NCBI GenBank assembly: GCA_945870035.1
Contig: CAMBQQ010000002.1
Location: 1 to 64,000, forward strand
Direction: 5' to 3'
Length of the DNA stretch: 64,000 nt
DNA from: Rhizobium sp. Q54
GTDB taxonomy: Bacteria; Pseudomonadota; Alphaproteobacteria; Rhizobiales; Xanthobacteraceae
Both the position numbers and the translations under genes were made by a program. The notes beneath the pieces are model-generated. The model had not been told where the DNA came from and searched no databases. It saw nothing but the letters and a program-made list of their open reading frames with translations. Of the stretch, positions 1 through 64,000 are shown piece after piece. Every line of letters begins with the position of its first letter. Position 1 is the first letter of the stretch.

Positions 1-85
1 CCACCGGCCGACCCTGCGCCATCAACACATCGACCTGCCGAAGCTTCGCAACGATCTCTTCCGCCGTATGTCTCTTCCTCGCCAT
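1..85 (-). CDS. IS3-family transposase OrfA, N-terminal fragment (runs off window)
   Basis: The first 28 codons read MARKRHTAEEIVAKLRQVDV and onward. This is the characteristic start of the small helix-turn-helix OrfA protein of many IS3-family elements, which binds the element ends. The gene continues beyond base 1, so whether OrfA and OrfB are intact is unknown. It is too short for the ORF track. The call rests on memory of the conserved N-terminus. Confidence 0.7.
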   Translation of the reverse strand, partial: MARKRHTAEEIVAKLRQVDVLMAQGRPV

Positions 86-148
86 TGATCCAATCCTCCA
101 TGGTCAAAACCATACTTCAGGGAGGACCACTTCAAAGGGGGCAGATCA
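1..148 (-). mobile_element. IS3-family insertion sequence, left end, cut by the window edge
   Basis: Read on the minus strand, the sequence begins with a plausible IS terminal repeat (TGATCTGCCCC, ending near position 148). A short leader follows, then the start of a transposase OrfA at 85. The terminal repeat and the gene just inside it match the organisation of IS3-family (IS407-like) elements. Only one end lies in the window, so the target duplication and completeness cannot be judged. The exact outer boundary is estimated from the repeat-like start. Confidence 0.65.
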
Positions 149-314
149 AGGCCCAAAGGCATTAGGCCTCCGGCCACGACGAAGGTTCGTAAGCAGCACG
201 AAGAGCATCAGCGACGCGGATCGGAACCGAACATTCGTATTGAAACGCCGGCAGCCCCAAGTCGCAGGGCAAGAACCTTGTCGGGATCAGTATCCGAAAT
301 CCGAGGCCAGGAGC

Positions 315-1802
315 TCATTGAATATTTCGCGGTTCGCGTGTCACCCAGCGCGTGCTCGACGGCAATCGTCCTAGAGTGATGGCGAGTTCTGGGGGGGTGT
401 TCGCCGTACCGAGTATAAAGCGGTCAGGCCGTAACAGCGCAGCTCTAGTTGAAAAACGATCGAGGTGAGTTTGCACGTCCGGCGCGTTGTGCGTCGCCAC
501 GACCGCGAGACCCTCAGGCAGCGGCACTGCATCGGCCAACGCTGCATCGACAACGAGCACGAATTCATGACCGATGGTCATGTCCATGCGACGGCCGTCG
601 GCCAGCAAAGGCTGGCCGAACAGCCGGCCGGCATGGGGTCCGACGCCGAGGCCCGGCCCTAGCGACGGACGGATCGATTCCATCTTGCCGCTGCCGCTGC
701 GGTTGGCCAAGGCCGCACGCACCTCGTCATGCGAGCCCGCCATATTGATGATACTGCCGAGGTGGACGGCAGTTTTGATGTACTCGACCGCGTTCGGATG
801 CCGTTCCGATTGATAACTTTCGAGCAGCGCCTCGTCGCCAGTGCGCACGGCGCGGGCCAGTTTCCAGCCGAGATTGGCGGCGTCGCGCAGGCCGGTGCAC
901 ATGCCCTGCCCCATGAAAGGCGGCGTTTGATGAGCGGCATCGCCGGCAATCAACAGCCGGCCCTTGCGCCATTCGGATGCGACCAGCGAATGAAAAATGT
1001 AGACGGCAGCCCGCTCGATCTCGCCGTCCTCCGGTGTAATCCATCGAGACAAACGTTTCCATACTTCCGCCGGCGCCGTCAGGACAGCGCCATCGACATC
1101 GGGAGGTACTTTCATCTCCCATCGCCGGCGTCGCTTGGGACCCCTGACATAAGTCATCGGGCGATCCGGATCGCAGAATTGCACGGAATAATCGCCGAGT
1201 TCGGGCATTTCACGCTTGAGCACCACGTCGACGACCAGCCAGCGCTCGTGAAATCCAAGATCCTCCATCGGGCTTTCAATGAACCGGCGCACCAAAGAGC
1301 GCGCACCGTCACAGCCGACGACATATTTCGCGCGAACCCGCCGGATGCGGCCATTGGCCGTGTCCTCATAGCGCAGATGGACACAATCTTCCTCGTCTTC
1401 GAGGAAAAACACATCGGCGCGGGTCCGCACCTCGACTGTCGGCCGCGCCGCCATCTTGTCGCGCAACAGGCGCTCCAGGTCGGGCTGGTAAAACCTGTAA
1501 TTTGAACGCCAGCCCTGCGGCCCGACCTCCAGCGAGCGCGGCCAATCGAGCAGCAGTTCGCCGTTGCGATCGACGAACCGCATGCCGGGGTGCGCTGCGG
1601 TCAGCGGCTCGAGGTCATCGGCAATTCCGATCCACTGGAACACGCGCATGATCTCGTCGTCGAACACGATGGCGCGCGGTAGCGGGTACGGTGCGGCTTC
1701 CCGCTCCAAAACGAGCGTGCGGATGCCGCAAAGGCCGAGCAGATGGCCAAGCACGCCCCCGGTCGGTCCGTAACCGACCACGACAACATCGAAATCTTCC
1801 AT
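315..1802 (-). CDS. FAD-dependent aromatic monooxygenase (MhpA/PheA class A flavin hydroxylase family)
   Basis: This 495-aa flavoprotein would hydroxylate an aromatic ring using NAD(P)H and O2. It starts with a Rossmann FAD motif (VVVGYGPTGG) and has the mid-protein GCDGARS motif that contacts both FAD and NAD(P)H. Near the C-terminal third it has the GDAAHQTPPFMGQGM motif that binds the FAD ribityl chain. These are the three hallmarks of the PHBH/MhpA family. The ORF track begins 36 codons upstream, but the ATG at 1802 directly precedes the FAD motif and is preferred. The gene lies 13 bp downstream of a ring-cleavage dioxygenase on the same strand, which suggests it supplies that enzyme with a catechol. 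The exact substrate (phenylpropionate-like or another phenol) is not readable. Confidence 0.85.
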   Translation of the reverse strand: MEDFDVVVVGYGPTGGVLGHLLGLCGIRTLVLEREAAPYPLPRAIVFDDEIMRVFQWIGIADDLEPLTAAHPGMRFVDRNGELLLDWPRSLEVGPQGWRSNYRFYQPDLERLLRDKMAARPTVEVRTRADVFFLEDEEDCVHLRYEDTANGRIRRVRAKYVVGCDGARSLVRRFIESPMEDLGFHERWLVVDVVLKREMPELGDYSVQFCDPDRPMTYVRGPKRRRRWEMKVPPDVDGAVLTAPAEVWKRLSRWITPEDGEIERAAVYIFHSLVASEWRKGRLLIAGDAAHQTPPFMGQGMCTGLRDAANLGWKLARAVRTGDEALLESYQSERHPNAVEYIKTAVHLGSIINMAGSHDEVRAALANRSGSGKMESIRPSLGPGLGVGPHAGRLFGQPLLADGRRMDMTIGHEFVLVVDAALADAVPLPEGLAVVATHNAPDVQTHLDRFSTRAALLRPDRFILGTANTPPELAITLGRLPSSTRWVTREPRNIQ

Positions 1803-1815
1803 GGACACTTTTCTT

Positions 1816-2793
1816 CTAAACCGGTTTGGCCAATTCGCCGTAAAGCCAAGGACAATCGACGAGTGCCGGCGCGCGGATGCCGCGCTTGGCCAAGTCCAAC
1901 CGCATGTCACGCAGCCTTTTGCGTCCGCCCTCTTCCGTCAGATGCAGCCGCTCGTGCCCCCAGAAACTCGGACCGCCGGTCGTTTGGTGCGGCTGCCATG
2001 TCGCCGGGTCGATCTGCCGTCCGCCCCAACCACTCTCAACAAAAAAACCGGACGGCGTATGGGCGTAAAACGAGGTCATGTAGTCGTTGGTGTGGCGGCC
2101 GAGCGTATAGGCAACCCGGCCTTCCTGAAGGCAGGCCAGATCGTAACCCTGGCCGACATCGTCGAGATGGTCGAACTCCACCATGAAATGATGAAACCCT
2201 TGCCGGCCCGAGCCAACGATCGCAAAGCTGTGGTGCCGGTTGTTGACGTGAAAGAAATACAGGCCATAAGGCTCGAGGCCGTAATCGGAGACGCGGAAGT
2301 CGAGCAAATCTCTGTAGAACGGCAGCATCGCATCGACATCGCGCACATGCAGCACGGCATGGCCCATGCCCATCGGCCCCGTTTTGAAGCCGGTGATCGG
2401 CCTCCCTGGCACGAATGGATCGGACGCAATCATTGGCTTCCAGACCAGCTCAACACGATTGCCCATCGGATCGTCGAAAGCGATCATCTCATCGACGAGG
2501 CGTTGATCGGCGAGCGACTTCGGCCCATGGGAGACGCGGACGCCGGCATCCTCGAGGCGCGCGGCGTAGAGATCGAGATCCGAGCGCTGCTCGACCTCCC
2601 ATCCCATAAAGGCCAGCGTCTCGCCGGGCTCGTCGGCGACGATGAGCCGTTGCGCCTTGTCGTCCATTCGAAATGCGAGCGTGCGGCCGCCACGGTCGAT
2701 CTTCTGCATGCCGAGCAGGTTGCCGGCGAAATCGGACCAGTCGTCCAGTCTGTCGGAGCGCACCCCGATATATCCCAAAGCCGCAATGGCCAT
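1816..2793 (-). CDS. Type I extradiol ring-cleavage dioxygenase (VOC superfamily, BphC-like)
   Basis: This 325-aa two-domain vicinal-oxygen-chelate protein would cleave a catechol next to its hydroxyls using Fe(II). The C-terminal half carries the expected metal ligands: His145 (MGHAVLHVRD), His201/202 (GFHHFMVEFDHLDD) and Glu253 (GFFVESGWG). Their spacing is close to that of BphC (146/210/260). The N-terminal half repeats the fold without ligands, as in the family. The ORF track extends upstream, but the ATG at 2793 begins the conserved ALGYIGV sequence and has GAGAGAGG 8 nt before it. With the downstream hydroxylase it forms a two-gene aromatic meta-cleavage unit. No downstream hydrolase is present, so the pathway must continue elsewhere. 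Confidence 0.85.
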   Translation of the reverse strand: MAIAALGYIGVRSDRLDDWSDFAGNLLGMQKIDRGGRTLAFRMDDKAQRLIVADEPGETLAFMGWEVEQRSDLDLYAARLEDAGVRVSHGPKSLADQRLVDEMIAFDDPMGNRVELVWKPMIASDPFVPGRPITGFKTGPMGMGHAVLHVRDVDAMLPFYRDLLDFRVSDYGLEPYGLYFFHVNNRHHSFAIVGSGRQGFHHFMVEFDHLDDVGQGYDLACLQEGRVAYTLGRHTNDYMTSFYAHTPSGFFVESGWGGRQIDPATWQPHQTTGGPSFWGHERLHLTEEGGRKRLRDMRLDLAKRGIRAPALVDCPWLYGELAKPV

Positions 2794-2923
2794 CGCGAGC
2801 CTCTCTCTGTCGATCCTGCCGGCCGGCGGTGAAATGAACCGTCGAAACGCCCGCTGGCAACTTCCTGGCGAGCGGATGACCTTATCCAATAACCAACTTT
2901 CTGTCCATTACTTGCTGACCAAT

Positions 2924-2940
2924 TTATCATATTCTGATAA
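2924..2940. promoter_or_regulatory. Inverted repeat, probable operator between divergent catabolic genes
   Basis: TTATCA-TATTC-TGATAA is a perfect 6-bp inverted repeat with a 5-nt centre. It lies in the AT-rich gap between the leftward dioxygenase (start 2793) and the rightward FAD-linked dehydrogenase (start 3009). A symmetric site of this size between divergent genes is a typical repressor or activator site. The nearby IclR protein at 6144 is the obvious candidate binder, but nothing links them directly. Confidence 0.4.
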
Positions 2941-3008
2941 TATAGGAACTATTTTGTGTCCTGGACGGAGACCCTGGGTTAAGGTTGGCGGCATCAGGGA
3001 GTGAGCGA

Positions 3009-4394
3009 ATGGCGGCAGTTCTGACGGCGCTGACCGGTTGTCTCGGCGCCGATTGCGTCAGCGTCGATGCCGCCGATCTGCGCGGCCACGCGCGCGACTG
3101 GCAGACGGATCCCGCCGACGCGGTCGTCCCGATCGCCGTGATCCGTCCGCGCAATACAGCCCAGACATCGGCCGCGCTGCGACTCTGCGCCGAGCATCAT
3201 ATTCCCCTGACCGTGCAAGGCGGACTGACCGGCCTTTCCGGCGGCGCCGTGCCGGCAACGGGCGGCGTGGCGCTGTCGCTGGAGCGCATGAACCGGATCA
3301 TCGACATCGATCCGGTCGGTGCGACGATGACCGTGCAGTGCGGCGTTACCCTGCAACAGGTCCAACAGGCGGCGGATACGGAAGGAATGTTCTTTCCGCT
3401 CGACTTGGGCGCGCGAGGCTCCTGCACCATCGGCGGAAATATCGGCACCAACGCCGGCGGCAACAGAGTCCTGCGCTACGGCATGATGCGCGACCTTGTC
3501 CTTGGGGTGGAAGTGGTGCTCGCCGACGGCACGGTCGTGAACAGCATGAATCGCATGCTCAAGAACAATTCGGGCTACGATCTGCGCGGCCTGTTCATCG
3601 GCAGTGAAGGCACTTTGGGGATCGTGACCCAGGCGGTGCTGCGGCTGTTCGACCGGCCGGAAACACGGCACACCGCGCTTTGCCTCGTTTCGGGATTTGA
3701 CCAAGCCGCCAGAATGCTTCGGCTTGCCCGCTCGCAGCTTGGCCTCACCCTGTCCGCCTATGAACTGATGTGGCCGAAATTCTTCAGCTTCGCCAGCGAG
3801 ACCAGCGGCGTGCGGCCTTTCGGCCTCGCTGCCGAAGGCTTAGGGCTCCTGATCGAAGCAAGCGGAGCGGCGCGCGATGAGGCCTTGTTCGAAAACCTCA
3901 TGGAAGATGCCTTCAACGCGCAACTCCTCGTCGACTGCGTGATTGCGCAATCCTTGCACGATACCGAATCTTTCTGGAATCTGCGCGATGCGTCCGGCGA
4001 CCTGCGCACGCATTTCTGGCCGAACGCGAACTTCGACGTCTCGGCCCCGACCGGGAAACTGGGCGATATGGTCGATGAACTGGAGCGGCGCGCCGCCGCC
4101 CGCTGGCCGGACGTCCAGATCGCGGTCTTCGGCCACATCGCCGATGGCAATATCCATATTGCCGCGAAAACGGACGTGAAGCCTTTTCCCCTGCGCGAGA
4201 TCGAACAGTTGGTTTACGGGCTGGTGGGCGACTTTAACGGATCGATTTCCGCCGAACACGGCATTGGACTGGCAAAGAGAGATTATCTGCACCACACGCG
4301 ATCCCGGGAAGAAATCGCCGTCATGGCGCGCATCAAGCACGCGCTCGACCCGCACGATCGCCTCAATCCCGGCAAGATTTTTCCATCCGGCTGA
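3009..4394 (+). CDS. FAD-linked D-2-hydroxyacid dehydrogenase (GlcD/D-lactate dehydrogenase family)
   Basis: This 461-aa protein has the PCMH-type FAD-binding domain (TVQGGLTGLSGGAVP; GGNIGTNAGGNRVLRYGMMR) followed by the C-terminal FAD-oxidase domain. That domain carries the metal and substrate motifs FGHIADGNIHI and AEHGIGLAKRDYL. The family oxidises D-2-hydroxyacids (D-lactate, glycolate, D-2-hydroxyglutarate, D-mandelate) to 2-oxoacids and passes electrons to a carrier. The start at 3009 has AGGGAG about 6 nt upstream; the ORF-track start at 2985 is less likely. The next gene, convergent, is a benzoylformate decarboxylase. This makes an aryl-D-hydroxyacid such as D-mandelate a plausible substrate, by inference from context only. 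Confidence 0.8.
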   Translation: MAAVLTALTGCLGADCVSVDAADLRGHARDWQTDPADAVVPIAVIRPRNTAQTSAALRLCAEHHIPLTVQGGLTGLSGGAVPATGGVALSLERMNRIIDIDPVGATMTVQCGVTLQQVQQAADTEGMFFPLDLGARGSCTIGGNIGTNAGGNRVLRYGMMRDLVLGVEVVLADGTVVNSMNRMLKNNSGYDLRGLFIGSEGTLGIVTQAVLRLFDRPETRHTALCLVSGFDQAARMLRLARSQLGLTLSAYELMWPKFFSFASETSGVRPFGLAAEGLGLLIEASGAARDEALFENLMEDAFNAQLLVDCVIAQSLHDTESFWNLRDASGDLRTHFWPNANFDVSAPTGKLGDMVDELERRAAARWPDVQIAVFGHIADGNIHIAAKTDVKPFPLREIEQLVYGLVGDFNGSISAEHGIGLAKRDYLHHTRSREEIAVMARIKHALDPHDRLNPGKIFPSG

Positions 4395-4421
4395 GGATCG
4401 TTCGAACGATCCGGCAAAATT

Positions 4422-6023
4422 TCAATCCATGCCGTAAAGCGCTTCCACTTCGGCGCTGATCCGCAATTCGACGAGCGAGGGTCCATCGCTGGCGAAGGCT
4501 TCGGCCAAAGCGGCGTCGAGATCCTGCGCCGCCGACACGCAACGGCCGGGAACGCCATGGCCGGATGCCAAAGCGACGAAGTCGAGGCCGGGCAAGTCAA
4601 TGCCGGGGGCCCCGCCGCCTTTCATGAGACGGCTGAAAGAACGCATCGCGCCATAGCCATAATTGTTCAACACGAGGAAGGCGACCGGTGCGCGGCATTG
4701 CGCAGCCGCATAGAGTCCCTGGATCGTATACATCGCCGACCCATCCCCGATCAGGCAGACCACGCGCGGAAACCGGCCGGAAAGAGCGACGCCGACCGCC
4801 GCCGGCAGCGCGAAGCCGAGGCCGCCGCTCGCCATGGCAAAATACTCGCGCTCCAGATCGAACAGGCGTTGGGCATGGATGATCTCCTTGTGCGACGGCG
4901 CCTCTTCGACGACGGCGCAGCGCGACGGCAGCAGAGCGGCGATGCGCGAAATGACATGCTGCGCCGTCATGGCGGCAGCCGGCGCGGCCGGCACGGTTTG
5001 CGCCGGCCGGGCCTTTGCCGGGCGGGAATGCGGCAGCCGTTCAACGAGCGCGGTGATCGCCGCGCCGGGAGCGGCCACAGTCACCGTACGGGCCAGCGAA
5101 CTGGCCGCCTGGTCCGGATCGTCGGTGATCTGCATGACCATGTTCAGGTTGTCGAACAGCAACATGTCGCCATCGACATGAAGCACGAAGGCCGGCGCAC
5201 CAACGACCAGCACAACATCATAGGGCGCCAGCGCGCGAACCAGCGGACCGGGCACCGCCGGCAGCACGCCCTGATAAAGCGCATGCGATTCATCGAACGT
5301 CGATCGGCTCGGAATGGGGGCGGTGTAGACATCGGCCTGAAGACGTTCCGCCAGCATCACAGCGGCTGGTCTTGCATCGTCCCGCGCCACGCCGGCGCCA
5401 AACACCAACGCCGGGTTGACGGCTTTGGCCAGCTTTGCGGCAATGGCATCGAGCGCGGCGGGATCGAAGCTGCCATCGGCCAGCGCTGCCGCGGTGCGGA
5501 TCTGCCTCGCCTCGCGGTGCCAGTCGTCGGAAGGGATCGATATGAAAACCGGGCCGCGTGGACGCTGCATCGCGATCGCATGGGCCTGCCGCAACGCGAC
5601 CGGCACATCCTCGGGCCGCGCCGGCTCGCAACTCCATTTGACGTAGGGTTTGGGAAAGCTCGCCGCGTCGGCGGCGCCGAGGAAAGGACGATAGGGCAGC
5701 AAGCCCCGCGATTGCTGCCCGGCGGTGATGACCAATGGCGTTTGGTTCTTGAAAGCGGTGTAGATGCTGCCCAGCGCATGGCCGACGCCGGCCGCCGAAT
5801 GCAGGTTCACCATGGCGGCGCGGCCGGTCGCCTGCGCGTAGCCGTCGGCCATCGCCACGACGACCGATTCCTGAAGACCCAGCACATAGGCGATGTCGGA
5901 CGGCCAGTTGTGCAGGAATTCCAGTTCGGTCGAACCCGGATTGCCGAACAGGGTCGTCAGGCCGAGGTCACGCATCGTCTCCAGGACGGCGTTCCTGACG
6001 GTGGTCGTTGCCTCATTTTTCAA
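4422..6023 (-). CDS. mdlC: Benzoylformate decarboxylase (ThDP-dependent)
   Basis: A 533-aa thiamine-diphosphate enzyme that decarboxylates benzoylformate (phenylglyoxylate) to benzaldehyde. The N-terminal domain carries the family's active-site set in register: Ser in GNPGSTE, Glu in LQESVV and His in NLHSAAG. Their mutual spacing is identical to Ser26/Glu47/His70 of Pseudomonas putida BFD. The block HSAAGVGHALG, TAGQQSRG and KWSCEPA is also BFD-like, and a His lies in DESHALYQG where His281 is expected. The C-terminal ThDP motif GDGSAMYTIQGLY ends in NNYGYG. The ORF track starts at a TTG (6044); the TTG at 6023 has GGGAG about 7 nt upstream and is preferred. It is divergent from an IclR regulator, its likely controller. 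Confidence 0.88.
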   Translation of the reverse strand: MKNEATTTVRNAVLETMRDLGLTTLFGNPGSTELEFLHNWPSDIAYVLGLQESVVVAMADGYAQATGRAAMVNLHSAAGVGHALGSIYTAFKNQTPLVITAGQQSRGLLPYRPFLGAADAASFPKPYVKWSCEPARPEDVPVALRQAHAIAMQRPRGPVFISIPSDDWHREARQIRTAAALADGSFDPAALDAIAAKLAKAVNPALVFGAGVARDDARPAAVMLAERLQADVYTAPIPSRSTFDESHALYQGVLPAVPGPLVRALAPYDVVLVVGAPAFVLHVDGDMLLFDNLNMVMQITDDPDQAASSLARTVTVAAPGAAITALVERLPHSRPAKARPAQTVPAAPAAAMTAQHVISRIAALLPSRCAVVEEAPSHKEIIHAQRLFDLEREYFAMASGGLGFALPAAVGVALSGRFPRVVCLIGDGSAMYTIQGLYAAAQCRAPVAFLVLNNYGYGAMRSFSRLMKGGGAPGIDLPGLDFVALASGHGVPGRCVSAAQDLDAALAEAFASDGPSLVELRISAEVEALYGMD

Positions 6024-6039
6024 CGGAGTACTCCCTTTA

Positions 6040-6052
6040 GACAAATTCTGTC
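6040..6052. promoter_or_regulatory. Possible operator: GACA-N5-TGTC near-palindrome upstream of mdlC
   Basis: GACAAATTCTGTC lies just upstream of the mdlC ribosome binding site in the 120-bp gap between mdlC and the divergent iclR-type gene. The flanking 4-bp arms are exact inverted repeats. It is short and could arise by chance. The position fits repression of mdlC by the adjacent IclR protein. Confidence 0.3.
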
Positions 6053-6143
6053 CGAACCGATAGCGTCAATTCCCGTAGTCTGAGATTCTGCGAATGCTCA
6101 CTTCAACTTTTACGCCGGAGCAGCGTCCGGGAGGCCCAACCAA

Positions 6144-6887
6144 ATGTCCGGCTTAAGCCGTTTTCTGAGTGTGCTGCGGTGTTTCGATGAGACGAAGTCC
6201 AACTGGACCGTTCAGGAACTGGCGGACCGGCTGGAAGTGCCCACCTCCACCATCTATCGAACCGTCCGGGAGCTTTCGGCACATGGTTTTCTGGAGCCGT
6301 CCACCGAAGCGCACTACCGGCTCGGCTCCGCTTTCGTAGAGTTCGACCGCATGATCCGCGTGACCGATCCGCTGGTGCAGTGCGGCGGCCCTCTCATGCG
6401 CGATCTCGCCGCGGAGGTCGGCCAGCCTTGCGTCGCGGTTCTCGCCCGCCTGTATGGCGACCGGGTGATATGCGCCGTCGACGAGCGCTACAACGGCGCC
6501 GATCTTCTCACCAGTTATGAGCGCGGCCGTCCCATGCCGCTGGTCAGGGGCGCGACGTCGAAAGCCATTCTGGCTCAACTGCCGGCCCGCCGGTTGCGAA
6601 AGCTTTTGCAACCGGCATTCGGAAGCGACGCAAAAAAGCTTGCGAGTTTTCGCACCGAACTCTCCAATATTCGCAAAAGCGGATATTGCATTACCGAGGG
6701 CGAAGTCGATCCCGAGCTGCGCGGCGTCGCGGTCCCTGTCTCGAGCGCCGCTCTCGGCATCTCGGCCAGTCTGAGCCTGATCGTTCGCGCCAATGCCATG
6801 ACCGAAAGTCTCGAGCGGCGCATGATCCTGTTGCTGGTCTCTTCGGCCAGCATGCTCGCCGGCTCGCTCGGAAAAGCGCAGGACTAA
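6144..6887 (+). CDS. IclR-family transcriptional regulator
   Basis: This 247-aa protein has an N-terminal winged helix-turn-helix (residues about 1-65, with WTVQELADRLEVPTSTIYRTVREL). A C-terminal IclR effector domain follows (ADLLTSYERGRPMPLVRGATSKAILAQLP, then the ITEGEVDPELRGVAVPV segment). Members bind small organic acids and repress or activate adjacent catabolic genes. GGGAGG lies about 10 nt before the ATG. It is divergent from mdlC and upstream of a convergent TRAP transporter, so the hydroxyacid/benzoylformate genes and the carrier are the likely regulon. Confidence 0.85.
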   Translation: MSGLSRFLSVLRCFDETKSNWTVQELADRLEVPTSTIYRTVRELSAHGFLEPSTEAHYRLGSAFVEFDRMIRVTDPLVQCGGPLMRDLAAEVGQPCVAVLARLYGDRVICAVDERYNGADLLTSYERGRPMPLVRGATSKAILAQLPARRLRKLLQPAFGSDAKKLASFRTELSNIRKSGYCITEGEVDPELRGVAVPVSSAALGISASLSLIVRANAMTESLERRMILLLVSSASMLAGSLGKAQD

Positions 6888-6949
6888 AAAGTCCCGCGAC
6901 AAGGCTACGCCGGCGTGCATTTCGATACACATCACCTTAATGGCCCCGG

Positions 6950-8269
6950 CTATTGCAGGAGCCGCACGAGACCGAGCGTGAGGATGGGGAAAGCCGCGAC
7001 CAGCGCGATGCGCATGATATCGGCCGCGAGATACGGCAGCACGCCTTTGTAAATGCGCGATATGGGAATGTCGCGCAGGATGGCCGAGACGACAAAGACG
7101 CCCAAACCGATCGGCGGCGCCAGCAGGCCGACGCCGCACAGCATCAGGATCAGTATCCCGAACCAGATCAGAACCTCACTTTTGGGCAATCCGAAATCGA
7201 GCCCCAGCACGATCGGAAGAACCACCGGCAAGGTCAGCAGGATCATGGCAATTTCGTCCATCAAGCCGCCGAGGACGACGTAGATCGCCAGGATAACCGC
7301 CAGAATGGCATAAGGCGGAAGCGTCCAGCTTGCGACGGCGGCTGCCGCGTTCTCGGGCAACTGCGTGAGCGATAAAAAGCCGTTGAAAATTTCCGCGCCC
7401 AGCAGGATCAAAAAGATCATGGCGCTGGTCTCGGCGGTCTGGAGCAGGCACTCGGCGAATTCTTTCGGCCCGATCGTTCTCTGGAACAGACAGATCGCCA
7501 GCATCGCCGTCGCGCCAAACGCCGCCCCTTCGGTCGTCGTGACGATTCCGCCATAGATGCCGCCAAGTATCGCGACCGCCACGACCATGACCGGCCAGAC
7601 TTCCACCAAGGCCTTCATGCGATCCGGCCAAGGCATCGCCGGCGCCAGCGGCGCCTTGTCAGGTCGCAGCCAGGTGACCACCCAGACGACGACGCAGTAG
7701 GAAACCGACGCCATGATTCCCGGAATGATCGCCGCCATGAACAGCTTGGCGATGTTCTGTTCGGCCAGGATCGCGTAGATGACGAGAATGACCGAAGGCG
7801 GAATGAGAATTCCAAGCGTACCGCCTGCCGCGATCGTGCTGGCGGCGAAAGCTTCGTCATAGCCTGCCCGCTTGAGCTCCGGGAACGCAGCCCGCCCGAA
7901 TGTCGCGGTCGTCGCCACTGCCGAACCGCAGATGGCGCCGAAGCCGGTGCAGGCGCCGATCAGCGCATAGGCCAGCCCGCCGCGCCGGTGCCCGACGAAT
8001 CCCGACGCCGCGCGAAACAACTGCGTCGAGAGACCGGAGCGCTCGGCGAACGACCCCATCAGGATGAACAGCGGAATGACCGACAATGTGTAGTTGGAGA
8101 ACAGATGATAGGGCGTCGACTTCATGTAACTCAGGAACGTCGCCAGTCCGCTGAAATGAATGTAGCCGGCGCCGCCGACAACGATCATGGCCAGCGCCAC
8201 GGGCATGCGCAGCCCGATGAAACCGAGCAAGGCAACAAGGCCGATGACGGCCACGGACGTATTGCTCAT
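6950..8269 (-). CDS. dctM: TRAP transporter large permease, DctM
   Basis: A 439-aa very hydrophobic protein with about 12 predicted membrane segments and the DctM look: GSFAERSGLSTQLFRAASGFVG, GAICGSAVATTATFG and AAGGTLGILIPPS. It forms the ion-coupled channel of a tripartite ATP-independent periplasmic (TRAP) importer. The ORF-track start lies 54 codons too far upstream; the ATG at 8269 overlaps the stop of dctQ by 4 bp (ATGA), indicating translational coupling. It works with DctQ and DctP immediately upstream. The linkage to mdlC and a hydroxyacid dehydrogenase suggests an aromatic or aliphatic carboxylate as cargo. Confidence 0.9.
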   Translation of the reverse strand: MSNTSVAVIGLVALLGFIGLRMPVALAMIVVGGAGYIHFSGLATFLSYMKSTPYHLFSNYTLSVIPLFILMGSFAERSGLSTQLFRAASGFVGHRRGGLAYALIGACTGFGAICGSAVATTATFGRAAFPELKRAGYDEAFAASTIAAGGTLGILIPPSVILVIYAILAEQNIAKLFMAAIIPGIMASVSYCVVVWVVTWLRPDKAPLAPAMPWPDRMKALVEVWPVMVVAVAILGGIYGGIVTTTEGAAFGATAMLAICLFQRTIGPKEFAECLLQTAETSAMIFLILLGAEIFNGFLSLTQLPENAAAAVASWTLPPYAILAVILAIYVVLGGLMDEIAMILLTLPVVLPIVLGLDFGLPKSEVLIWFGILILMLCGVGLLAPPIGLGVFVVSAILRDIPISRIYKGVLPYLAADIMRIALVAAFPILTLGLVRLLQ

Positions 8270-8763
8270 TGTTGGCCTTTGACCGCGCTGAATGCTGTCG
8301 CAAGCGCGGCCAGCCCAAGAAAGCCCGATATAATCGCGCAGATGAATATGAGGTAGCCGAACGACAAGCCGAGCTGCAACGAGACGGTATGGGTTGCAAT
8401 CGCATCCCTTGCGCCGGCCGACAGTTGCCATCCCATGAGAAAAGCGACCGCCGCGTAAACGAAGTCCCAGACCGCGTCGATGAGGGATTGGGCCCGCTTC
8501 GGCAGGCCCATCGTGAAGGTTTCAACGAAAATGTTGCCACGGCGGAGTTGGCAGTACGGCAGAAAGCAAAAGGCCGCGAGCGCGGTCGCCATCTGCACCA
8601 GTTCGATGTCGCCGGGCACGCTCTCGTTCGTCAGCCAGCGTGACAAAGTGCTGACCGTGACCATGAGCGCCATGGAAGTCGCCAAGCATCCTCCTGCGAC
8701 GGCAAGCCACCGCGCGCAGGAGGAAATCCAGTTGGACCAGGCAGGTTTCCGGTCAGAATCCAT
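8266..8763 (-). CDS. dctQ: TRAP transporter small permease, DctQ
   Basis: A 165-aa protein with four hydrophobic segments, the size and layout of DctQ, the small membrane subunit that stabilises DctM and docks the binding protein. The segment VTVSTLSRWLTNESVPGDIE followed by a helix and a C-terminal IFICAIISGFLGLAAL helix fits the family. It starts 8 bp after the dctP stop and overlaps dctM by 4 bp, so the three genes form one operon in the order P-Q-M. Confidence 0.85.
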   Translation of the reverse strand: MDSDRKPAWSNWISSCARWLAVAGGCLATSMALMVTVSTLSRWLTNESVPGDIELVQMATALAAFCFLPYCQLRRGNIFVETFTMGLPKRAQSLIDAVWDFVYAAVAFLMGWQLSAGARDAIATHTVSLQLGLSFGYLIFICAIISGFLGLAALATAFSAVKGQQ

Positions 8764-8771
8764 GTGAAAGC

Positions 8772-9821
8772 TTAAGCAACATCGTACTTTTTGATGGCGG
8801 CCGCCGCATCCGCAAGGAGCTTCTCACCGTTCAACCCGCGTTCCTTGACTTGCTTGAGCCAGGCTTCACGCACCGGTGCCGTTGCCGCTTGCCACCGCTG
8901 CGTTTCCTCGGCGGGAAGCGTCGTGACGGAATTCCCTTTCTTCACGATGGCAGCCTTGGCGTCGGCCGACCATTGATCCCATTGCTGCCCCGCCTGTTTG
9001 GCAAAAGCCTGTCCGGAATTGGCGTCAATGACGGCCTTGAGATCGGCGGGAAGCGACGCATACTTCGCCTTGTTCATCGCGAACACGAACGTGGTGATAT
9101 AGAATGTCGGCGTCCTCGGAATCTCGGCGTGATTCTTGACGAGTTCCTCGACCTTCAACGCCGGCGCGACCTCCCACGGTACGACGCAACCGTCGATGAC
9201 GCGCTGCGCCAGCGCCTCCGACACTTGGGGTATCGGCATCGGAATGCCATTGGCGCCGAGCGCCTTCAATCCTTCGCCGGCCAGCCGCGTCGGCGACCGG
9301 ATTTTCATGCCCTTGAGATCGGCCATGGTCTTGACGGGCTTGTTGGTGTGAATAACGCCGCCGTCGTGACCCCAGACCGCAATCGGGTGCACGTCCTTGA
9401 ACTCGTCGCGCAAGTGCTGGTCGTAAAATGACATGATCGCCTGCGCATTCACCGTGGAACGCCAGGTCGAAACGAAAGGAAGCTCGAAGACTTCGATGCT
9501 CGGAAACCGGCCCGGCGTGTTGCCCGGCAAGGTCCACACGAGATCCGCGACGCCATCCCGGACTTGATCGAACAATTGCGCCGGCGTGCCGCCGAGACCC
9601 ATCGCAGGATAAATATCGATCTTGATACGCCCGCCCGACTCGGCCTCGACTTTTTTGACCCACGGCACGAACAGCTTGGAGTGAGCATTTTGAATCGGCG
9701 GCACGAAGTGCGTCATCTTCAACGTCACCTGGGGCGCCTGTCCCCACGCGACTCTGCTGATCGCGGGCGCGGCCACTAACGACGAGGCCAGGGTGAGAAA
9801 GCGTCTCCGAGAAGGTCCCAT
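8772..9821 (-). CDS. dctP: TRAP transporter periplasmic substrate-binding protein, DctP
   Basis: A 349-aa periplasmic receptor. The N-terminus MGPSRRRFLTLASS and AISRVAWGQAP is a twin-arginine-type signal peptide. The mature part has DctP features: KVEAESGGRIKIDIYPAMGLGG, DQVRDGVADLVWTLPG, and the KIRSPTR segment whose Arg normally grips a substrate carboxylate. The ORF track begins three codons earlier at ATGATGACA. The ATG at 9821 has AGGG at a better distance and is preferred. It is the first gene of dctPQM. The following carriers lack the hairpin seen after the ABC binding-protein genes of this window. Confidence 0.88.
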   Translation of the reverse strand: MGPSRRRFLTLASSLVAAPAISRVAWGQAPQVTLKMTHFVPPIQNAHSKLFVPWVKKVEAESGGRIKIDIYPAMGLGGTPAQLFDQVRDGVADLVWTLPGNTPGRFPSIEVFELPFVSTWRSTVNAQAIMSFYDQHLRDEFKDVHPIAVWGHDGGVIHTNKPVKTMADLKGMKIRSPTRLAGEGLKALGANGIPMPIPQVSEALAQRVIDGCVVPWEVAPALKVEELVKNHAEIPRTPTFYITTFVFAMNKAKYASLPADLKAVIDANSGQAFAKQAGQQWDQWSADAKAAIVKKGNSVTTLPAEETQRWQAATAPVREAWLKQVKERGLNGEKLLADAAAAIKKYDVA

Positions 9822-9831
9822 TGTCATCATC

Positions 9832-10517
9832 CCTATGTTTTCTCTGAATTTTCCAGTATTATTTTTCTCACTAAAGCATATTCCTGGATATTTAGAAGTG
9901 TCAACTTGTCATTATGTGAGAATTGCATCCAATCTGGGCCTGCCAATTTGTCGGAAAAGTGCGAGCGCCCTAAAGATAAGCGAGCGGTCCAGCTTGACGG
10001 TGTCGAACGGGCAATCGCGCCAGCAGTTGGCGCCGAAATCGTGAACGCAAACCGAACGCCCATTTTGCGTAGACCGGCGACGTTTGATGACCGCTCACGG
10101 GAAGATCTGGAATTCGCCGCGAACGCCCGGCGCGACTTATACGCAAGGCCACCTCTTCAGCCGGCCCGTCGCCTTTGACGCGCGTTGTCGATCTGCTACA
10201 GCCCTCTCGCCTTGGCGGCGGGCCGCAAAGCAGGAGTCGCGCCCCGTCTGCATACTCGACAAACCGCCAGATAAGCACGCTCGATAGACGGACAACTTGG
10301 GATTAGGTCACACCAAATTCTAACGCGAACCGCGCCACGCTGAGTCGTCAATCCGGACGCGTCTCTCTGAATAGATTCGGATTATACCGAGGCCCGACAA
10401 GCCGGTCGATACGAAAGACACAGGAGCGAATTGCTCAACAGATGCAACGATCGCGAATTAGAATCGAGACAATTCGCCGACCGCCTCGCGGCGTGCCGAC
10501 GAGCCTGGAGCGATACC
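9832..10517. other. Gene-free stretch of about 690 bp with a decayed EAL-domain fragment
   Basis: No intact gene is supported here. Bases 9835-9925 are AT-rich and probably hold the dctPQM promoter; TTTTCCA-like half-sites are visible but no clear palindrome. Bases 9960-10072 hold a frameshifted remnant of a c-di-GMP phosphodiesterase (separate entry). The rest, to 10517 at the 3' end of the RND gene, shows only short ORFs on both strands with no recognisable features. Confidence 0.6.
9960..10072 (-). pseudogene. Remnant of an EAL-domain (c-di-GMP phosphodiesterase) gene
   Basis: Two minus-strand frames together recreate a classic EAL segment. One frame reads LRKMGVRFAF; after a one-base slip the next reads HDFGANCWRDCPFDTVKLDRSLI. 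Intact EAL proteins have G-R-ALDDFGTGYSSLSYL then PFDxIKIDxSFV at this place. The fragment is therefore frameshifted and has lost the loop between DFG and PFD. No start, no EAL signature and no continuation are present. It is a non-functional scrap. Confidence 0.55.
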
Positions 10518-13500
10518 TTACACAACCACGCGGTCGACATCCCGCAGCACGACATAGATGGCCGGGATCACCAGCACGGTTAGCAGCGTCGATGATGCCA
10601 GGCCGAACAGCAGCGAAATCGCCAGGCCCTGAAAGATCGGATCGAGCAAAATCGTCGCAGCACCGATCATGGCCGCCAGTGCGGTCAGAAGAATCGGCTT
10701 GAACCGAACCGCGCCGGCTTCCAGCAGGACGTCGCGCAGCGTCCGCCCCTGCCCCGCCCCATGACGAATGAAATCGACCAGCAGAATCGAGTTGCGCACG
10801 ATGATGCCGGCCAGCGCAATGAATCCGATCATCGACGTCGCGGTAAACGACGCGCCGAACAGCCAGTGCCCCAGCACGATGCCGATCAAGGTGAGCGGGA
10901 TCGGCGTCAGGATGACGAGCGGCAGCAGGAAGCTGCCGAATTGCGCGACGACCAGGATATAGATGCCGACAATCGCCACCATGAAGGCGGCGCCCATGTC
11001 GCGGAAGGTCACATAGGTGATCTCCCACTCGCCGTCCCACAGCATGGCTGGCTTGCTTTCGTCTTCCGGCTGGCCATGAAAGTGAATGACCGGCTTGCCG
11101 AGCGCACCCCAATCGTGCGCCTCGGCAAGCTTGTCCACGTCAAGGATGCCGTAGATCGGCGCCTCGAAAGCGCCAGCCAGTTCAGCCATGACCATGTCGG
11201 CAAAACGCCCGTCGCGCCGGAAGATCGCCGGCGAACCGAGTTCCTTGCTGACGCGCACGATGTCGCCAAGCTCGACCACGGTCTTGTTGCCCGGCACGCT
11301 ATTGGCCGGCACCGGGGTCGACGCCAAGAGTTCGCTCCACGCCAGATCGCGTTTCGGCAGCCGCACCACGATCTCGATGGGGTTGCGGCCCTCACCGCGA
11401 TGCGAATAGCCGACCGTAGCGCCCTTGAACAAGGCTTGCAGCGTGTCATAGACGTCGCGCTGCTCGACGCCGAAGAATTCGAGACGATCCTGATCGATCG
11501 AAATACGCAGCCGCGGCCGCGGCTCGCCGATCGAGTCGTCAATGTCGACGACGTAGGGCACGTCGGCAAAAATCTTCTTCAACTCGGCGGCGACGGCGCG
11601 CCGGTTTTCCGAGCTGGGACCGTACACTTCGGCCAGCAGCGTCGCCATCACTGGCGGGCCCGGCGGCACTTCGACGACCCGGGCGACGGTGCCCGGCGGC
11701 AACGCCACCGGTTTGAGGCGGGCGCGCAGGTCGAGCGCGATCTCGTGACTGCTGCGACTGCGCGCATCGCGCGGCGCCAGGCCGAGATTGAGTTCGCCCA
11801 GTTCCGGCGACGTGCGCGCATAATAGTGACGAACCAGGCCGTTGAAATTGAACGGCGCCGGCGTGCCGGCATAGGTCTCGATGGTGCGAACCTCCGGCAA
11901 TTGCCGGACAATGGCGGCGATCGCGAACAAGGTGCGCTCGGTGTCCTCCACGGTCGCCCCTTCCGGCAGATCGACAACGACGGCCATTTCCGACTTGTTG
12001 TCGAACGGCAGCAACTTCACCGTGACGCTGCGGGTGGCGAACAGCACGCAGACCAGCACAGTCGCCACGCCGACCGCGATCAAAAAGGTCCAGGCCGAGC
12101 GGCGCGTGCGCAGCACAGGCGCGGCCACGCGGCGGTACATCCGGCCGAGGACACCCTCGTCGTGCTCCGCTTTATGCCCGCCGCCTCCGGCGCCACCGCG
12201 ATTGAGGCGCAGCATCAGCCACGGCGCGATGATCATGGCGACAAAGAAAGACAGCAACATCGCCGCCGATGCATTGGCCGGGATCGGCGCCATATAGGGC
12301 CCCATCAGCCCGGAGACGAACAGCATCGGCAGCAACGCCGCCACCACGGTCAAGGTGGCCACGATAGTGGGATTGCCGACTTCGGCCACGGCTTCGATCG
12401 CGGCTTGCTGCCGCGGCCGATCGTCCTTCATGGCCCAGTGCCGCGCAATGTTCTCGATCACGACAATGGCGTCATCCACCAGGATGCCGATCGAGAAAAT
12501 CAAAGCGAACAGGCTGACCCGATTGATCGTGTAGCCCATCAGCTTGGCGGCGAACATCGTGAGCAGAATAGTGGTCGGAATAACGACCAGAGTGACCAGC
12601 GCCTCGCGCCAGCCGATGGCAAATGCGATGAGTACGACAATTGATACGGTCGCGAGGCCAAGGTGAAACAGCAGCTCATTCGCCTTGTCGTTGGCGGTTT
12701 CGCCGTAGTTCCGCGTCACCGTGACTTTAACATCCGCCGGGACCAGATTTCCCTGCACGCTGTGCAACCGCGCCAGCAGTTCTTCCGCGACCACCACCGC
12801 ATTGGCGCCGGCACGCTTGGCGAAGGCAACGCTGACCGCCGGCACGCGATCCCAATGGCCGCCTGCCCCCGGCGTCTCCATCCAGACGCGATGCTCCTGC
12901 GGGCTGGGGCCGACGACGACCGACGCCACGTCACGCACATAGACCGGCCGGTTGTCGCGGGTACCAACCAGCAACAGACCGATGTCGGGAACGCCGGCCA
13001 GAGTCTTGCCGACCGCGACGTCGCGCATCATGGCGCTGTCGCGCACCTGGCCGGACTGGAACGAGCGATTGGCGTCGCGCACCTTGGCGACAAGCTGCTG
13101 CAAGGTGACGCCGAAGAGCGCGAGCTTTTCCGGGTCCGGTTCGACGCGGATCTGCTCGGCATTACCGCCGGAGATATAGGTCAGCCCGATATTGTCCGTC
13201 TTCACCAGTTCGGACCGCAGTTGATCCGACAATTGATAAAGGTCCTTGTCGGTCCAGCGCGCCGCCGCTTCCGGCTTCGGCGACAAAGTCAGCACGACGA
13301 TCGCCACATCGTTGATGCCGCGGCCGACGATCAGCGGATCGGGAATGCCGACCGGGATACTGCCGACATTGGCGCGGATCTTCTCATGCACGCGCACGAT
13401 GGCCTCGTCCGCCTTGGTGCCGACCAGAAAGCGCGCCGTCACCATAACCCGGTCGTCGACCGTCTGGCTGTAGACGTGCTCGACGCCGTCAATGCCTTTG

Positions 13501-13727
13501 ACGATGGCTTCCAGCGGCTTGGTCACCAACTCGACAGCATCCGGCGCCTTGAGCCCATCGGCATTGACGCTGATGTCGACCATCGGCACGCTGATCTGCG
13601 GCTCCTCCTCGCGCGGAATGGTAATCAACGCGATCAAGCCGACCGCAAGTGCCGCCAGCAGGAACAGCGGCGTCAACGGCGAACGGATCGAACTTTGCGT
13701 GAGACGTCCTGACAGGCCGAGATTCAC
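10518..13727 (-). CDS. RND-family efflux pump, inner-membrane permease (AcrB/CzcA-like)
   Basis: This 1069-aa transporter has the RND architecture: one N-terminal membrane helix, a large periplasmic loop, a helix cluster, a second loop and a final helix cluster. The proton-relay Asp pair is intact in helix 4 (GILVDDAIVVIENIARHW). The N-terminal IPREEEPQISVP motif is typical of drug/solute RND pumps rather than Cus/Czc metal pumps, and no Met-rich metal relay is evident. It starts at a GTG whose GTGA overlaps the stop of the adaptor gene, so the pair is translationally coupled. No outer-membrane channel gene is nearby. The operon lies downstream of, and in line with, a BigR-type sulfide-responsive repressor. 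Confidence 0.88.
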   Translation of the reverse strand: MNLGLSGRLTQSSIRSPLTPLFLLAALAVGLIALITIPREEEPQISVPMVDISVNADGLKAPDAVELVTKPLEAIVKGIDGVEHVYSQTVDDRVMVTARFLVGTKADEAIVRVHEKIRANVGSIPVGIPDPLIVGRGINDVAIVVLTLSPKPEAAARWTDKDLYQLSDQLRSELVKTDNIGLTYISGGNAEQIRVEPDPEKLALFGVTLQQLVAKVRDANRSFQSGQVRDSAMMRDVAVGKTLAGVPDIGLLLVGTRDNRPVYVRDVASVVVGPSPQEHRVWMETPGAGGHWDRVPAVSVAFAKRAGANAVVVAEELLARLHSVQGNLVPADVKVTVTRNYGETANDKANELLFHLGLATVSIVVLIAFAIGWREALVTLVVIPTTILLTMFAAKLMGYTINRVSLFALIFSIGILVDDAIVVIENIARHWAMKDDRPRQQAAIEAVAEVGNPTIVATLTVVAALLPMLFVSGLMGPYMAPIPANASAAMLLSFFVAMIIAPWLMLRLNRGGAGGGGHKAEHDEGVLGRMYRRVAAPVLRTRRSAWTFLIAVGVATVLVCVLFATRSVTVKLLPFDNKSEMAVVVDLPEGATVEDTERTLFAIAAIVRQLPEVRTIETYAGTPAPFNFNGLVRHYYARTSPELGELNLGLAPRDARSRSSHEIALDLRARLKPVALPPGTVARVVEVPPGPPVMATLLAEVYGPSSENRRAVAAELKKIFADVPYVVDIDDSIGEPRPRLRISIDQDRLEFFGVEQRDVYDTLQALFKGATVGYSHRGEGRNPIEIVVRLPKRDLAWSELLASTPVPANSVPGNKTVVELGDIVRVSKELGSPAIFRRDGRFADMVMAELAGAFEAPIYGILDVDKLAEAHDWGALGKPVIHFHGQPEDESKPAMLWDGEWEITYVTFRDMGAAFMVAIVGIYILVVAQFGSFLLPLVILTPIPLTLIGIVLGHWLFGASFTATSMIGFIALAGIIVRNSILLVDFIRHGAGQGRTLRDVLLEAGAVRFKPILLTALAAMIGAATILLDPIFQGLAISLLFGLASSTLLTVLVIPAIYVVLRDVDRVVV

Positions 13728-14713
13728 GGCCGCACCAGCACGTCGCCGGCCTTAAGCCCGGACAGGATTTCGAGCGCATCCGGCATATCCGGGCGCGGCT
13801 GCTCGCGGCCGCGCTGCACCGGGACATCGACCGCGGTCTTGGCGTCGGCGCCAACACGGGCGTAGTCGATGCCGAACCTGGTGACGATAAAAGATGCCGG
13901 CACCGTGACGCTCGGCCGTTCGCCGGCGGACACCCAAACCCGAATGCGCTCGCCGACGAAGTAGTCGCCGAGGCCGGCCGCCTCTGCATCCGCGGTGACG
14001 CGGCCATCCTCGATCTGCGGATAGACCAGACGAATGGTGCCGAACTGCGCATTGCTGGCGCCCAGCCCGTCACCGTCGATCCGCACCGTGTCGCCGGCTT
14101 TGAGAAATCTGGCATGCCGCTCCGGCACGCGCAGCCGCAGCACATAATGCTCCTCGGCAATGGTGGCGACGGGCTCGCCCGGCAGAATGACCGTGCCGGC
14201 GGTGACCGGCACCTTCAACACCCGGCCCGCGGCCGGCGCCAGCACCTGACCTTCCGCGAGTTGCTGCTCGACAACCGAGCGCTCGGCGATACGGGCGCGA
14301 TGCGCGTTGGTGGCAACATTGGATGCCGTGCGCGCCTCATCCAAACGGGTCTTCGGAATGGTGCCCTTGGCGAAAAGATCTTCGGCGCGCGCGAGATCCG
14401 ACTGGGACTGCGCCAGTTGCGCGTCCAGTCCGGCGATTTGCGCGTCGAGCGACCGCATCTGCAGCACCAGCTTGTCGTCGCCGACAATGCCGACAACCTG
14501 ACCCTGGGTGACCAGGTCGCCCTCCTTCACCGCCAGTTGCGCCACGGTTCCGCCGATGCGGGCGCGGGCGGGAATGACGTTGCTGCTTTCTACCGTGGCA
14601 AAAACCGCCTTTTCGTCGGCGACCTGCCTCACGGCGACCGTGAACGTTTCGGCTGCGAACACCTGTTGCGCAACCAGCGCCAACAGCGTTGCGACAATAA
14701 TTCTGCCAAGCAT
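13724..14713 (-). CDS. RND efflux periplasmic adaptor (membrane fusion protein)
   Basis: A 329-aa protein with an N-terminal signal sequence (IIVATLLALVAQQVFAAE). A lipoyl/barrel-sandwich half follows (IGGTVAQLAVKEGDLVTQGQ), then an alpha-helical hairpin (about residues 80-135, rich in Ala, Gln and Asp) and the second lipoyl half (LAPAAGRVLKVPVTAGTVILPGE). Beta-barrel and membrane-proximal domains complete it. It bridges the RND pump to an outer-membrane channel. It overlaps the RND gene by 4 bp and begins 83 bp after the bigR-like gene on the same strand, so co-transcription with the repressor is possible. Confidence 0.87.
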   Translation of the reverse strand: MLGRIIVATLLALVAQQVFAAETFTVAVRQVADEKAVFATVESSNVIPARARIGGTVAQLAVKEGDLVTQGQVVGIVGDDKLVLQMRSLDAQIAGLDAQLAQSQSDLARAEDLFAKGTIPKTRLDEARTASNVATNAHRARIAERSVVEQQLAEGQVLAPAAGRVLKVPVTAGTVILPGEPVATIAEEHYVLRLRVPERHARFLKAGDTVRIDGDGLGASNAQFGTIRLVYPQIEDGRVTADAEAAGLGDYFVGERIRVWVSAGERPSVTVPASFIVTRFGIDYARVGADAKTAVDVPVQRGREQPRPDMPDALEILSGLKAGDVLVRP

Positions 14714-14796
14714 CGATGTATCCTTACGCGGCGCGGCGATCCCGCTTTTGTGTCGTTCAAACCGAAGCGAACGTCATTGATTTGGCGCAAGCCGCC

Positions 14797-15174
14797 TTAT
14801 CGGTCGCGGCTCTTGCCCGGCGCGGCGGCGCGGCGCCGCTTGCTCTTTGGGTCGGTCCCGCCGGCGCCCGGGTTGGGTCCGCAATAGACCCGATAGAGCG
14901 TGCTGACCAGCTCCCGCGCCGGCTCGCTGCCGATTGAGTACCAGATCGTCTGCCCGTCGCGGCGGGCGCTGACCAGGCCGTCGCGGCGCAGCAGCGCAAG
15001 ATGCTGCGACACCGTCGAATCGCGCAGCGCCAGAAGTTCGGCAAGCTCGCCGACCGACCGCTCCTTCTCGATCAGCTGACAGACGATGATCAGCCGGTGC
15101 TGGTTGGCGAGCGCCTTCAAGAGAGCACTCGCCGCGTCGGCCGCCGCCTGCATGTCGTCCGCTTTTATTTTCAT
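14797..15174 (-). CDS. ArsR-family persulfide-sensing repressor (BigR/SqrR type)
   Basis: This 125-aa winged-helix protein has the ArsR helix-turn-helix (SVGELAELLALRDSTVSQHLALLRRDGLV). It has just two cysteines, Cys32 and Cys98. Their separation of 66 residues equals that of the reactive pair in SqrR (41/107) and BigR (42/108), which form a tetrasulfide bridge with reactive sulfur species and release DNA. No metal-binding CxC motif of ArsR/SmtB is present. The ORF track adds 20 codons; the ATG at 15174 is preferred because the operator and promoter lie just upstream. It is divergent from DUF2892 and sqr genes, its expected targets. Confidence 0.85.
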   Translation of the reverse strand: MKIKADDMQAAADAASALLKALANQHRLIIVCQLIEKERSVGELAELLALRDSTVSQHLALLRRDGLVSARRDGQTIWYSIGSEPARELVSTLYRVYCGPNPGAGGTDPKSKRRRAAAPGKSRDR

Positions 15175-15176
15175 AC

Positions 15177-15210
15177 TTGCGTAGATACGAATATTCGAAT
15201 ATATAGTCAA
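15177..15210. promoter_or_regulatory. Divergent overlapping promoters with embedded BigR-type operator
   Basis: A perfect 12-bp palindrome, ATATTCGAATAT (15191-15202), sits inside two opposed promoter-like pairs. Rightward, TTGCGT (15177-15182) and TATATA (15200-15205) are 17 bp apart. Leftward, TTGACT (15210-15205) and TATCTA (15187-15182) are also 17 bp apart. A repressor on the palindrome would block both directions. This matches autoregulation plus control of the DUF2892-sqr genes. The leftward start site predicted from this lies next to the repressor ATG, so that transcript may be nearly leaderless. Confidence 0.65.
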
Positions 15211-15306
15211 GGCCGGGGGCAGCTGGCGGACCACAAAGACCGCCGTTTAGTCCCCCAAACGATGAATTCCGAGCCCGGTTGGGCGGGATTGCACAAGGGT
15301 GTTCTC

Positions 15307-15528
15307 ATGACGATCGATCGCGCAGTGCTCGCTCTCGCCGGCAGCATGATACTGCTCAGCGCCGCCATGGCCTGGCTGGTGAGCCCCTATTGGCTGCTGC
15401 TCACGGCCTTTGTCGGCGCCAATCTGCTGCAGTCCGCATTCACCGGCTTCTGCCCGGCGGCGACCGTCTTCCGCAAGCTTGGCCTCAAGCCCGGCGCCGC
15501 CTTCTGTTGCCAGCCGGCCGGGCGCTAG
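15307..15528 (+). CDS. DUF2892-family small membrane protein
   Basis: A 73-aa protein with two membrane helices (LALAGSMILLSAAMAWL and YWLLLTAFVGANLLQSAFT) followed by the family signature GFCPAATVFRKLGLKPG. Such proteins often sit with sulfide-oxidation genes or are fused to rhodanese (as in YgaP), and the conserved Cys is thought to take part in sulfur handling. AAGGGTG lies 6 nt before the ATG at 15307; the track's longer start is not needed. It is the first gene rightward from the BigR-type operator, 136 bp before sqr. Confidence 0.8.
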   Translation: MTIDRAVLALAGSMILLSAAMAWLVSPYWLLLTAFVGANLLQSAFTGFCPAATVFRKLGLKPGAAFCCQPAGR

Positions 15529-15664
15529 CCGTTTCGAGTAATCGGCGCCGCCTGCGATTGAGCAAGATCAAGGCGGCGTGCCGCATCGCTTGGTTGACTG
15601 AATTGTCTGCCGCAAAAATCATAAACAGCCCGCGTCCACGGGCGATCTGCAACAGGAGGAGTCG

Positions 15665-16945
15665 ATGGCTCATATCGTTGTGCTCGGTGGCGGGATCGGC
15701 GGCGTGTCGTGCGCCTACGAACTGAAAGACTCGGTTCGCAAGGACGACCGGGTCACCCTCGTCTCCAACAAGTCCTTCTTTCAGTTCACCCCGTCCAACC
15801 CCTGGGTCGCCGTGAACTGGCGGACCAAGGCCGACATCACCATCGATCTCGGCCAGGTGCTGCAAAAGCACGGCATCGATTTCAACGCCGCCGGCGCGGC
15901 CCATGTTCATCCGGCGGAAAACCGGATCGAACTGACCGACGGAACCTCGATCGCCTATGACTATCTGGTGATCGCAACCGGACCCGAATTGGCTTTCGAT
16001 GAAATCGAGGGCTTCGGACCCCAGCAAAACACCAATTCGATTTGCGACGTCGACCATGCGATGGACGCCAATGGCCGCTGGGAGGATTTCTGCAAGGACC
16101 CGGGGCCCATCGTCGTCGGCGCCGTGCAAGGCGCCTCCTGCTACGGCCCGGCCTACGAATTCGCCATGATCATGGATTCCGATCTGCGCAAGCGGCGCAT
16201 CCGCGACAAGGTGCCGATGACCTTCGTCACCGCCGAGCCCTATATCGGCCATCTCGGCGTCGGCGGCATCGGCGACACCAAGGGCCTGCTTGAATCGGAG
16301 ATGCGTCAACGGCACATCAAATGGATTACCAACGCCAAGGTCGACAAGGTCGAGCCCGGCAAGGTTCACGTCACCGAGGTCGATGACGACGGCAAACCGA
16401 AGAAGGCCCACGAACTGCCGTTCAAATATTCGATGATGCTGCCAGCGTTCCGCGGCATCCCCGCGTTGCGCGGCATCGAGGGCCTGACAAATCCGCGCGG
16501 CTTCGTTATCGTCGACAAACATCAACGCAACCCGAAATTCCCCAACGTGTTCGGCCTTGGCGTATGCATCGCCATCGCCCCGCTCGAACAGACGCCGGTC
16601 CCGGTCGGCGTGCCGAAGACCGGCTTCATGATCGAGTCCATGGTGACGGCGACCGCACTCAATATCGGCAAGCTGCTGCGCGGCGAAACGGCGACGAACG
16701 AGGCGACCTGGAATGCGATCTGCCTCGCCGACTTCGGCGATTCCGGCGTCGCCTTCGTCGCCATGCCGCAGAATCCGCCGCGCAACGTCAACTGGGCGTC
16801 GAGCGGGCGCTGGGTCCACGTCGCCAAGGTGGCGTTCGAGAAATATTTTCTGCACAAGGTCAGAAGCGGCACCACCGAACCCTATTTCGAGAAAGTGGTG
16901 ATGAAGATGCTGGACATCGCCAAGATCAAACGCCCTGCCGCCTAG
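15665..16945 (+). CDS. sqr: Sulfide:quinone oxidoreductase, type I
   Basis: This 426-aa FAD enzyme would oxidise sulfide to polysulfide or sulfane sulfur and reduce membrane quinone from the cytoplasmic face. It opens with the FAD motif VVLGGGIGGVSCAYEL. All three catalytic cysteines of type I SQR are in place: Cys127 (NSICDVDHA), Cys159 (GASCYGPAYEF) and Cys353 (NAICLADFGD), close to Cys128/160/356 of Acidithiobacillus SQR. The C-terminal amphipathic stretch (VHVAKVAFEKYFLHKV) fits membrane attachment. ACAGGAGGAG lies before the ATG. It forms a transcription unit with the DUF2892 gene under the BigR-type operator. Confidence 0.92.
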   Translation: MAHIVVLGGGIGGVSCAYELKDSVRKDDRVTLVSNKSFFQFTPSNPWVAVNWRTKADITIDLGQVLQKHGIDFNAAGAAHVHPAENRIELTDGTSIAYDYLVIATGPELAFDEIEGFGPQQNTNSICDVDHAMDANGRWEDFCKDPGPIVVGAVQGASCYGPAYEFAMIMDSDLRKRRIRDKVPMTFVTAEPYIGHLGVGGIGDTKGLLESEMRQRHIKWITNAKVDKVEPGKVHVTEVDDDGKPKKAHELPFKYSMMLPAFRGIPALRGIEGLTNPRGFVIVDKHQRNPKFPNVFGLGVCIAIAPLEQTPVPVGVPKTGFMIESMVTATALNIGKLLRGETATNEATWNAICLADFGDSGVAFVAMPQNPPRNVNWASSGRWVHVAKVAFEKYFLHKVRSGTTEPYFEKVVMKMLDIAKIKRPAA

Positions 16946-17013
16946 CGGCCGGGCGCTCGGCTATTTTTTGTCGTGAATGCGATTGTCAAATGCCATTGTC
17001 ATTTGCAGCACAT

Positions 17014-19713
17014 TTATGACGCGGCGGCAGAAGCCTTTGCGGTCAGATCCTTCAATGCGCGCAGCAAGGCTGCATCGGCAGCCAGGGGGCTGACCGAAAA
17101 ATCCATATCCTCGGCGATGGCGAGCATTTGAGCCTGATCGGCCGGAAACAGCATAACCGCCTGACGTATGCCTTGCCCGGCGATCACGGAAAACAGGGCG
17201 TTCAACAATTGCTTGGCCAGCCCCTTCTGCCGCAGGTCGCCGCGGATAATGACGGCGGATTCGGAAGCGTCGAGATCCGGATTGGCGAGCGACCGGACCA
17301 GCCCCGCAACGCGCGTGCCTTCCCAGGCGACCAAGGTCATTTCGCGGTCGTAGTCGATCTGGCTAAGGCGCGCCGCCGTTTCGTGGCTGCGATCGCGCAA
17401 TGGCGTAAAAAAGCTGTGCCATAGATCGCGCGTATCGACTTCCTCGGCAAAGCGCCGCAGCGCCGGTTCGTCTTCGGGTTTGATCGGACGCACATCGTAG
17501 GTCTGGCCTTCCGGCGTCTGAATCTTTGACTCAAGCCGCTGCGGATAAGGCCGGATGGCAAGCCGCGATTGCGCCGTTGCCGTGGTGGCACGCAGGCGAA
17601 TTCTGCCGTCCACGCCGATGACGCCTTGGGCGTCGCAGAGCAGCGGATTGATGTCGATCTCGGTCACTTCGGCGTGGTCGGCGACGATCTGACTGAGTTG
17701 AACCAGCACGTTGACGACACCGTCGATATCCGCCGCCGGCCGGTCGCGGTATCCCTTGAGCAGGCCGGCGATACGGGTACGCTCGATCTGGGCGCGAGCC
17801 AAGGTAGTGTTGAGCGGCGGCAGTTCGAGCGATTTATCGCCGATGATCTCGACAGCAGTGCCGCCTTGTCCGAAAAGGATCACCGGGCCGAAAGTCGCAT
17901 CGGTCGAAACGCCGGCAATCAACTCATAGGCGCTCGGCCGCTGGGTCATTTCCTGAACAATGAAGCCTTCAAGCCTCGCCGTCGGTAAGGCACGCGCCAC
18001 CCTCTCATTCATCACCCGCGCGGCGGCTCCGACATCCGCCGGTTCGACGTTGAGCGCAACACCGCCGGAATCTGACTTGTGAATGACATCGCGCGATCTG
18101 ATTTTCAACGCCACCGGCGCACCGATGTCTGCCGCGGCTCTGGCGGCCGCTTGCACATCCGGTACGGCGTGTGTGCGCGTAAATGGAATACCGTAACAGG
18201 CCAGGAACGCGGCGACTTCGGCCGGGTCGAGCCATTCGCGCCCGTCGTCGAGTGCTTGCCGGATAATGCCCTGCGCCCGTTCCGAATCGTTTTCCGGCCT
18301 GGGAGCGCCGGCGGACGGCGTCTCAAGTAGTAAGTCCTGATTTTGCCGGTAGCGCACCAGATACATGAAGGCCCGAACGGCGCGTTCGGGCGTCTCGTAA
18401 TCCGATATCTGCGCCGCGACCAATTGCGCCCGGCCCTCGGCAACCGTCGCCGCGCCCATCCACGACGCAAAGACGTTCTTTGCCGACGCCGGTGCAGAGT
18501 CCGACAAGGCGCCGATCAGGCCTTTGGCGGCATCGGCGGACGAACCGATGGCGGTCGGGCAATAGGCCACCAGCAGCGCATCGTTGTCGGGATCGTTCAT
18601 CAAGATCGATACAGCGGCGGCGTAACGGTCGGCATCGGCATCGCCGATCAGATCGACCGGGTTGGCGTGGCTCCATGTCGCCGGCAGCACGGCGTTGAGC
18701 TTATCGATGATGTCGGGGCTCAACGTCGCCAATCGGCCGCCCTCCTCGATCAGACGATCGGTCGCCAGCACACCGGCACCGCCGCCATTGGTGACGATAG
18801 CCAACCGGTTGCCGCGTTGCGGCGCCATGCGCGCCAGTGTCGCCGCGGCGTCGAACAGTTCCTCGACCTCGTTGACGCGCAGCATCCCAGCGCGGCGGAA
18901 CGCCGCGTCATAGACCACGTCGGCGCCGGCCAGCGCACCGGTATGCGAACTCGCGGCGCGTGCGCCTTCGGCGGCCCGCCCGCTTTTGACGACGATGATC
19001 GGTTTGATGCGCGCGGTGCGGCGCGCCGCCGACATGAACTTGCGTGCCTGTGTGATGCCTTCGGCATACATCAGGATCGCCTGCGTTGCGTCGTCCAGGG
19101 CGAAATAATCGAGCAGATCGCCGAAATCGACATCGTTCATGTCGCCCATCGAGACAATGGCGGAAAAGCCGATGCCGCGCGGCTGCGCCCAATCGAGCAC
19201 CGTCGTCGCCATCGCGCCGGACTGGGTCAGGAACGCTATATTTCCCGGCAGCAGCGCGGACGGGGCGAAAGTCGCATTCAGCCCGATGCCCGGCACCGCA
19301 ATGCCGAGACAATTAGGTCCGACAATACGCAACAGATGCGGGCGCGCGGCGGCAAGCATCTGCGCGGCGCGCGCTTTGCCCGCAGCTGCCTCGCCCTCGG
19401 CAAAGCCGGCGGTGAGAATGACGGCGGCGCGCGTCCCGCGCCGGCCCAGTTCATCGACCAGCGCCGGGATGGTGTCCGGCGGCGTGGCGATGACGGCGAG
19501 ATCGGGCGTCATCGGCAAACTCGCCACATCTTTGTAGGTCACGATGCCATGCAACGCGGCGGCTTTGGGGTTGACCGGCATGATCGGCCCGTCAAAGCCG
19601 CCCGTCATGAGATTTTTCATGAGGGCGGACCCGACCGATTTTGGCCGCGCCGACGCGCCGATAACCGCGATCGAGCGCGGCCTGAACATCTTTTCAAGAT
19701 TGCAAATTGACAT
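17014..19713 (-). CDS. NDP-forming acyl-CoA synthetase fused to a GNAT acetyltransferase domain
   Basis: This 899-aa protein has four parts. Residues about 8-135 form a CoA-binding Rossmann domain (PRSIAVIGASARPKSVGSALMKNL). About 150-460 form succinyl-CoA-ligase-like flavodoxin domains (GPNCLGI; FLTQSGAMATTVLDWA). About 480-715 form an ATP-grasp domain (KIRSRDVIHKSDSGGVALN; EITEIDINPLL-type end). About 725-895 form a GNAT domain (VIRGDLRQKGLAKQLLNALF). It resembles the Pat-type protein acetyltransferases and the ADP-forming acetyl-CoA synthetases. GNAT-fused members often have an inactive synthetase half and acetylate other enzymes; activity cannot be decided here. It is a single gene, divergent from phaC. 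Confidence 0.82.
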   Translation of the reverse strand: MSICNLEKMFRPRSIAVIGASARPKSVGSALMKNLMTGGFDGPIMPVNPKAAALHGIVTYKDVASLPMTPDLAVIATPPDTIPALVDELGRRGTRAAVILTAGFAEGEAAAGKARAAQMLAAARPHLLRIVGPNCLGIAVPGIGLNATFAPSALLPGNIAFLTQSGAMATTVLDWAQPRGIGFSAIVSMGDMNDVDFGDLLDYFALDDATQAILMYAEGITQARKFMSAARRTARIKPIIVVKSGRAAEGARAASSHTGALAGADVVYDAAFRRAGMLRVNEVEELFDAAATLARMAPQRGNRLAIVTNGGGAGVLATDRLIEEGGRLATLSPDIIDKLNAVLPATWSHANPVDLIGDADADRYAAAVSILMNDPDNDALLVAYCPTAIGSSADAAKGLIGALSDSAPASAKNVFASWMGAATVAEGRAQLVAAQISDYETPERAVRAFMYLVRYRQNQDLLLETPSAGAPRPENDSERAQGIIRQALDDGREWLDPAEVAAFLACYGIPFTRTHAVPDVQAAARAAADIGAPVALKIRSRDVIHKSDSGGVALNVEPADVGAAARVMNERVARALPTARLEGFIVQEMTQRPSAYELIAGVSTDATFGPVILFGQGGTAVEIIGDKSLELPPLNTTLARAQIERTRIAGLLKGYRDRPAADIDGVVNVLVQLSQIVADHAEVTEIDINPLLCDAQGVIGVDGRIRLRATTATAQSRLAIRPYPQRLESKIQTPEGQTYDVRPIKPEDEPALRRFAEEVDTRDLWHSFFTPLRDRSHETAARLSQIDYDREMTLVAWEGTRVAGLVRSLANPDLDASESAVIIRGDLRQKGLAKQLLNALFSVIAGQGIRQAVMLFPADQAQMLAIAEDMDFSVSPLAADAALLRALKDLTAKASAAAS

Positions 19714-20160
19714 ACCGTTGTCCCGAAAGCGCGCCCGGATTTAAAGACAAAATAAACGCAACGACAAAATCCCTGCGCACTGCGGAATTACTCGGACGGT
19801 TACGATACGATCGCCGAAAGGCATAACGATGTAATGAATTGGAGCGCACCGATAAAGCTATATTAAAGCGAAGGCCGACGAATTGATTTTGCTCAATTGC
19901 CGGCGGCACGCGCCCGGGCATACTGGCTCTACGAGCCGCTCGATGACGGAAATATGAAAGTCGCTGCTAGCTGGTTCGGCGATTGCGATCTTCATGACGG
20001 CGGCGTTATTTGTGACGTTTCGATGAATGATTTAGCTCAATAATAATGTTTTTCGGACGTGCAAATAATTGAAAGGGCATGGTGAAACCGGGTTTCTAAT
20101 TCAGCACCATACGACATGCCCCGTGCAAAACGATTGATCCCGTGCCGCGCAGGAAACAGC
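19714..20160. other. Intergenic region between acyl-CoA synthetase and phaC
   Basis: About 450 bp, AT-rich at both ends, presumably containing the two divergent promoters. A plus-strand reading frame from a TTG at 19897 to a TAA at 20041 encodes 48 residues (including YWLYEPLDDGNMKVAASWF). It looks more protein-like than its surroundings but has no clear ribosome site and is not recognised. It may be a remnant C-terminus. Nothing else is supported. Confidence 0.4.
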
Positions 20161-21930
20161 ATGACAAAAGCTCCGACAGAAACACCGCTATTGCCGGCTT
20201 CACAAAGCACCGACCTGCCTTCGTTCGATATGCTTAACCGTGTCGCACGGGCCACAATGGCGCGCTCGACCAATGGCGTTTCGCCGCATGCGCAAGCGGC
20301 CGCCTGGTTTGATTGGCTTTCACATATTTCGCGCGCGCCCGGCCGGCAGATCGAACTTGCCATGCGAGCGCTTGCTTTCGGCAACCGCCTCATGAAACCG
20401 AGCGGCACGCTCAGCAGCGACGGAGCGCCGCCTTTTGCACCGGAGAAGTCCGATCGGCGCTTTGCCGATCCGGCTTGGCAAAAGCCGCCGTACCAGTATT
20501 GGCAACAGGCTTTTTTGGCGCAGGAAGAATGGTGGCGCAACGCTACCCGGCCGCTCCGCGGGCAGAACTCCAAAAGCGCCGCGCGCGTTGCGTTCATGGC
20601 GCGCCAAATGCTCGACGGCGTCTCACCGTCCAACATTCCGTGGCTCAACCCGGTCATTGTCGAACAAACGCTCAAGGAGTCCGGAGAGAATCTCGTCCGC
20701 GGCATGCGCAACCTGGCCGAGGATATACACCGCGTCCTCGCCAGAGAGCCGACTGCGCCGCAGAGCGGTTTTCGCGTCGGCCACGACATCGCCGCGACGC
20801 CGGGCGACGTGATCTACCGCAACGATCTGATCGAGCTCATTCAATACAAGCCCTCGACGCCAGATGTGTTTGCCGAGCCGGTGTTGATCGTGCCGGCCTG
20901 GATCATGAAATACTATGTGCTCGACCTGCTGCCGGAGCGTTCGCTGGTTCGTTATCTTGTCGATCGCGGGTTCACCGTATTCATGATCTCATGGCGCAAC
21001 CCGACCGCGGCCGACCGCGACATCGCGTTCGACGCCTATCGAACCCAAGGCGTGATGGCCGCGCTCGACGCCGTAGCCGCCGTTACTCCCGCCCGAAAAG
21101 TGCATGCCTGCGGCTATTGCCTGGGCGGCACGCTGCTGGCCATTGCCGCGGCGACAATGGCGCGCGACGGCGACGACCGTCTCGCCACAGCGACGCTGCT
21201 CGCCGCGCAGACCGATTTTAGCGAAGCCGGTGAACTCATGCTGTTCGTCGATGAAAGCCAGGTCGCGTTTCTCGAAGACATGATGTGGGACCAGGGCGTG
21301 CTCGACACGCGGCAAATGGCCGCCGCCTTCACCGCGCTTCGCTCCAACGAACTGCTTTGGTCGAAAATGACCCGTGAATATCTGCTCGGCGAGCGCGAGC
21401 CACTATCCGATCTCGCCGCCTGGAATGCCGACCGCACACGGCTGCCCTATCGTATGCATTCGCAATATCTGCGCGGCCTGTTCCTGGAAAATCGCCTGAC
21501 CGGCGGCCGCTATGCGGTAGACGGCAAGGTCATCGCCTTGAAGGACGTCAGCATTCCCCTGTTCGCGGTGGCGACCTTGTCCGATCACATTGCACCCTGG
21601 CAGTCGGTCTACAAGCTTCACCTGTTCACCGACAATGAACTGAAATTTGTGCTGACCAATGGCGGGCACAATACCGGCATCGTCTCCGAGCCCGGCCACG
21701 CCCACCGCTATTATCATTTCGCAACCCGGTCTACCGGCGATCGCTATGTCGACGCGGCGACCTGGTTGGCGCAGGTCGAACGCGCCGAAGGATCGTGGTG
21801 GCAGGCCTGGTCATCATGGCTCACCGACCATAGCGATCCGCACCGCTGCGAGCCTCCATCGATGGGATCGCCGTCGCGTGGCTTTGCGCCGCTGTATCCT
21901 GCGCCGGGAAGCTTCGTTCACCAACATTAG
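20161..21930 (+). CDS. phaC: Class I poly(3-hydroxyalkanoate) synthase
   Basis: A 589-aa cytoplasmic, granule-bound enzyme that polymerises hydroxyacyl-CoA, mainly 3-hydroxybutyryl-CoA. The length fits class I synthases. The N-terminal PhaC_N region (WFDWLSHISRAPGRQIELAM and onward) is present. The lipase-like box GYCLGG carries the catalytic Cys; the Asp in SDHIAPWQSVYKL and the His in NGGHNTGIVSEPGH complete the triad. The ORF track starts 15 codons early; the ATG at 20161 follows AGGAAACAGC. No phaA, phaB, phaR or phasin gene lies beside it, so the pathway is split across the genome. Confidence 0.92.
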   Translation: MTKAPTETPLLPASQSTDLPSFDMLNRVARATMARSTNGVSPHAQAAAWFDWLSHISRAPGRQIELAMRALAFGNRLMKPSGTLSSDGAPPFAPEKSDRRFADPAWQKPPYQYWQQAFLAQEEWWRNATRPLRGQNSKSAARVAFMARQMLDGVSPSNIPWLNPVIVEQTLKESGENLVRGMRNLAEDIHRVLAREPTAPQSGFRVGHDIAATPGDVIYRNDLIELIQYKPSTPDVFAEPVLIVPAWIMKYYVLDLLPERSLVRYLVDRGFTVFMISWRNPTAADRDIAFDAYRTQGVMAALDAVAAVTPARKVHACGYCLGGTLLAIAAATMARDGDDRLATATLLAAQTDFSEAGELMLFVDESQVAFLEDMMWDQGVLDTRQMAAAFTALRSNELLWSKMTREYLLGEREPLSDLAAWNADRTRLPYRMHSQYLRGLFLENRLTGGRYAVDGKVIALKDVSIPLFAVATLSDHIAPWQSVYKLHLFTDNELKFVLTNGGHNTGIVSEPGHAHRYYHFATRSTGDRYVDAATWLAQVERAEGSWWQAWSSWLTDHSDPHRCEPPSMGSPSRGFAPLYPAPGSFVHQH

Positions 21931-21966
21931 GCTCGCCTCTACGCTCAGGTCCACGGAACCGATCAA

Positions 21967-22830
21967 ATGCAGACTATCCTGCACGAGGCCGACAAGGCTC
22001 AAGTCATATTGCCGCCGGAAATGGCGCTTGTCTGCGAGTCAGTCGGCACTGCCAAGGCGCGCCGCGACGCGCTCACTTTGCTGATCCTGGGCGTGCTGGC
22101 GGGCGCCTTCATCGCACTCGGCGCGAATTTTATGACGGTGGTGCTCACCGGGACGGCCGACCTCCCTTGGGGCGTTGCCCGGCTTCTTGGCGGGCTCGTC
22201 TTCTCGCTCGGCCTGATCCTGGTAATCATAGGCGGCGCAGAGTTGTTCACTGGCGACGCGCTCATGGTCGTCGCCTATGCCGGACGCCACATCACGCTCG
22301 CTGCGTTGCTGCGGGCATGGACGTTGGTGTACATCGGCAATATCGTCGGCGCCCTGGCAACGGCCGGTTTGGTTTTCCTCACCGGCCAATACGGCTTTAA
22401 CAACGGCGAGGTCGGCAAAACAGCACTGGTCCTTGCAGCAGCCAAATCAGCTTTGCCGGTTGTTCAATTGTTTTTTCTGGCGATTCTGTGCAACGTCCTG
22501 GTCTGTCTTGCAGTGTGGATGTCATTCGGTGCGCGCAGCGCCACCGACAAGATCCTGGTCATCGTCCCGCCGGTCGCGGCTTTCGTCGCCGCCGGCTTCG
22601 AACACTCGATCGCCAATCTATATTTTCTGCCCCTCGCCCTAGCGATCAAAGCCTGGGCCGGCGCGGAATTCTGGATGGCGATCGGGCAAAGCCCGGAGAC
22701 CTACTCAGCGCTGTCGCCTGCAAACGCGCTGCGAAATATTGCAGTCAGCACCATTGGCAATCTGATTGGCGGTAGCCTGATGGTCGGCGCTATCTACTGG
22801 TTTGTCTATCTCCGCCGGCGGCCAACCTGA
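21967..22830 (+). CDS. Formate/nitrite transporter (FNT) family channel
   Basis: A 287-aa inner-membrane protein with six predicted helices, the FNT fold of FocA, NirC and FdhC. Family marks are visible: GGAELFTGDALMVV in the second segment, FLAILCNVLVCLAVWMSFGA, and FEHSIANLYFLPLALA with the pore-centre His. The length and sequence look nearer to formate or general monovalent-anion channels than to NirC, but the substrate cannot be assigned. It lies 36 bp after phaC on the same strand. With a nitrate reductase 20 kb away, nitrite is an alternative cargo. Confidence 0.82.
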   Translation: MQTILHEADKAQVILPPEMALVCESVGTAKARRDALTLLILGVLAGAFIALGANFMTVVLTGTADLPWGVARLLGGLVFSLGLILVIIGGAELFTGDALMVVAYAGRHITLAALLRAWTLVYIGNIVGALATAGLVFLTGQYGFNNGEVGKTALVLAAAKSALPVVQLFFLAILCNVLVCLAVWMSFGARSATDKILVIVPPVAAFVAAGFEHSIANLYFLPLALAIKAWAGAEFWMAIGQSPETYSALSPANALRNIAVSTIGNLIGGSLMVGAIYWFVYLRRRPT

Positions 22831-22981
22831 TCTCACGTCGCCGAATTCGTGCAAGTCCCTTTTTGTTGTTGAAACGCCATGCCTGCAAACTGCGAACGCC
22901 GTCCCATGTCATCTGGATGCAACACAGCCATGCGTCAGTCTTTTTCGATCGTCGCATCTGCGATGGCTCTAGGAGAAATCA

Positions 22982-23986
22982 ATGAAAAGGCTATTGGGAC
23001 TGCTTTCACTCGCGCTGGTTGCTATTGTCATGCGCACGCCGGCGCAGGCCGCGGATGTCATTTGCTATAACTGCCCGCCGCAATGGGCCGACTGGGCCTC
23101 GATGCTCAAGGCAGTCAAGGCCGATCTCGGCTACGATATCCCCTTTGACAACAAAAATTCCGGTCAAGCCCTGTCGCAACTGCTGGCCGAAAAGGCCAAC
23201 CCGGTTGCCGACTTCGGATATTTCGGCGTGAACTTCGGCATGAAGGCGAAAAGCCTCGACGTGCTTGAAGCCTATAAGCCGAAAGGCTGGGACGACGTCC
23301 CCGCTGGCCTGAAGGATGCCGAAGGCGGATGGACCACCATCCACTCCGGCACGCTCGGCCTGTTCATCAACAAGGATGCATTGGGCGGCAAGCCGGTTCC
23401 GGCGTGCTGGAAGGACCTGCTCAAGGCGGACTATAAAGGCATGGTCGGTTATCTCGACCCGTCTTCCGCCGCGGTCGGCTATGTCGGCGCGGTCGCGGTC
23501 AACATCGGGCTCGGCGGCAGCGAGAGCAATTTCTCGCCGGCAATCGAGTTCTTCAAAGGCTTGCACAAGAACGACGCCATCGTGCCGAAGCAGACATCGT
23601 ATGCGCGGGTGGTGTCGGGCGAAATTCCGATCCTGTTCGACTACGACTTCAATGCCTACCGCGCCAAATACACCGAAAAAGGAAACTTCGTATTCGTGAT
23701 TCCCTGCGAAGGCACGGTGGTGTTCCCCTATGTCGTCGGACTGGCGAAGAATGGGCCGAACAAGGACAAGGCCAAGAAGGTTCTCGACTATCTGTTGTCG
23801 GACAAGGGCCAGGCGATCTGGACCAATGCCTACCTTCGTCCGGCGCGTCCGATCGAACTGCCTGCCGCGGTGAAAGCCAAATTCCTGCCGGATAGCGACT
23901 ACGCCCGCGCCAAGAGCGTGGACTGGGCGAAGCTCGAATCGGTGCAGAAGGGCTTCACCGACCGCTATCTCGCCGACGTGCGATAG
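22982..23986 (+). CDS. ABC importer periplasmic substrate-binding protein (set 1)
   Basis: A 334-aa secreted receptor. A Sec signal peptide (MKRLLGLLSLALVAIVMRTPAQAA) precedes a mature type 2 periplasmic-binding-protein fold of the COG1840 (Fe3+/phosphonate/thiamine) group: LLAEKANPVADFGYFG, NKDALGGKPVPACWKDLLKADYKGMVGYLDPSS, LSDKGQAIWTNAYLRPARP. GGAGAAATCA precedes the ATG. It starts a five-gene operon (binding protein, two permeases, ATPase, phosphodiesterase). The phosphodiesterase and the neighbouring phosphonate importer suggest an organophosphorus ligand, but no ligand-specific residues are known to me. Confidence 0.8.
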   Translation: MKRLLGLLSLALVAIVMRTPAQAADVICYNCPPQWADWASMLKAVKADLGYDIPFDNKNSGQALSQLLAEKANPVADFGYFGVNFGMKAKSLDVLEAYKPKGWDDVPAGLKDAEGGWTTIHSGTLGLFINKDALGGKPVPACWKDLLKADYKGMVGYLDPSSAAVGYVGAVAVNIGLGGSESNFSPAIEFFKGLHKNDAIVPKQTSYARVVSGEIPILFDYDFNAYRAKYTEKGNFVFVIPCEGTVVFPYVVGLAKNGPNKDKAKKVLDYLLSDKGQAIWTNAYLRPARPIELPAAVKAKFLPDSDYARAKSVDWAKLESVQKGFTDRYLADVR

Positions 23987-23994
23987 ACCATCAA

Positions 23995-24018
23995 GGTGCT
24001 CCGGTTCGCCGGAGCACC
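23995..24018 (+). terminator. Intercistronic hairpin with UUCG tetraloop
   Basis: GGTGCTCCGG-TTCG-CCGGAGCACC is a perfect 10-bp stem closed by a UUCG loop, starting 9 bp after the binding-protein stop and ending 8 bp before the permease start. No T-run follows, so it more likely acts as an mRNA 3'-end stabiliser or partial terminator than as a full stop. Such a hairpin would keep binding-protein mRNA more abundant than permease mRNA. Confidence 0.7.
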
Positions 24019-24025
24019 TCTTCGC

Positions 24026-24841
24026 ATGACCCACAAATTCTTCACGCGCCTCTGCTTGGTGCCGCTAATCGCGGTTATCGCTGCATTTTTTGTCCTGCCG
24101 ATGCTCCGCGTCATCGTCGTCGGCGGGTCGGGCGACATGGGTCTTCACGCTTACGCGGCGATCATCCTGGAACCGCGTTTCAGGGCGACGCTGATCAACA
24201 CCCTGGTGCTGGCGAGCGTCACCACTGCCCTGTCATTGGCTATCGCCACGATCGCGGGATTGTTCTTGCAGCGTCATCGGTTTCCCGGCCGCGCCTTGCT
24301 GGTTGCCATGCTGACATTTCCATTGGCGTTTCCCGGCGTCGTCGTCGGCTTCATGATTATTCTGCTGGCGGGACGGCAGGGCCTGATCGGAGCCCTCTCG
24401 CTGCCGCTGGCCGGCGAAAAGTGGGTCTTTGCTTATTCGATGCAGGGGCTGCTTTTGGGCTACCTGTACTTCTCGATCCCGCGCGTCATCCTGACAATCA
24501 TGGCCGCCATCGAAAAGCTTGACCCCAGTCTCGAAGAGGCCGCGCGAGCGCTCGGCGCCGGCCCGTGGGCGGTGCACCGCGATGTTATCCTGCCGGCCTT
24601 GATGCCCGCCTTCATCGCATCGGGGGCTATAGCCTTCGCCACGGCGATGGGCGCATTTGGCACGGCCTTCACGCTGGCGACTAATATCAACGTATTGCCG
24701 ATGCTGATCTACACGGAGTTCACTTTATCGGCCAACATCGCGATGGCCGCGGCGCTATCGGTCGGCCTCGGGCTGGTCGCCTGGGCCGCGCTTGCGCTGG
24801 CGCGCGCCTTCAGCGGCGGAACGGTGGCGGCGGCCGGATGA
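24026..24841 (+). CDS. ABC importer permease (set 1, first subunit)
   Basis: A 271-aa inner-membrane protein with six predicted helices and the BPD_transp_1 domain. The EAA loop that docks to the ATPase is seen as EEAARALGAGPWAVHRDVILPALMPAFIA. The ORF track starts ten codons early inside the hairpin; the ATG at 24026 is used. It overlaps the second permease by 4 bp (ATGA). The two permeases form the heterodimeric channel of the importer. Confidence 0.85.
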   Translation: MTHKFFTRLCLVPLIAVIAAFFVLPMLRVIVVGGSGDMGLHAYAAIILEPRFRATLINTLVLASVTTALSLAIATIAGLFLQRHRFPGRALLVAMLTFPLAFPGVVVGFMIILLAGRQGLIGALSLPLAGEKWVFAYSMQGLLLGYLYFSIPRVILTIMAAIEKLDPSLEEAARALGAGPWAVHRDVILPALMPAFIASGAIAFATAMGAFGTAFTLATNINVLPMLIYTEFTLSANIAMAAALSVGLGLVAWAALALARAFSGGTVAAAG

Positions 24842-25644
24842 CAAACTTGCGCAACCGCCTGATCTTCTCCGGCCAGTTCGTCTTCACGCTGCTGGTCGCG
24901 GCATTCCTGATCGTTCCGGCGCTGTTGTCGATGCTGGCCGGCGTGACCGTCAACTATTTCACCGGCATCCGCTCGGGGCTGACGCTGCAATGGGTCATCC
25001 AGGTATGGGAGCTTTATGCCGATACGATCGCCCGCTCGTTCGTGATTGCGTTGGCGGCGCTCGCGGTCACGTTGGTGGTCGGCGTTCCGGCGGCCTATGC
25101 GCTGCATGTGCGCGGCGGCCGTTTTGCCCGCATCGTCGAAGAGATCATCACCTTGCCGCTCGCCGTTCCCGGCCTCGCCATCGCTTTGGCGCTGCTGTTG
25201 ACCTATGGCGGCTTCAGCGATTTCAGACGCTCCTGGCTGTTCATCCTGGCTGGGCATGTGGTGTTCACCATGCCGTTTATGGTGCGCTCGGTGATGGCAG
25301 TGTTTTCGGCCATCGACGTCAAGACGCTCGACGAAGGCGCGGCGTCGCTCGGCGCATCGCCCTGGCGCCGCTTTCGCGATGTCATTGTGCCGAATGCCAA
25401 ACCCGGCATTTTGGCCGGTTCGTTGATGGTCGTGACTTTGTCCTTGGGTGAATTCAACCTGACCTGGATGTTGCACACGCCGCTGACCAAGACCTTGCCG
25501 GTTGGCTTGGCCGACAGTTACGCCTCGATGCGGCTTGAAGTTGCTTCGGCCTATACACTCGTTTTCTTCGTCATGATTATCCCGCTCCTCGTGGCGATGC
25601 AGATCTACGCCGACAGCTGCGGACGAAAGACAGCACGCCGATGA
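24838..25644 (+). CDS. ABC importer permease (set 1, second subunit)
   Basis: A 268-aa membrane protein with six helices and an EAA motif (DEGAASLGASPWRRFRDVIVPNAKPGILAG). It overlaps the preceding permease by 4 bp and the following ATPase by 4 bp, so the three are translationally coupled. It pairs with the first permease to form the channel. The layout is that of spermidine/putrescine-, iron- and phosphonate-type importers. Confidence 0.85.
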   Translation: MTNLRNRLIFSGQFVFTLLVAAFLIVPALLSMLAGVTVNYFTGIRSGLTLQWVIQVWELYADTIARSFVIALAALAVTLVVGVPAAYALHVRGGRFARIVEEIITLPLAVPGLAIALALLLTYGGFSDFRRSWLFILAGHVVFTMPFMVRSVMAVFSAIDVKTLDEGAASLGASPWRRFRDVIVPNAKPGILAGSLMVVTLSLGEFNLTWMLHTPLTKTLPVGLADSYASMRLEVASAYTLVFFVMIIPLLVAMQIYADSCGRKTARR

Positions 25645-26690
25645 ACACGACCCAGGGCGTCACCGTGCGCGTCGAAAACTGCGCCAAGACCTTCGCCGAC
25701 GGCACGCGCGCCCTCGATCCGGTGACGCTCGATGTCGCGCGCGGCGAAACACTTGTGTTTCTCGGACCTTCCGGATGCGGCAAGACCACAATGCTGCGCA
25801 TCATCGCCGGCCTTGAAAAGCCGGATAGCGGCGGCCGGGTCCTATTCAACGCACAAGACGTCACGCGCATTCCGATCGAGCGGCGCAATGTCGGCATGGT
25901 GTTCCAATCCTATGCCCTGTTCCCGAACATGAATGTCGCCCAAAACATCGCCTACAGCCTGGCCCTTCGCGGCGCCGGCAAGGCAGAGCGCGACTCGCGC
26001 GTCGCCGAACTGGTGGCGCTTACCGGCATCGAAGGCTTGGAAAATCGCAATATCGATCAACTGTCCGGCGGCCAGCGGCAGCGCGTGGCGCTGGCGCGCG
26101 CGGTGGCCATGCGTCCGAGCGTTCTGCTACTCGACGAGCCGCTGACGGCGCTCGATGCCGCCTTGCGCGAGCGATTACGCGGCGAGCTGGATCGCCTGCT
26201 GCGGACGCTCGGCATTACCACAATCTATGTGACGCATGACCAAAGCGAAGCCATGACTTTGGGCGACAGGATCGTCGTCATGCGCAAGGGCGCGATCGCC
26301 CAGGTCGGCAGCCCGCGCGATATCTATTTCAAGCCGGCAAGCCGCTTCGTTGCCGAATTCATCGGCGCGGCGAACATCATCGACGCTGTATCCGACAACG
26401 GCGTGTTGGTCCTGCCGGGCGGACGGCTTGCGGTCGATAAAACGGGCCACGGCCAAGTGGCCGCCATGATCCGTCCCGAGTCGATCGGCATCATCTCGCC
26501 AGAGGCCGCATTCCTCGTCGGCCGCGTTGCCAGCGTCAGTTTCACCGGAGACCGGCAGCGGCTGGTCGTCGATGGCGCGTCTGACAAGCCGCTGATCGTC
26601 GATGCGTCCAATACTCTCGCCGTCAAGATCGGGGACACAGTTGGCTTGACGGTGGCGCCGTCCGCCATTCAATTCCTGCAAGGAGCCTAG
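25641..26690 (+). CDS. ABC importer ATP-binding subunit (set 1)
   Basis: A 349-aa ATPase with Walker A (GPSGCGKTT), Q-loop (VFQSYALFPNM), signature (LSGGQRQRVALARA), Walker B (VLLLDEP) and H-loop (VTHDQSEAMTLGDRI). A C-terminal TOBE-like domain (about residues 240-345) is typical of the PotA/FbpC/MalK group. It energises the two permeases above. It ends 2 bp before the GTG of the phosphodiesterase. Confidence 0.88.
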   Translation: MNTTQGVTVRVENCAKTFADGTRALDPVTLDVARGETLVFLGPSGCGKTTMLRIIAGLEKPDSGGRVLFNAQDVTRIPIERRNVGMVFQSYALFPNMNVAQNIAYSLALRGAGKAERDSRVAELVALTGIEGLENRNIDQLSGGQRQRVALARAVAMRPSVLLLDEPLTALDAALRERLRGELDRLLRTLGITTIYVTHDQSEAMTLGDRIVVMRKGAIAQVGSPRDIYFKPASRFVAEFIGAANIIDAVSDNGVLVLPGGRLAVDKTGHGQVAAMIRPESIGIISPEAAFLVGRVASVSFTGDRQRLVVDGASDKPLIVDASNTLAVKIGDTVGLTVAPSAIQFLQGA

Positions 26691-26692
26691 TC

Positions 26693-27532
26693 GTGACGGT
26701 ACGTCCAATATTGGTCGCGCAGATTACTGACCTGCACATCAAGAAGCCGGGCGCCCTAGCCTATGGCCGCGTCGACACGGCGGCGGCCTTGTCGCGCTGC
26801 GTCGAGACACTCAATCGACTGTCGCCGCGCCCCGATCTTGTGGTTATTTCAGGCGACCTCGCCGATACGCCGACCCCTGAAGAATATGATCACCTGATGG
26901 CGTTGCTGGCGCCGCTGGATATTCCATTTGCTGCGACCGCCGGCAATCATGACGACCGCGCGCTGCTGCGCAACGCCCTGCCACATCAGGACTATGCCAA
27001 CGCGGCCGGCACCCTTAATATTCAGCGCACGGTCGGCGACATCGATATTCTGCTGATCGATTCCAGCGTTCCGCAGGCCTCGCATGGATGGATTGACACG
27101 CAAACCCTGGCGTGGCTCGACGCGGCCTTGGCGCAATCGGCGACACGCCCCGCTTTGCTGTTCCTGCATCATCCCCCGTTTCTTACCGGGATCGACCACA
27201 TGGATGTGCAGAACCTGGGCAACGCCGACGAATTGGCAGCCCTGCTTCGCCGCCATGACCGCGCGCGGCTGATTGCCGCTGGGCATGTTCATCGCGCCGT
27301 CATGACGGCCTTTGCCGGAATTCCGGCAACGATCTGCCCTGCGCCGAACCACGCAGTGGCGCTCGATTTGGACGAACAATACCCGCCTTCGTTCAACGTG
27401 GAGCCGCCGGCGTTTCACCTGCATGCCTGGTTTGCGGGTGCCGGTTTTGGCCGCCTTGTCACTCACTTCGTTCCAATCGGCCACTTCGACGGACCGCATC
27501 CGTTCTTTGCTGCCGATGGCCGGCTCCTTTGA
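26693..27532 (+). CDS. Calcineurin-like metallophosphodiesterase (CpdA/GpdQ-like)
   Basis: A 279-aa cytoplasmic enzyme with all the dimetal motifs of class III phosphodiesterases: ITDLHI (D-x-H), SGDLADT, GNHDDR, FLHHPP and AGHVHR. Relatives cleave cyclic nucleotides or glycerophosphodiesters. It starts with GTG preceded by AGGAG. It is the last gene of the first ABC operon, which suggests that it hydrolyses an imported phosphodiester rather than cAMP. No signal peptide is present, so it would act after uptake. Confidence 0.8.
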   Translation: MTVRPILVAQITDLHIKKPGALAYGRVDTAAALSRCVETLNRLSPRPDLVVISGDLADTPTPEEYDHLMALLAPLDIPFAATAGNHDDRALLRNALPHQDYANAAGTLNIQRTVGDIDILLIDSSVPQASHGWIDTQTLAWLDAALAQSATRPALLFLHHPPFLTGIDHMDVQNLGNADELAALLRRHDRARLIAAGHVHRAVMTAFAGIPATICPAPNHAVALDLDEQYPPSFNVEPPAFHLHAWFAGAGFGRLVTHFVPIGHFDGPHPFFAADGRLL

Positions 27533-27714
27533 CGCAAGCGGCGAGGAACGGCCTAAAAGACCCTATAGGATATTAAGCTTGTCACAAAAGGTACAAGCAA
27601 AATGGGAATGTTAGGCGCATCGATCGAACACGATGGCGCCGGCCGCTTCGTTATCCGCGGGTAAACGATTCATTCGGCGCCCGCCTCGTTTCGACGAAAC
27701 AAAGGGGGCTCGAC

Positions 27715-28722
27715 ATGATACGGCGCGCTATTGGAATTGCCTTGGTCGCATTCAGTGCCACGGCCGCACATTCCCAGGAATTGAACGTCTATACGGCGCT
27801 CGAAGCGGATCAGGTCAAGGCCTATCAAGCTGCCTTCGAGAAAGCCAATCCGTCGGTCAAAATTCGCTGGGTCCGCGATTCCACCGGCGTCGTCACGGCC
27901 AAATTGCTGGCCGAAAAAGCCAATCCCCAGGCCGACGTCGTGTTCGGGCTTGCCGCCACTTCGCTGATGCTGCTCGACAAGGAAGGCATGCTGCAAGCCT
28001 ATGCGCCGGCCGGACTCGACAAGATCAAGCCGACGATGCGCGATCCCGCCAATCCGCCGAAATGGGTCGGCATGGATATCTGGGCTTCGGCGATCTGTTT
28101 CAACACGGTGGAAGCCGGCAAGAAGAAAATTGCTGCGCCGCAATCATGGGCCGATCTCCTCAAGCCGGAATACAAGGGCCAGGTCGCCATGCCGAATCCG
28201 GCTTCGTCGGGCACCGGTTACTTAATGGTGTCGGGCTGGCTGCAGATGATGGGCGAGGAAAAAGGCTGGAAGTTCATGGACGGCCTGCACCAGAATATCG
28301 CCGCCTATAGCCATTCCGGCTCCAAGCCGTGCCGCCAGGCCGCCGCTGGCGAATATGCCGTCGGGTTCTCGTTTGAATATCGCGCCAACAAAACCAAAAA
28401 GGATGGCGCCCCGATCGAGGCTATCCTGCCCAGCGAGGGCCTCGGCTGGGACATGGAGGCGGCCGCCATCATGGCGACCACCAAGCATGCCGCGGCGGCG
28501 AAGAAGTTGCTCGATTGGTCGGTGACGCCTGAAGCCAACAAGCTTTACGCACAAAATTTCGCGATCGTGGCGCTTCCCGGGGTTCAGGAAAAGCTCACCC
28601 ACATTTCCGGCGACGTCGAAAAACTCCTGGCCAAGAATGACTTTGTCTGGGCTGCCGCAAACCGCGAGCGGATCCTCGCCGAATGGATCAAGCGTTACGA
28701 CGGCAAGTCCGAAAAGAAGTAG
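27715..28722 (+). CDS. ABC importer substrate-binding protein, 2-aminoethylphosphonate type
   Basis: A 335-aa secreted receptor with a signal peptide (MIRRAIGIALVAFSATAAHS) and a mature part beginning QELNVYTALEADQVKAYQAAF. This resembles the PhnS/AepX group of 2-aminoethylphosphonate (AEP) binding proteins within COG1840. Its fold matches the set 1 receptor (LLAEKANPQADVVFGLAATS) but the two are clearly different proteins. AAGGGGG precedes the ATG. It heads the run of receptor, ATPase, fused permease, FAD oxidase and phosphonatase, so AEP or an N-methylated relative is the likely ligand. Confidence 0.82.
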   Translation: MIRRAIGIALVAFSATAAHSQELNVYTALEADQVKAYQAAFEKANPSVKIRWVRDSTGVVTAKLLAEKANPQADVVFGLAATSLMLLDKEGMLQAYAPAGLDKIKPTMRDPANPPKWVGMDIWASAICFNTVEAGKKKIAAPQSWADLLKPEYKGQVAMPNPASSGTGYLMVSGWLQMMGEEKGWKFMDGLHQNIAAYSHSGSKPCRQAAAGEYAVGFSFEYRANKTKKDGAPIEAILPSEGLGWDMEAAAIMATTKHAAAAKKLLDWSVTPEANKLYAQNFAIVALPGVQEKLTHISGDVEKLLAKNDFVWAAANRERILAEWIKRYDGKSEKK

Positions 28723-28748
28723 CCGGCTCTCCTCACTGAAGTATCAAA

Positions 28749-28780
28749 CGAACCCCGGGGCTTTGTTGTCCCGGGGTTCG
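28749..28780 (+). terminator. Intercistronic hairpin after the phosphonate-binding protein
   Basis: CGAACCCCGGG and CCCGGGGTTCG form a perfect 11-bp GC-rich stem with a 10-nt loop. The hairpin sits between the binding-protein stop (28722) and the ATPase start (28817). Only a weak T-stretch follows. It probably protects the binding-protein message or acts as a leaky terminator. Confidence 0.65.
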
Positions 28781-28816
28781 GTTTCGAATGCGGCGTTCGC
28801 GAGAGAAGGATTGCAC

Positions 28817-29914
28817 ATGACCGAGCCAAGCAAGCTTGCCGACGGTGACACGCCTTATCTCAAGATTCGAAATGTCACCAAGCGGTTCGACAATTTCGTC
28901 GCCTTGCAGGACATCAATCTGGACATCAAGCGGGGCGAATTTATCTCGTTTCTCGGGCCGTCCGGCTGCGGCAAGACAACATTATTACGGGCGATCTCCG
29001 GGCTTGACGTGCAGACGACCGGATCGATCGAGCAGGACGGCCGCGACATTTCCAATTTGCCGGTCAACCAGCGCGACTTCGGCATCGTTTTTCAAAGTTA
29101 TGCGTTGTTTCCGAACCTGAAGATCAAGGACAATGTCGGCTACGGCCTGGTATCGGCCGGCAAGTCGCGCGAGGAGATCAGAACCCGCGTTGCTGAACTT
29201 CTGACCATGGTCGGCCTTGCCGACCAAGCCGAGAAATACCCATCGCAGTTGTCCGGCGGTCAGCAGCAGCGCGTGTCGCTGGCGCGTGCGCTGGCCCTTT
29301 CCCCCGGCCTTCTTCTGCTCGACGAACCACTGTCGGCGCTCGATGCGCGCGTACGCGCCCGGCTACGCGGCGAAATACGCGAGCTGCAACAGAGGCTCGG
29401 CATTACGACCGTGATGGTAACACACGACCAGGAAGAAGCCTTGACGATGTCCGACCGGATCGTCGTCATGAGCAAGGGCAAGATCGAGCAAATCGGCTCT
29501 CCGGACGACGTTTATCGCGCGCCCGCTTCGCCCTTCGTCGCCGATTTCATCGGCCGCATGAACTTCATTCCGGGAACGCTGGTGTCCGGGACATCGGCCG
29601 ATTGCAAGGGTGCCGTTCTGTCGTTTTCCACCGCGCTGACTTATGCGCAGGGGACACCCATCACCATTTGCCTGCGGCCCGAAGATATTGTCGTTCGCGA
29701 CATTGCGTCATCGTCGAACGCCGTCGATGTCGAAGTCGGCGTGATGGAATTCATGGGCAATCACTTTGCCACCACGCTGCATGTTTCCGGAACGCATCTC
29801 AACGTATCCGCCGATTTGTCGATGAACGATGTCCGCGATCTCAGCATCAAGCCCGGGTCGAAAGTCAAGGCCGGTTTGCCGGCCGACCGGTTGCGCGTAT
29901 TCAGCACAACCTGA
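28817..29914 (+). CDS. ABC importer ATP-binding subunit, 2-aminoethylphosphonate type
   Basis: A 365-aa ATPase with Walker A (GPSGCGKTT), Q-loop (VFQSYALFPNL), signature (LSGGQQQRVSLARA), Walker B (LLLLDEP), H-loop (VTHDQEEALTMSDRI) and a C-terminal TOBE-type domain (about 250-360). The ORF track begins 60 codons earlier inside the preceding hairpin region; the ATG at 28817 has AGAAGGA before it. It corresponds to the PhnT component by context and powers the fused permease that follows. Confidence 0.85.
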   Translation: MTEPSKLADGDTPYLKIRNVTKRFDNFVALQDINLDIKRGEFISFLGPSGCGKTTLLRAISGLDVQTTGSIEQDGRDISNLPVNQRDFGIVFQSYALFPNLKIKDNVGYGLVSAGKSREEIRTRVAELLTMVGLADQAEKYPSQLSGGQQQRVSLARALALSPGLLLLDEPLSALDARVRARLRGEIRELQQRLGITTVMVTHDQEEALTMSDRIVVMSKGKIEQIGSPDDVYRAPASPFVADFIGRMNFIPGTLVSGTSADCKGAVLSFSTALTYAQGTPITICLRPEDIVVRDIASSSNAVDVEVGVMEFMGNHFATTLHVSGTHLNVSADLSMNDVRDLSIKPGSKVKAGLPADRLRVFSTT

Positions 29915-29992
29915 TTCCCGGAAAGGCGCGACGCTCTTATGCGCCGGGTCCACATTCAGGCTGTTTCGATTTAGATACTTTAGGGGACTGCA

Positions 29993-31723
29993 ATGAGTAC
30001 CGCCGCTTTGCAAGAGCCGTGGGCCAAGTCGGACAACCCCGCCGCGCCAATACCCGTGCATCAGAAAATGAGTCGCGACGATCTTATCATGCGGATCGCG
30101 CTGTGCGTCCTGGCGGCATGGCTTGTCATTGCCGTCCTGTTGCCGCTCGGCGCGCTGCTGATCAAGAGCTTCGAAGGACCCGACGGCGGCTTTGTCGGCG
30201 TAAGCAACTTCGCGCTGTTTTTCGCCAATCCGTCGCTGACGCAATCGATTTCAAACAGCCTGTCGATTGCAATCGTCAGCACGGTCATCTGCGTGCTGCT
30301 TTCGTTCGTTTTTGCTTATGGACTGATGCGCACCTGCATGCCCGGCCGCGGCATTTTCAAGCTGATCTCGCAGGTCCCGTTGCTGGCGCCTTCGCTGCTT
30401 CCCGCCATCAGCCTGGTCTACCTGTTCGGCAACCAGGGCTTTGCCAAATCGATGATGCTTGGCCAGTCGATCTACGGGCCGATCGGCATCGGCATCGGCG
30501 AAGTCTTCTGGACCTTTCCGCATGCGCTAATCATCATGATTACGGCGCTCTCCACATCGGACGCGCGGCTGTATGAAGCCGCCAGCGCCCTGAAAGCCAG
30601 CGCATGGCGCACGTTCTGGACGGTTACCATTCCGGGCGCCCGCTACGGCCTGATCAGCGCGACCTTCGTGGTTTTCACGCTTGTCGTTACCGATTTCGGC
30701 GTGCCGAAAGTCATCGGCGGCCAGTTCAACGTTCTCGCTACCGATATTTACAAACAAGTCATCGGCCAGCAGAATTTCCGAATGGGCGCGGTGGTCGGCC
30801 TGCTGTTGCTGCTGCCGGCGGTGTTCTCGTTTGCCGTCGATCAATGGGTGCAGCGCAAGCAGTCGGCGGCGATGTCGTCGCGCGCGGTCGCCTACGAACC
30901 GAAGCCGGATGCTTTCGTCGATACCGCATTCCTGGTCATTTGCGGGCTGATCGCGGCCGCGATCCTGACGGTCATATTTACCGCGCTGTTCGCGTCGCTG
31001 GCGACCTTGTGGCCGTATAATCTCACGCCGTCGTTCAAGAACTATGACTTCGACAATATGGATGGCGGCGGCTGGCAGAGTTTCTTCAATTCGTTACGGA
31101 TGGCCGGCTTCACCGCAGTGTTCGGCACGGCGATTATTTTTTCCGGCGCCTATCTGATGGAAAAGACCAAGGGCTTCGGGGCCGGGCGGTTCGTGTTTCA
31201 GTTCCTGGCACTGCTTCCACTTGCGGTGCCCGGAATCGTCTTGGGCCTCGGCTATATTTTCTTCTTCAATTCGCCCGCCAACCCGTTCAATTTCATCTAC
31301 GGCACGACAACGATCCTTGTCGTGTGTTCGATCGCGCATTTCTATTCGGTCGCGCATTTGACAGCAGTGACGGCCCTCAAGCAGATCGACCAGGAAATCG
31401 AGACGGTTTCGTCGTCCTTGCGCGTGCCGTTCTATCGGACGTTCTTTCTGGTGACCTTGCCGGTGTCGCTGCCGGCGGTCCTCGATATCGCCATGTATCT
31501 CTTTGTCAATGCATTGACGACAGTGTCCGCCGTGGTCTTTATCTATTCACCGCAAACAACGCTGGCCTCCATTGCCGTGTTGAACATGGACGATGCCGGC
31601 GATGTGGCGCCGGCGGCGGCGATGGCGATGACGATCTTTTTTGCCGCGACCGCTGTGCGTGTCGTTTATACGGGACTGGTGCGCGGCGTCCTCGGCCGGA
31701 CCCAGGCCTGGCGTCACCGTTAG
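29993..31723 (+). CDS. ABC importer fused permease, 2-aminoethylphosphonate type
   Basis: A 576-aa membrane protein containing two complete permease units in one chain, with about 12 helices. EAA-like loops are seen twice: YEAASALKASAWRTFWTVTIPGA near residue 200 and IETVSSSLRVPFYRTFFLVTLPVSLPA near 480. The fused form is the arrangement known for putative AEP importers (PhnU-like) and some iron importers. One chain therefore replaces two subunits, unlike the first ABC system here. AGGGGACTGCA precedes the ATG. Confidence 0.85.
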   Translation: MSTAALQEPWAKSDNPAAPIPVHQKMSRDDLIMRIALCVLAAWLVIAVLLPLGALLIKSFEGPDGGFVGVSNFALFFANPSLTQSISNSLSIAIVSTVICVLLSFVFAYGLMRTCMPGRGIFKLISQVPLLAPSLLPAISLVYLFGNQGFAKSMMLGQSIYGPIGIGIGEVFWTFPHALIIMITALSTSDARLYEAASALKASAWRTFWTVTIPGARYGLISATFVVFTLVVTDFGVPKVIGGQFNVLATDIYKQVIGQQNFRMGAVVGLLLLLPAVFSFAVDQWVQRKQSAAMSSRAVAYEPKPDAFVDTAFLVICGLIAAAILTVIFTALFASLATLWPYNLTPSFKNYDFDNMDGGGWQSFFNSLRMAGFTAVFGTAIIFSGAYLMEKTKGFGAGRFVFQFLALLPLAVPGIVLGLGYIFFFNSPANPFNFIYGTTTILVVCSIAHFYSVAHLTAVTALKQIDQEIETVSSSLRVPFYRTFFLVTLPVSLPAVLDIAMYLFVNALTTVSAVVFIYSPQTTLASIAVLNMDDAGDVAPAAAMAMTIFFAATAVRVVYTGLVRGVLGRTQAWRHR

Positions 31724-31759
31724 TATTCCGCTCCGACAACTGAGACGAAAGCATAGCCG

Positions 31760-32899
31760 ATGCCGCCCTCCGCTTCCTCGCCCCATTTCGACGTCGCGAT
31801 TATCGGGGCGGGTATTGTCGGTCTGGGCCATGCGCTGGCGGCGGCCCGCCGAGGCAAGCGCGTCGTCGTTGTCGATCGGGATGCGCAGGCCAATGGCGCT
31901 TCGATCCGGAACTTCGGCTTTGTTACCGTTACAGGACAGCAAAAAGGCGAATGCTGGGAACGGGCGATGCGTTCGCGCGCCGTCTGGGGTGAGGTCGTCG
32001 ATGCCGCCGATATCGCGGTCGAGCATACCGGGCTCTGCGTTGCCGCACGCCGGCCCGAGGCCAAGCGCGTGCTTGAAGCGTTTGCCGAAACCGACATGGG
32101 CCGCGACTGCCGGTTGCTGTCGCCCGCCGAAGCGCGCGAAAAAGTGCCGGCACTGCGCGCCGACAGCCTCGCCGGCGCCCTGTGGTCGCCGCATGAAGCG
32201 CGGGTGGAGAGCCGCCTTGCCATCCCCAAGCTCGCGGCCTGGCTCGAAGCGGCCCATGGCGTCACTTTCCGACGCAGTTGTTTCGTCAAGAACGTCGCCC
32301 TGCCCCTCATCGAAACCTCGCAAGGCGACATCCACGCTGACGCGGCGATTATATGTCCGGGCGACAATTTTCTGGCGCTGTTTCCGGAGCGGATCGCCGC
32401 GTATGGCCTCACGGTCTGCAAGCTTCACATGTTGCGCGTGACCGCGCCGACGTTCGGACGGCTGGGCGCTGCCGTGATGTCTGATCTCGGGCTTGTTCGC
32501 TATCTCGGATATGCGGAACTGCCTGAAGCAGAAGCGCTGAAAAAGAGGTTGCTGGCGGAACAGGCCGCGGCGCTCGACAACGGCATCCACCTCATTGTCG
32601 TCCAATCGGCCGACGGCTCGCTGGTTGTCGGCGACAGCCATCATTACGGCGAGACGACGGATCCGTTCGCCCCGGCGGCCGTCGATGACTTGATCCTCGA
32701 CGAATTCGACCATGTTCTCGACCTGCCGCGGCGCGCGGTCAGCGAACGATGGATCGGCACATACGCCTCGGCGCCGGACAGGCTGATGCTGGTCGATCGC
32801 CCTTCGGATGCGGTCCGCATTGTCATCGTCACCAGCGGCACAGGCGCTTCCACAGGGTTTGCCATCGGCGAAGAAGTAATTGCCGAATTGTTCGGCTGA
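31760..32899 (+). CDS. FAD-dependent oxidase of phosphonate catabolism (DAO family, TIGR03364-like)
   Basis: A 379-aa flavoprotein of the D-amino-acid-oxidase superfamily. The FAD motif is VAIIGAGIVGLGHALAAARRG. The segment GASIRNFGFVTVTGQ is the signature I associate with the TIGR03364 group found beside phosphonatases. Published work on this group shows oxidation of N-methyl-AEP, and for some members plain AEP, directly to phosphonoacetaldehyde. It lies 20 bp before phnX and after an AEP-type importer, and no phnW is in the window. It therefore probably feeds PhnX by oxidative deamination. Which amine it prefers cannot be read from sequence. Confidence 0.85.
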   Translation: MPPSASSPHFDVAIIGAGIVGLGHALAAARRGKRVVVVDRDAQANGASIRNFGFVTVTGQQKGECWERAMRSRAVWGEVVDAADIAVEHTGLCVAARRPEAKRVLEAFAETDMGRDCRLLSPAEAREKVPALRADSLAGALWSPHEARVESRLAIPKLAAWLEAAHGVTFRRSCFVKNVALPLIETSQGDIHADAAIICPGDNFLALFPERIAAYGLTVCKLHMLRVTAPTFGRLGAAVMSDLGLVRYLGYAELPEAEALKKRLLAEQAAALDNGIHLIVVQSADGSLVVGDSHHYGETTDPFAPAAVDDLILDEFDHVLDLPRRAVSERWIGTYASAPDRLMLVDRPSDAVRIVIVTSGTGASTGFAIGEEVIAELFG

Positions 32900-32919
32900 G
32901 CAGATTGAGGAACGAAGAC

Positions 32920-33720
32920 ATGACGATTTCCGCCGTCGTTTTCGATTGGGCCGGCACGATGCTCGACCACGGCTCACGCGCGCCGATGGGCGCCTTCGTC
33001 AAGGTGTTCGCGGATTTTCAGGTGACGATTACAGTAGCCGAGGCGCGCGGCCCGATGGGCATGCCGAAGCTCGATCACATCAAGGCGCTGCTGAAACATC
33101 CCGACATTGCCGCCCGCTGGGCCAGGGCGCATGGCCAAGCGCCGACGGATGACGATGCAAACCGCATCTTTGACGTGTTCGTCCCGCTCAATGCCGCGGT
33201 GGTGACTGACTACGCCGACCTCATCCCCGGCATCCTGGACGTCCATGCCGACTTGCGCGGCCGCGGCATCAAGATCGGCTCGACCACCGGCTATACCCGC
33301 GACATCATGGACCGGGTGCTGCCGCTGACGACGGCCGCCGGCCTAGCGACCGACAATCTGATCTGCGCCGGCGATATGCCGCTCGGCCGGCCGACGCCGA
33401 TGATGATGTACAAGTGTTTTCTCGACTTGGCCGTTTGGCCAGCAGCATCTGTCGTCAAGGTTGACGACACCGAGGTCGGCATTGCCGAGGGCGTCAATGC
33501 CGGCTGCTGGACCGTCGGCGTGGCGCTGTCGGGCAATGCCGCCGGCGTTTCGCGTGACGAACTGGCAGCTTTGAGCGAAGCCGAAGTGTCGCAACTTCGG
33601 ACCAAGGCCACACGGCAACTCGCGCGCGCTGGCGCGCACTATGTGATCGACAGCGTCGCCGGACTCATGTCGGTCGTCGATGCTATCGAAGGCCGTCTCT
33701 TGCGCGGCGAGCGGCCGTAG
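32920..33720 (+). CDS. phnX: Phosphonoacetaldehyde hydrolase (phosphonatase)
   Basis: A 266-aa HAD-superfamily enzyme that splits the C-P bond of phosphonoacetaldehyde to acetaldehyde and phosphate. The nucleophile Asp9 is in FDWAGTMLD. The Schiff-base Lys50 is in GPMGMPKLDHIKA; both sit exactly three residues before Asp12 and Lys53 of Bacillus cereus PhnX. The blocks IKIGSTTGYTRDIMDRV, GRPTPMMMYK and VKVDDTEVGIAEG are also phosphonatase-like. The ORF track begins 57 codons too early; the ATG at 32920 follows GAGGAACGAAG. It is a true phosphonatase and not only a relative, because the Lys is kept. Confidence 0.92.
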   Translation: MTISAVVFDWAGTMLDHGSRAPMGAFVKVFADFQVTITVAEARGPMGMPKLDHIKALLKHPDIAARWARAHGQAPTDDDANRIFDVFVPLNAAVVTDYADLIPGILDVHADLRGRGIKIGSTTGYTRDIMDRVLPLTTAAGLATDNLICAGDMPLGRPTPMMMYKCFLDLAVWPAASVVKVDDTEVGIAEGVNAGCWTVGVALSGNAAGVSRDELAALSEAEVSQLRTKATRQLARAGAHYVIDSVAGLMSVVDAIEGRLLRGERP

Positions 33721-33937
33721 GCTGGCTGGCTCCGATTGGCGAGAGTACGCCGGGAGCTCGACGTGGGGATCAAGCGCCCACGCGAAGTCTTTACATTGAA
33801 TAGGATTTTCCTTTCCGCCCGCCCTCTCCATCATGAGCGCGACGGAAAATTGTCTATTGATATCAGTCGTTTACGTGCTTGTTCGAATTCCGTGTCGTAC
33901 CGTGGCGCATCCGGCAGCCTACAACCGCTAAAACCCG

Positions 33938-34057
33938 TTAAAGGCCTATAGGGCTCCGCGCGTTATCAAACAAGGCGCAGCTTGCAGATGCCGCGTCCGT
34001 CGCCTTGGCGCCGCCACCGGGGCCGGTGACGGCGTGGAAGTCGACATTGTGCATCAT
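33938..34057 (-). pseudogene. Fragment of a copper nitrite reductase (NirK/AniA-type) gene
   Basis: Minus-strand translation from 34057 gives MMHNVDFHAVTGPGGGA, then unrelated residues and a stop at 33938. HNVDFHAVTGPGGGA is the highly conserved type 2 copper-site segment of NirK/AniA enzymes (D-x-H). The rest of the ~340-residue enzyme, including the type 1 copper Cys, is absent. The match is short but distinctive. The scrap lies next to nsrR and globin genes, as an intact nirK might in a denitrifier. Confidence 0.55.
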
Positions 34058-34063
34058 CACGTC

Positions 34064-34146
34064 ACAAGCATCGACGCCATATTGTAATGCGCCGGAATAT
34101 TCCAGCGGAACCCGGGCGTCAGCGCATCGAAATGCTTGGCGTTCGG
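34064..34146 (-). pseudogene. Fragment of an AMP-dependent acyl-CoA synthetase N-terminus
   Basis: The minus strand reads LPNAKHFDALTPGFRWNIP, then AHYNMASMLVT and a stop. An alternative frame over the same bases restores YGVDACD. Many acyl-CoA synthetases begin with a stretch like FDALY-x-FRW-x-IPA-x-YN followed by VDVCD. The fragment is thus a frameshifted N-terminus, directly abutting the nirK-like scrap. The match is by eye and the evidence is modest. Confidence 0.4.
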
Positions 34147-34226
34147 CAACGTGGCGCGCAAGCTAGTCGGCGATGAGCGCGAGTTAAAGCAGGACTACCG
34201 TTAGGTCCCTTCGATGCGACTGGGGG

Positions 34227-34706
34227 TCAGGAAGCAAAGGCGGGCGGCAAGGGCCGCCGGGACCTGCGTGGCGCGTCGATGGTCAGCAACGCTCGCAGCG
34301 GCGCGCGCGGCTTCACCAGATCGGCCAGCGAATAGCCGTCCAGCACCTCGAGGAAAGCGGCGCCGGCCTTGGCCAGCGCACGCCGCAGCACACAACACGA
34401 TTTGATGGCACAGGGAGCATCGACCGGATTAAGGCAGGCTACCACCGCCATGTCGGGCTCGGTGTGACGAACCACCTGACCGAGATTGATGCGCTCGACC
34501 GGCATGGCCAGACGTAAACCGCCACCACGGCCGCGCACCGTGCCGACATAACCGGCCTGGCCGAGTTGATGAGCGACCTTCATTAAATGGGTCTTGGAAA
34601 TGCCGTAGCTGCTGGCGACCTCGGCGATGGTCGCCAGACCGTCGTCCTTGACCGCGAGGTACATCAGGAGCCGCAGCGCGTAATCAGTATAGACGGTAAG
34701 GCGCAA
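34227..34706 (-). CDS. nsrR: Rrf2-family nitric-oxide-sensing repressor, NsrR
   Basis: A 159-aa repressor that senses NO through a [Fe-S] cluster. The start MRLTVYTDYALRLLMYLA is the standard NsrR/Rrf2 opening, the winged helix carries GISKTHLMKVAHQLGQAGYV, and GRGGGLRLA forms the wing. Three to four cysteines (Cys91, Cys99, Cys104/105) lie in VACLNPVDAPCAIKSCCVL, where NsrR holds its cluster. Translation begins with TTG at 34706, preceded by AGAGGGAG at an ideal distance. It is divergent from a small membrane protein and a globin, which are likely NO-defence targets. Confidence 0.88.
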   Translation of the reverse strand: MRLTVYTDYALRLLMYLAVKDDGLATIAEVASSYGISKTHLMKVAHQLGQAGYVGTVRGRGGGLRLAMPVERINLGQVVRHTEPDMAVVACLNPVDAPCAIKSCCVLRRALAKAGAAFLEVLDGYSLADLVKPRAPLRALLTIDAPRRSRRPLPPAFAS

Positions 34707-34730
34707 GCCAAACTCCCTCTGCAGCGACCT

Positions 34731-34757
34731 ATAAGATATATTACGGATATTGCTTTA
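34731..34757. promoter_or_regulatory. Possible NsrR site between nsrR and the globin operon
   Basis: The 100-bp divergent gap contains TAAGATATATTACGGATAT. The AAGATATAT part resembles the AAGATGCAT half-site described for NsrR; the second arm (TGCTT on the far side) is imperfect. The position is right for joint control of both directions. The match is weak. Confidence 0.35.
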
Positions 34758-34807
34758 CGGCAAGCCGGCTGTTACATGCGTCGGACCGCATTCGATCGGA
34801 GATCGCC

Positions 34808-34984
34808 ATGCTCAGTTCCCTGTCTATCGGCAGCGCCATTGCCCGGGTTTTCCTGTTTCCCGGCGACCTGGCCTGCGCCTATGTCGGCATCGACCAGAAC
34901 GACAAGCGCGAACTGGTGCGGATGCTGGTCAATTCACTGGTGTGGATCGTGGTCGGCATGGCTGCCGTTGCCGTAATCGCCTGA
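34808..34984 (+). CDS. Small membrane protein upstream of truncated globin
   Basis: A 58-aa protein not listed on the ORF track in this frame from its own ATG. It reads MLSSLSIGSAIARVFLFPGD at its start and ends with one strongly hydrophobic helix (NSLVWIVVGMAAVAVIA). Its stop overlaps the globin start (TGATG), so the two are translationally coupled. The function is unknown; the divergence from nsrR suggests a role in NO handling. The strict coupling and absence of internal stops support it as a real gene. Confidence 0.65.
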   Translation: MLSSLSIGSAIARVFLFPGDLACAYVGIDQNDKRELVRMLVNSLVWIVVGMAAVAVIA

Positions 34985-35415
34985 TGCCCGCTATGGCGCC
35001 GCCGCTGATCGACCACCTGTCCGAGGAAGCCATCGCCCGCCTGGTCGATGAATTCTATACGCGCATCCGCACCGACGCCGCACTGGGACCGGTTTTCAAG
35101 CGCGCCATTCCCGGCGACTGGGGTCCCCATCTGGCGACGATGCGGAATTTCTGGTCGTCAGTTATGCTGACGAGCGGCCGCTACAAGGGCAACCCGGTCG
35201 CGGCGCATGGCCGTGTCACCGGCATCGAGATCGACATGTTCGATCATTGGCTGGCCCTGTTCGAGGCGACGTGCCGCGATCTGTTCGCGCCGGGGATTGC
35301 GGCCGAGTTTCAAACCAAGGCAGTGCGCATCGCCGACAGCCTCAAACTGTCGCTGTTCTATCGGCCCGACCGGCCCTGGCCGCCGGACCGGTTGAAGGGC
35401 ATGCCCCCTGTGTGA
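34984..35415 (+). CDS. Group III truncated hemoglobin
   Basis: A 143-aa heme protein of the trHb3 group. The family features seen are VDEFYTRIRTDAALGPVF near the start, the FWSSVMLTSGRYKGNPVAAHGRV block and HWLALFEATCRDLF. Such globins bind O2 and NO; in epsilonproteobacteria (Ctb) the group III globin is controlled by an NO-sensing regulator. An alternative ATG nine bases downstream is possible. Here it follows NsrR divergently, so NO detoxification or NO-linked respiration control is the likely role. Confidence 0.85.
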   Translation: MPAMAPPLIDHLSEEAIARLVDEFYTRIRTDAALGPVFKRAIPGDWGPHLATMRNFWSSVMLTSGRYKGNPVAAHGRVTGIEIDMFDHWLALFEATCRDLFAPGIAAEFQTKAVRIADSLKLSLFYRPDRPWPPDRLKGMPPV

Positions 35416-35538
35416 CGCGCTACCTCACGTCCGGCTCGGCCATGGTCAACGACCACCTTGTTCCTGGATCGCGGCGAGTAGAGCCATGCCCATGCGTCTA
35501 ATTCAACGGTTAGCGTGTTTTTTCAGTGATCGAAGGGA

Positions 35539-35847
35539 TTAGTGACAGCCCTCTGCCCCCTTAAGGGGATGCCGGAAGAGCGGCAGAAAGCCGAATAGCC
35601 AAACTGCGAAAGCGGCGGACCACAGAGACGCGCTCACAATATAGAGCTCGCCCAGCAGAAAAGTCCCCACTCCGACCTCTGGCAGCACCCTCACAAATCC
35701 CGCTCCAAACATCAGGACTACGGCCGCATGCGCCTGCCATGGCAAGACGAGCGACCGGCCGGTGTGACGCAATCCTGCGATGATGAACACGCTCAAGACC
35801 GCCAGACCAAGGCTTGCCACGGAAAGAACTTGCCACGGAAAGGACAT
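35539..35847 (-). CDS. NnrS C-terminal-like membrane protein, probably a 5'-truncated nnrS copy
   Basis: A 102-aa hydrophobic protein with about three helices. Its GLRHTGRSLVLPWQAHAAVVLMFGAGFVRVLPE and LWSAAFAVWLFGFLPLF segments parallel the last third of NnrS. The intact NnrS in this window has ASLGHTGNALVAS, ARIGAALVP and WCAAFFGFALSFGPLLLG at the matching places. It lacks the remaining ~300 residues including the N-terminal WHVHEMLYG motif. It starts at an ATG 21 bp from the start of a truncated crp-like gene facing away. Either it is a genuine short paralogue or a deletion remnant; I lean to a remnant. Confidence 0.55.
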   Translation of the reverse strand: MSFPWQVLSVASLGLAVLSVFIIAGLRHTGRSLVLPWQAHAAVVLMFGAGFVRVLPEVGVGTFLLGELYIVSASLWSAAFAVWLFGFLPLFRHPLKGAEGCH

Positions 35848-35868
35848 GCAGACTTGTCATCGGAGAGG

Positions 35869-36597
35869 ATGGGGCGCGTCAGCGGGCTGGTGCGGATGAC
35901 GCAAATCAACGGTGAAGAAACGCAGACGATGCTTCGAATTATGCGCTCAGGAGATCTGCTGGGTTGCGCAGCCGTCCTTCAGAAATTTTCTTACCCGGCG
36001 ACGGCGACCGCGGTTCAAGATACCGTGGTTCTCTCGTGGCGCTCCAGCCAATTTCTTGGCCTGATCAAGCAACATCAAGCGATCATGGACAACACTTTGC
36101 GTATCGTCGCTACACGTACGAAGGAAATGGTTCAGCGCGTCAGCGACATGTCCGACAAAAGTGTGGAACGGCGGATAGCCGCTGCGCTCCTGCGCCTGGC
36201 TGCTCAAGCCGGCACGAAGGCCGAAGGAGGCATTCAGATTCTGCTTCCGATTACACGAGACGACCTCGCCGAGATGGCTGGCCATACCTATTTCACGGTC
36301 AGCCGAATGCTGAGCGTCTGGCAGAAGCAAGGACTTGTGAAGAATGGGCGGCAGCGCATGACGATCCTTGACCCCGATCGGCTTGCGGAGATCGCGGATG
36401 GTCGGAAACAGCTGCGGCTTACCTCGGCGATCGATTCACGGAATCGCTGTCGGAAGGTTTGCGACTATCCGAACGGCGAGGCCGATAAATCCGCCCGCTC
36501 GGTATCGGTGGCGCGATATCTGGAAGGCGCTTTACAGGCTCATGGAGACTTGCTTCGAGCACCTGGTTTCTTCGACATGAACGCGGCCTACGCGTGA
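35869..36597 (+). CDS. Crp/Fnr-family regulator lacking the start of its sensor domain
   Basis: The homologous part begins at GRVSGLVRMTQINGEETQTMLRIMRSGDLLGC, the middle of a cyclic-nucleotide-like sensor domain; about 55-60 residues expected before it are missing. The dimer helix and C-terminal helix-turn-helix (LPITRDDLAEMAGHTYFTVSRML) are present, followed by an unusual ~65-residue tail. In the recognition helix the Glu of the E-x-x-S-R contact set is Phe (YFTVSR), unlike the two intact Crp paralogues here. The codons before 35869 are antisense to the neighbouring NnrS-like gene. It may be a pseudogene. Confidence 0.6.
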   Translation: MGRVSGLVRMTQINGEETQTMLRIMRSGDLLGCAAVLQKFSYPATATAVQDTVVLSWRSSQFLGLIKQHQAIMDNTLRIVATRTKEMVQRVSDMSDKSVERRIAAALLRLAAQAGTKAEGGIQILLPITRDDLAEMAGHTYFTVSRMLSVWQKQGLVKNGRQRMTILDPDRLAEIADGRKQLRLTSAIDSRNRCRKVCDYPNGEADKSARSVSVARYLEGALQAHGDLLRAPGFFDMNAAYA

Positions 36598-37316
36598 TTT
36601 TCGCAGCAGTTTTCCGGCTTCATAGCGCCGAACGCCTCAATGGCATGCCGGCGCACGCCACTGGTCGGCTCAGCAGGCTGGCGCACGCGGTCATCGATGC
36701 TAACCAACGCATCCCGCTCGGTCGCCGACGCGATGGTCGGACCGAGATCGCGCAACAGACCGTCGTCAACACCGTAAATCCAGCCATGCAGTTGAAGCTT
36801 GTGGCCGCGATTCCAGGCGTTCTCGACGGTTGGAATCGATGCAACGCGGCGCACCTGCATTTCAATGTTGAGTTCGCACATGCGGTTGACGCGTGCTTGG
36901 ACATCGGCGATCGCGTCGAACAACGGGCGGTGCTTTCGATAAAGCATGACGATCGGCTGCAGCCAGTGGTCGACCAAGGCAGAACGATCCTCCCCCAGGG
37001 CGCGCTGAATACCGCCGCAACCATAGTGGCCGCACACAATGAGGTGTTCGATCTTAAGAATATCTATCGCGTACTCCATCACAGCGAGCAGATTCATATC
37101 GCTCGTGTGCACGACGTTGGCGATATTGCGCTGAACGAAGACCTCGCCGGGATCGAGGCCGAGGACGTCATTGGCGGTAACGCGGCTATCCGAGCACCCG
37201 ATCCACATTAATCGGGGCAACTGCTGTCCGGCCATGCGTGAAAAGAAATTCGGATCATCGCGAGTCTTGGCTTGAACCCAAGCGACGTTGCGGTCGAACA
37301 GATGATCGAGGCTCAT
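36588..37316 (-). CDS. Beta-class carbonic anhydrase
   Basis: A 242-aa zinc enzyme interconverting CO2 and bicarbonate. The zinc ligands and catalytic dyad are intact: Cys41-x-Asp43-x-Arg45 in IGCSDSRV and His97/Cys100 in VCGHYGCGG. It resembles E. coli Can in length and motifs. It is the last gene of the long nar/nnr transcription unit, 17 bp after the DUF2478 gene. It ends 10 bp inside the convergent crp-like gene. A carbonic anhydrase in a nitrate-respiration operon is unusual. Confidence 0.9.
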   Translation of the reverse strand: MSLDHLFDRNVAWVQAKTRDDPNFFSRMAGQQLPRLMWIGCSDSRVTANDVLGLDPGEVFVQRNIANVVHTSDMNLLAVMEYAIDILKIEHLIVCGHYGCGGIQRALGEDRSALVDHWLQPIVMLYRKHRPLFDAIADVQARVNRMCELNIEMQVRRVASIPTVENAWNRGHKLQLHGWIYGVDDGLLRDLGPTIASATERDALVSIDDRVRQPAEPTSGVRRHAIEAFGAMKPENCCENHA

Positions 37317-37333
37317 GATCGGTCCAATTCGAT

Positions 37334-37912
37334 CTAATGATTCGCCAGCCTATTTGTCGTCGTGCCGCTTACCTGCCTTTGATACCCGGGCAGAAGACCG
37401 CGCGCGAGAAGCCAACGCTGAAGCTGCGCTGAATCGACAGAGCATTCCTCCGCCATATCGCCGACAAAGGCGCGCCATTGATCGAGATTGCGGAACGGAA
37501 CGCCGACGACGATTGGCACCTCCAGTTCGACAGCCTTGGCAAGTGCATCCCGCAAACCCTCGCCTTCTGCCTCGACCTTTCCGAACTTGTTCACCACCAG
37601 GATATCGGGCTTCTCTTCGAGCGCGGCGAGCAACAGACCAGCAGCTTCGGTCAGCTTGCTCCGATCCAGACGGCAACCGCGAGCTTCCTTGCCGCGATCT
37701 TCCGACACCTGCAATACCGTTCCGGAAAACAACTCCTCGACCGCCATGTCACATTTACCAGGATCGCGTTCGAAGGAATTAAACTGAACAAGTCCCGCAA
37801 CACTCAATCCTGCGGTGCGCAGCGCATAACCCCACGCAGCGAGAAGCTTGTCGGCGGCAAGCCCGTCGGTATAGACGACGGCCAGGATGCTCAAAGACGG
37901 CTGTGCAGGCAT
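37334..37912 (-). CDS. DUF2478 protein, NTPase-like, linked to anaerobic/molybdenum genes
   Basis: A 192-aa soluble protein. It starts LSILAVVYTDGLAADKLLAAWGYALR, carries a short loop in place of a clear Walker A, and has LVVNKFGKVEAEGEGLRDALAKAVELEVPIVVGVP. That block recalls the nucleotide-binding DUF2478 family and THEP1-type NTPases. Family members often occur beside molybdenum-transport or nitrate-reductase genes. Here it sits between nnrS (15 bp) and carbonic anhydrase (17 bp). The biochemical function is unknown. Confidence 0.7.
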   Translation of the reverse strand: MPAQPSLSILAVVYTDGLAADKLLAAWGYALRTAGLSVAGLVQFNSFERDPGKCDMAVEELFSGTVLQVSEDRGKEARGCRLDRSKLTEAAGLLLAALEEKPDILVVNKFGKVEAEGEGLRDALAKAVELEVPIVVGVPFRNLDQWRAFVGDMAEECSVDSAQLQRWLLARGLLPGYQRQVSGTTTNRLANH

Positions 37913-37927
37913 TGCGAGCTCCTTGCG

Positions 37928-39124
37928 TTATGTTGAACGGGCCACGGCGGTGCGCCGCTTGCCCAGCAGCAAAGGACCGAAGGATAGCGCGAAGCCGAAA
38001 AACGCGGCGCACCAAGCCAACACGGTGAGCTGGAGCAAAGGGCCACTTGCATCTGGAACCAGTGCGGCGCCGATCCGCGCCAGTGCGGCGACTATGACTG
38101 CCGCGTATATCGCTTGCGTGAAAGACGACGCCACCAGTGCATTTCCGGTGTGGCCGAGACTGGCGCGCGTCATCACCGCCAGTGTCATCGTGCCGGCGGC
38201 ACCCACGGTCCAGGCATGAATGCCGGCGCTTGGCGCGACAAGATCGAGCGCGCCAGCGCTTGATAGCAGGAACCCGAGCGGCACGAAGGCGTAACCGACA
38301 TGCAGGACAAGGACCAGGCGGTCGCGCAAGGTGCGGTCGCCGGCCCAGCGCGCCAGCCGCAACATTTGCGCTAATCCGGCGGCGCATAGCGCCGCAGCGG
38401 TGTCAGGCCCCACGGGCCGGATCAGCCATAGCGCCAGCACGGCGGCGCTGAACGCGATGACGCTCAGGTCGATACCGCCCATGGGCACCGGCAGCCGGCC
38501 CGGATTTTCGCGCACCAGCCAGTTGCGGGTGAAGCTCGGCACGATGCGGCCGCCGATAACCGAGATCAGCAACACCAAGGCAGCGATGCCGATGCGGACG
38601 CCGTACTCGGCGCTGCCGTGGAAATGGGATTCGAGATGAAAAGCGATGTTGCCGACAAGCAGCAGGCTCACCAGGCCGACGACTTTCAGGTTCCCCCAGT
38701 TCTTGCCGGCCAGAATCTCACGCGTGATCGCCGCGATCAGCAAGGCCAGAAATCCGACGTCGATAAGCGCGGCGGCGAGCCAGCCGATCTCGACAGATAA
38801 GGTGACCGCAATGCGGCCTGCCAGCCACACCAGAACCAGCGTCAAAAGCGGCAAGCCCTGAATCGGCAGGCGTCCGGTCCAGTTGGGAATGGCCGTCAAC
38901 AGAAATCCGGTTACCACCGCCGGCAGATAGCCGTACAGCATTTCATGCACATGCCAGTCGATCGGGCCGAAAGCAGTGCGCAGTTGCAGCTCGCCGTGAA
39001 AGACCGGTAGCCAGGCCAGCACCGCGAGCCCGGCGTAAACCGCGCCGAGCAGAAAGAACGGCCGGAAGCCGTAAGACAGCAGGACCGGACCTGCATAGGT
39101 CTTCAATCGAGGGACAGCGTTCAT
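37928..39124 (-). CDS. nnrS: NnrS family heme- and copper-containing membrane protein
   Basis: A 398-aa inner-membrane protein with about 12 helices, needed for NO resistance during denitrification in other bacteria. The conserved N-terminal WHVHEMLYGYLPAVVTGFLL and FLLTAIPNWTGRLP segments are present, as are RIVPSFTRNWL and the late MTRASLGHTGNAL motif. Several His residues near membrane ends could bind heme or copper. The ORF track extends 20 codons upstream; the ATG at 39124 is used. It lies 31 bp after orf91 in the nar unit, tying NO stress tolerance to nitrate respiration. Confidence 0.88.
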   Translation of the reverse strand: MNAVPRLKTYAGPVLLSYGFRPFFLLGAVYAGLAVLAWLPVFHGELQLRTAFGPIDWHVHEMLYGYLPAVVTGFLLTAIPNWTGRLPIQGLPLLTLVLVWLAGRIAVTLSVEIGWLAAALIDVGFLALLIAAITREILAGKNWGNLKVVGLVSLLLVGNIAFHLESHFHGSAEYGVRIGIAALVLLISVIGGRIVPSFTRNWLVRENPGRLPVPMGGIDLSVIAFSAAVLALWLIRPVGPDTAAALCAAGLAQMLRLARWAGDRTLRDRLVLVLHVGYAFVPLGFLLSSAGALDLVAPSAGIHAWTVGAAGTMTLAVMTRASLGHTGNALVASSFTQAIYAAVIVAALARIGAALVPDASGPLLQLTVLAWCAAFFGFALSFGPLLLGKRRTAVARST

Positions 39125-39155
39125 GATTTCCGTTCCGCTTCCCTGCCCTGTTGTA

Positions 39156-39431
39156 CTAGCCGTTGAGCGCGTGCTCGAAAGCACGCTTCAGACACACCGC
39201 GCCGGGATCCGGCGCGCGGTTGAGCAGGCCCATCAAGGTGATCCATTCCTCGTCGGTAGCTTCCGAGGCGTATCGCCGTACCGTACCGGCAACATAGGCC
39301 GGCAGGTCCAGACCGTCAGCTTTGGCCTGCTCGCGCATCGCCGCCAACATGGACAAGTCGTTGACGCGCAGAATCGTCTCGGTCGCCGCGGTCTCGTCAC
39401 TCAGTTCGGCCAACAGGTCGCCCAGCAGCAT
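39156..39431 (-). CDS. Conserved small soluble protein of the nar operon (unknown)
   Basis: A 91-aa acidic protein beginning MLLGDLLAELSDETAATETILRVNDLSML. It is mostly helical by eye, with no signal peptide, membrane segment or metal motif, and a single Cys. I recall similar short proteins after the PpiC gene in alphaproteobacterial nar clusters but know no function. It lies 12 bp after the PpiC gene and 31 bp before nnrS, clearly within the operon. A role in assembly or regulation of the nitrate reductase is only a guess. Confidence 0.65.
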   Translation of the reverse strand: MLLGDLLAELSDETAATETILRVNDLSMLAAMREQAKADGLDLPAYVAGTVRRYASEATDEEWITLMGLLNRAPDPGAVCLKRAFEHALNG

Positions 39432-39443
39432 GATGTCGATCCT

Positions 39444-40274
39444 TCAATGCACCCGATGCGCGTCGGCGCCGGCAAGCTCGACGCCCTCGATCTTAGCAGC
39501 CGAGATCAGCCGCGCGATGTATTGTGCATCGGCGCGCCGCCGCACGCTCTCGTTCAGGTAGTCGGCGATACGCGAGGCAACAGCCTCGAAAGGCAGCAGC
39601 TTGCCATCATGCTTGCGGTCGAGCCGTATGATGTGGAAGCCGTAACGCGTCGCCACCGGCGCGGCGCACAACTCGCCAGGCGCGAGTGCGACCAACGCCC
39701 GCTCGAATTCCGGCGTGGTCTGCCCGGTCGTGATTTGCCCAAGATTGCCGCCCTGCGCGGCCGACGAACAGCCCGAATAAGCGCCGGCCAAAGTCGCGAA
39801 GGATTCCGGCCGCTCGACCAACGTCGCGAGAACGCCTTCGGCTTCGGCCCGCGCCGCCGCATAGGCATCCTTGTCGGCGGGCAGAGCCGCGAACAGGATG
39901 TGCGCCGCCTCGTAGATATCGGGGGAACGAAACTGAGCATGGTGCCGCTCATAATAACGCCGGCAGGTTTCATCGTCTGCCTGCGGGACCACCACCTCGC
40001 GGTCGATCAGCCCGCGCATGATCGCTTCCTCGTCGGTCTCGCGGCGGCCGTCCTCGGTGAGCGGCTCCGGCGCGATGTCAAGGCGGCGGGCTTCCTGCAT
40101 CAGCAGTTCGCGGATGACGAGCGCCCGCGCGGCCTGTTGCCAGGCTGCGATCGGCTTGCCGGCCGGATGATGCTGCATCTCGCGCACGATCTCGTCGCGC
40201 GCGATGGCGACCCCGTTGACCGTGACATTGACGGGTCGCCCCGAGGGAAGTTGTGCATGGACTGAGCAGCTCAT
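39444..40274 (-). CDS. Parvulin-type peptidyl-prolyl isomerase (NifM/PpiC-like) of the nar operon
   Basis: A 276-aa protein with an N-terminal helical chaperone-like part (residues about 20-130) and a parvulin domain. The domain shows YEAAHILFAALP, GGNLGQITTGQTTPEFERALVALAPGELCAAPVATRYGFHIIRLDRK. No signal peptide is visible, so it would act in the cytoplasm. It overlaps narI by 4 bp. A PPIase next to narI, which is known in several nar operons, probably helps fold or mature the NarGHI complex. Confidence 0.85.
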   Translation of the reverse strand: MSCSVHAQLPSGRPVNVTVNGVAIARDEIVREMQHHPAGKPIAAWQQAARALVIRELLMQEARRLDIAPEPLTEDGRRETDEEAIMRGLIDREVVVPQADDETCRRYYERHHAQFRSPDIYEAAHILFAALPADKDAYAAARAEAEGVLATLVERPESFATLAGAYSGCSSAAQGGNLGQITTGQTTPEFERALVALAPGELCAAPVATRYGFHIIRLDRKHDGKLLPFEAVASRIADYLNESVRRRADAQYIARLISAAKIEGVELAGADAHRVH

Positions 40275-41029
40275 CGGGGATACTCCGCAGGAACGGTGCG
40301 TGCCGGACCACGGCTCTGGCTGGATGCCGCGGGAGGACCCCGGCGGCCCTGGCTGCGAACGATCTGATAGCCACGGCGGCCGAGATACCAGACCGGCGCG
40401 CTCCAGACGTGAACAAGGCGCGTGAACGGGAACACCAGAAAGATCGTCATGCCGAGGAACAGATGCGCCTTGAAGATCGGGTGGACATCGGCGATCAGCG
40501 CCGAGACGCCCGGCTGCAAGGTGAGGATGCCCTGCGCCCAGGTCATGAACTTCACCATCTCATGGCCGTCGAGGTGATTGAGCGAGACGAAGATGGTGCC
40601 GAGCCCGAGGACCAGCTGGGCATAGAGCAACAGCAGGATGGCGATGTCGCCGAACGACGAGGTGGTGCGGATACGCGCATCGAACAGGCGGCGATGCACC
40701 AGAAGCGTGATGCCGACGAAACACATGACGCCGGCAACGCCGCCGGCGACGATCGCCAGCCATTGCTTGAACGTATGCGAAATGCCGAGCGTATCGAATA
40801 CAACAATCGGCGTCAGCAGGCCGACGAAGTGGCCGAGGAAAATGACCAATATGCCGACATGGAACAGGTTCGAGCCCCAGCTGAGTTGCCTGCGGCGCAG
40901 AAGCTGGCTCGATCCGCTGCGCCAGGTGTACTGCTCGCGGTCGAAACGCACCCAGCTTCCGAGCAGGAAGACGGTGAGGCAGAGGTAGGGATACCAGCCG
41001 AACACGATGTAGGTGATGAGATCGCGCAT
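40271..41029 (-). CDS. narI: Respiratory nitrate reductase gamma subunit (cytochrome b)
   Basis: A 252-aa membrane protein with five helices that takes electrons from quinol and anchors NarGH. The two heme b ligand pairs are present: His in NLFHVGILVIFLGHF (10 residues apart, as His56/His66 in E. coli NarI) and His in AHLFLGMTIFLVFPFTRLVH (18 apart, as His187/His205). The ORF track adds 26 codons; the ATG at 41029 is preferred. It overlaps the PpiC gene by 4 bp. Confidence 0.93.
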   Translation of the reverse strand: MRDLITYIVFGWYPYLCLTVFLLGSWVRFDREQYTWRSGSSQLLRRRQLSWGSNLFHVGILVIFLGHFVGLLTPIVVFDTLGISHTFKQWLAIVAGGVAGVMCFVGITLLVHRRLFDARIRTTSSFGDIAILLLLYAQLVLGLGTIFVSLNHLDGHEMVKFMTWAQGILTLQPGVSALIADVHPIFKAHLFLGMTIFLVFPFTRLVHVWSAPVWYLGRRGYQIVRSQGRRGPPAASSQSRGPARTVPAEYPR

Positions 41030-41039
41030 GATGATGTCC

Positions 41040-41759
41040 TCAGGAACGCGGCGGGGTGGGACGGGACGCCGGCAGGCCGGGCGCGGGTCGTAACGCGCCA
41101 CGGACATGGGCCATCAGCCCGTCTTTGCAGCTATCGGCAGCGCCCGGACCGAACTGAACCGCCTCGTCTTCCCACGCGGCGTCGAGAGCCGCGAGATCGA
41201 GCGGATCGGGATCGGGCAGCGCCAGCAATGCGGAGACCTCTTCGCCTGTCGGCTTGACCGACGACAGCGCGACCAGCGCCCGCAGCACCGCCTCGTAAGG
41301 CGATTGCCGCTTGCGCAGCCGCTCAGCGAGCGCGCCGAGAATATGCGCCGGCTGACCTAGCAGATCACAGGCTTCCGCCTGCGGCAGCGTGGCGAGGAAT
41401 TCCAGGAACAGTGGCAGATAGTCCGGCAACTCGTTCTTGACCGCGGCGAGGCCCTTGTCCTCGTACATCCCCAAGAGATCGACCATCGCCTGGCCGCGGT
41501 CGCGGCTTTCGCCATGGACATGCTCGAACAGATGCAGCGACAGCGAACGCGTGCGGTCGAACAGCAAGACGTAGCGTTCCTGCAGATCGTAGATGTCGCC
41601 TTCGGCGATGTCGGTGAGCAGGACGTTGAGCTGGCGGCGAATCGCCGCCGGCACCAGCGCCTCTGTCTCAATGACAGTACGCAGGTCGCCGATGGCCTGT
41701 TGCAGTTCGACGGAGGGATAACTCAGCAGCGCCGAGAGAACCTTGAAGGTCCTGGCCAT
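41040..41759 (-). CDS. narJ: Nitrate reductase molybdenum-cofactor assembly chaperone NarJ
   Basis: A 239-aa cytoplasmic helical protein of the NarJ/TorD family, which holds NarG until cofactor and FeS insertion is complete. The conserved start FKVLSALLSYPSVELQ and the segments LQERYVLLFDRTRSLSLHLFEHVHGESRDRGQAM and ELPDYLPLFLEFLA are diagnostic. The ORF track runs far upstream inside narH; the true ATG is at 41759, overlapping the narH stop by one base. Ten base pairs separate it from narI. Confidence 0.92.
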   Translation of the reverse strand: MARTFKVLSALLSYPSVELQQAIGDLRTVIETEALVPAAIRRQLNVLLTDIAEGDIYDLQERYVLLFDRTRSLSLHLFEHVHGESRDRGQAMVDLLGMYEDKGLAAVKNELPDYLPLFLEFLATLPQAEACDLLGQPAHILGALAERLRKRQSPYEAVLRALVALSSVKPTGEEVSALLALPDPDPLDLAALDAAWEDEAVQFGPGAADSCKDGLMAHVRGALRPAPGLPASRPTPPRS

Positions 41760-43279
41760 TACACGATCTCCATCGGGTTCTTCGCGCGTTTCGGCGAACC
41801 GAACAGGTTGGTCTCGGTCGCGCCGGTGGCGCAGCCATTGCCGAACGAGAAGCCGCAGGAGCCGCGCAGTTCGAGCGCGTCTTCGGTGGTTTCGCGATGC
41901 GACGTCGGAATGACGAAGCGATCCTCGTAATTGGCAATCGCCATGTATTTGTACATGTCTTCGATCGCCGCGCCGGTGAGGCCGACACGCTGCGCGATCT
42001 TCTCGTCGATCAGCCCATCGACGGTCTTCGCCCGCATATAGGCGCGCATGGCAAGCATGCGTTCCAGGCCGAGCGCGACCGGCTCTTCTTTGCCCGCCGT
42101 GAGCATGTTGGCGAGATATTTGAGCGGAATGCGCAAAGACCGCACATCCGGCATCTCGCCGTCGTGGCCGATCTTGCCAGCGGCGGCCGCCGACTGAATC
42201 GGCGACAGCGGCGGCACATACCAGACCATCGGCAGCGTGCGGTATTCCGGATGCAGCGGGAACGCGACCTTCCATTCCATCGCCATTTTGTAGACCGGCG
42301 AGCGGCGCGCGCCCTCCAGCCAATTCTCGGCAATGCCGTCACGCCGCGCCTGTTCGATGATGGCCGGATCGTGCGGGTTAAGGAATACGCCGAGCTGGGC
42401 TTCGTAGAGGTCCTGCTCGTCCGGCGTTGAGGCGGCTTCCTCGATGCGGTCGGCGTCGTAGAGCACGACGCCGAGATAGCGGATACGGCCAACGCAGGTT
42501 TCCGAGCACACCGTCGGCTGGCCGGCTTCAATGCGCGGATAACAGAAGATGCACTTCTCGGATTTGCCGGTCGACCAGTTGTAGTAAATCTTCTTGTACG
42601 GACAGCCGGACACGCACATGCGCCAGCCGCGGCACTTGTCCTGGTCGATCAGGACGATGCCGTCTTCCTCACGCTTGTAGATGGCGCCCGACGGACAGGC
42701 GGCGACGCAGGTCGGGTTGAGGCAGTGCTCGCACAGCCGCGGCAGATACATCATGAAGGTGTTTTCGAACTGGCCGTACATTTCCTTCTGCACGCCCTCG
42801 AAATTGTAGTCTTTCGAGCGCTTGGCGAATTCGCCGCCGAGGATTTCCTCCCAGTTCGGGCCCCACTCGATCTTTTCCATGCGTTCGCCGGAAATCAGCG
42901 AGCGCGGCCGCGCGGTCGGCATCGCCGTCATTTCCGGCGACTTCTGCAGATGCTCGTAGTCGAAGGTGAAGGGCTCGTAATAGTCGTCGATTTCCGGCAG
43001 GTCGGGATTTGCAAAGATATTGGCGAGTACGCGCCACTTCGAACCGATGCGCGGCTCGATCTTGCCGTTTTTCTTGCGTACCCAGCCGCCGTTCCAGCGC
43101 TTCTGGTTTTCCCAATCCTTCGGATAGCCGATGCCGGGCTTGGTTTCGACGTTGTTGAACCAAGCGTATTCCATGCCCTCGCGGCTGGTCCAGACGTTCT
43201 TGCAGGTAACCGAGCAGGTGTGGCAACCGATGCACTTATCGAGATTGAGCACCATCGCGATTTGAGCGCGGATCTTCAT
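41759..43279 (-). CDS. narH: Respiratory nitrate reductase beta subunit (iron-sulfur)
   Basis: A 506-aa electron-transfer subunit carrying four FeS clusters between NarI hemes and NarG. Cluster-binding runs are CIGCHTCSVTC near residue 16, CEHCLNPTCVAACP, then CRGWRMCVSGCP and CIFCYPRIEAGQPTVCSETC. The Trp in CRGWRMC marks the [3Fe-4S] cluster, as in E. coli NarH. The ATG at 43279 starts MKIRAQIAMVLNLDKC; the ORF track is longer. It overlaps narG by 4 bp. Confidence 0.95.
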   Translation of the reverse strand: MKIRAQIAMVLNLDKCIGCHTCSVTCKNVWTSREGMEYAWFNNVETKPGIGYPKDWENQKRWNGGWVRKKNGKIEPRIGSKWRVLANIFANPDLPEIDDYYEPFTFDYEHLQKSPEMTAMPTARPRSLISGERMEKIEWGPNWEEILGGEFAKRSKDYNFEGVQKEMYGQFENTFMMYLPRLCEHCLNPTCVAACPSGAIYKREEDGIVLIDQDKCRGWRMCVSGCPYKKIYYNWSTGKSEKCIFCYPRIEAGQPTVCSETCVGRIRYLGVVLYDADRIEEAASTPDEQDLYEAQLGVFLNPHDPAIIEQARRDGIAENWLEGARRSPVYKMAMEWKVAFPLHPEYRTLPMVWYVPPLSPIQSAAAAGKIGHDGEMPDVRSLRIPLKYLANMLTAGKEEPVALGLERMLAMRAYMRAKTVDGLIDEKIAQRVGLTGAAIEDMYKYMAIANYEDRFVIPTSHRETTEDALELRGSCGFSFGNGCATGATETNLFGSPKRAKNPMEIV

Positions 43280-46200
43280 TCTGCGGCCTCCAAAGTGTTC
43301 GTAGTGTTGGTCGCGACGGGCAAAGCTTCGGGTTGATCGGGAGTGGGCGTATCGAGCCAGTCGACTTTCGACATCTTGCGCACGATGACGAATTCGTCGC
43401 GGTTCGATCCGACGGTACCGTAGTAGTTGAAGCCGTAGGATTGCTGGGCGTAACCGCCGATCATGTGGGTCGGCTTGAGGATCGCGCGGGTCACCGAGTT
43501 GTGGATGCCACCGCGCTGGCCGGTCTGCTCGGAGCCCGGCACGTTCACGATCTTCTCCTGCGCATGATACATCATGCACATGCCCTGCTTGACCCGTTGC
43601 GAGACGACTGCGCGCGCCACCAAAGCGCCGTTGCTATTGAACGCCTCGATCCAGTCATTGTCGACGATGCCGGCCTGCTTGGCATCGATCTCGCTGATCC
43701 AGACGCAAGGACCGCCACGCGACAGAGTGAGCATCAGCAGGTTGTCGGTATAGGTCGAGTGGATGCCCCACTTTTGATGCGGCGTGATGAAGTTCAGCAC
43801 CACCGCGTCATTGCCGTTCGGCTTGCGGTCGATCACCGGGTTAACCGATTTGGTGTCGATCGGCGGACGATAGACGCAGAAGCCTTCGCCGAAGGCGCGC
43901 ATCCACAGATGATCCTGATAAAGCTGCTGACGGCCGGTCAGCGTGCGCCACGGGATCAGCTCGTGGACGTTGGTATAGCCGGCGTTGTAGCAGACCTTTT
44001 CCGACTCAAGGCCGGACCAGATCGGTGAAGAGATAATCTTGCGCGGTTGCGCGACGACGTCGCGGAAGCGGATCTTCTCGTCTTCTTTCGGAATGGCGAG
44101 ATGGGTGTGATCTAGGCCGGTGAAGCCGCCGAGCGATGCCCATGCCTTGACCGCGACCTCGCCGTTGGTTTCCGGCGCCAGGCTGAGAATGACCTCGCAG
44201 GCGTCGATGTCGCTGTCGATGCGGGCAAAGCCTTTGGTCGTCCCCTCCTCCAGCACGACACCGTTGAGTTGCTTCAGGAAGTCAACCTCGTGCTCGGTAT
44301 TCCACGCCATGCCCTTGCCGCCATTGCCGAGCTTGGCCATCAGCGGTCCGAGCGAGGTGAAGCGCTTGTAAAGACCGGGATAGTCACGCTCGACCACCGT
44401 CACAGCCGGCATGGTCTTGCCGGGGATCGGATCGATCTCGCCTTTCTTCCAGTCCTTGACGTCGAAGGCCTGCGCGATTTCGCCGGGCGTGTCGTGCATG
44501 ATCGGGGTCAGCACCACATCCTTTTCAACACCGAGCACTTCCGGCGCGACTGTGGAGAAAGCCTTGGCAATGCCCTTGTAGATCTCCCAGTCGCTGCGCG
44601 CTTCCCACACCGGATCGACCGCCGCGGTGAGCGGATGGATGAACGGGTGCATGTCCGAGGTGTTGAGATCGTTCTTCTCGTACCAGCTCGCAGTCGGCAA
44701 CACGATGTCGGAGTACATACAAGTGGTCGACATACGGAAGTCGAGCGTGACCAGCAGGTCAAGTTTTCCTTCCGGCGCTTTCTCGTGCCAGACAACATCC
44801 ATCGGCTTTTTCTTGCCGTCTTCGCCGAGATCCTTGCCCATGACGCCATGCTTAGTGCCGAGCAGGTGCTTGAGGAAGTACTCATGACCCTTGCCCGAGG
44901 CGCCGAGCAGGTTGGAGCGCCAGATGAACATGTTGCGCGGCCAGTTGGCCGGGTTGTCCGGATCGTCGCAGGACAGATTGAGCTTGCCCGACTTCAGGTT
45001 GGCGGCGACATAGTCCTTGGCTTCCATGCCGGCGGCGGCGGCGTCTTTCGAGACCTGCAGTGGATTGGTCTGCAATTGCGGCGCTGACGGCAGCCAACCC
45101 ATGCGCTCGGCGCGCACGTTGTAGTCGATCAACGCTCCGTCCCAGGGCCCTGCCGGCGCGGTCGGCGACAGCACTTCCGACACGTCGAGCGTTTCGTAGC
45201 GCCATTGATCGGTGTGCGCGTAGAACGCCGAGGTCGAGTTCATCTGCCGCGGCGGACGGCCCCAGTCGAGGCCGAAGGCGAGCGGTAGCCAGCCCGATTG
45301 CGGACGCAGCTTTTCCTGGCCGACATAATGCGACCAGCCGCCGCCGGACTGTCCGACGCAACCGCACATCACCAGCATGTTGATGATGCCGCGGTAGTTC
45401 ATGTCCATGTGGTACCAGTGGTTCAGACCGGCGCCGACAATCACCATGGACCGGCCCTTGGTCTTCTCGGCATTGAGCGCGAATTCGCGTGCCGTGGTGA
45501 TAATCTGGTCACGCGGCACACCGGTGATCTTTTCCGCCCAGGCCGGCGTATAGGGCTGCATGTCGTCGTAACCCTTGGCGAGATGCTCGCCGCCGAGGCC
45601 GCAATCGACGCCGTAATTGGCGACGAACAGGTCGTAGACCGAGGCAACGATCGTTTCGCCTTCAACCAGTTGCAACGTCTTGGTCGGCACGTTGCGCACC
45701 AGCACGCTCGGATGATCGGTGCCCTGGAAGTGATCGTGCTCGCGATTGCCGAAATACGGGAAGCCAACGGCGGCAATACCGTCCTTCACGTCATTGAGCG
45801 ACAGGCGAAGTTTCGTCTCTTTTCCGTCGGAAGCCTGCTCCTGGAGATTCCACTTGCCCTTTTCGCCCCAGCGGAAGCCGACCGAGCCCTTTGGCACGAC
45901 GACGGCACCGGTAGTCTCGTCGAACGCGACCGTCTTCCATTCCGGATTATTGGATTCATCACAGCCTTTGACGAAGTCGGAGGCGCGCAGGAAGCGCTCA
46001 GGCACATAATGCTCGCCCTGCTTCACCAGCCGTACCAGCATCGGCATGTCGGTATATTGCCGGGCATAGTCCTGGAAGTACTTGGCCTGCCGGTCGATAT
46101 GGAATTCGCGAAGGATGACGTGGCCCATGGCCATACCGAGCGCGGCATCGGTGCCCTGCTTCGGCGACATCCACAGATCGGCGAATTTCGACGCTTCCGA

Positions 46201-47052
46201 ATAGTCCGGGCAGATGACGACACTCTTGGCGCCGCGATAACGGGCCTCGGTATAGAAGTGTGCGTCGGGCGTGCGCGTTTGCGGTACGTTTGAGCCCCAC
46301 AGCAGCAAGAAGCCGGAATTGTACCAGTCGGCCGATTCCGGCACGTCGGTCTGCTCGCCCCAGGTCTGCGGCGACGCCGGCGGCAAATCGCAATACCAGT
46401 CGTAGAACGACATGCAGACACCGCCGAGCAGCGACAGGTAGCGCGAGCCGGCGGCATAACTCACCATCGACATTGCCGGGATCGGCGAGAAGCCGAACAC
46501 GCGGTCCGGGCCATGCGTCTTGACAGTGTAAGCATTGGCCGCGGCGATCAACTCGTTGACCTCGTCCCAGGTCGAACGGACAAAACCGCCAAGGCCTCGC
46601 TTCTCGACATAGGCCGAGCGTTTTGCCGGGTTTTCGACGATCGATTTCCAGGCGGCAACCGGCGTCATCAGGACGCGCGCTTCGCGCCACAGCTTGAGCA
46701 GCCGCGAACGCACCAACGGATACTTCACGCGGTTGCCGGAATAGAGATACCAGCTATAGCTCGCGCCGCGCGCGCAGCCGCGCGGCTCATGATTCGGCAG
46801 ATCCGGCCGCGTGCGCGGATAATCGGTCTGCTGGGTTTCCCAGGTAACGATGCCGCCCTTGACGTAGATCTTCCACGAGCAAGAGCCTGTGCAGTTCACA
46901 CCGTGCGTAGAGCGCACGATCTTGTCGTGCTGCCAGCGCTTGCGGTAGCCGTCTTCCCAGCGCCGGTCTTCATTGGTGGTGATGCCGTGACCGTCCGAGA
47001 ACGGTTCGCTGCCGCGGCTGAAGAAAGTCAATCGGTCGAGAAAGTGACTCAT
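43276..47052 (-). CDS. narG: Respiratory nitrate reductase alpha subunit (molybdopterin)
   Basis: A 1258-aa catalytic subunit, of usual NarG length, reducing nitrate to nitrite in the cytoplasm with bis-MGD molybdenum. The N-terminal FeS (FS0) site uses His in STHGVNCTGSC plus Cys residues there and a later Cys (EPRGCARGASYSW). The molybdenum Asp region reads WGSNVPQTRTPDAHF. The initial segment contains a degenerate RR (NEDRRWEDGY), which in NarG is a vestigial Tat signal and not cleaved. It lies 11 bp after narK and overlaps narH by 4 bp. Confidence 0.96.
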   Translation of the reverse strand: MSHFLDRLTFFSRGSEPFSDGHGITTNEDRRWEDGYRKRWQHDKIVRSTHGVNCTGSCSWKIYVKGGIVTWETQQTDYPRTRPDLPNHEPRGCARGASYSWYLYSGNRVKYPLVRSRLLKLWREARVLMTPVAAWKSIVENPAKRSAYVEKRGLGGFVRSTWDEVNELIAAANAYTVKTHGPDRVFGFSPIPAMSMVSYAAGSRYLSLLGGVCMSFYDWYCDLPPASPQTWGEQTDVPESADWYNSGFLLLWGSNVPQTRTPDAHFYTEARYRGAKSVVICPDYSEASKFADLWMSPKQGTDAALGMAMGHVILREFHIDRQAKYFQDYARQYTDMPMLVRLVKQGEHYVPERFLRASDFVKGCDESNNPEWKTVAFDETTGAVVVPKGSVGFRWGEKGKWNLQEQASDGKETKLRLSLNDVKDGIAAVGFPYFGNREHDHFQGTDHPSVLVRNVPTKTLQLVEGETIVASVYDLFVANYGVDCGLGGEHLAKGYDDMQPYTPAWAEKITGVPRDQIITTAREFALNAEKTKGRSMVIVGAGLNHWYHMDMNYRGIINMLVMCGCVGQSGGGWSHYVGQEKLRPQSGWLPLAFGLDWGRPPRQMNSTSAFYAHTDQWRYETLDVSEVLSPTAPAGPWDGALIDYNVRAERMGWLPSAPQLQTNPLQVSKDAAAAGMEAKDYVAANLKSGKLNLSCDDPDNPANWPRNMFIWRSNLLGASGKGHEYFLKHLLGTKHGVMGKDLGEDGKKKPMDVVWHEKAPEGKLDLLVTLDFRMSTTCMYSDIVLPTASWYEKNDLNTSDMHPFIHPLTAAVDPVWEARSDWEIYKGIAKAFSTVAPEVLGVEKDVVLTPIMHDTPGEIAQAFDVKDWKKGEIDPIPGKTMPAVTVVERDYPGLYKRFTSLGPLMAKLGNGGKGMAWNTEHEVDFLKQLNGVVLEEGTTKGFARIDSDIDACEVILSLAPETNGEVAVKAWASLGGFTGLDHTHLAIPKEDEKIRFRDVVAQPRKIISSPIWSGLESEKVCYNAGYTNVHELIPWRTLTGRQQLYQDHLWMRAFGEGFCVYRPPIDTKSVNPVIDRKPNGNDAVVLNFITPHQKWGIHSTYTDNLLMLTLSRGGPCVWISEIDAKQAGIVDNDWIEAFNSNGALVARAVVSQRVKQGMCMMYHAQEKIVNVPGSEQTGQRGGIHNSVTRAILKPTHMIGGYAQQSYGFNYYGTVGSNRDEFVIVRKMSKVDWLDTPTPDQPEALPVATNTTNTLEAAE

Positions 47053-47063
47053 GTGATTTTCCC

Positions 47064-49805
47064 TTATTCAGCCGGTTGCAGGGTGGCGGGCGGCAGCGAA
47101 CCGCCACGCTCGATGTCGCGCAGCAGGCCGCCGCGGCGGGTGTAGAACCACCAGGTGATGGCGACACAGGTGACGTAGAAACCCATGAAGCCCCACAACG
47201 CCATCTCCGGTCCGCCGGTCAGCGAGATCGAGGTGCCGTAGCTCTTCGGGATGAAGAAGGCGCCATAAGCCGCGACCGCGGAGGTAAATCCGATGATCGC
47301 CGCCGATTCCATTTCGGCCTGCTTCTGGCGAACGTCGATGCTCATGCCCGGCTCAAGCCGGATGAGTTCCGCGCGCATGATTGCCGGGATCATCTGGAAG
47401 GTCGATGCGTTGCCGACGCCGGTAGCGAAGAACAACAGCATGAACATCGCGAAGAATCCCCAGAACGCGTTCGGCTGATCCTTGATGCCAAGGAAGTACA
47501 GCACGCCGCCGACCGCCGCGATCATCAGCGTGAAAACCCAGAAAGTGACGCGGCCGCCGCCGTAGCGATCCGACAACCAGCCGGTCGCCGAGCGCGACAG
47601 CGCGCCGACCAGCGGCCCGAGGAAGATGAACTTCAGCGAGTCGACCTGCGGGAACATGGTCTTGGCGAGCAGCGGGAAGCCCGCCGAATAGCCGATGAAC
47701 GAGCCGAAGGTGCCGGTATAGAGCCAGCACATCAGCCAGTTATGCTTGCGCTTGAAGATCACCGCCTGATCGGCGAACGAGGCGCGCATGTCGGCGATGT
47801 CGTTCATGCCGAACCAGGCCGCCGTGGCCGAGATGGCGATGAACGGCACCCAGATGAAGCCGGCATTCTGCAGCCAGAGCTTGGTACCGTCTTTCGCCAC
47901 CTGCGGCTCGCCGCCAAGCCAGCCAAACACGCCGGCAACGATGACCAGCGGGATAACGAATTGCACGACGCTGACGCCGAGATTGCCGAGGCCGGCGTTG
48001 AGCGCCAACGCGTTGCCCTTCTCCGCCTTGCGGAAGAAAAAGCTGATGTTCGCCATCGACGAGGCGAAGTTGCCGCCGCCGAAGCCGCACAGCAAGGCCA
48101 GCGCCAGGAAGAAGATGTAAGGCGTATCCGGGCTCTGCACCGCAAGCCCGATGCCGACCGCCGGGATCATCAGCGACCAGGTCGAAATCGATGTCCACAG
48201 CCGGCCGCCGAAGATCGGCGGCATGAAGGAATAGAAGATGCGCAAGGTCGCGCCGGACAGGCCGGGTATGGCCGCGAGCCAGAACAGCTGATCGGTCGAG
48301 AATGTGAAGCCGACCGCCGGCAGCTTGGCGACGACCACCGACCACACCATCCAGACCGCGAAGGCGAGCAGCAGCGCCGGTATCGAAATCCACAAATTGC
48401 GGCGCGCAATGGCGCGTCCCTTGCTCTCCCAGAAAGCCGGATCTTCCGGTTTCCATTCGTCCAGGACATGACCGGAGAGCGCGCCGATGTGCTTGCCCTC
48501 GTGAATCGGCCCCATTTCCGGGAACTGCGGCAGCATGCTCAGGGCCGGCTCGTAGGCCTCGCGCTCCATGCGGCGAATAGCGAAATGCATCCAGGCCAAT
48601 GAAACGGCGGCGATCAGGAACAACAGCATGAAGCAGCTGGTCCAAATGCCGGTGAGATCGTTGAGCACGCCGAAGACGATCGGCAGGATGAAACCGCCGA
48701 GGCCGCCGATCATGCCGACCAGGCCGCCGACCGCGCCAACGTTCTTCGGGTAATAGACCGGGATGTGCTTGTAGACCGCGGCTTTTCCTAAGCTCATGAA
48801 GAAGCCAAGCACGAAGATCAGCGCCGTGAAGGTGACGACGCCGGTCGCCATATGGAAAGTGATCGGGCCCTTGATGCCTTCGACCGTGTAGGTGGTCGGC
48901 GGATAAGCCAAGATGAAGGTGACCAGCACCGAGACGCCAAACATCCAGTACATGATGCGGCGGGCGCCGTATTTGTCCGACAAGTGACCGCCATAGGCGC
49001 GGAACAGGCTGGCCGGAACCGAATAGGCGGCGCCGATCATGCCCGCGGTCGTGATGCTGAGCCCATAGACGCCGATCAGATAGCGCGGCAACCACAGCGC
49101 CAACGCGACGAAGGCGCCGAAAGCGAAGAAGTAATAGAGCGAGAAGCGCCAGACCTGGACGTTCTTGAGCGCATCGAGTTCGAGCCACGCGCTGACCGGG
49201 CGGGCGCCTTTGGCGCGGCGCGCCATCTCGACCGGGTCTTCCTTGGTGGTGAACCAGAAGACGATGCCCATCAGCGCGATGGCGACGGCCCAGACCTGCG
49301 CGGTGACCTGCCAGCCATAAGCCACCATCACAAACGGTGCGATGAACTTGGTCACCGCCGCACCGACATTGCCGGCACCGAAGATACCGAGCGCGGTACC
49401 CTGCCTTTCCGGCGGATACCAACGCGAGACGTAAGCGATGCCGACCGCGAAGGAGCCGCCGGCAATACCGACGCCGAGCGCGGCAATCAGAAACTCTGTG
49501 TAAGTTTGCGCATATGTCAGCAGGAAGGTGGCCAGCGCGGCCGCCAGCATGACCACAGTGTAGACGCGGCGGCCGCCATATTGATCGGTCCAAATGCCGA
49601 GGAAGATGCGTACCAGCGAACCGGTAAGAATGGGGGTACCGACTAACAGGCCAAACTGCGTTTCATTCAGCCCCAAATCCTTCTTGATCTGAATGCCGAT
49701 GATGGCGAACAGCGTCCACACCGCGAAGCAGACGGTGAAGGCAATAGTGGACATCCAAAGCGCACGGCCTTGGCCTTCAATACTAGAAATAGATTCTGAT
49801 TGCAT
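47064..49805 (-). CDS. narK: Fused double nitrate/nitrite transporter NarK1-NarK2 type
   Basis: A 913-aa inner-membrane protein made of two complete 12-helix MFS units. The first (residues about 20-420) has RIFLGIWTDQYGGRRVYTVVM and GIAGGSFAVGIAYVSRWYP; the second (about 490-900) has LSGATLRIFYSFMPPIFGGR and GFGGGNFASSMANISFFF. The Arg in each helix 2 that binds nitrate is kept. In such fusions one half is thought to import nitrate with protons and the other to exchange nitrate for nitrite. The start at 49805 has AGGA upstream. It is the first gene of the nar unit, 123 nt downstream of the predicted transcription start. Confidence 0.93.
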   Translation of the reverse strand: MQSESISSIEGQGRALWMSTIAFTVCFAVWTLFAIIGIQIKKDLGLNETQFGLLVGTPILTGSLVRIFLGIWTDQYGGRRVYTVVMLAAALATFLLTYAQTYTEFLIAALGVGIAGGSFAVGIAYVSRWYPPERQGTALGIFGAGNVGAAVTKFIAPFVMVAYGWQVTAQVWAVAIALMGIVFWFTTKEDPVEMARRAKGARPVSAWLELDALKNVQVWRFSLYYFFAFGAFVALALWLPRYLIGVYGLSITTAGMIGAAYSVPASLFRAYGGHLSDKYGARRIMYWMFGVSVLVTFILAYPPTTYTVEGIKGPITFHMATGVVTFTALIFVLGFFMSLGKAAVYKHIPVYYPKNVGAVGGLVGMIGGLGGFILPIVFGVLNDLTGIWTSCFMLLFLIAAVSLAWMHFAIRRMEREAYEPALSMLPQFPEMGPIHEGKHIGALSGHVLDEWKPEDPAFWESKGRAIARRNLWISIPALLLAFAVWMVWSVVVAKLPAVGFTFSTDQLFWLAAIPGLSGATLRIFYSFMPPIFGGRLWTSISTWSLMIPAVGIGLAVQSPDTPYIFFLALALLCGFGGGNFASSMANISFFFRKAEKGNALALNAGLGNLGVSVVQFVIPLVIVAGVFGWLGGEPQVAKDGTKLWLQNAGFIWVPFIAISATAAWFGMNDIADMRASFADQAVIFKRKHNWLMCWLYTGTFGSFIGYSAGFPLLAKTMFPQVDSLKFIFLGPLVGALSRSATGWLSDRYGGGRVTFWVFTLMIAAVGGVLYFLGIKDQPNAFWGFFAMFMLLFFATGVGNASTFQMIPAIMRAELIRLEPGMSIDVRQKQAEMESAAIIGFTSAVAAYGAFFIPKSYGTSISLTGGPEMALWGFMGFYVTCVAITWWFYTRRGGLLRDIERGGSLPPATLQPAE

Positions 49806-49934
49806 GGCGCCCGTCCTGTCAGCCCAAAAGAATGGTCGCATGACAAGACTTGGTCGGCCGCCCGGAAGCTTTGACCTCGATCAACAGACGTCAATAATCA
49901 GTACAAATAAAGTTCGCGCGCCTAGCGCAACTGT

Positions 49935-49976
49935 CTTATATCGACTCAGACCTCGCCATGAATTGATATCGATCAA
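49935..49976 (-). promoter_or_regulatory. FNR-type class II promoter of the narK-narGHJI operon
   Basis: On the minus strand a TTGAT-N4-ATCAA box (49963-49976, TTGATATCGATCAA) is followed by TATAAG at 49940-49935. If the -10 is -12 to -7, the start falls at 49928 and the box centre at exactly -41.5, the textbook position for FNR-type activation. The leader to narK is about 122 nt. Confidence 0.8.
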
Positions 49977-49984
49977 GATCGTGC

Positions 49985-49998
49985 TTGATATCAATCAA
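49985..49998 (+). promoter_or_regulatory. Second FNR-type box, facing the crp-like gene
   Basis: TTGATATCAATCAA (TTGAT-N4-ATCAA) lies 22 bp, about two DNA turns, from the narK box and nearer the rightward crp gene. Weak -10 candidates (TAGGCT at 50024, TATGAT at 50029) follow, placing the box near -44 to -49 for rightward transcription. It may serve the crp gene, narK, or both. Confidence 0.65.
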
Positions 49999-50062
49999 GA
50001 AGATAGCCTCAGCGCCTAAATTCTAGGCTATGATTACTTAAACTGCCGCAAGGAGGACGATC

Positions 50063-50749
50063 GTGCGCCAAGCCGAAATAGATCAGGTTCGTGGGCTGCG
50101 GTTATTTTGCGACATGCGAGCAGATAATTTCGCAGAGCTAATGAATGCTGCGAAATTCGAATCCTTTCCAAAGGATTTTTCTTTGATCAATGAAGGGGAT
50201 TTGCCAGATTTTCTGCACATCGTCGTCCACGGCACGATCGAGATGTTCTGCATCCACGGCGAGCAGGAAATCACCATCGAGATTATGCAACCCGGGACCA
50301 CGTTTATTCTTGCCGCGGTTATTCGGGACGACGTCTACCTGACGTCCGCCCGCACTCTCACCGCCGCGCAGGTCCTGATGATACCCGCACAGGTCGTTCG
50401 TGATATTTTTGAACGGGATGTCGCCTTCGCGCGAGCGATCGTCAATGAATTGGCGCTCCGATTTCGTGGACTTGTGCGCGCCCTCAAGAACAAACAGTTG
50501 CGAACCGGTTCCGAGCGCCTGGCAAATTGGATATTCCACACTTCCTTGCAGCAAGAGGACCAGAAGCGGTTTAAACCGGCAATCAGCAAACAGTCGCTCG
50601 CGTCAAGCTTAGGAATGACGCCAGAGCACCTGTCGCGCAACTTTACATTTCTGGAGCAACACGGCGTAAAACGCCTGGGAAAATATATCATAATCGAGGA
50701 CCCGATAGCGCTGAAGGCATTTGCAAAGCCCAATTCGCTTATCGATTGA
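50063..50749 (+). CDS. Crp/Fnr-family transcription regulator (no FeS cluster motif)
   Basis: A 228-aa regulator starting at GTG behind a strong AAGGAGGA site. It has an N-terminal sensor domain of cyclic-nucleotide type (NEGDLPDFLHIVVHGTIEMF), a dimer helix and a C-terminal helix-turn-helix (ISKQSLASSLGMTPEHLSRNFTFLEQHGV). The E-x-x-S-R set in EHLSR is the FNR type that reads TTGA-N6-TCAA. There is no N-terminal Cys cluster, so it is not itself an Fnr-like oxygen sensor; a heme/NO-sensing (Dnr/NnrR) or FixK-like role is more likely. It is divergent from narK with two FNR boxes between. Confidence 0.85.
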   Translation: MRQAEIDQVRGLRLFCDMRADNFAELMNAAKFESFPKDFSLINEGDLPDFLHIVVHGTIEMFCIHGEQEITIEIMQPGTTFILAAVIRDDVYLTSARTLTAAQVLMIPAQVVRDIFERDVAFARAIVNELALRFRGLVRALKNKQLRTGSERLANWIFHTSLQQEDQKRFKPAISKQSLASSLGMTPEHLSRNFTFLEQHGVKRLGKYIIIEDPIALKAFAKPNSLID

Positions 50750-50854
50750 TAATAAATCCGCGCGGCCGAATTTTCTATTTACGGCGCCTTGCACATCGAC
50801 GCACTCTATTATCGTTTGCGAAAAGACAAATTCTGGCCGTGCGCGGCGCAACTC

Positions 50855-51592
50855 TCAGCGCATCGACCGCAAACTGCCTCGTACAGCGCCGCGATCGTCA
50901 GACGCAAATTTTCGGAGCGCGCCGACATCGCTCACCTTCACACTAGAAGCGTCAACTGAAACTCCGACGGCTCGCAATTTGCTGAAAGAGCGCGAGAGCG
51001 ACTCCGGTTTAAGTCCGAGCCGAGCCGCAATCAGGGCTTTGTCATATGGCAGCGCGATGGCGCAGCTACCGTACTCCGCCGGGCATAGCGACATTAGAAA
51101 AGTCGCAACCCGCTGTACGCCGCTTTGTGCTTTGAGCTGTTCAATTTGCTGAACGAGATTGTGCAGATGCTGCAAGGTCGACGCGATCATCGCCAGCGCT
51201 ATATCCGGGTCTTCCCGAACGCAACGAACAAGATGGCCAGCAGGCAGGCGCACCACTCGAACAGCACTCACCGCCTCGGCGTTCGCAGGATAGCGCCCAT
51301 CCGTAAACGCGACGGCCTCTGCAAAACTGTCGCCTTTGGCCAGAATGTGGATAACCGTTTCCTCGCCGGAGGCCGAGATACGAAACAGCTTCACCCAACC
51401 GCTGATAACAATGAAAAAATCCGTAGCTAGCTCGCCTTGTCGAAAAAGCCATTCATGCGGCCTGACCGTCAATACGGTCGCGGGCGCGAGGATATGTTCT
51501 ACCGTATCCGCCTTCAAACTACGGAATACAGCGATTCGCGTCACTATGCGCAAATCCTCCGCTGTCAATTTCGTCTGCGCATTCGTCAGCAT
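50855..51592 (-). CDS. Crp/Fnr-family regulator, Dnr/NnrR-like
   Basis: A 245-aa regulator with a complete sensor domain (LFRQGELATDFFIVISGWVKLFRISASGEETVIHILAKGDSFAEA), dimer helix and a helix-turn-helix (YDKALIAARLGLKPESLSRSFSKL) that keeps the E-x-x-S-R contact set. No Cys cluster is present. Features resemble the Dnr group of NO-responsive regulators. It is divergent from the hemerythrin gene and shares with it a single TTGAC-N4-GTCAA box placed at about -41.5 in both directions, so it may regulate itself. Confidence 0.83.
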   Translation of the reverse strand: MLTNAQTKLTAEDLRIVTRIAVFRSLKADTVEHILAPATVLTVRPHEWLFRQGELATDFFIVISGWVKLFRISASGEETVIHILAKGDSFAEAVAFTDGRYPANAEAVSAVRVVRLPAGHLVRCVREDPDIALAMIASTLQHLHNLVQQIEQLKAQSGVQRVATFLMSLCPAEYGSCAIALPYDKALIAARLGLKPESLSRSFSKLRAVGVSVDASSVKVSDVGALRKFASDDRGAVRGSLRSMR

Positions 51593-51642
51593 GCAAACTG
51601 CCTCACTATTCTAACACATAGAGGCGCACCAGTTAGGGCGCC

Positions 51643-51656
51643 TTGACTTCGGTCAA
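51643..51656. promoter_or_regulatory. Bidirectional Dnr/FNR-type operator
   Basis: TTGACTTCGGTCAA sits inside the larger perfect repeat CCTTGAC-TTCG-GTCAAGG. Leftward, TATGTG (51620-51615) puts the centre at exactly -41.5 for the crp-like gene. Rightward, TACATT (51680-51685) puts it near -42.5 for the hemerythrin gene. One box therefore probably activates both genes. Confidence 0.75.
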
Positions 51657-51721
51657 GGACGAACGAGCCCGAAGATGCTTACATTCTAGATGGCTCCCCT
51701 GTCGTCTGCCAGAAGGCGGCG

Positions 51722-52219
51722 GTGATCACACTTATGCGTGAAGCCTTCTTACGCGCGGAAAGTACCATTATGGCCGGTGCAGTAATTCGACCGATTAGTC
51801 GCAAGCTGCGGACCGTGCGACTTGGTCACGATGCAATCGATTCAGATCATATCGAAATATCCGAATGCTGGTTCAAATCCGTTAATTGCACGCCTATTCA
51901 GTTCCCATTCTTGATCGCCCGGTTGAAAAAATTAATGGCGACGCACTTCGCCCGAGAAGACGCCATTATGAAGCACGCCGCCAGCTCACTCTGCTCTTGT
52001 CACAGGCAAGAGCATGAAATGCTTCTCGGACTTTGCGACCGCGCAGCGGGACTTAGCGAATTCAACTGGCGAGCAGCACAGCGACTTCTTCGCGATGAGT
52101 TCCCCGGTCGGGTCCGTGAACACATCATCTGCATGGACCAGATGCTTGTTATGCAACTCAACACGAGCAGCGCAGGCATTCCTGCGGGCGAACGCCTGCA
52201 CGAGGATCATGCCGGATGA
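51722..52219 (+). CDS. Hemerythrin-like di-iron protein
   Basis: A 165-aa protein with the full seven-ligand hemerythrin set: His43 (IDSDHIE), His75 and Glu79 (THFAREDAIM), His94 and His98 (CHRQEHEM), His134 and Asp139 (REHIICMDQM). The four-helix bundle follows an unusual N-terminal extension of about 30 residues. An ATG at 51734 or 51770 could be the true start. Bacterial hemerythrins bind O2 or NO, and some help repair FeS proteins. The extra cysteines (CSCH) are notable. Control by a Dnr-type box fits a nitrosative or low-oxygen role. Confidence 0.78.
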   Translation: MITLMREAFLRAESTIMAGAVIRPISRKLRTVRLGHDAIDSDHIEISECWFKSVNCTPIQFPFLIARLKKLMATHFAREDAIMKHAASSLCSCHRQEHEMLLGLCDRAAGLSEFNWRAAQRLLRDEFPGRVREHIICMDQMLVMQLNTSSAGIPAGERLHEDHAG

Positions 52220-52689
52220 CCGTTCCGCTCTACGGTAGCCTGGACGCTTCATTGCGGCCGTCGTTTTCCAGTTCGCCGCGGAACGTATGCCTTCCTGCCG
52301 AGATGCCGATACCGCTATTCTGGCCCTTGTGACCGCAGCCGCGACACCGGCGCGACCATTGAGTTCCAGGTCGTCGGATGCATTTCCCAATGGGAGTGAC
52401 CGGCTTCCGGCTTTCTCCCCATAATTGCGACATGTCGCGGTTGCCTCGATCCTTTATGCCGTGCTCGACGGGCGGATGAGCACAGCCGAGCAACCGCCGC
52501 ACTCGAAAGCATGGAATTTCCTGCGCCATTCTTAAATGGATTTTAATACGGCAAGCCTGGCTATCAACGCCTCGACATCCGTACGAGCATTAGAACATAG
52601 ACATCCTCGCCCGGATCGAGCGACTCTTCGCCGGGTAAATCATTGGGTCTTCCCGACCCTTAAATTCTCAGTTCTGGCGTCTGCCTGTC
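52220..52689. other. Gene-free 470 bp between hemerythrin and DUF6455 genes
   Basis: Both strands were read. Short frames exist, such as a plus-strand stretch ending DTGATIEFQVVGCISQWE, but none has a start and ribosome site or a recognisable domain. The stretch may hold decayed coding sequence. The promoter and operator of the DUF6455 gene lie at its right edge. Confidence 0.5.
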
Positions 52690-52729
52690 TTGACCAATGT
52701 CAAGGCGCGTGGACCTGCACTTGTATAGA
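52689..52729 (+). promoter_or_regulatory. Dnr/FNR-type promoter of the DUF6455 gene
   Basis: CTTGAC-CAAT-GTCAAG (TTGAC-N4-GTCAA core at 52690-52703) is a perfect inverted repeat, followed by TATAGA at 52724-52729. This places the box centre at about -40 from the predicted start, close to the -41.5 of class II FNR promoters. The box has the same TTGAC arms as the hemerythrin box, not the TTGAT arms of narK. Confidence 0.7.
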
Positions 52730-52766
52730 CTATAAAACCAAAATGCGATTCAGAATGGAGATGCTC

Positions 52767-53207
52767 ATGCATATCAGTGAAGCAGTGGTCCTCCGCGAGG
52801 CACAGCGGCTGCGGAATGAGATGGTTTGGCAAGCCATCATGATATTCCGCAACCGGGTGGCAAACTATCGCCGCGCCAGCGTGTCGCGCCAAGAGTTTGA
52901 TACATTCAGCCAGGTCGAGATGTCTGCCCTAGCAAGCGATGTCCACCTGGAGCCGTCACAGCTTCGCGCTTTGTCAAACGCAGGAGTCGATGCCGCAGCA
53001 CTCTTGAAGCGGATGCTCGCCGCGTTGGGAATCGATCCGAAAATTCTCAAAACCATGGATGTGTACACGGCACGCGATCTTCAGGCGACATGCTCTCTGT
53101 GCAAAAGCAAGTCGCGATGCCGGCGCTCGCTTGCGACGGGAACGGCTGCGACGGCGTACCGCGATTTCTGCCCGAATGCCGCAACACTTTGTGCACTGAC
53201 CGCTTAG
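52767..53207 (+). CDS. DUF6455-family protein with cysteine motif
   Basis: A 146-aa soluble protein. The C-terminal part (residues about 45-140) shows the DUF6455 pattern: a helical region ending LLKRMLAALGIDPKIL, then CSLCKSKSRCRRSLA and FCPNAATLCAL. The Cys residues (C-x2-C-x5-C plus a later C-P-N) could hold iron, zinc or an FeS cluster. The ORF track starts far upstream, before the promoter. The ATG at 52767 has GGAG 7 nt before it; 52743 is an alternative. Its Dnr-type promoter suggests induction at low oxygen or with NO. The molecular function is not known to me. Confidence 0.7.
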   Translation: MHISEAVVLREAQRLRNEMVWQAIMIFRNRVANYRRASVSRQEFDTFSQVEMSALASDVHLEPSQLRALSNAGVDAAALLKRMLAALGIDPKILKTMDVYTARDLQATCSLCKSKSRCRRSLATGTAATAYRDFCPNAATLCALTA

Positions 53208-53235
53208 ACTAATAGCGATTTAGAGCAATCAGCGC

Positions 53236-53775
53236 ATGAACGACCACGCAATGGCGGTTATTGGCGTGTTGAACGCGTCAGACCGCGCGAGCGCCGGCAT
53301 TTATAGTGACGAGAACGGGCCAGCTATCGAGCAGTATTTACGGGAGGTTCTCACGAGCCCGTGGCGCGCCATTCTGCGCGTTGTCCCCGACGGAATCGAA
53401 AGTGTGCGCGACGGATTGATCGACCTTGCCGATCGAGAAAACTGCGGTCTCATCTTCACCACGGGCGGCACCGGGCCGGCCCCGCGTGACCTCACGCCTG
53501 AAGCGACAATGGCCGCTTGCTCGAAATTGTTACCTGGGTTCGGCGAGTTAATGCGCGCGGTGAGCCTCAAGCAGGTTGCGACCGCCATTTTGTCTCGACA
53601 AACAGCCGGCATTCGGGGAAGGACGCTCATCGTCAATCTGCCCGGACGGCCTGCGTCAATCCGCGTTTGCCTCGACGCCATTTTTCCGGCGATACCCTAT
53701 TGCTTGGACTTGATCGGTCAACCGGGCATGGCAACCGACCCCGTGCGCTGCAAAGCCTTTCGCCCGAAGACCTGA
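53236..53775 (+). CDS. mog: Molybdopterin adenylyltransferase (Mog/MoaB family)
   Basis: A 179-aa enzyme that activates molybdopterin with ATP before molybdenum insertion. The family core is visible: IGVLNASDRASAGIYSDENGPAI at the start, the FTTGGTGPAPRDLTPEAT nucleotide-binding motif and the IVNLPGRPASI motif. It is close to E. coli Mog in length. It follows the DUF6455 gene by 28 bp and may share its promoter, which would raise molybdenum-cofactor supply when nitrate reductase is induced. Confidence 0.88.
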   Translation: MNDHAMAVIGVLNASDRASAGIYSDENGPAIEQYLREVLTSPWRAILRVVPDGIESVRDGLIDLADRENCGLIFTTGGTGPAPRDLTPEATMAACSKLLPGFGELMRAVSLKQVATAILSRQTAGIRGRTLIVNLPGRPASIRVCLDAIFPAIPYCLDLIGQPGMATDPVRCKAFRPKT

Positions 53776-53885
53776 GCGTTGCCCTCGCCCGTCCGGATGC
53801 ACATTTTGATCTGAGAGCTTCGCGCCCATTTCCAGCCCGGCCAATAACCGAGTCGAGTCTCGACAGCCAGGAGGCGCACGAAGCA

Positions 53886-54590
53886 TCAGGCGATGAGCGC
53901 ACCGCCATCAATATAGACGATCGATCCGGTAGCAAAGCCGTTGTTCACAAACGCAAGGATCTGCCCGGCGATGTCGTCGGCGACACCGACGCGGCCGACC
54001 GGCAGCCCGGCGGCGATCTTGTTGAGCATGTCAACGCGCGCGGCTTCCGCCATGCCGGCTCGGATCGGCGTGTCGATGATGCCAGGCGAGACGCAGTTCA
54101 CCCGCACCGGCGCCAGTTCGAGCGCGAGACTGCGCGCGAGCGACTCGATGGCGCCATTTGCGGCGCCGACGATAGCCGAGTTCGGCCGCGGACGAACGCT
54201 GAGAAATCCGGAAACCAAAGTCAGCGAGCCGCCGGCGTTGAAATTGGCCGCGCGCGCCACCCGCCAGGCGCCCCAGAACTTACCCTCCATGGTCGCGCGC
54301 ACATCGTCCATCGCCACCGTCTTGAACGGGCCCGACTTGAGCTGCGCTGCGGTAACGACGACATGATCGACCGCGCCGCATTCGCGGAACAGGTTGACGA
54401 CGCTGTCATCGTCGGTGACATCGGCGGCGATGGCCTTGACCCCGATCTTGCCCGCGGCGGCTTTCAGTTTCTCGGCGCTGCGCGACGCGATGATGACTTC
54501 GGCGCCCTGCGCCTTGGCCATGGCCGCGGTCGCCAAACCGATACCGGACGATCCACCGACGACGACGACCTTCTTGCCCGCGAGCGACAT
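53886..54590 (-). CDS. Short-chain dehydrogenase/reductase (SDR)
   Basis: A 234-aa NAD(P)-dependent oxidoreductase. The cofactor motif VVVGGSSGIGLATAAMA is at the N-terminus and the C-terminal NNGFATGSIVYIDGGALIA is a typical classical-SDR end. The usual YxxxK catalytic pair is not evident: after LTLVSGFLSVRPRPNSAIVGAANGAIESL the Tyr is absent and the Lys appears replaced by Asn. This makes it an atypical member. The ORF track starts 33 codons early; the ATG at 54590 is used. It lies 35 bp after the ThDP enzyme gene on the same strand. Confidence 0.75.
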   Translation of the reverse strand: MSLAGKKVVVVGGSSGIGLATAAMAKAQGAEVIIASRSAEKLKAAAGKIGVKAIAADVTDDDSVVNLFRECGAVDHVVVTAAQLKSGPFKTVAMDDVRATMEGKFWGAWRVARAANFNAGGSLTLVSGFLSVRPRPNSAIVGAANGAIESLARSLALELAPVRVNCVSPGIIDTPIRAGMAEAARVDMLNKIAAGLPVGRVGVADDIAGQILAFVNNGFATGSIVYIDGGALIA

Positions 54591-54625
54591 ATCTATTCCC
54601 TTCACATTGGTGTCTGTTGCGCCGT

Positions 54626-56428
54626 TCAGCCCGGCAGGAACTGCTTGCCGATGGACGGCTTGCTGACGCCGAGACCCGGCAACTCCCAAACCCCGGCGCC
54701 GGCCGGATTGGTGTCGGCGGCAATATCGACGTCGATCAGGTAAGGCTTGTTCGCGGCGATGCCGCGCCGCACCGCCTCAGCCAGATCGGCGGCGCGATCG
54801 ACGCGCACACCTTCGACGCCGCACGACCGCGCCATCGCCGCGAAGTCAGGATTGTAACGTTCGCCGGTCAAAGGATTGTGGAAGTCGGTCGCCAGTTCGC
54901 GCTTGTCGAGATAGCCGCGCTGCAAGCCGCGGATCGAGGCATAGGCGTAGTTGTTCCACACCACCCAGACCACCGGCAGATTATATTCGACCGCCGTGCC
55001 GAGCACATTGGCGTGCATGAAGAAAGCGCCGTCGCCGCACACCGACACGCAGGGCCGGTCGGGCGCGGCGAACTTCGCTCCCATGACGCCGGCAACGCCG
55101 AACCCCATCGAGCCGAACGCCATACAGCCGATCAACGAGTCGGGGCGGCGCGGCTTGGTATAGCCGAGCAGCCAGTTATGATGCACGCCGATGTCGCTGA
55201 CCAGAATCGCATCGTCGGGCAGGCCGCGCTGGATTTCGAACGCGGCGCGCTGCGGATTGATCGGCTGCGTGTCGTCGGTGAAGCCCGGCGCGATGAGCGC
55301 GTCCCATTCCTTGCGGTAGCCATCGATCTGCGCCAGCCACTTCTTGCGCGCCTCGGCTTTTTTGGTCAGGTCCTTGCGGCGATCGAGTTCGGCCAGCACC
55401 TGACGCAGGAAAGTACGGATGTCGGCCATCAGGCCGAGCGCCACCGGATAGTTGCGACCGATCTCGTCCGGATCGATATCGACATGAATGAGCTGCGTCG
55501 GCGGGATGGTGAAAGAGTAACCCGGAATCCACGAACTCGAGGTGCGGTCGTCGAAACGCGCGCCGAGCGACAGCAGCACGTCGGCCTGTCGCGTCGCATG
55601 ATTGGCCTGATAGTGGCCGCCGCGCGCGACCATGCCGAGCGACAAAGGATGCAGCGTGTCGATGGCGCCGAGGCCGCTCATCGATGCCGCCACCGGAATT
55701 TGCAGGCGCTCGGCAAGCTGGAGCAATTCGCCGCCCGCGCCGCCATGGCGGATCGCCTGCCCCACGAAAATCACCGGCCGCTCGGCATTTAGGAGCATGT
55801 CGACAGCCTTGATGACGCCATCGGGGTCGGCGCCGCAACGGCTGGAGATATTGGCGTTCCATTCCTTGGCTTGCGGCGCTTCCTCGGCGGCCGCTTCCAT
55901 GAACACATCGTAGGGCACGTCCAGCACCACCGGACCGGGGCGTCCGGTCACCATCGTCTTCCATGCCTGCCGCACGGCGAGCGGCACCATGTCGCCGCGC
56001 GTCGGCTGGAACACGCGCTTGCAAAGGCTGCGCACGGTCGACGGAAAGTCCGCCTGGTTCTGCCGGTACATTTCCTGAAAGGCGCCGCGGTTGAACTGGC
56101 CGGTCGGCACATTGCCGGTCACCGCCAGAAACGGCACCGAATCGAGATAGGCGGTCGCCAGCGAAATCGGCAGATTGGCGGAACCCGGTCCGCATGAGGT
56201 GAAGGTCGCGGTCGCCTTGCCGGACACGCGGTAATAACAATCCGCCATGAAGCCGGCGACGCTTTCGTGATGCGTCGAGATGGTCGTGATCTCGGAGGAG
56301 CGCTCGTACAGCGCGTCGATAAACTGGATGTTGCCGTGGCCGCACAGGCCGAACACCTGCGGCACCTTCTCCTGAATCAGATAGTCGACAATGACCTGTG
56401 CGCCATTGAGTTTATTTCCAGTCGACAT
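54626..56428 (-). CDS. Thiamine-diphosphate-dependent enzyme (acetolactate-synthase-like)
   Basis: A 600-aa member of the ALS/decarboxylase superfamily. The N-terminal domain has the catalytic Glu in HHESVAGFMADCYYR. The central domain binds nucleotide or FAD-like groups in relatives (AVDMLLNAERPVIFVGQAI). The C-terminal ThDP motif GDGAFFMHANVLGTAVEYN ends in NNYAYA. It differs clearly from MdlC in this window: the LHSAAG His is replaced by TSCGPGSAN, as in ALS-like enzymes. Context with SDR, cupin and FAD enzymes suggests cleavage or condensation of a 2-oxo or diketo intermediate in a catabolic route, not branched-chain amino-acid synthesis. Confidence 0.8.
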   Translation of the reverse strand: MSTGNKLNGAQVIVDYLIQEKVPQVFGLCGHGNIQFIDALYERSSEITTISTHHESVAGFMADCYYRVSGKATATFTSCGPGSANLPISLATAYLDSVPFLAVTGNVPTGQFNRGAFQEMYRQNQADFPSTVRSLCKRVFQPTRGDMVPLAVRQAWKTMVTGRPGPVVLDVPYDVFMEAAAEEAPQAKEWNANISSRCGADPDGVIKAVDMLLNAERPVIFVGQAIRHGGAGGELLQLAERLQIPVAASMSGLGAIDTLHPLSLGMVARGGHYQANHATRQADVLLSLGARFDDRTSSSWIPGYSFTIPPTQLIHVDIDPDEIGRNYPVALGLMADIRTFLRQVLAELDRRKDLTKKAEARKKWLAQIDGYRKEWDALIAPGFTDDTQPINPQRAAFEIQRGLPDDAILVSDIGVHHNWLLGYTKPRRPDSLIGCMAFGSMGFGVAGVMGAKFAAPDRPCVSVCGDGAFFMHANVLGTAVEYNLPVVWVVWNNYAYASIRGLQRGYLDKRELATDFHNPLTGERYNPDFAAMARSCGVEGVRVDRAADLAEAVRRGIAANKPYLIDVDIAADTNPAGAGVWELPGLGVSKPSIGKQFLPG

Positions 56429-56570
56429 CAGTTCAGTCTCCTACCGGGCTTTTTCTTCTGAGGCGGCTGAGGGCAGCGCGCGACCGTATTTCTCATAATG
56501 CTGGACGTCAATTGATATTGTGGTATGCCTGCTTCTTGGGAAAAAACGCCGGAAACGACAGGAGCGCACC

Positions 56571-56948
56571 ATGACGACGACACGCCAATGGTTCATCCGC
56601 AACATCGCCGAAGTGCCGTGGCGCCAGTTCCCGGATCATTTCGGTGGCGCGTTGTCGAAACCACTGGTGATGCCGGAAACCGCCGGCTCGCAGCACATCG
56701 ACTACCGCATCTCGATGTACCAGCCGATGGCCTATGTGAAGGTTCACAAGCATAAAGTTCAAGAGCAAGTCTATCACGTCCTCGAAGGGGAAGGTCTGAT
56801 GCACATCGACGGCAAAGACCATCTGGTGCGCAAACACGACTACATTTTCCTGCCGCCCGGTATCGATCATGCGATTTCCAACACCGGCCTGGTCGATCTC
56901 GTGTTTCTGGTCGTGACGTCTCCTGTAACGGATGAAGTGCCCAAGTAG
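56571..56948 (+). CDS. Cupin-domain protein
   Basis: A 125-aa single beta-barrel protein. The first cupin motif is seen in VHKHKVQEQVYHVLEGEGLMHIDG and the second in FLPPGIDHAISNTGLVDLVFLVV. The metal-ligand set is HKHK, the Glu of VQEQVY and the late His of DHAI. The ORF track begins 17 codons early; the ATG at 56571 has CAGGAG upstream. Small cupins serve as dioxygenases, isomerases or sensors. It is divergent from the ThDP enzyme and convergent with the FAD oxidoreductases; its reaction is not predictable. Confidence 0.8.
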   Translation: MTTTRQWFIRNIAEVPWRQFPDHFGGALSKPLVMPETAGSQHIDYRISMYQPMAYVKVHKHKVQEQVYHVLEGEGLMHIDGKDHLVRKHDYIFLPPGIDHAISNTGLVDLVFLVVTSPVTDEVPK

Positions 56949-56953
56949 TCAGT

Positions 56954-58414
56954 TCAAAAGGTCGCGGCGTTGCGCCCGGCGCGCCGTCCCGACGCGAAGG
57001 CCCAGCCGAGATGATGGCCATGACCCTTGAGCAGCAGGCCGCCCTGCCCGGTCGAACCGGCTGCGTAAAGTCCCGGTATCGGGATGTCGCCTTCGCCCAA
57101 CACCCGGTGTTCATGATCGACGGCAAGGCCGCCTTCGCCATGCACGAAGACGGCGCGCACTGGGCCGAGCGCGACATAGGGCCCTTGGACCAGCGGCCTG
57201 TTCGATTGCGCGTTGTGCGCATTGACTGTCGCCGTTAGCGCCGCGGCAGGAATCGACAGCTTGCCAGCCAGCTCATCGAGCGTCGCGCCGCGTCTGTAAA
57301 CATCGGGACGGTTGCGCCGGTAGTCGTCCACATAGGCATAGGCCACGCCCGGCGCGGTCGAGATGAAATGTGGCCACCTGGAAAACAGCGCCGTCATCCG
57401 GCTGTCGAGCAAAATATAGGCGGCCTTGTTCGGCTGGTCGGGCAGCGCGTAAGCTGGCTTGCCGCGCTCGTCGGTGAAGCGCGCGCCGTTTTTGTTGATC
57501 AGAATGGCGCCCTCGGCAAACAGATCGGGCGACGGCGCCAAAGCCGTGGTGACGAAACTCATCACGAAAGGCCGCAGCAGCGCGCTCGGCATGTGGTCGA
57601 GCGACCAGGCCATCAGGTTGGCGAGTGCCGGCCAGGGCGGCAGATTGAGAAGCATGTTGCGCTTTTGCGGCGGCACAAAGCGCAATTCGGGTCCGAGCGC
57701 CAGATCGCCATTGATGATCCGCGCGCCAAGCGGCAAAGCCAGCTTCTGGCCGTCGCCGGTCGCCGTGACGTTGACGCCGTCGATTTTGGCTTCCTGCGGT
57801 CCCATAAACTGCGCTTTCAATTCGGGATCGCTGGTGAAGTCGCCGGTCGCCAGCACAACGCCGCTTTTGGCGCGATAGCGGCGCGGGCCATCGGCGGTCG
57901 TGCAATCAACAGCGACCACACGGCCCTGCTCGACGACCAGCTTTGTCGCGCGCACGCCGCACACGATGCGAACGCCGGCGCGCCGCGCCGCATTCTCCAG
58001 ATGGGTGATAAACGACCGTGAATTGGGCAGCACATTGTGCATGCGCGGCAGCGTATGGGGCGGCTCCGGCATCGGCCCGAAGAAGCGGATGCCATGTTTG
58101 AGCAGCCAGCGAAAGGTGTCCGGCATCTCATCGGCCAGCACCCGCCGCAATTCCGGATTGTCGCGCGCATCGAGATCGCCGTTGAAGCCGGCCATGTCGC
58201 GCCAATGGGATTGCGCGCTGTCCTTGATACCGGCGCGCGCCTGATGCGGCGTGCCACTGGCCGTCACCGATCCGACCGACCAGGCGGTCGAGCCGCCGAG
58301 TTGCGGATTCTTCTCCAGCAGCACAACGTCGCGCCCGCACGCGCGCGCCTCGATCGCCGCCGCCAACCCGCTGCCGCCGCCGCCGACGACTATGACGTCG
58401 CAGGCCGCATCCAT
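56954..58414 (-). CDS. FAD-dependent oxidoreductase, fumarate-reductase/ketosteroid-dehydrogenase-like
   Basis: A 486-aa flavoprotein. The FAD motif VIVVGGGGSGLAAAIEARACG opens the protein. KNPQLGGSTAWSVGSVTASG, VLATGDFTSDPELKAQFMG and the C-terminal GLYAAGSTGQGGLLLKGHGHHLGWAFASGRRAG are all of the FAD_binding_2 family (fumarate reductase, 3-ketosteroid dehydrogenase). The ATG at 58414 overlaps the stop of the preceding gene (TGATG); a GTG one codon earlier is also possible. The His of GHGHHLG replaces the usual residue there. The tandem with a second homologue suggests a desaturation or double-bond reduction step. Confidence 0.82.
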   Translation of the reverse strand: MDAACDVIVVGGGGSGLAAAIEARACGRDVVLLEKNPQLGGSTAWSVGSVTASGTPHQARAGIKDSAQSHWRDMAGFNGDLDARDNPELRRVLADEMPDTFRWLLKHGIRFFGPMPEPPHTLPRMHNVLPNSRSFITHLENAARRAGVRIVCGVRATKLVVEQGRVVAVDCTTADGPRRYRAKSGVVLATGDFTSDPELKAQFMGPQEAKIDGVNVTATGDGQKLALPLGARIINGDLALGPELRFVPPQKRNMLLNLPPWPALANLMAWSLDHMPSALLRPFVMSFVTTALAPSPDLFAEGAILINKNGARFTDERGKPAYALPDQPNKAAYILLDSRMTALFSRWPHFISTAPGVAYAYVDDYRRNRPDVYRRGATLDELAGKLSIPAAALTATVNAHNAQSNRPLVQGPYVALGPVRAVFVHGEGGLAVDHEHRVLGEGDIPIPGLYAAGSTGQGGLLLKGHGHHLGWAFASGRRAGRNAATF

Positions 58415-59916
58415 CACGGCGATTGCGCGGCGCGCTGACCGGCCGTGGTGCCGGCGATTTTGCCGAACACGGAACCGTTCATCAGGCCGGTGCCGCCGGG
58501 ATAGTTGAAATAGAAGATGCCGCCGACCAGTTCGCCAGCCGCGAACAGGCCGGGGATCGGCGCGCCATCGGTGTCCATGACGCGGGCGCTGGTGTCGATC
58601 TTAAGGCCGCCGAACGTGAATGTGAGCCCGCACGTTACGGCGTAAGCCTCGAACGGCCCCTCATCCACCGTGTTGGCCCAGTTCGACTTCGGAATGGCGA
58701 GCCCCCTGGTGCCGCGGCCATCCTTGACGTTCGGATCGAACGGCACGTCTGTCATGACCGCTTTGTTGTAGGCCTTGATGGTCTCCAGCGCCTTCTCTGC
58801 ATTGACGTCGTCGAGTTTCTTGACCAGTTCCTCCAGCGTGTCGGCGCGGACCTTGGTGACGCGCTTGATGCGGTATTCGTCGCGCAGCATCGGGATGATC
58901 TTCTTGTCGAACACCTGCCAGGCGAACTGCCCCGGCTGGTGCAGGATCACGCGTCCGTACTTCGCGTAAGTGTAATTGCGAAAGTCGGCGCCCTCGTCGA
59001 CGAAACGCTCGCCATTGGCGTTGATCATGATGCCCCAGGGATAGGAATGCTTCTGGAAGTTATCGCCGACCGAGAGATCGCCGAATTCCGGCGCATTGCG
59101 GTCCCAGCCGACGGCATGGCCGCCCGACCAGTTGCCGGTCGGCATGGCGCCGATGTCGAGCGCCATCTTGATGCCGTCGCCGGTGTTGAAACGGGTGCCG
59201 CGAATTTTCGCCAGTTCCCAGAGCGGCCCAAGATAGCGCGTGCGCATCTCGGCATTGGACTGAAAGCCGCCGGCCGCCAGCACCACGCATTTGGCCATGA
59301 CCTCAACGGTCTTGCCGTTCGACTTGACCTTGACGCCCTTGACTCCATCGTCATCGGCGATCAACGAGATGGCGCGGGCGCCATAAGCAATCGCGACCTT
59401 GTTCTTGGCGGCGATCTTGGTCCAGGAATCGACCAGCCCCGGCCCGCCGCCCCAGGCTTCAACTGTCAGGCCGCCCCAGAATTTGAACATGCCGTTGATC
59501 TTGTAAGCCTGCCGCCCCCAGATCGGCATGAAGCGCATGCCCTTGTCGCGCATCCAGCGCATGGTTTCCTTGCTGCGCGTCACCAGCAATTCGCACAGAT
59601 CCGGATCGGTGCGGTATTCGGTGACGCGGCCCATGTCGTCGAAAAACTTTTCCTCGGTGTACGTACCGAAATCCGACTTCGACACTTCTTCGTCGGTGAG
59701 ATCGGGCATCAATGCGCGCAGATCCTCGACCCCGTCATAGACGCAGCGGAAAGCGCCGGCGGTGAAACGACTGTTGCCGCCGGCTTCGTCTTCCGGCGAG
59801 CGCTCCAGCATCAGCACCGAGACGCCGTGTTCGGCCGCGGCCATTGCTGCGCAAAACGCGGCATTGCCGGCGCCGACCACCACGACATCGACGGAAGCGG
59901 GCAATTCTTTGCTCAT
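58414..59916 (-). CDS. FAD-dependent dehydrogenase, TcuA/CobZ-like
   Basis: A 500-aa flavoprotein. The start VDVVVVGAGNAAFCAAMAAAEHGVSVLMLERSPEDEAGGNSRFTAGAFRCVYDG closely recalls the tricarballylate dehydrogenase TcuA and the related CobZ flavoprotein. The end GLFAAGELVGGIFYFNYPGGTGLMNGSVFG is the FAD_binding_2 C-terminal motif. No FeS or heme domain of CobZ/TcuB is fused, and no TcuB gene is nearby. The ORF track adds 15 codons; the ATG at 59916 is used. It is translationally coupled to the second FAD oxidoreductase. The substrate is unknown. Confidence 0.8.
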   Translation of the reverse strand: MSKELPASVDVVVVGAGNAAFCAAMAAAEHGVSVLMLERSPEDEAGGNSRFTAGAFRCVYDGVEDLRALMPDLTDEEVSKSDFGTYTEEKFFDDMGRVTEYRTDPDLCELLVTRSKETMRWMRDKGMRFMPIWGRQAYKINGMFKFWGGLTVEAWGGGPGLVDSWTKIAAKNKVAIAYGARAISLIADDDGVKGVKVKSNGKTVEVMAKCVVLAAGGFQSNAEMRTRYLGPLWELAKIRGTRFNTGDGIKMALDIGAMPTGNWSGGHAVGWDRNAPEFGDLSVGDNFQKHSYPWGIMINANGERFVDEGADFRNYTYAKYGRVILHQPGQFAWQVFDKKIIPMLRDEYRIKRVTKVRADTLEELVKKLDDVNAEKALETIKAYNKAVMTDVPFDPNVKDGRGTRGLAIPKSNWANTVDEGPFEAYAVTCGLTFTFGGLKIDTSARVMDTDGAPIPGLFAAGELVGGIFYFNYPGGTGLMNGSVFGKIAGTTAGQRAAQSP

Positions 59917-60072
59917 GCTGAAAGACCTTCTGGTGCGGCCGATTTTTTCCCGGTCACTCATAATCGTCAGGGCGCGCGAGTCAATGCCTCCAGCATTGTG
60001 AATTGCGATTTGTCATTCTCGGATGGCGGGGATAGGATCGCGGCCACGTCAAAAACGTCCGGGAGTGCGCCG

Positions 60073-61530
60073 ATGAATCCGACATCCGCCGTCTTGGCGA
60101 CCAGCGAAACCGGCCCGGCCGAAATCCCGATGCTGATCGGCGGCGAATGGCGCCGCGCGTCCGAAACCTACGAAGTTCGCGACCCCTACCGCAAAACGGT
60201 CGCCTCTCACGCGCCCCGCTCCTCGCTTGCCGATCTTGACGACGCCCTCAAGGCCGCGGTGGCGGCGAAACCGAAAATCGCCGCGATGCCGGCTTTCGAG
60301 CGCGCCGCGATATTGCGCCGCGCCGCCAAACTGCTGATCGAGCGCGCCGACGCCATCGCCGAAATCATGACGCGCGAAACCGGCAAAGCGGTGAAAGACG
60401 CCAAAGCCGAGATCCTGCGCTCGCAGGACACTCTGTCGCTGTCGGCGGAAGAAGCCGTGCGCATCGAAGGCGAGCACATTCCGCTCGATGCAAGCGCCAT
60501 GGGCGCCGGCAAGATCTGTTTCATGCTGCGCTTTCCGGTCGGCGTCGTCGCCGGCATCACGCCGTTCAACGCGCCGGTCAATCTCGCCTGCCACAAGATC
60601 GCGCCGTCGATCGCCGCCGGCAATGCGCTGGTGCTGAAAGCACCGCCGCAATCGCCGGGCGTTGTCCACGCGCTGGCGCAGATTTTCGTCGATGCCGGCA
60701 CGCCGCCAGGCGTGCTCAATGTGCTGTACGGCGATCTCGTCGGCCCGGCGCTGGTGCGCGACCCGCGTGTCGACTTCATCACCTTCACCGGCTCGCCGGC
60801 CGCTGGCGCGCAGATCAAGGCCAATTCCGGCCTGCGCCGCGTCGCGCTCGAACTCGGCGGCAACGGCATCACCATCGTCCACGAAGACGCCGACATTGCC
60901 GAGGCCGCGCCGATCTGCGGCCGCAACGCCATGCGGCTGGCGGGGCAGAGCTGCATCTCGGTGCAGACCGTCTATGTACACCGCAGCCAATACGCCAAAT
61001 TCGTCGAGCTGGTCGCGGCCGAGGTCGGGAAACTCAAGCTCGGCGACCCGCTCGACCCCACGACCGATGTCGGCACCCTGATCGACGAAGGCGCGGCCAG
61101 GCGCGTCGAATCCTGGATCGAGGAAGCCGCCGCTAACGGCGCCCGCGTCGTCACCGGCGGCAAGCGCCACGGCGCCCAGCTCGAGCCAACCGTGATCGCC
61201 GACGCCAAGCCGGCCATGAAAGTCGTCTGCGACGAGGTGTTCGGACCGGTGATCAGCCTGCTGCCCTATGACGATATCGACGAGGTGTTCCGCTTCGTCA
61301 GCGAAAGCCGCTTCGGCCTGCAAACCGGCATCTTCACCAAATCGACCGAGACCGCGATCCGCGCCGTGCGCAATATTCGCACCGGCGGCGTCATCATCAA
61401 CGGCAGCTCGACCTGGCGCACCGACCAGTTGGCCTATGGCGGGGTTAAGGACTCAGGCATCGGCCGCGAAGGCCCGCGCTATTCGATTCGCGACATGACC
61501 GAGGAACGCATGGTTTTGTTCAATTATTAG
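60073..61530 (+). CDS. NAD(P)-dependent aldehyde dehydrogenase
   Basis: A 485-aa ALDH-superfamily enzyme. The catalytic Cys is in LAGQSCISVQTVYVH and the general-base Glu in RRVALELGGNG. Cofactor-binding GITPFNAPVNLACHKIAPSIAAGN and FTGSPAAGAQIK are present, along with the EVFGPV block. This subgroup includes lactaldehyde, phosphonoacetaldehyde (PhnY) and various aromatic aldehyde dehydrogenases, so the substrate is open. The ORF track begins 550 codons earlier because the antisense of the FAD gene happens to be open; the ATG at 60073 after GGGAG is the true start. It is divergent from the FAD pair. Confidence 0.88.
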   Translation: MNPTSAVLATSETGPAEIPMLIGGEWRRASETYEVRDPYRKTVASHAPRSSLADLDDALKAAVAAKPKIAAMPAFERAAILRRAAKLLIERADAIAEIMTRETGKAVKDAKAEILRSQDTLSLSAEEAVRIEGEHIPLDASAMGAGKICFMLRFPVGVVAGITPFNAPVNLACHKIAPSIAAGNALVLKAPPQSPGVVHALAQIFVDAGTPPGVLNVLYGDLVGPALVRDPRVDFITFTGSPAAGAQIKANSGLRRVALELGGNGITIVHEDADIAEAAPICGRNAMRLAGQSCISVQTVYVHRSQYAKFVELVAAEVGKLKLGDPLDPTTDVGTLIDEGAARRVESWIEEAAANGARVVTGGKRHGAQLEPTVIADAKPAMKVVCDEVFGPVISLLPYDDIDEVFRFVSESRFGLQTGIFTKSTETAIRAVRNIRTGGVIINGSSTWRTDQLAYGGVKDSGIGREGPRYSIRDMTEERMVLFNY

Positions 61531-61558
61531 ACTGCTGCGAATTGCCACAGGACGATGT

Positions 61559-62545
61559 ATGAAAGCCCTCACGGCGACCCATAACCTTGTGCCGATACGG
61601 ATCGGCCCCCGCCGTTCGGAGGCAGCTGACGTGAGCGCGCGAACCAAAACCAAGATTGCAGCCAAATCTTCCAAAGCATTGCCACCCAAGCTCGCCAAGT
61701 CGGCAAAGCCGGGCAAACAGGCAGTAGCCCGGCTGGTGCAAGACGCCGGCTCCGATATCGACGACGACGCCGAAGACAAGCAGCGCTCCGGCGTCCAGTC
61801 GCTCGGCCGCGCCTTCGGCATTCTCGAGGAAATCGCCAGGCACCGTGACGGCATCGGCCTCGCCGATCTGAGCAAGCTGGTCGGCCTGCACAATTCGACA
61901 ACCTTCCACCTGGCCAAGACGATGGTGTCGCTCGGCTATATCCGCCAGGAAAAGGACACCAAGCGCTACCGCATCGGCCGGCCGCTGTTCGCGCTCGCGG
62001 CCAGCGCCCTCGACGAAATCGAAATGGTGAAAGTCGCCACGCCGTTGCTGGAAGACATGTCGCGCGAAACCGGCGAGACCAGCCACTTCGCCGTCCGCAT
62101 GGGCGACACCGTCGTGGTAATCGCCCGCACCAGTGGCCCGGGCGCTTTCCAGATGACCGACCGTGTCGGCATGGTTCGTCCGGCGCATTGCACCGCGCTC
62201 GGCAAGGTCATTCTGGCGGCGTTGCGTCCCGACCAGCTCGAACGCTTTCTCGCCCGCCTCGACATGAAGCCGTCCACCGATAAATCGATCACCGATATTC
62301 CGATGTTGCTGCGTCAGATCGAAGATATCCGGCACAGCGGGGTCGCCCTCGACGACGGCGAATTCAATCCGGAGGTCCGCTGCCTTGCCGTGCCGGTCAC
62401 GGACTTTACCGGCCAGTTCATCGGCGCCCTTGGAATATCCGGCCCGATCTGGCGCTTGTCGAACCAGACCCTGAAGGACCGCGCGAAAATCGTGCAGGCG
62501 TTCGCCACCCGCTTGTCCGAAGAGTTTGGCGCAAAGCCATCCTGA
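61559..62545 (+). CDS. IclR-family regulator with basic N-terminal extension
   Basis: A 328-aa regulator. Residues about 75-140 form the winged helix (SLGRAFGILEEIARHRDGIGLADLSKLVGLHNSTTFHLAKTM). The rest is the IclR effector domain (TDRVGMVRPAHCTALGKVILAAL; LDDGEFNPEVRCLAVPV). It differs from typical IclR proteins by a Lys/Ala-rich extension of about 70 residues (TKTKIAAKSSKALPPKLAKS), reminiscent of nucleoid-protein tails. AGGAC precedes the ATG; a GTG at 61631 would remove part of the extension. It lies 29 bp after the aldehyde dehydrogenase and probably regulates this island. Confidence 0.85.
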   Translation: MKALTATHNLVPIRIGPRRSEAADVSARTKTKIAAKSSKALPPKLAKSAKPGKQAVARLVQDAGSDIDDDAEDKQRSGVQSLGRAFGILEEIARHRDGIGLADLSKLVGLHNSTTFHLAKTMVSLGYIRQEKDTKRYRIGRPLFALAASALDEIEMVKVATPLLEDMSRETGETSHFAVRMGDTVVVIARTSGPGAFQMTDRVGMVRPAHCTALGKVILAALRPDQLERFLARLDMKPSTDKSITDIPMLLRQIEDIRHSGVALDDGEFNPEVRCLAVPVTDFTGQFIGALGISGPIWRLSNQTLKDRAKIVQAFATRLSEEFGAKPS

Positions 62546-62570
62546 GAACGACCGTCGGTCCACTTAGGCG

Positions 62571-62598
62571 TTGACAGCGGCCCACCTCCCCGTAAATA
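62571..62598 (+). promoter_or_regulatory. Probable sigma-70 promoter of the LivK-type gene
   Basis: TTGACA (62571-62576) and TAAATA (62593-62598) are separated by 16 bp, close to consensus. They lie 95 bp upstream of the binding-protein ATG and just after the iclR gene stop. Confidence 0.55.
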
Positions 62599-62692
62599 TC
62601 ATCCAACAATAAAAAAACGTATCTCACATTGTCGCATGCGCGGCGAGTGAGGCCGAAAGGGGCAAACGCGTCAATCTGGGAGGACATCGACT

Positions 62693-63937
62693 ATGAGCAG
62701 CTACAATCGTCGGCATGTACTGAAGGCGAGCGCCGCACTCGCAGGCGCGTCGGCCCTGGGATTCCCGGCAATCGTCCGCGCCCAGGCAAGCACCATCAAG
62801 ATCGGCCATCTGGTGCCGCTCACCGGCTTTCTCGGCGCGATCGGCAGCTACGCCCAGCTCGGCGTCAAGCTGGCGGCCGAAGAGATCAATGCGGCCGGCG
62901 GCATCATGGGCCGCAAGATCGACCTGATATCGGAAGATTCGGTCAACCCCGCCACTGCCGCCAACAAGGCGCAGCGCATGATCGAACAGGACGGCGCGGT
63001 CGTTCTGCTCGGCGAAATTTCGTCGGCATCGGCGCTGACCATCATGCAGGTCGCCGAGCGCAACAAGAAAGTGTTCTTCTCGACCGGCGCCCGCTCCGAC
63101 GCCTTGCGCGGCAAAAACTGCAATCGCTACTCTTTCCACTGCGACATTCCCAACACCGTGATGGTGAACGCGGTCGGCACCGCGCTCAATCAGAAGGGTC
63201 TGGTCAAGGGCAAGAAGTTCGTCACGCTAACCGCGGACTACATTTTCGGCCATGACCTGCTGAAAGCAGCCAAGTCCTTCTTCGCCGCCAATGACGCTAA
63301 CTTGATCGGCGACGAACTGATTGCCACCGACGTGACCGATTTCAGCCCCTATCTGCTGAAGATCCGACAGGCGAAGCCGGATGTGGTCTGCTGCAATCTC
63401 GCGGGCAACCAGGTGACCAATCTGGTCAAGCAGTATGCCGAGTTCGGATTCCCCTACCCGCTGGTCGGCTTCAATCTTAACACCGGCGATGCCTGGGCAG
63501 CCGGCGCCGGCAATCTGAGCGGTTTCTGGCCGACCGTCTGGTATCACACGCTGGACAATCCGGCCTCCAAGGCCTTCGTCGCCAACTTCACCAAGAAATA
63601 CGGCAAGCCGCCGGAAAATCACGCCTGGATCGAGTACGTCACGCTCAAGCTGCTGGCCCAGGCGATCACCGACACCAAGTCGACCGAAACCGAAGCGCTG
63701 ATCGCGCATTTCGAAAAGCAGACCCAGTTCGATATCATGAAGACGCGCAAGGGTTACTTCCGCACCTGGGACCATCAGCTCGTGCAGGAGGCCTATCCGT
63801 TCACGGTGAAGGCCAAGGCCGACATGAAGGATCAGTGGGACATGCTGGTGCTCGGCGATACGGTTCCGGTGGCCAGCGCGCCGCTTGAGTCGATCTATCC
63901 GAACAAAGAGCAGAATCCCTGCACGATGAAGGTGTAG
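62693..63937 (+). CDS. ABC importer substrate-binding protein, branched-chain amino acid (LivK) family
   Basis: A 414-aa periplasmic type 1 receptor. The N-terminus YNRRHVLKASAALAGASALG is a twin-arginine signal peptide, cleaved near VRAQAS. The mature start IKIGHLVPLTGFLGAIGSYAQLGVKLAAEEINAAGGIMG is a LivK/Peripla_BP_6 opening. In soil alphaproteobacteria many such receptors bind aromatic acids or other organic compounds rather than amino acids. GGGAGGA lies about 8 nt before the ATG. The permease and ATPase genes probably follow beyond the window. It belongs by position to the catabolic island regulated by the preceding IclR protein. Confidence 0.88.
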   Translation: MSSYNRRHVLKASAALAGASALGFPAIVRAQASTIKIGHLVPLTGFLGAIGSYAQLGVKLAAEEINAAGGIMGRKIDLISEDSVNPATAANKAQRMIEQDGAVVLLGEISSASALTIMQVAERNKKVFFSTGARSDALRGKNCNRYSFHCDIPNTVMVNAVGTALNQKGLVKGKKFVTLTADYIFGHDLLKAAKSFFAANDANLIGDELIATDVTDFSPYLLKIRQAKPDVVCCNLAGNQVTNLVKQYAEFGFPYPLVGFNLNTGDAWAAGAGNLSGFWPTVWYHTLDNPASKAFVANFTKKYGKPPENHAWIEYVTLKLLAQAITDTKSTETEALIAHFEKQTQFDIMKTRKGYFRTWDHQLVQEAYPFTVKAKADMKDQWDMLVLGDTVPVASAPLESIYPNKEQNPCTMKV

Positions 63938-63972
63938 CGCGCCGCGTCGCGCGACTATCTTGATTGGCGTGG

Positions 63973-64000
63973 CGGCGCCGGCACATGCAAGCCGGCGCCG
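63973..64000 (+). terminator. Hairpin after the LivK-type gene, at the window edge
   Basis: CGGCGCCGGC-ACATGCAA-GCCGGCGCCG is a perfect 10-bp GC stem with an 8-nt loop, 36 bp after the stop. Whether a T-run follows is not visible. It is the third hairpin found directly after an ABC binding-protein gene in this window. Confidence 0.6.

Follow-up and report, generated by a model that had tools for sequence, protein, structure and literature searches.

A persulfide-responsive divergon is the probable function of a short intergenic region in the window, by which we mean the whole 64,000-nucleotide stretch of Rhizobium sp. Q54 DNA analyzed here. One repressor dimer at 15182-15203 would control both a repressor-RND pump side and a DUF2892(-SQR) side. 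The genes, the cysteines, the conserved dyad, the promoter geometry, the constant -10-to-ATG distance and the FNR/FixK box on which this reading is built are present in the sequence. The genes and the box lie as follows:

10518 to 13727, minus strand: RND permease (ACR_tran; Pfam E 5e-138), with a 4-nt overlap with the adaptor gene
13724 to 14713, minus strand: RND periplasmic adaptor (HlyD_3/RND_mfp), starting 83 nt after the repressor
14797 to 15174, minus strand: dithiol ArsR-family repressor of the SqrR/BigR/YgaV/HlyU type, by homology and C32/C98
15307 to 15528, plus strand: YgaP-like_TM/DUF2892 transmembrane protein of 73 aa (PF11127, E 4e-13)
15558 to 15571, plus strand: FNR/FixK-type box TTGAGCAAGATCAA, between DUF2892 and SQR
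15665 to 16945, plus strand: type I sulfide:quinone oxidoreductase (SQR), with C127/C159/C353

The repressor carries an ArsR winged-helix domain (PF01022, E 3e-12) and matches the SqrR chain with an E value of 1e-21. Its only cysteines are C32 and C98, 66 residues apart. When it is aligned with Rhodobacter capsulatus SqrR, 46 of 97 residues are identical and both cysteines align with the SqrR sensing cysteines, bearing out the original prediction of a BigR/SqrR-like repressor with this Cys-Cys spacing. C32 is found in all 82 distinct relatives and C98 in 81 of the 82, the remaining one having a gap. Its assignment as a putative dithiol repressor of the persulfide type is thus supported. The protein is nonetheless a relative of BigR and not BigR itself. 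Against the NCBIfam equivalog for BigR sensu stricto (NF040642) it scores 88.7 bits, below the curated cut-off of 155, and it is therefore the two cysteines and the neighboring genes that point to the ligand. Paralogues of the repressor were observed in locus L127. At 15866-17168, one (46% identical) is divergent from a metallo-beta-lactamase-fold gene, with a variant operator TATATTAG-N6-CTAATTTA at 16781-16802, between the two genes or at their edge, and the pair resembles a BigR-type dioxygenase switch; a second (1981-2259, 57% identical) lies beside a TetR-family gene.

The window comes from an alphaproteobacterium of Xanthobacteraceae type. Genome contigs were scanned for the repressor, which gave 80 loci, the closest named ones being from Pseudolabrys. 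The full set, with DUF2892 and SQR divergent from repressor, adaptor and RND permease, is present in 54 of the 80 loci, in agreement with the predicted divergence of SQR/DUF2892 from the repressor. SQR neighbors the repressor in 55 loci, and in 19 it was not found beside the repressor while DUF2892 and the pump are present. In 76 of the 80, the repressor is followed by the adaptor. Given the full sets and the 19 loci that have DUF2892 and pump without SQR, the RND pump, which the earlier reading had omitted from the repressor side, is the most constant neighbor of the repressor. It comprises an ACR_tran permease, with relatives of the MexB/CmeB/MdtB type, and a HlyD-type adaptor. No terminator-like site was found between repressor and adaptor on the repressor strand of the window, and the repressor transcript very probably includes the pump genes (14713-10518). 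The pump substrate is probably a sulfur compound or a sulfide-derived toxicant, and the arrangement would give an orphan RND pump a link to sulfide stress. In an Afipia MAG (L080:4453-4896), the divergent slot is occupied by an apparent thioredoxin gene, judged by eye, and DUF2892, not by SQR.

RND pumps usually export toxicants, which favors the alternative that the repressor senses another ligand, such as a metal, an organotin or an oxidant, and that the pump exports that compound. Likewise, a title cited in PMC12423496 presents the homologous ygaVP operon, in its first description, as inducible by tributyltin. We consider this alternative quite unlikely, given the two sensing cysteines at the SqrR positions and the frequency with which SQR adjoins the repressor. 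The match to A. ferrooxidans SQR (E 1.5e-151) spans the whole SQR protein and aligns all three catalytic cysteines, and C127, C159 and C353 are present in 66 of 66 relatives, confirming the type I SQR that had been predicted along with the DUF2892 protein. C49 of the latter is invariant in 73 of 73 relatives.

We next turn to the DNA between the two gene sets, in which two candidate operators had to be told apart:

15182 to 15203, no strand: predicted operator, an interrupted inverted repeat TATATwCG-N6-CGwATATA, with arms kept across relatives
15191 to 15202, no strand: palindrome ATATTCGAATAT, exact here, made up of the operator right arm and most of the variable spacer

The copy of the operator in the window, TAGATACG-AATATT-CGAATATA, is 22 bp long with its axis at 15192.5. 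The comparison covered 73 loci after removal of near-duplicates, 65 of which have the exact canonical layout, and the aligned upstream regions of the relatives read TTGACTATATATTCG-N6-CGTATATACGCAAgT and then ATG. Among the dereplicated loci, most arm positions carry approximately 1.4-2.0 bits, positions -24 (0.85) and -22 (1.06) being weaker; unlike the arms, the N6 spacer is variable, with 0.36-0.92 bits per position. The arms lie partly outside the -35 and -10 hexamers. Arm symmetry is 0.806 at axis 15192.5, the best of all axes scored, versus 0.231 at the palindrome axis, 15196.5.

The original prediction had taken ATATTCGAATAT for the operator. The palindrome is indeed perfect, with one exact copy in the window, and its perfection speaks for it. 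However, it is exact in only 5 of the 73 dereplicated relatives, half of it is variable spacer that happens to read AATATT here, and at its axis 2-4 of the 6 pairs are broken in most canonical loci. These comparative data rule the palindrome out as the operator, save for a very remote chance, in favor of the interrupted 22-bp dyad centered 4 bp away. A perfect palindrome chosen by eye can sit displaced from the real operator.

In the 4.1-Mb genome to which the window belongs, there is one operator site with at most 1 mismatch, at the repressor, and the next best site has 3. No further site with fewer than 3 mismatches was found in a regulon search of this genome, and we therefore propose no wider regulon. 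A search that began from the DNA (at most 1 mismatch, 44 genomes of the window's genus) returned 16 non-overlapping places, 13 of which are at this repressor gene. The predicted operator switch, short as it is, is widely conserved. The published SqrR motif, ATTC-N8-GAAT, has also been seen where YgaV footprints on its promoter (PMC9774250). At the canonical place, ATwCG-N6-CGwAT fits this motif, and the window reads ATAC-N8-GAAT; the strict form occurs in only 4 of 73 relatives because one base is often A.

Four hexamers lie around and within the predicted operator:

15205 to 15210, minus strand: -35 of the repressor/RND promoter, TTGACT (TTGAC in 71 of 74 canonical loci)
15182 to 15187, minus strand: -10 of the repressor/RND promoter, TATCTA (TATATA in 56 of 74 relatives), with the +1 predicted near 15174, on the A of the ATG
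15177 to 15182, plus strand: -35 of the DUF2892/SQR-side promoter, TTGCGT (TTGCGT in 63 of 74 loci)
15200 to 15205, plus strand: -10 of the DUF2892/SQR-side promoter, TATATA (TATATA in 43 of 74 and TATATC in 14 of 74), with the predicted +1 at about 15213

They form two fully interleaved, divergent promoters, each with a spacer of 17 bp. In the window alone, the left promoter (TTGACT/TATCTA) matches the consensus at 8 of 12 positions and the right promoter (TTGCGT/TATATA) at 7 of 12, the left -10 and the right -35 being weak, and a simple consensus promoter scan of the window called neither. The claim of two opposed promoters with 17-bp spacers therefore needed comparison: the promoter-like elements exist in the window, and they are credible as promoters only because all four hexamers are conserved in the 74 canonical loci. 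The placement of an operator inside both promoters is also supported, with the 22-bp dyad in the place of ATATTCGAATAT. The left -10 lies wholly within this dyad and the right -10 partly, and a bound dimer would therefore block both. From their geometry, the two interleaved promoters would also be mutually exclusive. Loss of the right promoter where the divergent gene is missing was considered as well and set aside, since L057 (-35 CTGCGT, -10 TATGCA) is the one clear case, which is too few.

The -10-to-ATG distance on the repressor side is 7 nt in all 65 canonical loci, and none of the 65 has a Shine-Dalgarno-like tetramer upstream of the repressor ATG. These observations support the predicted leftward start beside the ATG, and with it a near-leaderless repressor mRNA whose predicted +1 coincides with the AUG or lies about one base from it. 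In B. japonicum, leaderless transcripts occur commonly, and 192 transcription start sites lie exactly at start codons (PMC4842269). If translation began instead at M8, which is invariant in 82 of 82 repressor relatives, the message would have a 21-nt leader and would not be leaderless. We disfavor this start and give it only a small chance, as 62 of the 65 canonical loci lack a Shine-Dalgarno sequence before M8 and only 3 have one; the two ATGs are invariably seven codons apart, with no indels; the second position of codons 2-4 changes little; and an internal Met of longer homologues such as HlyU and SqrR aligns with M8. At the upstream start, AAA is used for 58 of the 70 Lys residues at codon 2, versus 15% in the genes of the same loci, and ATA for 46 of the 52 Ile residues at codon 3, versus 2%. 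Since these rare codons are in excess, it appears that the bases, and not the amino acids, are maintained at the repressor start.

The start codon is itself covered by an operator-like sequence:

15166 to 15187, no strand: possible second, overlapping operator (unproven), TATCTACG-CAAGTA-TGAAAATA

This second dyad has 3 mismatches in the window and at most 2 in 39 of 77 loci. In a subgroup of loci (L011-L015), the repressor start codon is further downstream than in the others, and a second dyad with 0-3 mismatches stands where other loci have the start codon, giving two overlapping dyads 16 bp apart. This allows, without proof, an operator over the AUG. Tentatively, then, the same DNA might serve in four roles, supplying the -10 of one promoter and the -35 of its opposite, a pair of overlapping operators and the start codon of a leaderless repressor message; repression would become cooperative through a second dimer over the AUG, and ATG AAA ATA would be kept for DNA binding and not for the protein. 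We regard this as possible but somewhat doubtful. The excess of AAA and ATA at codons 2 and 3 and the dyad of L011-L015 are consistent with it, and A-rich starts favored by leaderless initiation account for the AAA/ATA codons equally well.

For the single-operator divergon, we infer DNA binding, a persulfide signal, leaderless translation and co-transcription, and propose the following mechanism. The reduced repressor dimer would bind TATATwCG-N6-CGwATATA, covering the -10 boxes of both promoters, and would block RNA polymerase toward repressor-adaptor-permease and toward DUF2892(-SQR). Sulfide would give rise to persulfides, a sulfur bridge would then link C32 and C98, and the bridged dimer would leave the DNA, so that both sides are expressed, with the repressor's own expression, from its near-leaderless message, closing the loop. 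In SqrR, a tetrasulfide between the two cysteines releases DNA (PMC9995734), and by this analogy persulfides would be expected to derepress both sides.

In the genus of the window, the SQR would additionally be under its own FNR/FixK-box promoter, tied to low oxygen. The box, with at most 2 mismatches of 10, is present in 9 of 9 loci that share the gene order of the window, and 0 of 1000 shuffles were as good; a scan of the window also found a promoter-like element at 15594-15622, upstream of SQR. Because this box is conserved before SQR, the SQR in this genus probably responds to low oxygen in addition to the repressor, or even more strongly than to it, and the original proposal that one dimer could silence both sides applies to the shared promoter region and is unlikely to describe the whole control of SQR. 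Carried further, the repressor might mainly govern itself, DUF2892 and the RND pump, with SQR mostly FNR/FixK-driven in this genus and the shared operator not its main switch. The box, the promoter-like element and the 19 relatives that retain DUF2892 and the pump without SQR point that way. We judge this rather unlikely, since SQR is the first divergent gene, adjoining the operator, in most other SQR-bearing relatives (47 loci), and no terminator-like site was found on the plus strand of the DUF2892-SQR gap. Other boxes of this type were observed in the window, which has 7 TTGA-N6-TCAA boxes versus 0.57 expected. Beyond the SQR-side box, five further ones cluster at 49871-52703, between an MFS/narG-like operon (43276-49841) and two Crp/FNR-type regulator genes (50063-50749 and 50855-51592), and an FNR/FixK-type box, TTGATTTTGCTCAA, lies at 19883-19896, between a CoA-ligase/acetyltransferase gene and an ORF starting at 20116.

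Links between SQR and RND pumps, and between RND pumps and such repressors, have been published in outline. In the part of PMC5358917 that bears on this, Azospira suillum Dsui_3440-3443 links SQR to an RND pump in a single operon, with no regulator described there, versus the divergent arrangement here, and a survey lists RND efflux pumps among the likely targets of sulfane-sulfur ArsR repressors (PMC12423496); unlike the present analysis, the relevant portion of that survey does not describe an operator, the promoter geometry or a leaderless start. Our literature search found no published description of the operator position, the interleaved promoters or the leaderless repressor. In bacterial bidirectional promoters, -10 elements are shared and transcription start sites are typically 10, 18 or 23 bp apart (PMC12825309). 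The promoters described here resemble these in that two polymerases compete there for one pseudo-symmetric site, and resemble acrR/acrAB in the repressor divergent from an RND pump (PMC12825309). They differ from the shared -10 class in having separate -10 boxes (15182-15187 and 15200-15205), each abutting the -35 of the opposite promoter, and predicted start sites approximately 39 bp apart. As in E. coli ygaVP, the repressor adjoins a YgaP-like transmembrane domain protein, and YgaV binds over its own promoter; unlike here, ygaVP is a co-directional operon without an RND pump, as named in PMC9774250. A close parallel is with SqrR of Rhodobacter capsulatus, with which H. denitrificans SoxR/sHdrR, X. 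fastidiosa BigR, E. coli YgaV and V. cholerae HlyU are grouped, and which shares the ArsR fold, two cysteines 66 residues apart, an operator of the ATTC-N8-GAAT type and an SQR target. Unlike SqrR, the present repressor has a single divergent operator and an RND pump downstream, and it is apparently local, with one genomic site, whereas 45% of sulfide-responsive genes are under SqrR repression (PMC9995734). The parts are of known kinds, and the compact one-operator wiring with a seemingly leaderless repressor message looks undescribed. It is a small natural system in which two interleaved promoters, a seemingly leaderless regulator and a single repressor come together, and it provides a testable, precise 22-bp candidate operator for a widespread, uncharacterized branch of putative persulfide-sensing repressors in Rhizobiales.

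Follow-up and report, generated by a model that had tools for sequence, protein, structure and literature searches.

Background

Alphaproteobacterial FNR, FixK and DNR regulators recognize nearly the same site, and the targets predicted for DNR in this class are narGHJ, a nitrite transporter, NnrS and UspA (Dufour et al. 2010, PMC2908626). The DNR motif resembles the FNR box (TTGATnnnnATCAA), while HcpR sites in two cyanobacteria read TTGACnnnnGTCAA (Rodionov et al. 2005, PMC1274295). For FixK2, the consensus TTGA/C-N6-T/GCAA has been established experimentally (PMC6710368). One FixK2 target of Bradyrhizobium diazoefficiens, blr0497, is induced under microoxia (protein log2FC of 3.8, transcript 14.1-fold) and in bacteroids (12.7-fold; PMC6515984); it also belongs to the predicted core FixK regulon, where its FixK2 dependence is noted (PMC2908626). 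Among the proteins relevant to such regulons, Mhr of P. aeruginosa is an O2-binding hemerythrin regulated by Anr (PMC12403760), and the small DUF1127 proteins comprise an RNA-binding member in Rhodobacter, CcaF1 (PMC10253847), as well as some members that act on PhoR (PMC12501420). Proteins of the DUF6455 family, on the other hand, are almost without literature, the mention that we located being an expression table.

Here we analyze a locus in which a hemerythrin, a DUF6455 protein and a Mog protein are encoded side by side next to genes for nitrate respiration. The locus resembles the predicted DNR regulon (PMC2908626) in that a DNR-type regulator, narK-GHJI, nnrS and a usp gene are all found, with FNR-like boxes; it differs in that a cysteine-bearing hemerythrin, hemA, mog and DUF6455, which are absent from the DNR list, are found as well. 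The comparison connects DUF6455 with low-oxygen control throughout Alphaproteobacteria, relates one half of the protein to DUF1127 and finds a strict Cys4 site in it.

Gene content of the locus

The window, i.e., the whole stretch of 64,000 nucleotides that was analyzed (GC content of 61%), belongs to an assembly of alphaproteobacterial origin (4.12 Mb, 189 contigs); the family of this genome, as sampled here, also includes Bradyrhizobium. The features of the locus are as follows.

37928-39184 (-), nnrS, downstream of nar (Pfam NnrS, 368.9 bits)
40271-49841 (-), nar cluster overall, with narI, narJ, narH, narG and the narK-narK fusion each assigned by NCBIfam equivalog or subfamily matches
40271-41107 (-), narI
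41040-41762 (-), narJ
within 41759-43579 (-), narH
43276-47052 (-), narG
47064-49841 (-), narK-narK fusion
49871-49998, three FNR/DNR-type boxes, TTGACCTCGATCAA, TTGATATCGATCAA and TTGATATCAATCAA, between narK and the FtrB-like regulator gene
50063-50749 (+), FtrB-like Crp/Fnr regulator (NCBIfam FtrB, 272.8 bits, cut-off 211)
50855-51592 (-), putative DNR-like Crp/Fnr regulator, divergent to the hemerythrin gene (PDB match to DNR; synteny)
51643-51656, box TTGACTTCGGTCAA, between the divergent regulator and hemerythrin genes (exact pattern match)
51722-52219 (+), hemerythrin open reading frame (profile scores, seven ligands, AlphaFold/Foldseek)
52690-52703, box TTGACCAATGTCAA, centred 70.5 nt 5' of the DUF6455 start (exact pattern match)
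52767-53207 (+), DUF6455 protein of 146 aa (PF20056 above cut-off; AlphaFold mean pLDDT of 88.3)
52818-52967 (+), DUF1127-like N-terminal segment of the DUF6455 protein, residues about 18-67 (hhalign)
53091-53177 (+), Cys4 motif C109-x2-C112-x5-C118-x16-C135-P-N of the DUF6455 protein (family alignment)
53236-53775 (+), mog, encoding MogA, molybdopterin adenylyltransferase (MogA equivalog; starts 28 nt after DUF6455)

The 547 bases between the hemerythrin and DUF6455 genes contain only short, unlikely reading frames, and no Rfam RNA, tRNA or tmRNA was found within the window. The NarK fusion has 925 aa and is of double length with two transporter halves, the second of which is matched best by the NarK/NarU models. 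Three Crp/Fnr regulators are encoded in the window; the third lies together with an Rrf2 regulator at 34227-36597, upstream of the nnrS-nar cluster. The Rrf2 protein falls between the RirA and NsrR models, under both cut-offs, and these two regulators could possibly exert NO/iron control of the nnrS-nar region.

The GC content is 52-58% across 50063-53207 as compared to 60-65% in the flanks, which is consistent with recent acquisition. Searches of plasmid records with the window proteins gave no match, and the hemerythrin-DUF6455-mog trio was found in no other genome searched.

Regulators and their predicted sites

Exact TTGAC-N4-GTCAA boxes are present at 51643 (TTGACTTCGGTCAA) and 52690 (TTGACCAATGTCAA), i.e., 5' of hemerythrin and of DUF6455-mog, with their centres 70-73 nt upstream of the start codons at 51722 and 52767. 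In the whole genome (4.12 Mb) the exact pattern occurs 9 times as compared to a single occurrence of the reversed pattern, and the Dnr-type boxes proposed in the initial annotation hold. Among the other exact sites, one is located 5' of hemA and one (TTGACCTTGGTCAA) 5' of a usp gene, and several of the remainder fall inside coding sequence. The looser pattern TTGAYN4RTCAA gave 51 sites versus 3 for the control, marking, among others, narK, a ccoN-like gene and a CBS-domain gene (the latter two named by eye from sequence). Boxes are thus found 5' of narK (49871-49998) and usp, two positions shared with the predicted DNR regulon.

The regulator encoded at 50855-51592 matches P. aeruginosa DNR (PDB) with 99.3 bits over residues 22-223, nearly its full length, while the uncharacterized Crp-type structure 3fx3 outscores DNR with 207.8 bits. 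By sequence, the protein resembles DNR, and we infer that it acts at the TTGAC-N4-GTCAA boxes, although it is one of three Crp/Fnr regulators encoded in the window, which speaks against too firm a pairing. Together with the FNR/DNR boxes and with nnrS and narKGHJI in the same window, this agrees with the proposal that the genes form a low-oxygen/NO regulon beside nar.

Orthologues of this regulator (65-72% identity) are divergent to a hemerythrin gene (43-51%) in six genomes of the family (L296-L301). In five of these six, a box lies upstream of the hemerythrin domain; the box of L301 is identical to TTGACTTCGGTCAA of the window, and in L300 nnrS is also found near the pair. In two loci of a more distant family (L073 and L075), an orthologous regulator (45%) occurs with nnrS, hemerythrin and hemA (nnrS and hemA being named by eye), with the boxes TTGACTTTGGTCAA or TTGATCAAAGTCAA, and TTGACCAAGGTCAA. 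In L303 and L304, a tandem of hemerythrin and mog (the latter 78-81% identical) lies divergently after narKGHJ, under FNR-type boxes. Within the family, eight other genomes thus have the hemerythrin linked to a DNR-like regulator or to nar-mog, and three pairings are recurrent: that of the regulator and hemerythrin, that of hemerythrin and mog beside nar, and that of mog and nar. At the threshold used, the hemerythrin was absent from six other genomes of the genus, which indicates that the locus is dispensable. As these relatives lack the hemerythrin and as GC content is lower from the regulators to DUF6455, the patch looks acquired.

A hemerythrin with conserved cysteines

The hemerythrin scored 23.7 bits against Pfam PF01814, narrowly under the gathering cut-off of 25.3, and 35.5 bits against TIGR02481, also under the cut-off. 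Its ligand pattern (H, HxxxE, HxxxH, HxxxxD) is complete, and all seven ligands (H43, H75, E79, H94, H98, H134 and D139) are invariant among 11 aligned sequences. The core of the AlphaFold model is a helix bundle (mean pLDDT of 83.8), for which the best Foldseek matches in the PDB were bacteriohemerythrin and DcrH-Hr (probability of 1.00; TM of 0.63-0.77 when normalized by target length; best E-value of 0.013 and none < 0.001). The ligands and the predicted four-helix bundle fold support a kinship of this sub-cut-off protein with PF01814, and the protein may, we infer, bind O2 or NO. Only Hemerythrin family matches were obtained with the window protein (149-165 aa). RIC/YtfE (DnrN) was considered and rejected as an identity for it, as the ScdA_N domain expected in that protein of about 220 residues is missing.

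The extra cysteines pointed out in the initial annotation are at positions 49, 56, 91, 93, 105 and 137. They are confirmed by comparison: each of the nine hemerythrins linked to DNR or nar (window, L296-L301, L303 and L304) has C91 and C105, which are missing from the second, generic hemerythrin where these genomes encode one. Judged from the alignment, the DNR- or nar-linked proteins can be described as a subfamily whose conserved cysteines lie next to the iron site. Several genomes (L296-L299) carry two differing hemerythrins, one of the Cys91/Cys105 type and one generic, within about 3-9 kb.

An N-terminal extension had also been claimed; it is doubtful because residues 1-30 are predicted with low confidence (AlphaFold) and because the start of the L301 relative (MAGYFIRP) aligns with Met17 of the window protein (MAGAVIRP), i.e., with the ATG at 51770. 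The extension is probably a start-codon artefact, this ATG being the more likely start. Compared by description, P. aeruginosa Mhr is likewise a hemerythrin that serves microoxic life under the control of an FNR-type regulator (PMC12403760), whereas the window hemerythrin is tied to DNR, nar and mog and has the conserved Cys 91/105.

Mog and its linkage to narGHJI

What had been called a molybdopterin enzyme is MogA (PRK09417 equivalog, 243.9 bits against a cut-off of 158), hence an enzyme of cofactor synthesis and not a molybdoenzyme. Its best PDB sequence match is 2pbq, and Mog structures rank at the top; the match to MogA (2pbq) is full length at 244 bits, and the window Mog is unremarkable as compared to it save for its position after DUF6455. 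No other MogA-type gene was found in the genome; a second match, on another contig, is 33% identical. In 12 loci (L303, L304 and ten others, several of the latter with nnrS also present) mog is linked to narGHJI. This recurrent linkage fits a supply of Moco to nitrate reductase and suggests a dedicated molybdenum-cofactor step for nitrate respiration.

Of 399 genomes of the family, just 63 have a MogA match at E <= 1e-60, which often adjoins narGHJI (L306-L334). Family genomes without such a match may use another enzyme for the molybdopterin adenylylation step.

The DUF6455 protein and its family

The DUF6455 protein exceeds the cut-off of PF20056 (26.0 versus 23.7 bits), and its AlphaFold model is all-helical, with no significant match among PDB folds. 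The spacing C-x2-C-x5-C-x16-C-x-N is identical in 26 of 26 family members, including the window protein. In FNR, WhiB-like proteins and endonuclease III, three of the cluster ligands are likewise spaced C-x2-C-x5-C. From the invariant Cys4 spacing, a metal or Fe-S site in DUF6455 is plausible; the C-x2-C-x5-C element is suggestive of Fe-S, though compatible with zinc. The initial description of a seven-ligand hemerythrin, a Cys-rich DUF6455 protein and Mog lying side by side is confirmed by the ligands and by the PF20056 and MogA scores.

Direct Pfam matches to DUF1127 (PF06568) were found for 7 of the 26 family members (best E-value of 8e-10) and not for the window protein, which is tied to DUF1127 by the profile-profile test only. 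In this test (hhalign), the N-terminal half of DUF6455 matched DUF1127 with a probability of 96.4% (E = 1e-9), and an alignment of the window protein and its closest relatives alone did so with 92% (E = 5.8e-7); shuffled columns gave at most 2.2% and hemerythrin 0.1%. As compared to DUF1127 small proteins such as CcaF1 (PMC10253847), whose profile matches this half, DUF6455 has an extra Cys4 half.

The family shows a patchy distribution in the genomes covered (298 from the order and 385 from the class), and its genes are mostly lone and in unrelated contexts. A scan of named genomes with the window protein found no close relative. A box of the form TTG[AC]N6[TG]CAA was found 5' of DUF6455 in 27 of 36 clusters, formed at 60% identity, as compared to 22 of 573 control genes (P = 4e-26; Fisher's exact test); boxes were counted 30-220 nt before the start, the controls were other genes at the same loci, their starts being taken roughly from the ORFs, and common descent leaves the clusters partly dependent on one another. 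The strict form TTGAN6TCAA occurred in 18 of 36 clusters as compared to 10 of 573 controls (P = 6e-18). Most of these boxes are located 60-105 nt before the start, and 9 of the 36 clusters are without one.

Among Bradyrhizobium DUF6455 loci fetched by name, 67 of 67 retain TTGATCCAGCGCAA at -69 to -76, in agreement with the FixK2 consensus (PMC6710368). Given the published gene order (leuC blr0488, asd bll0501 and leuB bll0504; PMC6320959), the orthologue in B. diazoefficiens is probably blr0497, an assignment made from gene order and numbering only. This probable orthologue is FixK2-dependent and induced in microoxia, with an invariant FixK2 box at its place; unlike the window gene, it is located between leuD and asd, away from nar, mog and hemerythrin, and has FixK2 instead of DNR. 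By its sequence contexts, the family is most aptly seen as a general component of low-oxygen (FNR/FixK/DNR) regulons in Alphaproteobacteria. This repeated low-oxygen wiring makes its function directly testable.

Interpretation of the locus

The initial annotation had proposed that the genes might protect or mature the molybdenum/Fe-S nitrate reductase, which in its strongest form would make the trio one module with DUF6455 as a metal or Fe-S maturase for NarGH. The trio is adjacent and shares one type of box, and relatives have nar linked to mog as well as to hemerythrin; nevertheless, DUF6455 genes are missing from the regulator-hemerythrin loci, from L303 and L304 with their nar-hemerythrin-mog arrangement and from the ten other nar-mog loci, the family occurs elsewhere in unrelated contexts, and narJ, the dedicated NarG chaperone, is already present. 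The one exception is L359, where a DUF6455-like frame without a box lies 2 kb from mog, beside transposase-like frames. The placement of DUF6455 between hemerythrin and mog, with its own box, was seen in the window genome only, and co-function with hemerythrin-mog is not backed by conservation because the adjacency occurs in one genome. Such a joint module is improbable: of the proposal, the part concerning Mog stands on its 12 nar loci, that concerning hemerythrin stands by linkage only, and DUF6455, which apart from L359 is linked neither to nar nor to mog or hemerythrin in the loci examined elsewhere, drops out. As a partner of nar or of hemerythrin, DUF6455 was likewise dropped when the neighbourhood survey showed no linkage.

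It would also be conceivable that the genes are neighbours by chance, unrelated low-oxygen genes having gathered in a patch that is AT-richer and of recent acquisition, with boxes that serve FNR or FixK and not DNR. The GC difference, the lack of the hemerythrin in other genomes of the genus, the single occurrence of DUF6455 at such a place and the close similarity of FNR, FixK and DNR sites (PMC2908626) all speak for this. However, the regulator-hemerythrin and hemerythrin-mog-nar linkages recur in other genera, and the exact TTGACN4GTCAA sites are rare and fall 5' of hemA, usp, hemerythrin and DUF6455, so that we consider this explanation unlikely. Somewhat more weight, though still well short of an even chance, is given to DUF6455 as a structural zinc protein with an adaptor role, whose cysteines bind Zn and take no part in oxygen or NO sensing: Cys4 motifs of this size are frequent in Zn sites, and short DUF1127 proteins such as CcaF1 bind an RNA or protein partner without a Cys4 half. 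The family-wide wiring to low-oxygen boxes argues against it, as does the fact that C-x2-C-x5-C is also a cluster-ligand spacing, with which zinc is still compatible. That DUF6455 is itself a sensor seems to us improbable.

The explanation that we favour, with somewhat better than even confidence, is that the locus represents the accessory end of an alphaproteobacterial DNR-type (low O2/NO) nitrate-respiration regulon, to which DUF6455 was added as a general low-oxygen metal adaptor or regulator. The activated DNR-like regulator would bind the TTGAC-N4-GTCAA boxes and turn on two rightward units beside narKGHJI-nnrS. The first would provide a di-iron hemerythrin that binds O2 or NO and has conserved thiols next to its iron site. 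In the second unit, DUF6455-mog, Mog would adenylylate molybdopterin and thereby allow the cofactor to be delivered to NarG. DUF6455, by contrast, would not be specific to nar, the family being apparently under the low-oxygen regulators FNR, FixK and DNR in many Alphaproteobacteria; together with its own box, it may have been inserted into a hemerythrin-mog pair of older origin. Its four invariant cysteines most likely hold a metal site (Fe-S or Zn), and its DUF1127-like helical half could make it a small adaptor or regulator, binding RNA or protein, in low oxygen. Our reading of DUF6455 is thus that of a low-oxygen-induced metal (Fe-S or Zn) protein with a putative adaptor or regulatory role, and not that of a nitrate-reductase maturase.

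Other DUF6455 genes

Three further DUF6455 paralogues are present in the window genome (L001, L002 and L003, on contigs C78, C160 and C51 of G000). The copy on C78 has no box, while the copy on C51 has a perfect FixK2-type box (TTGATCTAGCGCAA). In a Bradyrhizobium-like genome (L068, 410-9960), a DUF6455 gene whose protein ends in CC is located directly 3' of cbb3-oxidase-like genes (named by eye) and has its own FixK-type box.
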